The notes under the pieces were generated by a model, which saw nothing but the letters and a program-made list of their open reading frames with translations, had not been told where the DNA came from and made no database searches. Made by a program: the position numbers and the translations under genes. Shown here piece by piece: positions 1 to 24,139 of a DNA stretch of 24,139 nt; the first letter of the stretch is position 1; each line of letters opens with the position of its first letter. The DNA is from a virus, in the IMG/VR virus record IMGVR_UViG_3300048135_000354, positions 1 to 24,139 of that record, one strand, 5' to 3'.

Positions 1-2984
1 CTGGCTTCAAGTATCTCATCATCACCTGCCGTTGCTGCATTAATTGGTTCAGGGAACTCAACTCCACTTATCGCTTTCTTGTATGCGGTAATACCTCCCT
101 CAATAATTGATCCGACGCCGCCGACTATTGATTTAAACCCACTCTTTATTATGTCAAACGCACCTCCAATAATATTCCCAAGTCCTTCAAACGAGAACAA
201 ATCAGCGAAGGAGAAGTTAGCAAATGCTGCCGTGAGTTTATCCCAGTTGGCTATTATTCCTGCTATCGCTGAGACAATTAAGATCAATCCTCCCGTCGCA
301 AAGACAAACGCTGTGAACATTGTTATTCCAGCGGCCACCGACGCTGCGGCGGCGGAGCTTACTCCTAATACATAGATGGCAAAGGACTTGACCGCAGTTC
401 CCACAAAAGTACCGACTATTATTCCGCTTGTGTATAGTGCAGAAGCCGCAATCTTAAAGAATGCAGCGGTGCTGTTTATTGCTGTAGTAAGAATTCCTTT
501 TGTTAAAAGTTTGAATGCAGGAAGAAGATTTCTTAATATGAATGGGACAATTTGACCAAGTCCAGTAAGTGCGGAACGGCCTATTGTCATAAAAATAGCA
601 CCAATAGGAATGTTGGCTGCTACAAGTGCTTGGACCGCCGCTGTTAGTGCTCCGGCAACACCAATTGCTGCTACAAGCCGCATCGTTACCTTGCTAATAT
701 TCTCGCTAAAGTTCTCCATCGTGTTTGATGCAGTTTCGATAGCCGGAGAGAATATGTTGTACGCCGTCGCTGCGGCACCTTCAATTGCAGCAGCGAATGC
801 TTCTATCTGAGAAAGAACTGCATTTATTCCAACTTCAAGGACCTTGATAAATTCAGCCAAGTTCGCAAATGATGTTGCAATAGGAAGAGCCAGTGCAGCA
901 ATTGCAGCACCTAGACGAATGAACAATCCAGCAACTCTTCCTAATATTGCTATCGCTGATCCCAGTGGTTGCAAGAAGTCATTGACCGCTCTTGAAAGTG
1001 TACTGAATGCGTTACTTGCTCCTCCGAGTATCGATGCAGTTGCTTCGTTGATCCCCTTCTGTAGAGAAGCAAACATGCTGCCACCAGACTGAGCAAATCT
1101 TTGTGCGGCAAGGTCTACTCGGTCGAAGCTATTTTCCAGTTGCCCCAACGCATCGATTTCAAACGAGGATGCAGTGAGATTGAGCCTGTTAACTTCTTTA
1201 TTGAGTTCCTCAATGCTTTGAAGTGCTGGCAACAGGTTGCCAAATCTATTTCCAAATATATCTACTGCAATACCAGTCCTGTCAGCAGCGTCTTCTACTT
1301 CAAGCAACCTCTTTGCGGTGAGTGCAAAAGTCTCTTCGGGGCTTAATTTTCGAAGGTCCTGTACGCTAATGCCGAGTCGGTCAAACCCAGCAGCGGCATC
1401 TCTTGTTTCTGGTAAATCTAATGCACCAAACTTGATCTTACTTACGTTCTGTGCAAACTCTTGCTGGCTTCTGTTCAGAGCATTCATGCTCAAGCCAGCA
1501 GACTTGGCTGCTGCTGATAAAAGCTGGACTTGGTCTGTTGCCATGCCGAACTGGAAGGACAACTGCTGGACAACCTCGATTTCACGAGACATTTTTCGAA
1601 GTTCTTGGCCAAGACCGGAAACCAGAGCAGAAGCAACTGCAAAAGCTGCAATATTTGGCAAGTTGGCAAGAAACGTCTTGAATGCCACGTTGGCACCAGC
1701 GATTGAACCTGCCAAAACACTTGTACCAGCAGTAAAGGCACTGATTGCACCTTTAGCAAGGCCTAGTCCAGCAGCCATAGCAGCAGACTTAACAATGATC
1801 TTGCCAATCTTGGTTGGTGTCGTGTCTTTATCCGCTGCTGCCGTGATTAAAGAGAATGCAAAGCCAACATCCTTCAAATCCGAAGCAAGTCCTGCTGCAT
1901 TACCGGCCATTCCCCCTATGAGACTTCTCGCACTTGCTGCTGCTTGTGTGAATGTCATTGTTGCTTGGCCTGCTACCGCAACTTTTGCTGCCAAACTTGC
2001 GAATGACAATGCAGCGACCTGATTTCCTGCCGAGTATGCAGCTTGAACAGAAACAAGACGTGTAACTAAAAGGAGATATCCACGACTTTCTTCTGACATG
2101 TCTTGAGTTGCAATGTCAACAGCCGAAACGAGTGCAGTGTATACAGCCAAGTTAGTAGTTAGGCCGACAAAAGACTTTCCAAGTGCCAACGCTACCGTGT
2201 TCATCGCATTTGCGTTGCCGCCAAGTGCTGCAAGTGCTGTTTGTGTTCCTCCCAACTGTGTCGCAATGTCCGTCAAGGCACCACGAAGTGCGAAAAGCCC
2301 TCTACCGGCAACAGCTTCAAAACTCAGGCGAAGAATGCTGGCACTTTCAGTCGCTTGGCCTACCGCTACTACCAGTTCATCGAAGTTCCCGGCGTTAATT
2401 GCATCGATAGCCTTCTGGCTTGCCGTCCTAGCACCCTCAAACGATTGTTCAAATCCGTCTTTGACTTGCCCAGCAGCATCTCTCGCTTGTTTTGCACTGC
2501 CAACAAGAGAAGAGAATCCGCTTTCCGCTGCGATCGTTCCGTCTGCTGCAAACGCCATTGCTTCAGCGAAAGCACGTCCGAATCTTTCGGTTGCAGCTTC
2601 AACTCGGGAAGCAGAATTCTCTATGTCATCAACAAAGTCTTCGACTGAAGCAGATGCTTCGCTAATCTGACTGGTATCAACTGAAACTTCAACAGAGTCA
2701 CCTGTTGCTACATCAATTGTCTGACCACCAGCATCCTTAATATCATCCGCTAACGATGTGACATCATCTCGAAGGCCATCTACTCCTGTGGTTGTCTCCT
2801 CAAGCGACTCAACAAACGAATCAAAAGCAGTCGATCCATTTGCCTGCATCTTCCCGAGTTCAGTGTTGAGAGAAGATACACTATCGGTCAGTGAATTAAT
2901 CAATGAAACCGACTCTTCAAGAGCCGACCTTAACTGATTTAAATCAGCAGTGAACGAAACGTTTAATGAGCCTAAAGTTGCCAT
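1..2984 (-). CDS. Tape measure protein, partial (3' end outside window)
   Basis: This frame is open from an ATG at 2984 to the window edge, giving at least 994 residues. It is read by translating the complement, beginning MATLGSLNVSFTADLNQLR. The N-terminal third is rich in Ser, Glu and Asp with heptad-like spacing (likely coiled coil). The remainder is Ala/Gly/Leu-rich with several hydrophobic segments, one near residue 895 reading about ATGGLILIVSAIAGIIAN. Length, composition and position directly after the G/GT chaperones are those of a siphovirus tape measure protein, which sets tail length, occupies the tail lumen and may take part in membrane passage at DNA entry. No peptidase or lysozyme motif is seen in the visible part. 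The start lies 6 bases past the GT stop, with GGTGG about 10 bases upstream. Family assignment is firm; the C-terminus is unknown. Confidence 0.9.
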   Translation of the reverse strand, partial: MATLGSLNVSFTADLNQLRSALEESVSLINSLTDSVSSLNTELGKMQANGSTAFDSFVESLEETTTGVDGLRDDVTSLADDIKDAGGQTIDVATGDSVEVSVDTSQISEASASVEDFVDDIENSASRVEAATERFGRAFAEAMAFAADGTIAAESGFSSLVGSAKQARDAAGQVKDGFEQSFEGARTASQKAIDAINAGNFDELVVAVGQATESASILRLSFEAVAGRGLFALRGALTDIATQLGGTQTALAALGGNANAMNTVALALGKSFVGLTTNLAVYTALVSAVDIATQDMSEESRGYLLLVTRLVSVQAAYSAGNQVAALSFASLAAKVAVAGQATMTFTQAAASARSLIGGMAGNAAGLASDLKDVGFAFSLITAAADKDTTPTKIGKIIVKSAAMAAGLGLAKGAISAFTAGTSVLAGSIAGANVAFKTFLANLPNIAAFAVASALVSGLGQELRKMSREIEVVQQLSFQFGMATDQVQLLSAAAKSAGLSMNALNRSQQEFAQNVSKIKFGALDLPETRDAAAGFDRLGISVQDLRKLSPEETFALTAKRLLEVEDAADRTGIAVDIFGNRFGNLLPALQSIEELNKEVNRLNLTASSFEIDALGQLENSFDRVDLAAQRFAQSGGSMFASLQKGINEATASILGGASNAFSTLSRAVNDFLQPLGSAIAILGRVAGLFIRLGAAIAALALPIATSFANLAEFIKVLEVGINAVLSQIEAFAAAIEGAAATAYNIFSPAIETASNTMENFSENISKVTMRLVAAIGVAGALTAAVQALVAANIPIGAIFMTIGRSALTGLGQIVPFILRNLLPAFKLLTKGILTTAINSTAAFFKIAASALYTSGIIVGTFVGTAVKSFAIYVLGVSSAAAASVAAGITMFTAFVFATGGLILIVSAIAGIIANWDKLTAAFANFSFADLFSFEGLGNIIGGAFDIIKSGFKSIVGGVGSIIEGGITAYKKAISGVEFPEPINAATAGDDEILEA

Positions 2985-2990
2985 TGCTGC

Positions 2991-3290
2991 TTATCCACCA
3001 AATCCCGGTATCTTGGCCAACTCCGCCAACATCGCATCTGCCGACTGGGGTTTCTTCTTGTGCGACGGCATGAGCAACTCCTCTTCGAGGTTTTTGCAAC
3101 CCCAAGCCGTACATAATGCTGTAGCTAACCTGCTAATCTGCCTCCACTCGTCACCGAATGGTTCAATTAGCCAGAAAGCCTCCCACTCCGCTAGTTCTGC
3201 TGCGTCAATTGTTTCGAGCAACTCTTTGTGCGACCTACCTAAGGCGAGTGCGAGACGAAACTCGAACCGCCGTCTAGGACGCTCTAGGAG
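2991..3290 (-). CDS. Tail assembly chaperone T half, expressed as a GT frameshift fusion
   Basis: This frame has no ATG at its head. Its usable reading begins at the end of the G gene, in the -1 frame relative to G, and runs 99 residues to a TAA at 2991. Immediately after the slip the protein reads about LLERPRRRFEFRLALALGRS, then a segment with AELAEWEAFW. This closely resembles the C-terminal part of phage tail assembly chaperones. A TTG at 3221 could give a 76-residue product, but the family-like sequence starts well upstream of it. Together with G it would make a 212-residue GT protein. In lambda, G and GT recruit tube subunits to the tape measure protein. The position between G and tape measure matches that role. 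Confidence 0.85.
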   Translation of the reverse strand, partial: LLERPRRRFEFRLALALGRSHKELLETIDAAELAEWEAFWLIEPFGDEWRQISRLATALCTAWGCKNLEEELLMPSHKKKPQSADAMLAELAKIPGFGG

Positions 3291-3628
3291 TTTCCCGCCA
3301 AATCATCCACATCATCTTTAGTAAATCGATTGTGTTTCATGCACTTGTGAAAGAGCAGTTCGAGAACAGCCGCTGACTTGTCTCCAAGTTCTGGGATTTC
3401 TTCTTCGCTGAAGATTCTCTTACCGTCTTCATCGCACAAACACTTTGAAACGAGCTTTGCTCGAACCATCTCTACAGACTTGTTGTCGCCTACGAATTCA
3501 GACTCGAACTTGTCTCTCTCGGTGCCACTCATGACGCGAAGGCATACCTCTCCACCCCATTCTGGTACTTCCACCTCAATCAACTTGCTGTCATCTGCTG
3601 ACAAAATCTGCGCTTTTGTAAGAGCCAT
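3284..3628 (-). CDS. Tail assembly chaperone G
   Basis: This is a 114-residue protein starting at an ATG (MALTKAQILSADDSKLIEV) and ending at TAG. It is acidic, with a C-terminal DDVDDLAGNS. Its location directly after the tail-tube genes and before the tape measure gene, plus the slip site in its last codons, identifies it as the short product of the G/GT chaperone pair. In lambda the G protein is made in large excess over GT and both are absent from the finished tail. The start lies 20 bases after the last tube-like gene. Sequence similarity alone is weak for such proteins, so the call rests on context and the slip site. Confidence 0.85.
   Translation of the reverse strand: MALTKAQILSADDSKLIEVEVPEWGGEVCLRVMSGTERDKFESEFVGDNKSVEMVRAKLVSKCLCDEDGKRIFSEEEIPELGDKSAAVLELLFHKCMKHNRFTKDDVDDLAGNS
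3290..3296 (-). promoter_or_regulatory. Programmed -1 ribosomal frameshift site GGGAAAC
   Basis: On the minus strand the end of G reads GCG GGA AAC TCC TAG, so the heptamer G GGA AAC is in the correct register for a -1 slip (X XXY YYZ), two codons before the G stop. After slipping, the ribosome enters the T frame at CTC. Lambda uses GGGAAAG at the same place. A possible downstream structure (GGCG and CGAG pairing with CTCG and CGCC) starts about 18 bases after the heptamer. It is not needed for the call. Confidence 0.9.
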
Positions 3629-3648
3629 TTCCTACCTACCTCATAAAA

Positions 3649-4059
3649 CTATGCCGGGAACTTAAAGGACAACGTTGCCCTAATCTGTTCGCCAGCGGAC
3701 TGCGATTGCGATATGGAATTAAGCATTGCACTGCCTGTCATCCAGTTTGTGCCTTCGTCTGCATTAGTTATTGACAGAGCGGCAGTAGTTCCTAAATGCG
3801 TGTAAGAAAAATTTAATTTTCCGAGAACATCTAAAGACAACTCGCCGTATTCTTTAACAACAACTTCGGAGTGTTTTTCTATCCTTTTTATAGGCTCGTT
3901 TGCTGCACCTATCCTTGTGGTAAACATCCCTTTGTTCTGGTTCGAGTACTGCCTGTCTAAGCTTGTCACGTCCATCTCAGAAACAGCACCGCCTTGCCAC
4001 GACATGCTCGTGATAGACTCGACTTCTGTGCTACCCCAAAACACCACGTTCCTTGACAT
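3649..4059 (-). CDS. Tail-tube-type protein, paralogue 6 of 6
   Basis: This 136-residue protein is the last and most diverged of six tandem relatives. It keeps the family layout: an N-terminal strand pattern ending in SEMDVTSL, a central ELSLDVLGKL that matches the KVDFxG position, and a C-terminal GEQIRATLSFKF that matches GDLxxGSATFKL. The middle carries an insertion rich in charged residues (about residues 40-70) not seen in the first two copies. The ribosome binding site is weak (AGGC, 9-10 bases away). It could be a minor tube subunit, a tail-tip adaptor with a tube fold, or a tube decoration. It sits directly upstream of the G chaperone. Confidence 0.75.
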   Translation of the reverse strand: MSRNVVFWGSTEVESITSMSWQGGAVSEMDVTSLDRQYSNQNKGMFTTRIGAANEPIKRIEKHSEVVVKEYGELSLDVLGKLNFSYTHLGTTAALSITNADEGTNWMTGSAMLNSISQSQSAGEQIRATLSFKFPA

Positions 4060-4074
4060 TTCGTACGCCTGTTT

Positions 4075-4476
4075 TTAATAGAACGAAAACGTTGCTGACG
4101 CTCTTGGTAAATCGCTCACCGACTGATCTTGAGAGCTTGACAGCAGAGTTGTGTACTTCGCTTGACCTTGCGTTCTCGGCAAATTCCAATTCGCTGCGGT
4201 TGCGGTCCCGTTCATCTCTGGACTCTCGATCCACATTAATTTGTTCTTCCCAACCTCGCTCATGCCCATAGCACCACCGATGTACTCAATCCGAAGTTCT
4301 CCTTGGCTAATTACAACCGCCTCAGTTTCTGCGTATATGAACTTCTGACTTCCATCTTCGTAAATGCTTGAATTCCTGTGCGTTATGTCAACCTCTGACT
4401 CAACCTGAGCAGACCATTCCATGCTAGTGCAAAAGAAAAAAGTTGAACCCCAGTGCAGTTTGTTTTGAAATGCCAT
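4075..4476 (-). CDS. Tail-tube-type protein, paralogue 5 of 6
   Basis: This 133-residue protein belongs to the tandem series. The family features are degenerate but ordered the same way: SAQVESEVDITHRNSS near residue 25 (for EIDxTSL), ELRIEYIGGAMG near residue 62 (for KVDFIG), and DLPRASATFSFY at the C-terminus. The N-terminus (MAFQNKLHWGSTFFF) resembles that of paralogue 6 (NVVFWGST), so copies 5 and 6 look like a subgroup. AGGA lies 5 bases before the ATG. Exact role is unknown; a minor tube or tube-end component is the likeliest reading. Confidence 0.75.
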   Translation of the reverse strand: MAFQNKLHWGSTFFFCTSMEWSAQVESEVDITHRNSSIYEDGSQKFIYAETEAVVISQGELRIEYIGGAMGMSEVGKNKLMWIESPEMNGTATAANWNLPRTQGQAKYTTLLSSSQDQSVSDLPRASATFSFY

Positions 4477-4483
4477 CGCAATC

Positions 4484-4870
4484 CTAAACTAGCTTAAATG
4501 TCGCTGTGCCTTTCATGAGATCACCCGCACTGGCTGAAATTGAAACCCCCTGTGCGATTGCACTCTGAGACGTAAACGCACCCAAAGGTTGGGTCTTGAC
4601 GCTCATCATGGCCGTATGAATGCTGCTTGTTATAAGTTCAAGAGTGTGGACACCATATGTTGGAGGTTTTTGATAACCAAGCCAGTCAATCTTGATTTCC
4701 GTTTCCGCAAGATTTGAAAATCTTATGCGGCTCAGGCTTCCGCTACCTGTAGGTATGCTTAACGAAGTTGCGTCAATCTCAGGCTTCTTATAAGTGACCG
4801 AAATGTTGGTTGCGGTGTAATCTTTGCCAGCGAATTTTACGCCTATCCCTTGTACGCTTTTTATGCTCAT
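4484..4870 (-). CDS. Tail-tube-type protein, paralogue 4 of 6
   Basis: This 128-residue protein starts MSIKSVQGIGVKFAGKDYTA. It shows the family signature clearly: ATNISVTYKKPEIDATSL, then ETEIKIDWLGYQ, then AGDLMKGTATFKLV at the C-terminus. It begins two bases after the previous gene stops and has no recognisable Shine-Dalgarno sequence, so translation probably depends on coupling to the upstream paralogue. Known tail tube proteins of this size form stacked hexameric rings around the tape measure. Whether this copy joins that ring is not shown by the sequence. Confidence 0.8.
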   Translation of the reverse strand: MSIKSVQGIGVKFAGKDYTATNISVTYKKPEIDATSLSIPTGSGSLSRIRFSNLAETEIKIDWLGYQKPPTYGVHTLELITSSIHTAMMSVKTQPLGAFTSQSAIAQGVSISASAGDLMKGTATFKLV

Positions 4871-4872
4871 AG

Positions 4873-5217
4873 TTAGTCGTAGCTCGGCTTAAATGTCGCC
4901 GATCCTTTCACTTGATCGCCGACTGTGCCCGTTATAGTTACGCTGGTGCATGCCGCCTTAGTGCCGAAAGCTGATCCAGTGGCACCCCAGCCACTGTCTA
5001 TACTGAAATCATCTACACCAATAGCTGGGGCCGTGTCGCCGAGGTAGTCAACTTTGATTTCATAGTTAGTCATTTTTAATGACCTGAATTTTCTAAGACT
5101 TCCCTTGCCAAGCCCTAAGTGAGAGGAATCAACCTCTCTCCCGGAAGTAGTGACAGATATACTTGTTGCCTCGTAGGTTACGGCGTTTGAACCAGAGCCA
5201 AAGGTGAAGAATGCCAT
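4873..5217 (-). CDS. Tail-tube-type protein, paralogue 3 of 6
   Basis: At 114 residues this is the shortest of the series. The signature is clear: ATSISVTTSGREVDSSHLGL, then NYEIKVDYLGDTAP, then VGDQVKGSATFKPSYD. The segment TSGREVDSSHLG is what I would expect of a typical siphovirus tail tube protein. Only AAGG, 9-10 bases away, is available as a ribosome binding site. It follows paralogue 2 by 21 bases. Confidence 0.8.
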   Translation of the reverse strand: MAFFTFGSGSNAVTYEATSISVTTSGREVDSSHLGLGKGSLRKFRSLKMTNYEIKVDYLGDTAPAIGVDDFSIDSGWGATGSAFGTKAACTSVTITGTVGDQVKGSATFKPSYD

Positions 5218-5238
5218 TCTGTTTGCCTTTTTTTATTA

Positions 5239-5658
5239 TCACGGTTTGTCTGGGACAGTGAGTTTGAAAGTCGCTGAGCCCGTGTACAGGTCACCAACAT
5301 TAAACGTTTGAGACAGGCTCGAACAAAGGGCAGGGCAAGTAAGTGTGTTTGTCGTATTGGTAGCAGCCGTTTGTTTATCAGTGACGACAACTGCATGACT
5401 ATTGCTTGTATTAACCTTCGTCATCTGGAACCCATGAATCCTCAAAGTCCCTGTCTCTTGGACACTCGGGTAATGGCCCCCAATAAAATCTACTTTGAGA
5501 GTCACTTCAGCCAAGTCGCTGTGACCAACCTGACGTCTAGTCGAGCCTAGACTTGTCTCGTCTAGTTCGCCAAAACTCTCTGAGTAGTTTATTGAAGTTG
5601 CTGTATATGTAGTTCCGCTAAAACTAAACGTAATACCGGAGGCTGATTCAAATGCCAT
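5239..5658 (-). CDS. Tail-tube-type protein, paralogue 2 of 6
   Basis: This 139-residue protein starts MAFESASGITFSFSGTTYTA. It carries ATSINYSESFGELDETSLGS, TLKVDFIGGHYPS and VGDLYTGSATFKLTVPDKP in the family order. Three cysteines sit near residues 108-112 (TCPALCSS), at the same place as the single Cys of paralogues 1 and 3 (ALCTS and AACTS). A perfect AGGAGG at 5666-5671 lies 7 bases before the ATG, so it should be strongly translated and is one of two candidates for the major tube subunit. Confidence 0.85.
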   Translation of the reverse strand: MAFESASGITFSFSGTTYTATSINYSESFGELDETSLGSTRRQVGHSDLAEVTLKVDFIGGHYPSVQETGTLRIHGFQMTKVNTSNSHAVVVTDKQTAATNTTNTLTCPALCSSLSQTFNVGDLYTGSATFKLTVPDKP

Positions 5659-5680
5659 AGCATTCCCTCCTGAGGGTGAG

Positions 5681-6052
5681 TTACGAGTTTGTCAAACGGA
5701 AAGTAGCACTGCCTGTGATTAGCTCACCAACCTGAGCGGTTAAGTCGACACTGGTACAGAGTGCTGCTGTAGGAAGTCCTGCTGTAAAGGCAGCATTCGA
5801 ACCCGAACCATCAATATTCCAAGAAATAGTTCCTGTCGCTGTTTGACTTGGAATAGTCAGGCCAACAAAGTCAACCTTCAGTTCGTCACCATCACGAATA
5901 GGAGAAGGACGATACTGACGGAACTCACCTTGTGCTGTTTCAAGACTTGTAACGTCAATTTCACTAACCCGTTTGGATGCTGAAATTGAGTTAGCAGTGA
6001 ACGTAGCACCATTAAAAATAAACGATATACCTTGACTGGATTCGTATGCCAT
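5681..6052 (-). CDS. Tail-tube-type protein, paralogue 1 of 6 (candidate major tube protein)
   Basis: This 123-residue protein starts MAYESSQGISFIFNGATFTA. The family landmarks are SEIDVTSLET (about residue 30), ELKVDFVGLTIPS (about residue 57) and VGELITGSATFRLTNS at the C-terminus. It is the first tube-type gene after the tail terminator, and a perfect AGGAGG at 6059-6064 sits 6 bases before the ATG. Strong translation and first position make it the best candidate for the main tail tube subunit, which polymerises around the tape measure. The tube family assignment is from motif layout and gene order. I cannot say from sequence alone which copy is structural. Confidence 0.85.
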   Translation of the reverse strand: MAYESSQGISFIFNGATFTANSISASKRVSEIDVTSLETAQGEFRQYRPSPIRDGDELKVDFVGLTIPSQTATGTISWNIDGSGSNAAFTAGLPTAALCTSVDLTAQVGELITGSATFRLTNS

Positions 6053-6081
6053 TTCGTCCCTCCTTGGACGTTGTGAACGAT

Positions 6082-6498
6082 TTAATTAATCGATTCTTCA
6101 AATCGAACTTCGTATGTGTGATCAACCCTATACAGTGGTTTTGACTGACCCTCTCTGGGACGCTCCATGCTGTCTGATTCTGAGACTAACGCACTTAATA
6201 CAATTTTCGCACCCTCGGCCTCTCCCGTAAAGTTATCCAATCCAAGACGAATCGCTTCTGACATGTCTTTAACCTGAGAGTACGACTCTGACACCACCGA
6301 CACCAAGAAAACAGCTATCGGTCTGCCATAATTTCCTGTTAAACCACGCTGCCTTGTCGTAGAGGACCTTCGGTAAACAACTAAAGGAAAACTAGCATCC
6401 TGCCTCGCCAAGACCGGAAAAATGCCTGCCACTGACCCAACAGCAGTAACAAGCTTTGACCTTATCCACTTTTCTGGAGTTGGCACATTTTCAGTCAT
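6082..6498 (-). CDS. Tail terminator / tail completion protein
   Basis: This 138-residue protein (MTENVPTPEKWIRSKLVTAV) has the layout of the DUF3168-like and lambda gpU-like tail terminators: an N-terminal helix, FPLVVYRRSSTT as the first strand pair, GRPIAVFLVSVVSESYSQVKDMSEAIRLGL in the centre, and YRVDHTYEVRFEE at the end. Such proteins cap the tail tube after it reaches tape measure length and dock the tail to the head. It shares an ATGA junction with the upstream gp10-like gene and precedes the tube genes, the usual siphovirus order. Family call from pattern and position. Confidence 0.75.
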   Translation of the reverse strand: MTENVPTPEKWIRSKLVTAVGSVAGIFPVLARQDASFPLVVYRRSSTTRQRGLTGNYGRPIAVFLVSVVSESYSQVKDMSEAIRLGLDNFTGEAEGAKIVLSALVSESDSMERPREGQSKPLYRVDHTYEVRFEESIN

Positions 6499-6872
6499 CT
6501 TTGAACCTCGCTGTTAAACCACTGAGGAAGAAGAACAGAGGGCACCTCAGAAAAGTTTTTGATCGAACTTTCAATAACAGTCTCAAGCTCTTCAGAAGGA
6601 ACCCAAGTAAGAACAGTACGCTTCGAGTCCGGTATGCGTTCCACTTCCGGAAGTCCACCCGTCTCTACTTCACGCTCGAATCCGACAACAAAGTCTCCTT
6701 TGTCCGGAATTGATACGACAGATTCCTTTAACTTCCCAGAATAACCCTTTGGAGTCTCTTCTTTTAACTCTTCAGTAAACGATTCTCCCAGAATTGTCTC
6801 GACCACTTCCTCCGTCAGAACTCGCATCAAGCTTTCAACAGACTTGCCTGCGTAAGACACTTTAGCCTTCAT
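6495..6872 (-). CDS. HK97 gp10-like minor head-tail protein
   Basis: This 125-residue protein (MKAKVSYAGKSVESLMRVLT) has TPKGYSGKLKESVVSI near residue 41, matching the TGxLxxS motif typical of HK97 gp10 family tail components, and a VGFEREVETGGLPEVE stretch beyond it. It lies between the head closure and tail terminator genes, the usual place for this family. Its role is likely at the head-tail interface. It overlaps the upstream stop by one base (TAATG) and the downstream start by four, so the three genes are translationally coupled. Confidence 0.75.
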   Translation of the reverse strand: MKAKVSYAGKSVESLMRVLTEEVVETILGESFTEELKEETPKGYSGKLKESVVSIPDKGDFVVGFEREVETGGLPEVERIPDSKRTVLTWVPSEELETVIESSIKNFSEVPSVLLPQWFNSEVQR

Positions 6873-7204
6873 TAAACTTGCTCCGCGCAGGTAAGACGAT
6901 GCTCTTCTCTATTGTTAAGCTCTGTCGCAGAAATTATGTCGAGGTACCTCTCTGGGTTTCTGCTTGACCAGACAAGCCGCATTTCAGTCGACAACCCGGG
7001 GACATATCGCATAGAAACATCGTGAGTTACGACAGTGCCGACTTGCTGCGAGTCAACCGACTCTCTGGAAACGATTCCACTTATTGCCGCTCTTCTGTTG
7101 GCAAACGTTTCCCATGCAATATTTGTTTCCCCGTAGCTATTCTGAGTTTTGACTGGACGCTGAATAGTTACGGATTCTCTGAGCTTTCCTGCCTGTAGTG
7201 TCAC
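6872..7204 (-). CDS. Head-tail adaptor (head closure) protein
   Basis: This 110-residue protein starts MTLQAGKLRESVTIQRPVKT, followed by NSYGETNIAWETFANRRAAI and later a DVSMRYVPGL strand. The opening AGxLRxxVTIQ and the SYGExxxxW block are hallmarks of the phage head-tail joining (SPP1 gp16-like) family, which stacks under the connector ring and closes the head after packaging. It overlaps the connector gene by four bases (ATGA). Length is normal for the family. Confidence 0.9.
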   Translation of the reverse strand: MTLQAGKLRESVTIQRPVKTQNSYGETNIAWETFANRRAAISGIVSRESVDSQQVGTVVTHDVSMRYVPGLSTEMRLVWSSRNPERYLDIISATELNNREEHRLTCAEQV

Positions 7205-7830
7205 CTGTACTGCCCCCAGTTAATTGTCCCCATGAGTTGCTCTATAGCCATAGGTACTTGATTCATTCCTCCCGGCAACACAGCTTCTCTCGTGTTGTAC
7301 CAGTGGCCAACAAGCATAAGAATTACATGTCGGGCTGCTGCTGGGACGCTAGAAGATGCTGTTCCGTAACCTGCCCAATACTTTATTGTGACGTCATTTT
7401 CTGCGCCACGGGCTGTCGGCCAAGTGCCATTCCACTGAGGACGAATAATCTGAGGAACGGAGTCTCGGTCAGTTCTAAAGTCCGTAAACGGAACATCTAC
7501 ATACTCGGGCCTATCGCTTGGTATGTATGTAACTACTACTTCATCACTCATTATTGGAGGCATCGGAAGCTCTATGTCTTTTGCAGGAAACATGTCCATC
7601 TTCGCTTGCCACCGGCTTCTAATCAGGGTTCTGCTTGAAGCAGTTTCCACCCAAACGCGACCTGCTTCTATCAAAGTCTGCAAGTATGTGTCGTCATCAG
7701 TAAAAGATGCATCTATTCTTAAATGTTCTTTAGCGTCCGACACAGACACGGGCTCAAATGCAGGCTCTGCGATCCTTCTTAATGATCTGAATCGGACATT
7801 GCTCCTTTGTACAAACTCATACATCTTCAC
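7201..7830 (-). CDS. Head-tail connector protein (gp6-like)
   Basis: This 209-residue protein contains EPVSVSDAKEHLRIDASFTD near residue 26 and DDTYLQTLIEAGRVWVETAS beyond it. These are the classic N-terminal features of gp6-like phage connector proteins. It ends with VPAAARHVILMLVGHWYNTR and a short tail, also typical. It forms the ring that docks beneath the portal after DNA packaging. The first 20 residues before the conserved part are basic and may be an extension, or translation may begin at the ATG encoding M3. It overlaps the 74-residue upstream gene by 14 bases. Confidence 0.9.
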   Translation of the reverse strand: MKMYEFVQRSNVRFRSLRRIAEPAFEPVSVSDAKEHLRIDASFTDDDTYLQTLIEAGRVWVETASSRTLIRSRWQAKMDMFPAKDIELPMPPIMSDEVVVTYIPSDRPEYVDVPFTDFRTDRDSVPQIIRPQWNGTWPTARGAENDVTIKYWAGYGTASSSVPAAARHVILMLVGHWYNTREAVLPGGMNQVPMAIEQLMGTINWGQYR

Positions 7831-8041
7831 GTTTCTTACCTCTTCTTCTGTGCTGAGCTACAGCCTTCTCGACCTTTGGGGCTGCTGTAGTATCTTCAAC
7901 TACAACCTCACTGCGTTTCTCGACCGGTTCAGCTATTCCTGTGTTTAACCAATTTCTGGCAGTAGGTTCGTATACAGAAGCAACTACTCCCTTACGATAA
8001 AAGCTCCAGTCCTTTAGCATTCTTACTTTCATTGACTTCAT
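7817..8041 (-). CDS. Small conserved phage protein of unknown function
   Basis: This 74-residue protein reads KVRMLKDWSFYRKGVVASVY, then TARNWLNTGIAEP, then a basic, low-complexity tail (QHRRRGKKRED). Small proteins with a K(V)xxLKDxxFYxxG start and a LxxxGIAEP block are common in phage head regions. I know of no assigned function. The start forms a TAATG junction with the glycosyltransferase gene stop, so the two are coupled. A second in-frame ATG lies three codons later. Confidence 0.7.
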   Translation of the reverse strand: MKSMKVRMLKDWSFYRKGVVASVYEPTARNWLNTGIAEPVEKRSEVVVEDTTAAPKVEKAVAQHRRRGKKREDV

Positions 8042-8802
8042 TAATCACCTACCGACTTTCTTGCGTGTTCTTCACTGCCCCATGCCTCTGGCGGACGTCT
8101 TCCTCCATCATTCCAATAGTGCGTAGGATACTGATGGATTCCTTTAAGCTTTTGGTCTGGCCAAGTCACAACTAGCTCTGCATGGCCAATCGAAACCTGA
8201 GGGCATACGCCCATTGAGAAGCCCTCTTCTCGCCATTTTTTCCAGAAATAGATATCCGGATCAACGCGACCGTCTTTCCAATCGCCATCGGGCCCGGGGA
8301 CTCCTAAGAACCACGGCTTAGTCATTTTCCTCAACGCTGAACATCTCAGTAGAGTGAGCCCAAAGTGCAGAGTCTCGCAAGGCTGACAAGGCTTTTCCCA
8401 CCAGCTATTTGGAAGCGTGATTTGATTTCCTTCGTGACCTGAAAATCCTTCAGGAGTGAACATCAGGTGCTTATCATCACGCTTTGTTTGCAGCGGTGCC
8501 AGTGCGTCCACGCCTGATACGAGCATGGTTGACATGAGCTTTGTCAAGCAGTTTGGCTCAAAGACTGAGTCGTAATCAAGGGTCAGAACATAATCAAAGT
8601 TCTGCTCGTCATTGATTACTTCAGTCAAGACGTTTGAAATTGTCTGGTCCCAAAAAGCACCTGTGCCTTTTATTAGATGGATTCCGTGCGGAACCAAGGC
8701 TGCATGTGCTGTAAAGAAGTTATCCATAAAACCAAGTCGCGGCACACTCATGCATGCCGCGACCCGGATGTTATGTTCAACGTTACCTACGATTAATCGC
8801 AT
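8041..8802 (-). CDS. GT-A-like glycosyltransferase domain protein
   Basis: This 253-residue protein has the shape of a GT-A fold enzyme. There is an early strand, then YVLTLDYDSVFEPNCLTKLM near residue 71 with D76-Y-D78 as a DxD-type metal/nucleotide-sugar site. There is a central PGPDGDWKDGRVDPDIYFW region and a C-terminal VSIGHAELVVTWPDQKLKG segment with a possible metal-binding His. Substrate cannot be told. GGAG lies 6 bases before the ATG. Its location between capsid and connector genes is unusual and suggests modification of a virion protein or host surface sugar, but this is inference. A catalytically inactive GT-like structural protein is the alternative. Confidence 0.7.
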   Translation of the reverse strand: MRLIVGNVEHNIRVAACMSVPRLGFMDNFFTAHAALVPHGIHLIKGTGAFWDQTISNVLTEVINDEQNFDYVLTLDYDSVFEPNCLTKLMSTMLVSGVDALAPLQTKRDDKHLMFTPEGFSGHEGNQITLPNSWWEKPCQPCETLHFGLTLLRCSALRKMTKPWFLGVPGPDGDWKDGRVDPDIYFWKKWREEGFSMGVCPQVSIGHAELVVTWPDQKLKGIHQYPTHYWNDGGRRPPEAWGSEEHARKSVGD

Positions 8803-8832
8803 GGATCACTCCAGTGATAAAGGTAGGCAACT

Positions 8833-8883
8833 GGGACGTCCTTGTCCCTATAGGACCCTCCGTGGCTCAACTGCCTAGCAGTT
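8833..8883. repeat. Two short inverted repeats in the 85-base gap before the glycosyltransferase gene
   Basis: AACTGC-cta-GCAGTT occupies 8869-8883 and GGGAC-gtcctt-GTCCC occupies 8833-8848. Neither is followed by a T-run in the direction of transcription, so they do not look like terminators. They may fold in the mRNA between the capsid-associated gene and the glycosyltransferase gene, where a stability or processing element would separate abundant from scarce products. Confidence 0.35.
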
Positions 8884-8887
8884 AGTA

Positions 8888-9319
8888 CTAGCCACTGACA
8901 AAGTCATTTACACCAGCACCGGTTGCATTGATCGGCATGTCTTCTGCCTTGCTCAATCGAGCTACAGAAGCAATGGTCGCTGCGTTGCCCGGAGTTGCTA
9001 TAACTCGCAGGTATCGTTTGCGGCCTCGCATGTCGACATTAAATCGTGCAACTGCACCGCTGTCTCCAGACTGGGCTCCTGCACCTGCTGAGGTGACTGC
9101 CAATCCAGAAACATCAGCGAAAGTTCCACCTGATGTGTCGCCTTCGCGAACCTTCAGAACGCTAGCGTATTCGCTAGTTGATGCTGTGAAGGCCGAGAAA
9201 ACAACGTCAATACTTGCGTAATCGCAACCCAGCGTATCAATCGTGTGTGCATGAGTAGCACTTGAGGCTACAGCTACACTCACCTTTGCACTGGACTTAG
9301 TTCCTTCGTTGTGATTCAT
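8888..9319 (-). CDS. Candidate capsid-associated protein, function unknown
   Basis: This 143-residue protein is Ala/Ser/Thr/Gly-rich with a strand-like pattern (THAHTIDTLGCDYASIDVVF, then YASVLKVREGDTSGGTF, then GRKRYLRVIATPG). It lies 51 bases after the capsid gene in the same direction, the place where head decoration or stabilisation proteins usually sit. I do not recognise a named family with certainty. The beta-rich composition and length would suit a decoration protein or a small fibre-like subunit. GGGAGA and AAGAAG lie upstream of the ATG. Confidence 0.7.
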   Translation of the reverse strand: MNHNEGTKSSAKVSVAVASSATHAHTIDTLGCDYASIDVVFSAFTASTSEYASVLKVREGDTSGGTFADVSGLAVTSAGAGAQSGDSGAVARFNVDMRGRKRYLRVIATPGNAATIASVARLSKAEDMPINATGAGVNDFVSG

Positions 9320-9370
9320 CTTCTTTTCTTTCTCCCGTGATAGGAAATGTTATAGTGTCCGTACAAACGA

Positions 9371-10921
9371 TTAAGACGCTGCGGTCTTAAGAGCTACAAT
9401 TGGGCCAGCCTTGGTTGCGTCACCACAGTCGTGAGTAACACAATCGAATCTGGTGGTTGCAACGATCAGGGTCTGATCGAGTTCTGCGTAACGATCTGCT
9501 GACGTCTTGAGGTTAAGTCCTCTTCGTGTCGAGTAGATAGCACCCATTGACAGGTCGCCAAACAAGAACTTAACGACACTTGGATCAGTACCAATTTCGC
9601 TGCTCATCGTGTGAACAAATCGGACTGGATATCCAAGCAAACGAAGCTCAGTTGCAGAGGCAAGATCAGCAGCAGTGTTTCCACCGGCAAGGCCAACATT
9701 GTTGACAAGGCCAAGGCGTTGAACAGAAGCTGCGAACACTGCGGGAGACACATACCATGCTGCATTTCCACGAGCGTAGAGCGGAAGGGCACCTACTGTA
9801 GAGACTAGGTCGTCTACGTCTAAGGTACCAGCACCAGTGTTGCCAGTGGCAGCAGTGATGACGCCAGCGGCGTGATTTCCGTCATTGATCTTTGTTGCTG
9901 CACCAATGATTCCGCCGTGGTCACCACTTCCGGTGCCGACAAAACCAACCGTATCGATGAGTTCAGCAATTGCTCGTGCAATCTCGCCAGTGATGTAGTC
10001 AGCAAGACCAATCACTGAGTCTTCGAGAATTTCAGAAGACATTCTGTTAGAAACAGCAGCCTTCTTAGCTACAAGCTGAACTCGGTCCCAAGCAGCATCG
10101 CTGTCTGGCACACTTGTGTTCTCGCCGATAAAGTAAGCACTGAGCCCACCCGTACGTCGAGGAATGACAAGAGTGTCGCTCTTCATCTCAATATTTCGAG
10201 CAAACTTTGGAAACGCACCGAACTCTTCAACAAGTACGATGATTTCATTGAGTATCTCTTCGTTTACAAATACTCCGCCTTGGCTGTTAACACTCTCGGA
10301 CAAAGCACGTTGCTCAGCAACTCCGTGATCGTCGCACCATCGTGCTGCATTCTGATCCTTGAGAAGAGTCGCTTTAAAGTACTGGCCTGCTCGGTAAGCT
10401 CGCTCTTCAGCGGCCTTCCCCTTGAAATTACGGAGACGACCTGCCCCCGGCATCTTGTGGTAAATTTCCACGGATCGATTCTCCTTCTTTCGTGAGCCTG
10501 CGGGTGTAGCCTTGTCTAACACTGATCGGAGTTCTAGCTCCTTGGATGCAAGGTTTTCATAAAAACGAATCTTCTTTTTAATTTTTTCTGCTCGTGAGCA
10601 AAGACAACGAAGCTTCTTTTCTTTTTCCTCATCATTGGCATCAGCATCTTCTTTTTTGCCTTCAGCCATTCTTTCAGCTTCGTCCTCATCTTCTTCGCTC
10701 TTATCAGAACGATCTTCCTCGTCCTCATCTTCATGACCGTCCTCGTGGGCACGATCTTCATCTTCTTCATCTTCTTCAGAATCAGCGGCAGCGTCTTCAC
10801 GCTCCTCTTTTTCCTTGTCCTCGTCCTCAGCAGAGCGGTCCTCGTCTTTGACTGCACCCATCTCGGCAAGAACACCCGCAAGTTCGTCAAGAAGTTCTTT
10901 GATTTTCGAAGAGGCTTCCAT
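9371..10921 (-). CDS. Major capsid protein, HK97 fold, with long acidic scaffold arm
   Basis: I place the start at the ATG at 10921, because GAGGA sits 6 bases upstream (10928-10932). The frame extends further to 10978 but without such a site. The 516-residue product has three parts: residues 1-24, a helix (KIKELLDELAGVLAE); residues 25-105, an extremely Glu/Asp-rich stretch; and residues 105-150, a basic coiled-coil-like segment ending KKENRS. From about residue 170 it reads as an HK97 gp5-type capsid (SQGGVFVNEEILNEIIVL, later SSEILEDSVIGLADYI and NAAWYVSPAVFA). The N-terminal arm would act as the built-in scaffold (delta domain) and be removed by the prohead protease. About 150-170 residues is longer than the HK97 arm (about 100). 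E147-N-R-S150 is a candidate cut site. Confidence 0.93.
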   Translation of the reverse strand: MEASSKIKELLDELAGVLAEMGAVKDEDRSAEDEDKEKEEREDAAADSEEDEEDEDRAHEDGHEDEDEEDRSDKSEEDEDEAERMAEGKKEDADANDEEKEKKLRCLCSRAEKIKKKIRFYENLASKELELRSVLDKATPAGSRKKENRSVEIYHKMPGAGRLRNFKGKAAEERAYRAGQYFKATLLKDQNAARWCDDHGVAEQRALSESVNSQGGVFVNEEILNEIIVLVEEFGAFPKFARNIEMKSDTLVIPRRTGGLSAYFIGENTSVPDSDAAWDRVQLVAKKAAVSNRMSSEILEDSVIGLADYITGEIARAIAELIDTVGFVGTGSGDHGGIIGAATKINDGNHAAGVITAATGNTGAGTLDVDDLVSTVGALPLYARGNAAWYVSPAVFAASVQRLGLVNNVGLAGGNTAADLASATELRLLGYPVRFVHTMSSEIGTDPSVVKFLFGDLSMGAIYSTRRGLNLKTSADRYAELDQTLIVATTRFDCVTHDCGDATKAGPIVALKTAAS

Positions 10922-11016
10922 TATCTTTCCTCGCTTAATATTGTTTATTGGTACGCCTCTACATAAATGTGGCGACACCTTTCAGACTAATACACCGAAC
11001 AAGGTTTCTAAAAGAG

Positions 11017-11217
11017 TTATCGTTGTACTGTACAACGATTTTTTTCCGGATCAGCAGACCTCCTAAAGACATTTGCCGCTGGTACGACCGACCTAGCTTG
11101 GTGGTTACACTCACGGCACTGCAAGTATCGGACCTGCTGAGTGCCACATTGCTTGCTAGTTCTGGTCCGCATTCTGCCGGAACATCCCCCGCAGGGACAT
11201 TTGTCTCCTGTATTCAA
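11017..11217 (-). CDS. Small zinc-ribbon protein
   Basis: This 66-residue protein starts at TTG (11217), chosen because GAGG lies 8 bases upstream (11226-11229) and because it follows the previous stop by 14 bases. Cysteines at 7, 9, 12 and 24 and a CREC at 34-37 (CPCGGC, then SKQCGTQQVRYLQCRECNHQ) form a zinc-ribbon pattern. The tail is basic. Small Cys-rich proteins of this type in phages may bind nucleic acid or regulate late transcription. The sequence does not show which. It sits between the accessory protein and the capsid gene, and its last codons contain a 21-base palindrome. Confidence 0.65.
   Translation of the reverse strand: MNTGDKCPCGGCSGRMRTRTSKQCGTQQVRYLQCRECNHQARSVVPAANVFRRSADPEKNRCTVQR
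11019..11039. repeat. Perfect 21-base palindrome overlapping the zinc-ribbon gene end
   Basis: The two 10-base arms ATCGTTGTAC and GTACAACGAT flank a single central base at 11029. The sequence overlaps the stop codon and last codons of the zinc-ribbon gene, about 100 bases before the capsid start. On the plus strand it runs into seven T (11039-11045), but there is no plus-strand gene to terminate. On the minus strand no T-run follows. It could be an operator, an RNA hairpin that tunes capsid expression, or a bidirectional element. Confidence 0.6.
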
Positions 11218-11231
11218 AGCCTAGGCCTCTT

Positions 11232-12374
11232 TCATTTTTTTGCAGTTTTACGCTTAACTTTTTCAACCGTCTTGTCTGCTGCGTTTACTGCTGTAGGAAT
11301 TCCAAAAGTAGCCACTATGAAGTTTGCTCCGGTCTTAGCTACAGTTTTAAATCCTGCTTTTGTCAGCCTTGCCGCAACTCGCTTCGTGTAGTCCGCACGT
11401 CCTTTTTTAATAGCTACTTTTACCTTCTTATTTGTCACCTTGCTTGCGAAATTAGCAAGCTCGCCGACACGTTTATCGTTTAGGCATCCCAAGTCACAGC
11501 GGGGGTAGACAGTAACTGCCTTGGATGCAATGTCTACGTTGAACAATAACTTCTTTTTTGTGTCTTTTATCTTCAAAGTCAAGTTCTTTTTGCCGTCCAA
11601 ATCCAAAACAGAATCCTTTGATCCGCCAAGACTTTTTACTAAAGACTCGACCTTTTTATCGGATGTGCCAAGAGATTTTACTCGTGACATAATCTGCTTT
11701 GGCTTTCTCTTGTGATCTATGTACCCTTTGATCGCGCCGCCAACTGCTCCAACTGCCGCTCCTGCTGCAAGTCCCGGTTTGTACTCGCTTAAACCTGCTC
11801 CAGCCGCTATCGCTGCGCCGGTTGCTGCACCCTTTGCTGCACCCTTTGCTGCCGCTGTTGCGCCAGAAGAAGAACAAGTGTTACCTTTTTGGAAACCTCC
11901 CGTCCCTGTCCCGCAGTCTTTGGCACGTCCCTCTGACTTTCTGGGATGTCCTTTAGGAAGAAGGTCGTTGTCGCCTGTGTACTTGGCAGAGTCTGGTTTC
12001 CCTGTCCGTACAATTTTTAGCCAAGCATTTACTCGGCCCATTGACCATTGCTGCCGACTCATTCCGGGCCTGTGGGTTGCGGAAAATGCTCCTGCGCCTC
12101 TACGCCACACGGCCTTCAGCATCCCGAGAGTGACCTTCTTCCCAGCCTTGTCACCATATTTCTCGTTGTGCTTGTCGGCCTTTTCTTTTAAACCAGCAAT
12201 AATAGCATCGGTCAGCTTGATTCCACCACGAGTATTCTTTGAAGAACCTTTTTTGTTCTTCTTAGAATTTTTAATTCGTTCCTTTGGAAGAGCAGGGGTC
12301 TTCGCGTCGGAAGCCTTTCTACTTTCATAGAAGGCTAAGGCACTTGCGTATCTGCAATCAGTTGAAGAACTCAT
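11232..12374 (-). CDS. Accessory protein: phage DUF domain, Cys tag, glycine-zipper region
   Basis: This 380-residue protein starts in an ATGA overlap with the protease gene. Residues 50-145 (GIKLTDAIIAGLKEKADKHN, later GMLKAVWRRGAGAFSATHRP and NDLLPKGHPR) match a phage domain of unknown function that I recall as DUF5824, not verified. Residues 148-167 carry E-G-R then CGTGTGGFQKGNTC, a variant of the tag in the portal fusion. Residues 171-218 are Ala/Gly-rich with GxxxG spacing (AAKGAAKGAATGAAIAAGAG, then GLAAGAAVGAVGGAIKG), a glycine-zipper pattern that can insert in membranes. The C-terminal 160 residues are very basic, with KKLLFNVDIASKAVTVYPRC in the middle. Position in the head block implies a virion or procapsid protein. 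Function is unknown. Confidence 0.75.
   Translation of the reverse strand: MSSSTDCRYASALAFYESRKASDAKTPALPKERIKNSKKNKKGSSKNTRGGIKLTDAIIAGLKEKADKHNEKYGDKAGKKVTLGMLKAVWRRGAGAFSATHRPGMSRQQWSMGRVNAWLKIVRTGKPDSAKYTGDNDLLPKGHPRKSEGRAKDCGTGTGGFQKGNTCSSSGATAAAKGAAKGAATGAAIAAGAGLSEYKPGLAAGAAVGAVGGAIKGYIDHKRKPKQIMSRVKSLGTSDKKVESLVKSLGGSKDSVLDLDGKKNLTLKIKDTKKKLLFNVDIASKAVTVYPRCDLGCLNDKRVGELANFASKVTNKKVKVAIKKGRADYTKRVAARLTKAGFKTVAKTGANFIVATFGIPTAVNAADKTVEKVKRKTAKK
11824..11852. repeat. Short tandem repeat encoding AAKG units
   Basis: The 12-base unit GCTGCACCCTTT occurs twice in a row and again in part. In the coding frame it gives the repeated AAKG units of the glycine-zipper region of the accessory protein. 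This looks like slippage expansion of a structural repeat. Confidence 0.6.
11874..11915 (-). repeat. Two-cysteine boundary tag, copy 6 (accessory protein)
   Basis: Residues 154-167 read CGTGTGGFQKGNTC, preceded by E-G-R at 148-150. It is one residue shorter between the cysteines than the five portal-fusion copies and has Thr for Asp before the second Cys. It separates the DUF domain from the glycine-zipper part. Confidence 0.75.
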
Positions 12375-13924
12375 CTTCTTCTCCTAAGAAAATCTATCGT
12401 GTCAATTACGACGTCTTCTTCACCATTCGTCGACCTTTTGTCTAGGAAAGACTGGAGGGATCGCATCTCTCCAGAGAAATCATGACTGCGTCTCTTTGCA
12501 CTTGGCTTGGACTGCGTTTTTCGGTTGGACTTCAAATAGTCTTCATAACTTCTTTTTGCTACAGCGACCGTACTGTCTCCGTACGCCGGATACGTGACAG
12601 GGCCACAGTCGAGAAGTGACTTAATCTTGGTTACAGTTCGAATCGACTGACCGTCTTCAGTACTCCACTTTTCTCCACCATCCGCGACTACGAAGCTAAA
12701 GCTTGATCCTCTTAAGTCGCCTCTGTTTACAAGTTCAGCAATGTCTGATCGTGAATCGGGAAGCGAAATCTCGTACCGAAGACCCTTGCTATCAACAGTC
12801 AGCTTCATCGTCTCCGGGAATCTTCCAATAAGATGGTTTGGGTCGTGATTAAAAAGGCCACGAGTCTCTAAAGGCTTTCCCTCTAAGTCTTTACCCGAGT
12901 CGACAATCTGAAATGCCTCTGGGTCTATACGCTCAATAAAATCACCCAAGAGTAGCGAGTCCGAACCAAACTTTGCTGCATACCCAACAAGAACAGTCTT
13001 TCGTATGCCAGAGGCTTCATCCGTACGACGCTCTACAGCAAGGTCGTTTGGCTCGGCCTTGTCTGTACTTTTAAAATTCCCTATGTACCTTCTCTCAACT
13101 GATCTCATCGAAAGACTCCTGTCTTCTTTTTTATCACTAAAATATTTATTAAGGACTTCTTTGTGCGATTCGGGCCTTCTGGGGTCTTGCTCTATCCGAT
13201 CGAGACACTCGCACTTAGGTGTTTCCATCTCCACGTATTCGACAGGCACATCCTTCAGTGACTCACTAAGTTCATCTCTCACGAAGGTCGTAATGATCCA
13301 AGTTCTGTCTACCTTCGATGAACGAAGGGCTTTATTTATAATAAGGGTTCTTATATCCATACAATAAGAAATGAGGTTTTCGTTGCTGTTAAACTGATCG
13401 AGGCCAGACAAAGACTTCATGATTTTATCGAAGTCAAATATTACATCGTTATCGCCGCTGTGTTTTTTTACATAAGTCGACTTTCCTGAAGCTGGAGGTC
13501 CGTAAACCACAGTAATCTTTGGTTCCATTCCGTGAGACGAGCCAAACGGACGCAAGGACCTGCCGTCCTTCTCTTTCTTGTCCGCTGCTTCCATTTGCTT
13601 TACGACCTTCTTGGCCCACGAATATCCACTTGGTCCTCCCCATAAAAGATCAGCAATTTTTCCCGCAGAGGGGAACCCTTTCTCTCCTTGGCGAAACCCC
13701 TCGGCCTTAGAGTCGCTAGCATGACGATCAAAGAATGCCTTCATCCGTTTGACAGTAGTTGGACTTACATTGGTTCTGTTTGATAAGTCCCTTGCTCGTG
13801 CCACACCTATTGCCGTGCCACCTCTCTTAAACTCTCTGCGTAGCTTCAGTCCGTACTCTGCCTCACGGGCCACACCGTTCGGAGGCTTAAAGTCTATGTG
13901 CTTGTACTTTTCAGGAGTCGCCAT
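12371..13924 (-). CDS. Fusion: phage DUF domain + P-loop kinase + HK97-type prohead protease
   Basis: This 517-residue protein starts at an ATG with AGGA 7 bases upstream and overlaps the portal fusion by 14 bases. Residues 1-110 (GGTAIGVARARDLSNRTNVS, then SPTTVKRMKAFFDRHA and GKIADLLWGG) are a phage-associated domain of unknown function. Residues 134-265 form a P-loop kinase: Walker A GPPASGKST at 142-150, D164/D166 after strand 2, and a C-terminal ESHKEVLNKYF. It resembles polynucleotide-kinase or zeta-toxin-like ATPases. Residues 297-455 are the S78 prohead protease: GYAAKFG at 314, LFNHDP with His360, LRGSSFSF with Ser407/408, and LLDCGPVTYPAY, where Asp439 takes the place of the usual acidic residue. 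It should cut the capsid arm. [E/D]-x-R-S occurs at 120-123, 267-270 and 486-489, at the domain joints and in the tail. Confidence 0.9.
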   Translation of the reverse strand: MATPEKYKHIDFKPPNGVAREAEYGLKLRREFKRGGTAIGVARARDLSNRTNVSPTTVKRMKAFFDRHASDSKAEGFRQGEKGFPSAGKIADLLWGGPSGYSWAKKVVKQMEAADKKEKDGRSLRPFGSSHGMEPKITVVYGPPASGKSTYVKKHSGDNDVIFDFDKIMKSLSGLDQFNSNENLISYCMDIRTLIINKALRSSKVDRTWIITTFVRDELSESLKDVPVEYVEMETPKCECLDRIEQDPRRPESHKEVLNKYFSDKKEDRSLSMRSVERRYIGNFKSTDKAEPNDLAVERRTDEASGIRKTVLVGYAAKFGSDSLLLGDFIERIDPEAFQIVDSGKDLEGKPLETRGLFNHDPNHLIGRFPETMKLTVDSKGLRYEISLPDSRSDIAELVNRGDLRGSSFSFVVADGGEKWSTEDGQSIRTVTKIKSLLDCGPVTYPAYGDSTVAVAKRSYEDYLKSNRKTQSKPSAKRRSHDFSGEMRSLQSFLDKRSTNGEEDVVIDTIDFLRRRR

Positions 13925-15080
13925 TTTCTTTCCTCTCCTCCTCAGCCCTAGCGGCTTCTTCTAGTCGTTCAACGTCTGCCTCACCCGGAAGGCCCGACTC
14001 TCGGTACTTCTTCCACACAGACTCAAGTGCCGACTTGTCTTCCTCAGTAGCATCCCAGTCTGAAGCATTTTCACCCGAAGCCATTTCCTGCTCGTTTCTT
14101 TTTTTCTTTTTCTTGCTTTCGAGATAGTCGTCCCTAACCAATCGGCTTTGAGATCGAGGGTTTGTATCAAAATAAAGTGAAATATCACTACCATGTTTGC
14201 CCCACCATGCTTCGCCACCTTCTTTGGAAAGAATGTCTAGAAGTGTCCTTGGAGTAGAGCCTCCCATAATTTTGCTAAGATCATCATCAGCTTCTTGGAT
14301 CAGGCTAGCTGCAAAGTCTAAGTCCTTACCCTCTGTCATTGCCTTGTATTCGTACGACTTGTCGATTGAATCTCTTACTCGGTTGATCGATGCATTGTAA
14401 CCAAACTTCGGCCAAACTTTGTAGCCAACAAGTCTGAACTTAGGGTCTTCGGAATCTTCTCGTGCTGCAAACATAGCTATCGAATCAACTGGAGAAGAAG
14501 TGGACCTAACTACTGACTCTGTTGCAAAGCCCTTTTTCTGAAAGTCAGGGTGAACAAGTAAATTTTCAAGAGAAAGATGATTAAGACCTTTTTTTGTTTT
14601 TGAGATAGCCCTGTTTGCCATTGCGGCTACAACAGGGTCTCCATCCTTTTCCTCTCTCATGTCTTGGTTTTCCTTAGAATAACCTTCACCAGTCGATGCT
14701 CCTGTAATGCTCCACTCAGCGGCAAGGCCGTTCCTAAGTGGAAAAATCTTTAGCTCAGGCTTTCCAGAATTATCGTTGTCTCGTGAAGAAAACAGCGGAA
14801 CTCCTGAAGCCATCACTGCTTCGGGAAGAGACATTTTCAAGCTGTCTCCAAGCTGCTGCTTTAAATCACTTGCGTCACTAAGAGTGATCTTTCCTAGGTT
14901 CTCCGCTCCAGCGAACAAGGGCTTTGCAGGGTACCAGACTTCAGTCTCTCTCCTGCTTCCCCAGTCTTGTTCGTCCTTACCGAATGGGGATTTTTTTGAT
15001 GGTTCTTCGGGTGACCCCTCTGATCCATCAGACGCGCAGTCGTTTCCTTTTCCAAACTTGCCTCCGTCCTGTCTTCCGCA
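13911..15080 (-). other. Portal fusion module 5 (residues 1998-2386), GNAT-like acetyltransferase
   Basis: NHLSLENLLVHPDFQKKGFA near 2165-2184 is a GNAT motif A: a strand, then HPxxQxxGxA for the pyrophosphate of acetyl-CoA. GYKVWPKFGYN near 2215 is the terminal GNAT strand region. GEAWWGKHG near 2286 and a Lys-rich tail follow. It is paralogous to module 3. Substrate unknown. Confidence 0.6.
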
Positions 15081-18000
15081 ATCGGATGACCGAGACTCTT
15101 CTTTTTTAGAAGCATACTTGAGAAGAATGTTTACAAAGTCCTCATCACTGACTTTACTTACGGCCTCGTCAAACAGAATCTGTTCCCTGCCACCACGGTC
15201 GTAATCATCGTAAGGTGCGACCTTATTTTTCTCTGGGTCTCTAGATCGTTTATTGACTCGTGCTGCCATTGGCCTTCTGCTCTTACTGTTTTCGGAGATA
15301 CCTCGTATTACATCAGAATACAGAGACAAGTCGCCTAGTCCCGTTACAGTCTTCGCACCAAGGGCTGCGTACGCATCTTGCTCGTCTTGCCAGAGTATGT
15401 CTTGCATGTAAGCAGCAGGCTGGCCCACCCTCTTAGCAGCATCTCGGGCGATCTTAATCATGTTCGATCGCCTAGTGCCTGCCCCCGGGTCTCCCATGAG
15501 GCTCCAGTCATTCTCTACTATTCCCTTGGCCGCTCTGTTTAGTTTTCCAACTGTTCCTGTTTTGTCCTTAAAGCCACCGTTCGCGTAGCTTCTAAGTCTG
15601 GCTTTAGACCATTCTTTTATAACGTCGTCAGGCTCTCCGGTCTTCTTCATCTTCTTGATAGATTCCTTTAAGACATTCTTATCAATTCCATGAAGAGCTT
15701 CTGGCTTGGCCCTACTAATTACTGCCGATATCTCAGAAGCCCGCTTTGCTCCGGCAGTCGAACTTGGAGGAACAACTAACTCTCCACTTGTTCGACCCCA
15801 TGTTCTCGTCCACCAGACATCTGCTGTCAGGTGATCTGTCTCGCCATTATTATTTGCATAGAACGGACCAACCTTTGGCCCGAAGACGCTAAATAATGGA
15901 ACCTTCTCTGAGACAACATAGTTCTTAGGACGAAAATCCTTTCCTGCTTCCTTGCCCATTAAGTCATTAAACAAAGACTCTGCTTCGTTAGAATCTAAGA
16001 CTGTGCCATTAAATAACTCTCGTGTTTTCTTTATACCTTCGCCAATGTCTACGCTACCGTCTGTTCTCTTACCGAGCCGCTCAACAACAGACATATACCT
16101 AGACAGTGACTTCTGTATCCCCGGTCCAGTTACTCCTAGCTTTGTGGAGGTCCTTAAATCGGTGTCATCGTTGAAGAACTTGTTTAAGAGACTGTCTGTT
16201 CTCTGCATATTGGAGAACGGACTGGCGTTAGGAGAAGTCAGAGCCTGAACTGATCGGAATAAATGCTCGGCATCCTCCGCTTCAATTGTCTGCCCATCTT
16301 TAGTCTTTCCACCTTTCACCTGAGGTATGATCTTGGAAAACTCCTCGATCTGTGCCGACCGCTCCTCGGGACTATAGAACTTTGCAGAGATTCCTCGGTT
16401 CATAGCACTCTCTGCTTGCGAAGCAATAGACTCTACAAGGTAGTCGTACTCGTTCTCACCAAGCTCTTTCACGGCAGTGTTTATAGTTGCTCCGCGATCT
16501 TCGCCCTGTTTTGCAGTCAGCAACTCGCCTGCTTTTGTCGTCGAGACCCACTCCCTGCCAGCAAATGAATAAACATCCTTGTCGTCTACAAACGTAGAGT
16601 CAATCTTTTTTCCATCACTAGAAAGCTTTGTCGGAGGGTTGTCGATTGCATCTTGGACAACGTTCCTTACCTTGTCGCCTTTACTCCACTTAAGCCCGGA
16701 GGACTTCGAAGTTTTCTCAGTAGTTTTTTCTTTTTTCTTAGAAGGCTTTTCTTTTGTGGCCGTAGACCCGCTGCCGTCCTCAGCAGCACAGTCATTTCCC
16801 GATCCGAACTTGCCTCCCTCCTGCCTGCCGCAATCTTCCCTGAACTCAATTACGGTGTCTAAGAAATCAAATAGTTCAAACGCCTCTACAGAGGAGTCTC
16901 TTTTTTCATTTCGCTTTCGCAGTGCATCCAACAACTTAAGTTTCTGTTGGAACTTCTTGTATCCAGTAGAGTCCTTCTTGCTAAAGTCCAAAGTCATCTT
17001 TGTGGACTGACCATTCATGGCCCACCACTGCTTACCCTCAGGGGTAGAAACAAGCTGTTGAATTGTGACGTCACCTCTGTCCTTGACGCTCTTAGGAATT
17101 ATTTCGTCAGGTATGCTGTCCTGTAATTTTCTAGACGGAAGTGGCCCATCGAAGCCAAACTGCGGCCATATCTTGTATCCCTGAAACGCATTGTCTCCGG
17201 GAGAGCCTGCTGCATCTAAAGCAATCCTGTCGGCACCCATTTCCTCAGCAGCCTTGGCTGAACTTAACGCATGCTCCGACATGACTGAAGCAACCTTGTA
17301 CCTAGTCTTGTCATCTAGGCTAGCAATGTTTTTCCCAACAGAAAATATGTTCCACTCAACTTCAAGGTCGCCATCTTCGTATTTATTGATATTAATCCTT
17401 GTTGAGGCAGTCCTATCATCTGGGTCTGTATCATCATCTGTTTCTGGAGTGAGGGGTATAGAAGACGCTACACCAATAGATGACTTTAAGTCTCCGTACT
17501 CATCATCCTCAAAGTCGAGATGAACCGAAGAGTCACGTACGTTTCCGGCTCCCGCTGCCAAGATGCTGGCAACATTAGATAGACCCATGCTTTCCAGTGT
17601 GCTTTTAACTGGCCCAACGCTTGAAACGTAACTCAGCTTGTCGGCACCCGAGTAATTCTTTAAATCCTCTTTCTTAACCTTTGTAGAGAAAGCTTTAGAT
17701 AACGTGCTAAGTAAGTCTTGCTTTCCGTCGCCTTGGGGAGACGTGCCGTCAGCCGCACAGTCGTTGCCTGAGCCAAACGTGCCGGAAGGAGTTCGCCCAC
17801 AGTCGTCGCGAGACTCTTCTAGTAAAGCCCCGGTCGATCCTTCTTCGAGTCCTTGTACCAAGCTGGGTCCAGTTCCTCCCCGTTCTTCTTGGCCACTTGC
17901 TCCGCGAACTTCCGGAACGCTCTGAACGCTTCCAGCTTGCCCCCGCCCGCTGGGATGTCGAACCGCTCCGCTTGCTTCTTCTCGTCGCTCATTGTTTTTT

Positions 18001-21000
18001 CCTTTTATTGTCTGGAAGGCTTGCAGGATCGTCCGCATCTCTGCTTCATCAAAATTATATTCTGAGGCCAGCATTCGTGCCAGCAAACTTCGGACAGTTT
18101 TTTCTCCGTGGTCGCTCAGTTCCTTTGCCCAATCCTCTTCATCCATAGAAGGTGCGTCTGGATCGTACACTTGGTCGATTGCTGCTGATTTTCTTGCAGC
18201 ATTAAACGCATTGTCATAGCCTTCCGGCTTATTGCTGTCTTTATTTTTGTACTTAACCCATGTCTCTTTGAACGTTCCAAGGTTAAAGACTGCTAACTGG
18301 CCAGACTTTCTCCCGGCGTCTAATGCTTTCTCGGCGTCCTTTTTGTCGAATCGAGTTGCCACGTCGATGTAGAAGGTTCCATCAGAAGACCAGCCTCCCA
18401 TGTACCTGTCGTCTCGTCCCTTGAATGCGTCATCATTGTTACTTAACCACTCTGCAAACTTCTCTGCTACTTCAGGAGACTTGATGTCTTTTTCTTTGAT
18501 CTGCGTCGATCGCTTCTTGTCGTCGTTTCTGAACTCTGACACCATGATTCCACTATCGGGCTGCTGTGCGTTCTGTGGGGAGATGGTGAAGCCGCTGGGG
18601 TTAGCGGAGATTGTTTTGAGTAGATTCGCGACGTCAAAGGTACTGGCGTCAGGTTTTGATTTTGGCTCAGATGAAGAGCCCGAATCACTTTCTTTTTTTG
18701 CCCCTCCGCTTTCATCTGAAGCACAATCGTTGCCCGATCCAAATTGACCGTCACCATCTCTTCCGCAATTACGTCCTTCAACTGTGATACCAAAGTCGTC
18801 GTCGTCATCGTCGTCTTCGTCTAGATCAGAAAGGTTTTTTAGAAACTGGCTTACCGCTGAATAAACTTGCTCTTCCTTCGGCGAAAGCTGTCGAACTTCA
18901 GTACCCCAGAAGTTTGCATCGCGGTATTGATTCTGTGCCTTACGGTCTCCGTATTTTGGTATCCGTACAAATACGGAATTACCAACGCTTATGGAGTCAG
19001 TTCCACCTGTTACTTCTTTTCCTGTAGCCTTGTCGTAGAAGAAGCCTGCTTTTTGTGGGTCGTACCCAACTGCTGTCCAAGAATCTATGTCCTTCGGAAT
19101 TGTCCTGTCTTTAGAGTACTTGCCTTTGACAGTCGCAAGAGGGAACTTACTGGAGTTGCCGGAAGCAACAAGAACAGCTTGCTTCTCTTTCGACTCGAAA
19201 GTTACAGGCCCAGAAAGCTTTGCAACTGAATCGTATCCTACAGGCGAGGGCTTGAAGCCTGACGAAGTCGACTCATGAACAGTGACCGCATACACGCCTT
19301 TTCTAGTAAACGTTGGGATGTCAATCCGCAACGCGACTGGTGACCCTTCGTCTAGTTCTCTGGCGGCACCAACCTTATCCTTCTTGTTTGACTGTATCGC
19401 TTCTTTTAGTTTCTCGTCTGATACTGGTTTAGCAAACTCCGAATTATTAGTGCCCTGAACGGGACGAAATGGAATCCACTTTTTAAGGATATCTGCACCG
19501 GCCTTTATGCTTTCAGGAAAGTCAGACGCTTTCTTTTTTTTAGTCTTTGGGCCACCCTCTTCAGCAGCACAATCATTGCCCGTGCCGAACTGACCTCCGC
19601 TTTCGCGGCCACAGCTAGCTGATCGACTTTCCTCTTTGCCTTCTTCTTCTTCTTCTTCCTCTACCTCAACAGCATCGACTTCCTTTACGGACTCTTCCCC
19701 CTTAGGCATCTCCTTAGGTGCTTCACCTGTCTGAACTCCCGGCAGAGAAGGTACGCCCTTTTCTTTTGACGGAGGGGCTCCTCCTCCTCCCATCATTGCT
19801 GCCATCGGGTCTTGCTTTGGCTTTCCTGCCTCTTCAAGAGGTTGTACGTTCATTGCGATGAAGTGAGTGTCTCCCTTTTCACCAAGTGATGGAAGGTTCT
19901 CTAGTTTTCTAATTTCATTAACGCTTAATATGCCAAGGCCCATCATCGTTGAGTAGTAAGAAGCTCGGCTGTTTGAATCCGCACGTAGCAGACCTCGTGT
20001 ATCGAATTCAGCAAAGAACAGGTCGTCATTCCATATGAGGCTCCTGCTTATTGCACTTTCTATTCTCTTGAGCCAAGGCAATAGTGTGTAAGTGATAAAC
20101 TCTTGCCCTTGCACCTCAAGGCTTCCGCCCGGGGTTCCTTGGATAAGATGCAGTGGCAATCGATAGACTCTTGCTATTTCTTCGCACTGGAATCTACGAC
20201 TATCAATAAACTGGCTTTGCTCTGCCGTGAAACCAATCTGCTCTGGCTTTAGGCCATTGGTAAGAACTGCTGTTTTGTAAGCTCTGTCTACACCCTTATG
20301 TAAACGCTCCCAGTTGTCGCGAAGACGCTCTGCTTGTTCTGCACCTAACGTTCCATCTGTTGTCAAAACAATTCCGGGCCTAGCTGAGTTTGCCCAATAC
20401 TTGCTTGCGTGTATTTCACACGCCCGTGCAAGTGCTATAGCCTCTCTTGCTACCTCGACAGGAACCATACCCTTAATGCCATCAGGCTCAGGCGTCCATC
20501 GGATGTGCATGATCTCATCTTGGGAGTACCGCTCATATCGGCCAGTTTCAGGATCGGTGTAGTTGTATCGAAGCCTACCATTCTCAAGACGCTCTACGTC
20601 CATCCGGCTTGGGTGAAGATTTGACATTTCACTGACTGACCCAAACTTGCCACTCTTGATGAGAGTGTAGTTGTTACCCCAAAGGGTAAGAGTCATCATC
20701 AGTTGCTCGAAAAACTCAAACTTGGTTTGCCATGCATTTGGTGCAAACGTAAGAACCTTGTTGAGAGGTACGTCAGCAGCTAGCTCTCTTTCGCCGTCTG
20801 GCTTCCTTCGATATACATGAACTGGCAGGCCTGCAATAGTTTCAGCAAGAATTCGGCAAGCTGCTAGTACGCATGTGCTTTCTAGTGCCGTCTCTGGAGT
20901 AACTCGAACCTCGGCATTTGTTCGCCATCGGCCTGAGTACGATTCGTCGCTAAACAAGAAGTTGTTCCAAGCTATCGACCGCATCTCGGGGGAGGGTTTT

Positions 21001-21071
21001 GATTCGTTCATCCCTCTCTCTGGAGTCCACACGGAATCAGATAGCACACCTCGTTTTTGTTCTTCACTCAC
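13911..21071 (-). CDS. Portal protein fused to five C-terminal modules (2386 residues)
   Basis: The start is GTG at 21071, overlapping the terminase stop (GTGA), with GGAG 11 bases upstream. Residues 1-430 are a complete HK97-type portal: TRANSITION features include VRVTPETALESTCVLAACRI, ETIAGLPVHVYRR, GNNYTLI, QGTPGGSLEVQGQEFITYTL and NEIRKLENLPSLG. Normal family members end near this point. Here a Pro/Gly/Glu linker follows (residues 430-486), then five modules beginning at C487, C769, C1091, C1414 and C1998, each with the tag CGRxxGGxFGxGNDCA preceded by E-x-R. Long linkers are Glu, Asp or Lys rich. The portal is the DNA entry ring, so these modules would hang from one capsid vertex, twelve copies each if uncut. 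Residues 1027-1090 are unusual, see the nested gene. An assembly or evolutionary fusion is possible, but no frame break is seen. Confidence 0.9.
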   Translation of the reverse strand: MSEEQKRGVLSDSVWTPERGMNESKPSPEMRSIAWNNFLFSDESYSGRWRTNAEVRVTPETALESTCVLAACRILAETIAGLPVHVYRRKPDGERELAADVPLNKVLTFAPNAWQTKFEFFEQLMMTLTLWGNNYTLIKSGKFGSVSEMSNLHPSRMDVERLENGRLRYNYTDPETGRYERYSQDEIMHIRWTPEPDGIKGMVPVEVAREAIALARACEIHASKYWANSARPGIVLTTDGTLGAEQAERLRDNWERLHKGVDRAYKTAVLTNGLKPEQIGFTAEQSQFIDSRRFQCEEIARVYRLPLHLIQGTPGGSLEVQGQEFITYTLLPWLKRIESAISRSLIWNDDLFFAEFDTRGLLRADSNSRASYYSTMMGLGILSVNEIRKLENLPSLGEKGDTHFIAMNVQPLEEAGKPKQDPMAAMMGGGGAPPSKEKGVPSLPGVQTGEAPKEMPKGEESVKEVDAVEVEEEEEEEGKEESRSASCGRESGGQFGTGNDCAAEEGGPKTKKKKASDFPESIKAGADILKKWIPFRPVQGTNNSEFAKPVSDEKLKEAIQSNKKDKVGAARELDEGSPVALRIDIPTFTRKGVYAVTVHESTSSGFKPSPVGYDSVAKLSGPVTFESKEKQAVLVASGNSSKFPLATVKGKYSKDRTIPKDIDSWTAVGYDPQKAGFFYDKATGKEVTGGTDSISVGNSVFVRIPKYGDRKAQNQYRDANFWGTEVRQLSPKEEQVYSAVSQFLKNLSDLDEDDDDDDDFGITVEGRNCGRDGDGQFGSGNDCASDESGGAKKESDSGSSSEPKSKPDASTFDVANLLKTISANPSGFTISPQNAQQPDSGIMVSEFRNDDKKRSTQIKEKDIKSPEVAEKFAEWLSNNDDAFKGRDDRYMGGWSSDGTFYIDVATRFDKKDAEKALDAGRKSGQLAVFNLGTFKETWVKYKNKDSNKPEGYDNAFNAARKSAAIDQVYDPDAPSMDEEDWAKELSDHGEKTVRSLLARMLASEYNFDEAEMRTILQAFQTIKGKNNERREEASGAVRHPSGRGQAGSVQSVPEVRGASGQEERGGTGPSLVQGLEEGSTGALLEESRDDCGRTPSGTFGSGNDCAADGTSPQGDGKQDLLSTLSKAFSTKVKKEDLKNYSGADKLSYVSSVGPVKSTLESMGLSNVASILAAGAGNVRDSSVHLDFEDDEYGDLKSSIGVASSIPLTPETDDDTDPDDRTASTRININKYEDGDLEVEWNIFSVGKNIASLDDKTRYKVASVMSEHALSSAKAAEEMGADRIALDAAGSPGDNAFQGYKIWPQFGFDGPLPSRKLQDSIPDEIIPKSVKDRGDVTIQQLVSTPEGKQWWAMNGQSTKMTLDFSKKDSTGYKKFQQKLKLLDALRKRNEKRDSSVEAFELFDFLDTVIEFREDCGRQEGGKFGSGNDCAAEDGSGSTATKEKPSKKKEKTTEKTSKSSGLKWSKGDKVRNVVQDAIDNPPTKLSSDGKKIDSTFVDDKDVYSFAGREWVSTTKAGELLTAKQGEDRGATINTAVKELGENEYDYLVESIASQAESAMNRGISAKFYSPEERSAQIEEFSKIIPQVKGGKTKDGQTIEAEDAEHLFRSVQALTSPNASPFSNMQRTDSLLNKFFNDDTDLRTSTKLGVTGPGIQKSLSRYMSVVERLGKRTDGSVDIGEGIKKTRELFNGTVLDSNEAESLFNDLMGKEAGKDFRPKNYVVSEKVPLFSVFGPKVGPFYANNNGETDHLTADVWWTRTWGRTSGELVVPPSSTAGAKRASEISAVISRAKPEALHGIDKNVLKESIKKMKKTGEPDDVIKEWSKARLRSYANGGFKDKTGTVGKLNRAAKGIVENDWSLMGDPGAGTRRSNMIKIARDAAKRVGQPAAYMQDILWQDEQDAYAALGAKTVTGLGDLSLYSDVIRGISENSKSRRPMAARVNKRSRDPEKNKVAPYDDYDRGGREQILFDEAVSKVSDEDFVNILLKYASKKEESRSSDCGRQDGGKFGKGNDCASDGSEGSPEEPSKKSPFGKDEQDWGSRRETEVWYPAKPLFAGAENLGKITLSDASDLKQQLGDSLKMSLPEAVMASGVPLFSSRDNDNSGKPELKIFPLRNGLAAEWSITGASTGEGYSKENQDMREEKDGDPVVAAMANRAISKTKKGLNHLSLENLLVHPDFQKKGFATESVVRSTSSPVDSIAMFAAREDSEDPKFRLVGYKVWPKFGYNASINRVRDSIDKSYEYKAMTEGKDLDFAASLIQEADDDLSKIMGGSTPRTLLDILSKEGGEAWWGKHGSDISLYFDTNPRSQSRLVRDDYLESKKKKKRNEQEMASGENASDWDATEEDKSALESVWKKYRESGLPGEADVERLEEAARAEEERKENGDS
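15033..15080 (-). repeat. Two-cysteine boundary tag, copy 5
   Basis: Residues 1998-2013 read CGRQDGGKFGKGNDCA, preceded by E1992-S-R-S1995. It opens the last, GNAT-like module. Confidence 0.85.
15081..16832 (-). other. Portal fusion module 4 (residues 1414-1997)
   Basis: This is the largest module, almost 600 residues. It has a Lys-rich linker, a mostly helical middle, then HLTADVWWTRTWGRTSGELV near residue 1747 and AAYMQDILWQDEQDAYAALG near 1886. The VWWTRTWGR and LWxxEQ..YAxLG blocks resemble a domain seen in large phage polyvalent proteins. Catalytic function cannot be assigned. Confidence 0.5.
16785..16832 (-). repeat. Two-cysteine boundary tag, copy 4
   Basis: Residues 1414-1429 read CGRQEGGKFGSGNDCA, preceded by E-F-R-E-D. 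It opens the largest module. Confidence 0.85.
16833..17801 (-). other. Portal fusion module 3 (residues 1091-1413), degenerate GNAT-like
   Basis: It shares GYKIWPQFGFDG (about 1297) and GKQWWAMNG (about 1348) followed by a TLDF strand and basic helix with module 5. The acetyl-CoA loop (Q/RxxGxA/G) that is visible in module 5 is not seen here, so it may be inactive or use another ligand. The C-terminal helix EAFELFDFLDTVIEFRE leads to the next tag. Confidence 0.5.
17754..17801 (-). repeat. Two-cysteine boundary tag, copy 3
   Basis: Residues 1091-1106 read CGRTPSGTFGSGNDCA, preceded by E-S-R-D-D. It follows the stretch that overlaps the nested gene. Confidence 0.85.
17819..17992 (-). CDS. Nested 57-residue gene in the +1 frame of the portal fusion
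   Basis: An ATG at 17992 opens a 57-residue frame (MSDEKKQAERFDIPAGGGKL, then EAFRAFRKFAEQVAKKNGEE, ending DPAWYKDSKKDRPGLY) and a TAG at 17819. AAGGA at 18000-18004 lies 7 bases upstream, a good ribosome binding site. The nested protein looks natural: balanced composition, an amphipathic helix and aromatic residues. The portal-fusion frame over the same bases is Ser/Gly/Arg/Glu-rich and has no visible fold. That contrast suggests the nested frame is the selected one. It could be a separate small virion or effector protein, or the remnant of a gene overprinted when modules were joined. I do not recognise its family. Confidence 0.55.
   Translation of the reverse strand: MSDEKKQAERFDIPAGGGKLEAFRAFRKFAEQVAKKNGEELDPAWYKDSKKDRPGLY
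17994..18000 (-). promoter_or_regulatory. Candidate -1 frameshift site AAAAAAC inside the portal fusion
   Basis: The portal frame reads GGA AAA AAC AAT, so A AAA AAC is in the right register for a -1 slip. After slipping the ribosome reads CAA and then TGA, stopping at once. That TGA overlaps the ATG of the nested gene (ATGA). Slippage would give a product of about 1028 residues, the portal plus modules 1 and 2, and could couple translation to the nested gene. An A-run is also where a sequencing indel would occur. Confidence 0.45.
18720..18767 (-). repeat. Two-cysteine boundary tag, copy 2
   Basis: Residues 769-784 read CGRDGDGQFGSGNDCA, preceded by E-G-R-N. It follows the Asp run that closes module 1. 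Confidence 0.85.
18768..19613 (-). other. Portal fusion module 1 (residues 487-768)
   Basis: After the tag comes a Lys-rich linker. A domain with LRIDIPTFTRKGVYAVTVHE follows, and then SWTAVGYDPQKAGFFYDKAT at about 666-685, followed by GNSVFVRIPKYGDR. The GYDP..xFYDKATG block is reminiscent of a domain I know from large polyvalent proteins of phages and conjugative elements. The module ends in an eight- to ten-residue Asp run near 749-760. Activity unknown. Confidence 0.55.
19566..19613 (-). repeat. Two-cysteine boundary tag, copy 1
   Basis: Residues 487-502 read CGRESGGQFGTGNDCA, preceded by E481-S-R-S484. It follows the Glu-rich linker after the portal. Confidence 0.85.
19782..21071 (-). 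other. HK97-type portal domain (residues 1-430)
   Basis: This part alone corresponds to a full-length portal. The clip and wing region includes NYTDPETGRYERYSQDEIMH and IHASKYWANSARPGIVLTTD, and the long-helix region includes FQCEEIARVYRLPLHLIQG. E29-M-R-S32 near the N-terminus matches the candidate protease motif and precedes the conserved fold. Confidence 0.9.
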
Positions 21072-22699
21072 AGTAACACAATCTCCGGACTGGCCATTGG
21101 CGGTTTGGCATCGTCCTCCTCGGCAAGTGACAGTGCCATCGCTAAAGCGATAATGCCGTCAACACGAGCGGGAGAAGATGCAGAGGGCTTTACGATTTTT
21201 ATGTAACCATCACTGTTTTCCTTGACTGCGGCATTACCCGCCATCCAAGTAAGTATCTTATTTGTGTTCGTCCTTAGTCTCGTCTGGGCAACAAGAGTTT
21301 CAACCAAGCGGCAAGCAGGGTTCATATTGCTGAAACCCTGACTAAAACCTATCACATCCAAAGCTTCTGCCTGAAGTTGTTGTACTAGGTAGTGACTGTT
21401 GTGAGGATCGACTGCTATTCGCTTAACGGTCCTTTGTTTGCAGAACTCAAGTATGTCTCTCTTGATAAAGTCGTAATCGCAAACATCCCCCGGTGTTAGG
21501 CAAAGTCCCGTCTCGTCGTCTTTGTTCCATTCAACATAGGGCACGTTATCAGCTATGCTCCGCTTATGAGCATTATCCCCCGGCATCCAGAACCGACACA
21601 TAACATCGAACACATCATCCGGTCCTCGGCTAACTGCAACAAAAGCATTGCAGTCCCACGTTTGTGCAAGGTCGAGGCCCCCGTACCATACTCGGTCAGG
21701 ACCCATGTGATCCCAAGGCTCGCAGCATTTGTCCCACTGATTAACGTTAAGAAACTTGTTTTCGCCTTGGCACCAGATGTTCAATCGATACCGCAAGAAA
21801 CTCGCTAGCTTGCTGTTGGATTGCTCAGCTTCTTTTACGTCTGCCTCGAAAGACGTTTCGTCCATCGTGTGTCCGTAAGAAGGATTTGCCGCTTTCCAAA
21901 CTGCGGGGTCCGTGTAATCATCGTCTGGTGTTGCGGCGGTTATGTACCCAAAGAACTGCGGGTCGAAACTTGGATCAGCCATAACTTTCAATGCGTACTC
22001 GTGCTGCTCCCAACACACTCCAGTACGCTCTGAACCCGCTGTTGTGATAGCACATATCAGCGGTTGATCTCTGGAAATTCCACCATAGCGAACGGCATCC
22101 CACAGGCGTCTGTCACGGGTGGAGTGTAGCTCGTCGTAGAGCAAACCGTGGATATTCAATCCTTCTGCGGTATGGCTGTCGGAGCTTATCACCCTAGCAA
22201 AAGAGTTTGCTTTTACATACGCAATATTTTTTCTTGAGTCGACAACTTCCAAACGTTTTGCGAGTATTGGCGAGCCTCTAACAATCTCAGCCATCTGCCT
22301 GTAGATGATCCCAGCTTGGTCGCGAGAGTTTGCGGCAATGTACACTTCCGCTGCTGGCTCTGCATCAGCTACTGTTAGCAACAATCCAATGCCGCTCAAC
22401 AGGGTACTCTTGCCATTCTTCTTTGGGACCTCAATGTACCCTACACGAAACCTTCTCGTATCATCGACAACACGCTTCCATCCAAAAAGCTCTTCGATGA
22501 TATCTTCTTTTTGCCACGGCGAGATAAGCTCAAAAGGCTTGCCTGCAAACTTGCCTTTAGAGTGAACAAGAAAGTTCTCAAAAAATCCAGTAGCGAAGTC
22601 AGCAGCGTCTTGGTCGAAATAGTAGTCGTAACCCTTTTCAACCGCTTCGCTTTTTGAGATACGCTTCCAGAGGGTCTTCGGGGGCAGCGGCATTACCAA
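21068..22699 (-). CDS. terL: Large terminase subunit
   Basis: The product is 543 residues from the TTG at 22699, or 541 from the ATG at 22693, which I consider equally likely. The ATPase domain has GYIEVPKKNGKSTLLSGIGL (Walker A variant KKNGKS), then IHGLLYDELHSTRD (Walker B with catalytic Glu) and CAITTAGSERTG. The nuclease domain has VWYGGLDLAQTWDCNAFVAV (first Asp), VKRIAVDPHNSHYLVQQLQ and, near the end, RVDGIIALAMALSLAE (last Asp). This is the HK97-type terminase family, which pumps DNA through the portal and cuts it. The start overlaps the small subunit by 62 bases and the stop overlaps the portal start by three bases. Confidence 0.95.
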   Translation of the reverse strand: MVMPLPPKTLWKRISKSEAVEKGYDYYFDQDAADFATGFFENFLVHSKGKFAGKPFELISPWQKEDIIEELFGWKRVVDDTRRFRVGYIEVPKKNGKSTLLSGIGLLLTVADAEPAAEVYIAANSRDQAGIIYRQMAEIVRGSPILAKRLEVVDSRKNIAYVKANSFARVISSDSHTAEGLNIHGLLYDELHSTRDRRLWDAVRYGGISRDQPLICAITTAGSERTGVCWEQHEYALKVMADPSFDPQFFGYITAATPDDDYTDPAVWKAANPSYGHTMDETSFEADVKEAEQSNSKLASFLRYRLNIWCQGENKFLNVNQWDKCCEPWDHMGPDRVWYGGLDLAQTWDCNAFVAVSRGPDDVFDVMCRFWMPGDNAHKRSIADNVPYVEWNKDDETGLCLTPGDVCDYDFIKRDILEFCKQRTVKRIAVDPHNSHYLVQQLQAEALDVIGFSQGFSNMNPACRLVETLVAQTRLRTNTNKILTWMAGNAAVKENSDGYIKIVKPSASSPARVDGIIALAMALSLAEEDDAKPPMASPEIVLL

Positions 22700-23102
22700 C
22701 TTTCATTGAAGATCGGGCGGCGGCTGTCATGCCAAACTCACGTTCGATTTTCAGGAGGTCGCTTGGTAGGCTGCGGAACAGCGATCCTTCTGCTGTGAGT
22801 TGACTATAACCAGTTTGTGTGAGTTGAGTCATCCCGTTTTCTTTTACGTGTTTCTTAACGTCGACCCACTGTTCGAAAATCTGACAGTACCTTTCGACTG
22901 TCGATCTGTCAGCCTGAGTGAACACGCCCATCGAATTCAGAAGAGGGACAATCTCGTTCCACTTCTCCAACGCGACTCCGTCCAAACTTTTCGGAGCGTC
23001 GAGTTCCGCAGGTGGTGGCGTTGGTTCCGCTTCATTTATTTTTCTCTGGCCGGGATTTCCCCGAACGAGCTTGATTGCGGTTGGTGTGGCAGGTCGTCCC
23101 AT
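22638..23102 (-). CDS. terS: Small terminase subunit, P27 family
   Basis: This 154-residue protein starts MGRPATPTAIKLVRGNPGQR and contains LDGVALEKWNEIVPLLNSMG, TQADRSTVERYCQIFEQWVD and a C-terminal SLPSDLLKIEREFGMTAAAR. These are the standard landmarks of P27-type small terminases, which bind the packaging site on phage DNA and deliver it to TerL. Shine-Dalgarno spacing is odd: GAGGGGGG ends 16 bases before the ATG with GGGTTTTAACCC between them, so a small RNA fold may bring the site closer, or translation is weak. It is the first gene of the operon. Confidence 0.9.
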   Translation of the reverse strand: MGRPATPTAIKLVRGNPGQRKINEAEPTPPPAELDAPKSLDGVALEKWNEIVPLLNSMGVFTQADRSTVERYCQIFEQWVDVKKHVKENGMTQLTQTGYSQLTAEGSLFRSLPSDLLKIEREFGMTAAARSSMKVGNAAAPEDPLEAYLKKRSG

Positions 23103-23396
23103 AAAACAAGGGTTAAAACCCCCCTCGAAATTTTTTGCAGGCGTTGAAGGAAAGCCCCGACGACGTTTTTTGGCTGATTTTGTTTTTAAACAAAGACACT
23201 GCCCCCCGGTGGGGCCTGTGCAAAGTCGCTAAGAGGCCTTTCGCATATATAAATTAGCACTCTTAGAACTAATCCTAAAAGCTTACAGGGGCATGCTCGC
23301 TTGTTTCTTTTTTTGTTAAGCAAGTAAGTCAATGTCTGGCTGACTCGACTTGATGTTTATTGTCAAAATTCTTTGATGAAATAAACGTAAAGATTG

Positions 23397-23413
23397 GACC
23401 TCAGCAGGAGGTC
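23397..23413. repeat. Inverted repeat GACCTC-agcag-GAGGTC
   Basis: Two perfect six-base arms flank a five-base spacer. The GAGGT half resembles the motif scattered through the neighbouring 480 bases, so it may be a paired version of the same site. Confidence 0.45.
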
Positions 23414-23497
23414 AGAATAGACACCCAAAATAGCTCGCTGTGGGGGGTGTAACCTCTAGTTTTAGGCTTGAGGTTATTCTGGTTGCAAATTGGCCTT

Positions 23498-23525
23498 AAA
23501 AACACCTCGCAGGTGGGGGTTTTTG
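23498..23525. terminator. Two-way terminator-like hairpin
   Basis: The stem is CACCT-cgc-AGGTG (23503-23515), flanked by AAAAA on the left and GGGG then TTTTT on the right. Read on the minus strand the hairpin is followed directly by TTTTT, so it would stop leftward transcription arriving from beyond the window before the terminase operon. On the plus strand GGGG separates stem and T-run, so termination there is less certain. Confidence 0.5.
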
Positions 23526-23543
23526 TGTCGCTGAGTGTTTTTT

Positions 23544-23594
23544 GCGCAACCTGAACTTGAAATATCGCATTTGAGGTTGCGCTTGAGGTTGCGC
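23544..23594. repeat. Tandem 12-base repeat with an inverted copy
   Basis: TTGAGGTTGCGC occurs twice in direct succession (23571-23582 and 23583-23594). GCGCAACCT at 23544-23552 is the complement of its last nine bases, so an RNA or cruciform stem of nine pairs could form with either copy. Confidence 0.65.
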
Positions 23595-23611
23595 TTCATT
23601 CTCCCTATATA
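23583..23611 (+). promoter_or_regulatory. Candidate sigma70-type promoter, rightward
   Basis: TTGAGG (23583-23588) and TATATA (23606-23611) are separated by 17 bases. The -35 box coincides with the second tandem repeat, so a protein bound at the repeats would block it. No gene is seen downstream within the window. Confidence 0.3.
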
Positions 23612-23757
23612 GGACCTTTTTTATAGTGTTAAATATTTTCCCTGCCTTCCAGATAACCTGTAACTTCTACTTTTAGAAATTTTGTGTTCTCTCTCATGCG
23701 TGCGGGTATGAGGTTGCTTTTCGCAAAAACCCCCAGCGAGAAAATGACGCAGAATAC

Positions 23758-23798
23758 GCCTCTGAGGCAGGCGAGTGCCTTGGGGTGTGATTTCACAC
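23758..23798. repeat. Two short dyads: GCCTC-t-GAGGC and GTGTGA-tt-TCACAC
   Basis: The first lies at 23758-23768 and the second at 23785-23798. Both are perfect. A similar CCTCT-c-AGAGG dyad is at 23973-23983. They may be operators or parts of a folded packaging or replication site. Confidence 0.4.
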
Positions 23799-24033
23799 TG
23801 AATGCCCTAATAGGCCCTTAGAAGACAAATATGAAGCTCCTGTGGCATTTCATCTCTAATAGTATGGATATCATAACCTCACAGGCCCCAAATTTGGATT
23901 TTGAGCAACTTCTGCTCCACTTCCACTCAATTAGAGGGGGTAAATTTTGAGTCTCCTGAGCCTCATTTTGAGCCTCTCAGAGGGTCCATTTTGGGGTCAA
24001 ATTTCTTCTTATTTTCACAATTATTAAAAATCT

Positions 24034-24139
24034 GAACAGAATGAAAATCTAGTTCAGTTTAGTTCGATTGAACTAAATTTTGAACAAACCGAACTCGATG
24101 CTCCAGAATATCCACACGTATAGCTGTTTTTTAGTTCGG
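24034..24139. repeat. GAAC/GTTC cluster with the dyad TTTAGTTC-gatt-GAACTAAA
   Basis: Seven GAAC or GTTC elements occur in about 105 bases, including a perfect dyad at 24058-24077 and the inverted pair CCGAACT (24089-24095) and AGTTCGG (24133-24139). The cluster is AT-rich and cut by the window edge. Operator or origin function is possible. Confidence 0.5.

Follow-up and report, generated by a model that had tools for sequence, protein, structure and literature searches.

Six tandem tail-tube-type genes in a siphovirus-like tail operon, built on a two-gene core and an optional three-gene block

INTRODUCTION

The tube of a siphophage tail is usually described as a single repeated protein, with one tube gene per genome. 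The tubes of lambda (gpV), GTA, R4C, and monocin share a beta-sandwich with a helix, usually come from one tube gene, and have that gene in a slot between terminator and chaperone. Departures from a single simple subunit have been described: SPP1 makes two forms, gp17.1 and gp17.1*, from one gene via a frameshift, and T5 pb6 has two tube domains fused in one protein (PMC9022992). Several actinobacteriophage clusters, including that of Damascus (cluster EL), have two annotated major tail proteins (PMC11080557); in Arthrobacter phage Ottawa the two major tail protein genes, gp39 and gp40, are adjacent and homologous. The nearest functional parallel to the arrangement proposed below is the Afp contractile particle, in which Afp1, Afp5, and Afp7 form the central tube (PMC12961389).

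The window analyzed here, a linear IMG/VR virus record of 24,139 bases, carries six such genes in a row. The locus shares the fold and gene slot of the lambda, GTA, R4C, and monocin tubes, but it and its relatives have two, five, or six separate paralogs, and the window proteins have no detectable sequence similarity to those tube proteins. As in those actinobacteriophages, a single major tail protein gene ahead of the chaperone is exceeded, but they have two genes only, from a different protein family. Like SPP1 and T5, it departs from a single simple subunit, but with separate genes; an SPP1-type frameshift variant is ruled out because the ORFs are separate and have their own starts, and a T5-type tandem domain because the proteins are single-domain and 114–139 aa long. 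Like Afp, it would place several tube components in one conduit, but Afp is a contractile particle, not a siphophage, and here up to six paralogs stand in one gene run. An earlier note on this DNA held that siphoviruses normally encode one tube protein, which is right in general but does not allow for the paired actinobacteriophage genes. We found no description of arrays of more than two separate tube genes in the literature or phage records searched.

RESULTS

Six homologous genes occupy the tube slot

The minus strand of the window is a head and tail operon comprising terminase subunits, portal, protease, and major capsid protein, followed by head-tail adaptor, head closure, tail terminator (6082–6498; phrog_347, 5e-8), six tube-type genes (3649–6052), tail assembly chaperone (3284–3628; phrog_344, 3e-28), and a tape measure gene (3–2984; phrog_9483, 2.9e-13) cut by the contig end. 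The terminator and chaperone anchor the array upstream and downstream, respectively. The array consists of six consecutive, mutually homologous ORFs, as the earlier note had stated. All have ATG starts, and gaps of 2–22 bp separate them. In order of transcription, these are copy 1 (5681–6052, 123 aa), copy 2 (5239–5658, 139 aa), copy 3 (4873–5217, 114 aa), copy 4 (4484–4870, 128 aa), copy 5 (4075–4476, 133 aa), and copy 6 (3649–4059, 136 aa), all on the minus strand. An identical six-gene array is present in a second contig, L002 (IMG/VR 3300048446), which departs from the window only near its own end, indicating that the array is not specific to one assembly and ruling out an assembly error as the source of the six copies.

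Copies 1–4 are mutually related, with about 28–40% identity and pairwise local-score z values of 11–29 (none of 500 shuffles scored as high), and copy 5 is related to copy 6 with z 10.4. Pairwise similarity between the two sets is weak (z 0.5–5.7). Profile comparison by hhalign of 61 first-to-fourth-type and 40 last-type sequences, drawn from the window and its relatives, aligns the two sets over 119 columns with 99.6% probability (E 1.7e-24), and a profile seeded with copies 1–4 also recovers the last-gene family. These comparisons give good support to copies 1–4 and copies 5–6 being two branches of one protein family. The motif layout ascribed beforehand to all six is clear in copies 1–4 and degenerate in copies 5–6. 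The description of copies 5 and 6 as a diverged pair holds by pairwise score; in a tree, copy 6 joins the last genes of the nearest five-gene relatives, L003 and L017 (94/76), and copy 5 is unplaced.

Models of copies 1 and 6 have a tail-tube fold

AlphaFold2 models of copy 1 (pLDDT 81, pTM 0.65) and copy 6 (pLDDT 77, pTM 0.62) have beta strands with a long inter-strand loop and a short helix, an arrangement much like that described for tail tube proteins (PMC9022992). The best Foldseek matches of copy 1 in the PDB are GTA and phage 812 neck-tail chains, monocin, R4C, and lambda; those of copy 6 are lambda gpV and lambda-like tail cores. The matches are mostly to tail-tube and related conduit proteins, with E values down to 2e-4; the models are of moderate confidence, and the RMSD to the matched structures is about 4–8 Å. 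Structure prediction, proposed earlier as a check, thus matches copies 1 and 6 to solved tail-tube proteins. The beta-sandwich is assigned to these two copies by models and to copies 2–5 by homology.

The gene position is likewise that of a siphophage tube gene, with the terminator on one side and the chaperone and tape measure on the other. By sequence, the six copies fall in no curated tube family: none scored above the cut-off in a Pfam search (copy 6 to Phage_TTP_11, E 0.013), none matched a named tail family in PHROGs, and none matched the sequences of solved structures. A profile link to REQ1-type major tail proteins was not significant (probability 21% and 11%). Fold and position together bear out the designation "tail-tube type", and the assignment of the six tail-operon genes of this long-tailed (siphovirus-like) phage to a tail-tube-fold family is well supported by homology and modeling. 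The tube fold also occurs in neck, baseplate, and distal-tail proteins. With such reuse, the fold identifies a protein as tube-type and does not give its position or role.

Relatives carry two, five, or six tube genes

We collected 52 distinct near-relative arrays, the window array among them, from related IMG/VR contigs by anchoring on the terminator and chaperone that flank the tube genes. The terminator, chaperone, and tape measure frame the tube genes in the same layout in all 52. Two tube genes are present in 41 arrays, five in 10, and six in one (the window array, also in L002); no three- or four-gene array occurs among the 52. Every array has a first-type gene, T1, in first position and a homologous last-type gene, TL, in last position, so that a second tube-type gene beside the first is universal. 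Six is therefore the extreme of a series built on a two-gene core, as a survey of relatives, suggested in the earlier note, makes clear. Copies 1–4 of the window correspond to T1–T4, with the extra gene beyond the five-gene set being a second TL-type gene: copy 6 (TLb) is probably the regular TL, and copy 5 (TLa), homologous to copy 6 and to the last genes of relatives, would be the additional paralog.

T1 is 64–82% identical to the window copy in the first relatives found and is 123 aa long in most arrays (longer in L070, L075, L085, and L086, with an extended start in L067, and shorter in the distant L093 and L094). The fastest-evolving tube gene is TL, which is also of variable length and has a mean identity among five-gene arrays of 47% versus 75% for T1; T2–T4 also evolve faster than T1. 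Window copies 2, 3, and 4 are 46%, 49%, and 48% identical to T2, T3, and T4 of L003, respectively, and copies 2 and 3 form clades with the corresponding genes of L003 and L017.

A tree of 99 tube proteins separates T1, T2, T3, T4, and TL by their place in the array, with 6 label changes against a minimum of 4 and a mean of 51 after shuffling. T2–T4 jointly form one clade and lie nearer to T1 than TL does; T4 is orthologous and forms one clade (SH-aLRT 87), and T3 forms one clade in a further tree. On a tree of flanking genes and T1, a single clade of five-gene viruses is rejected (p-AU 5.7e-53), and the five-gene state requires at least 3 changes, most simply 6. Since the five-gene viruses are not one clade and T2–T4 are orthologous, T2–T4 have been gained or lost as a block. 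The T2–T4 tree agrees with T1 groupings, suggesting that the block was either inherited vertically and lost repeatedly or transferred together with flanking genes.

In a distant lineage (capsid protein 43–50% identical), arrays have three genes, the middle one being of separate origin, indicating that the slot between the first and last genes has been filled more than once. Further distant contigs have one or two recognized tube genes. A pattern scan of 84,980 bacterial and archaeal genomes found no relatives of either copy 1 or the capsid protein; no capsid protein relatives were found among 50,697 phage records, and no T1 or T4 relatives in cultured phage records. Two contigs, L139 (7600–8523) and L164, have an in-frame T2::T3 chimera near the contig end that is 97.8% and then 100% identical to L052, consistent with either recombination between tube paralogs or assembly collapse.

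Translation signals favor the first gene

In the window, copy 1 is preceded by AAGGAGG (−11.9 kcal/mol) and copy 2 by AGGAGG (−10.8 kcal/mol), whereas the Shine-Dalgarno sites of copies 3–6 are weak (−2.2 to −4.0 kcal/mol), in agreement with the pattern described in the earlier note. Across arrays, the T1 site is near-perfect in nearly all (median −11.9 kcal/mol), and the median values in five-gene arrays are −6.4 for T2, −4.5 for T3, −4.4 for T4, and −5.1 kcal/mol for TL (the TL medians are −5.1/−0.9 kcal/mol, the former for five-gene arrays). T3/T4 and T4/TL frequently overlap by a base, suggesting translational coupling. The expectation that expression falls after the first gene is strengthened by the recurrence of a strong first and weak later sites in independent arrays. 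Site strength is suggestive of high T1 abundance, and T1 is, on this basis together with its fold and conservation, the predicted major tail tube protein. The copy 2 site in the window nearly matches that of copy 1, unlike in relatives, so copy 2 may also be abundant here.

T1, TL, and the gene following the tape measure co-vary in divergence

Among 11 contigs, once the divergence of capsid, chaperone, and terminator is regressed out, pairwise divergence co-varies between T1 and TL (partial r 0.64), between T1 and the gene directly following the tape measure, here termed tip (285–325 aa; 0.71), and between TL and tip (0.45), with p ≤ 0.0005 in each case, in an exploratory analysis with imperfect controls. 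The tape measure has no such co-variation. Co-variation beyond background is as expected of touching parts, and fits contact of TL and of the tip gene product with the T1 tube. One representative tip protein was searched against databases and had no match. In one five-gene relative, L238, the tape measure is followed by a giant tail-tip protein of 2227 aa (215–6898, minus strand) that has an RCC1-like repeat stretch close to the N-terminus and, in the C-terminal half, many virion-structural matches.

Two candidate correlates of the T2–T4 cassette were rejected. Tape measure lengths are similar in two-gene (1343–1879 aa) and five-gene viruses (1737–1911 aa), and a comparison of 12 contigs found no downstream gene, tail-tip genes included, that is confined to the five-gene viruses. 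In 17 contigs of up to 97 kb, there are no tube-type genes elsewhere.

DISCUSSION

A two-gene core with an optional three-gene block probably reflects a tail made of one mass-produced tube protein and rarer specialized ones. We favor, with a probability of roughly 0.55, a reading in which T1 is the bulk tube and TL and T2–T4 form lower-abundance specialized rings or segments. Specifically, the greater part of the tube enclosing the tape measure would consist of T1 rings; TL (a single gene in relatives, copies 5 and 6 in the window) would be an obligatory minor partner with the tube fold, most likely a ring adjoining T1 near one tube end; and T2, T3, and T4 would be an optional, co-dependent trio, made in smaller amounts and forming extra specialized rings or a short segment. 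The homology of the copies, the fold of copies 1 and 6, the gene position, the Shine-Dalgarno signals, the T1–TL core, and the T2–T4 block pattern bear on this reading directly; hexameric rings, stoichiometry, and positions in the virion are what we infer from them. Of the roles that the earlier note had raised, specialized rings fit best with the fixed gene order, orthologous copies, purifying selection, and block-wise gain or loss. A bolder version, which we put forward tentatively and think rather unlikely in full, is that the rings of the non-contractile tail follow a programmed series drawn from five or six different tube proteins, in which T2–T4 form an ordered segment adding a function (for example, that of a valve, of a hinge, or of a joint with the tip) that evolution switches on or off as a three-gene unit.

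An obligatory tube paralog pair with an optional co-inherited trio suggests ring-by-ring specialization of the DNA conduit. Viruses with and without the trio, having the same flanking genes and similar tape measure lengths, are matched natural comparisons, and annotation that assigns each genome a single "major tail protein" leaves members out.

The paralogs might instead co-polymerize within rings or take turns along the full length of the tail, making the tube heteromeric, in line with the tube of several subunits that the earlier note had also raised. The tube core common to all copies, the strong Shine-Dalgarno site before window copy 2, and the closeness of T2–T4 to T1 relative to TL would all suit such mixing, but the T1 site is far stronger than those of the other copies in nearly all arrays, and two- and five-gene viruses have similar tape measure lengths and the same T1, indicating that the tube can do without T2–T4. 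We consider a mixed tube unlikely. Somewhat less likely again is that TL and T2–T4, with a fold derived from the tube, are accessory proteins that decorate the tail exterior or serve adsorption, outside the conduit. Baseplate and neck proteins do reuse the fold, and these genes do evolve faster than T1, but in most contigs the proteins are minimal single domains of 105–150 aa, with no added surface domain, and the genes occupy the tube slot, with TL co-varying with T1.

Variety for its own sake, whether to vary exposed surfaces or to escape host sensing of monomeric tube protein, has a precedent in DSR2, which is activated by a phage tail tube monomer (PMC10981675), and copy number does differ among relatives. 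The antigenic variety proposed earlier is nevertheless disfavored, and we regard this explanation as very improbable: copy number is near-bimodal (two or five, with the single six and no three or four), gene identity and order are fixed, and extra tube types would present more targets, not fewer. Furthermore, dN/dS is 0.02–0.40 for all tube genes in pairs of relatives with estimable dS, several of the dS values being saturated, by which measure all copies are under purifying selection across deep divergence. That T2–T4 are relics of neutral duplication heading for loss, as their absence from most relatives might suggest, is least probable of all, given such selection, intact frames, maintained orthologous groups, and no broken copies in complete arrays.

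Additional features of the operon

The portal protein (13911–21071, minus strand, 2386 aa) has an ordinary portal domain at about residues 44–534 and then a long extension, in which a DCGRxxGGxFGxGNDCA-like motif, present four times (residues 482, 1086, 1409, and 1993), separates unrecognized segments. The prohead protease (Peptidase_S78; 12371–13924, minus strand) also has an AAA_33/polynucleotide-kinase-like domain, upstream of the protease. A conserved 253-aa protein is encoded between the capsid and connector genes (8041–8802, minus strand) and is 64–75% identical in relatives. The end of the chaperone ORF (3284–3310, minus strand) contains GGGAAAC, a canonical −1 slippery heptamer, with the −1 frame open downstream, which is probably the usual G/GT programmed frameshift.
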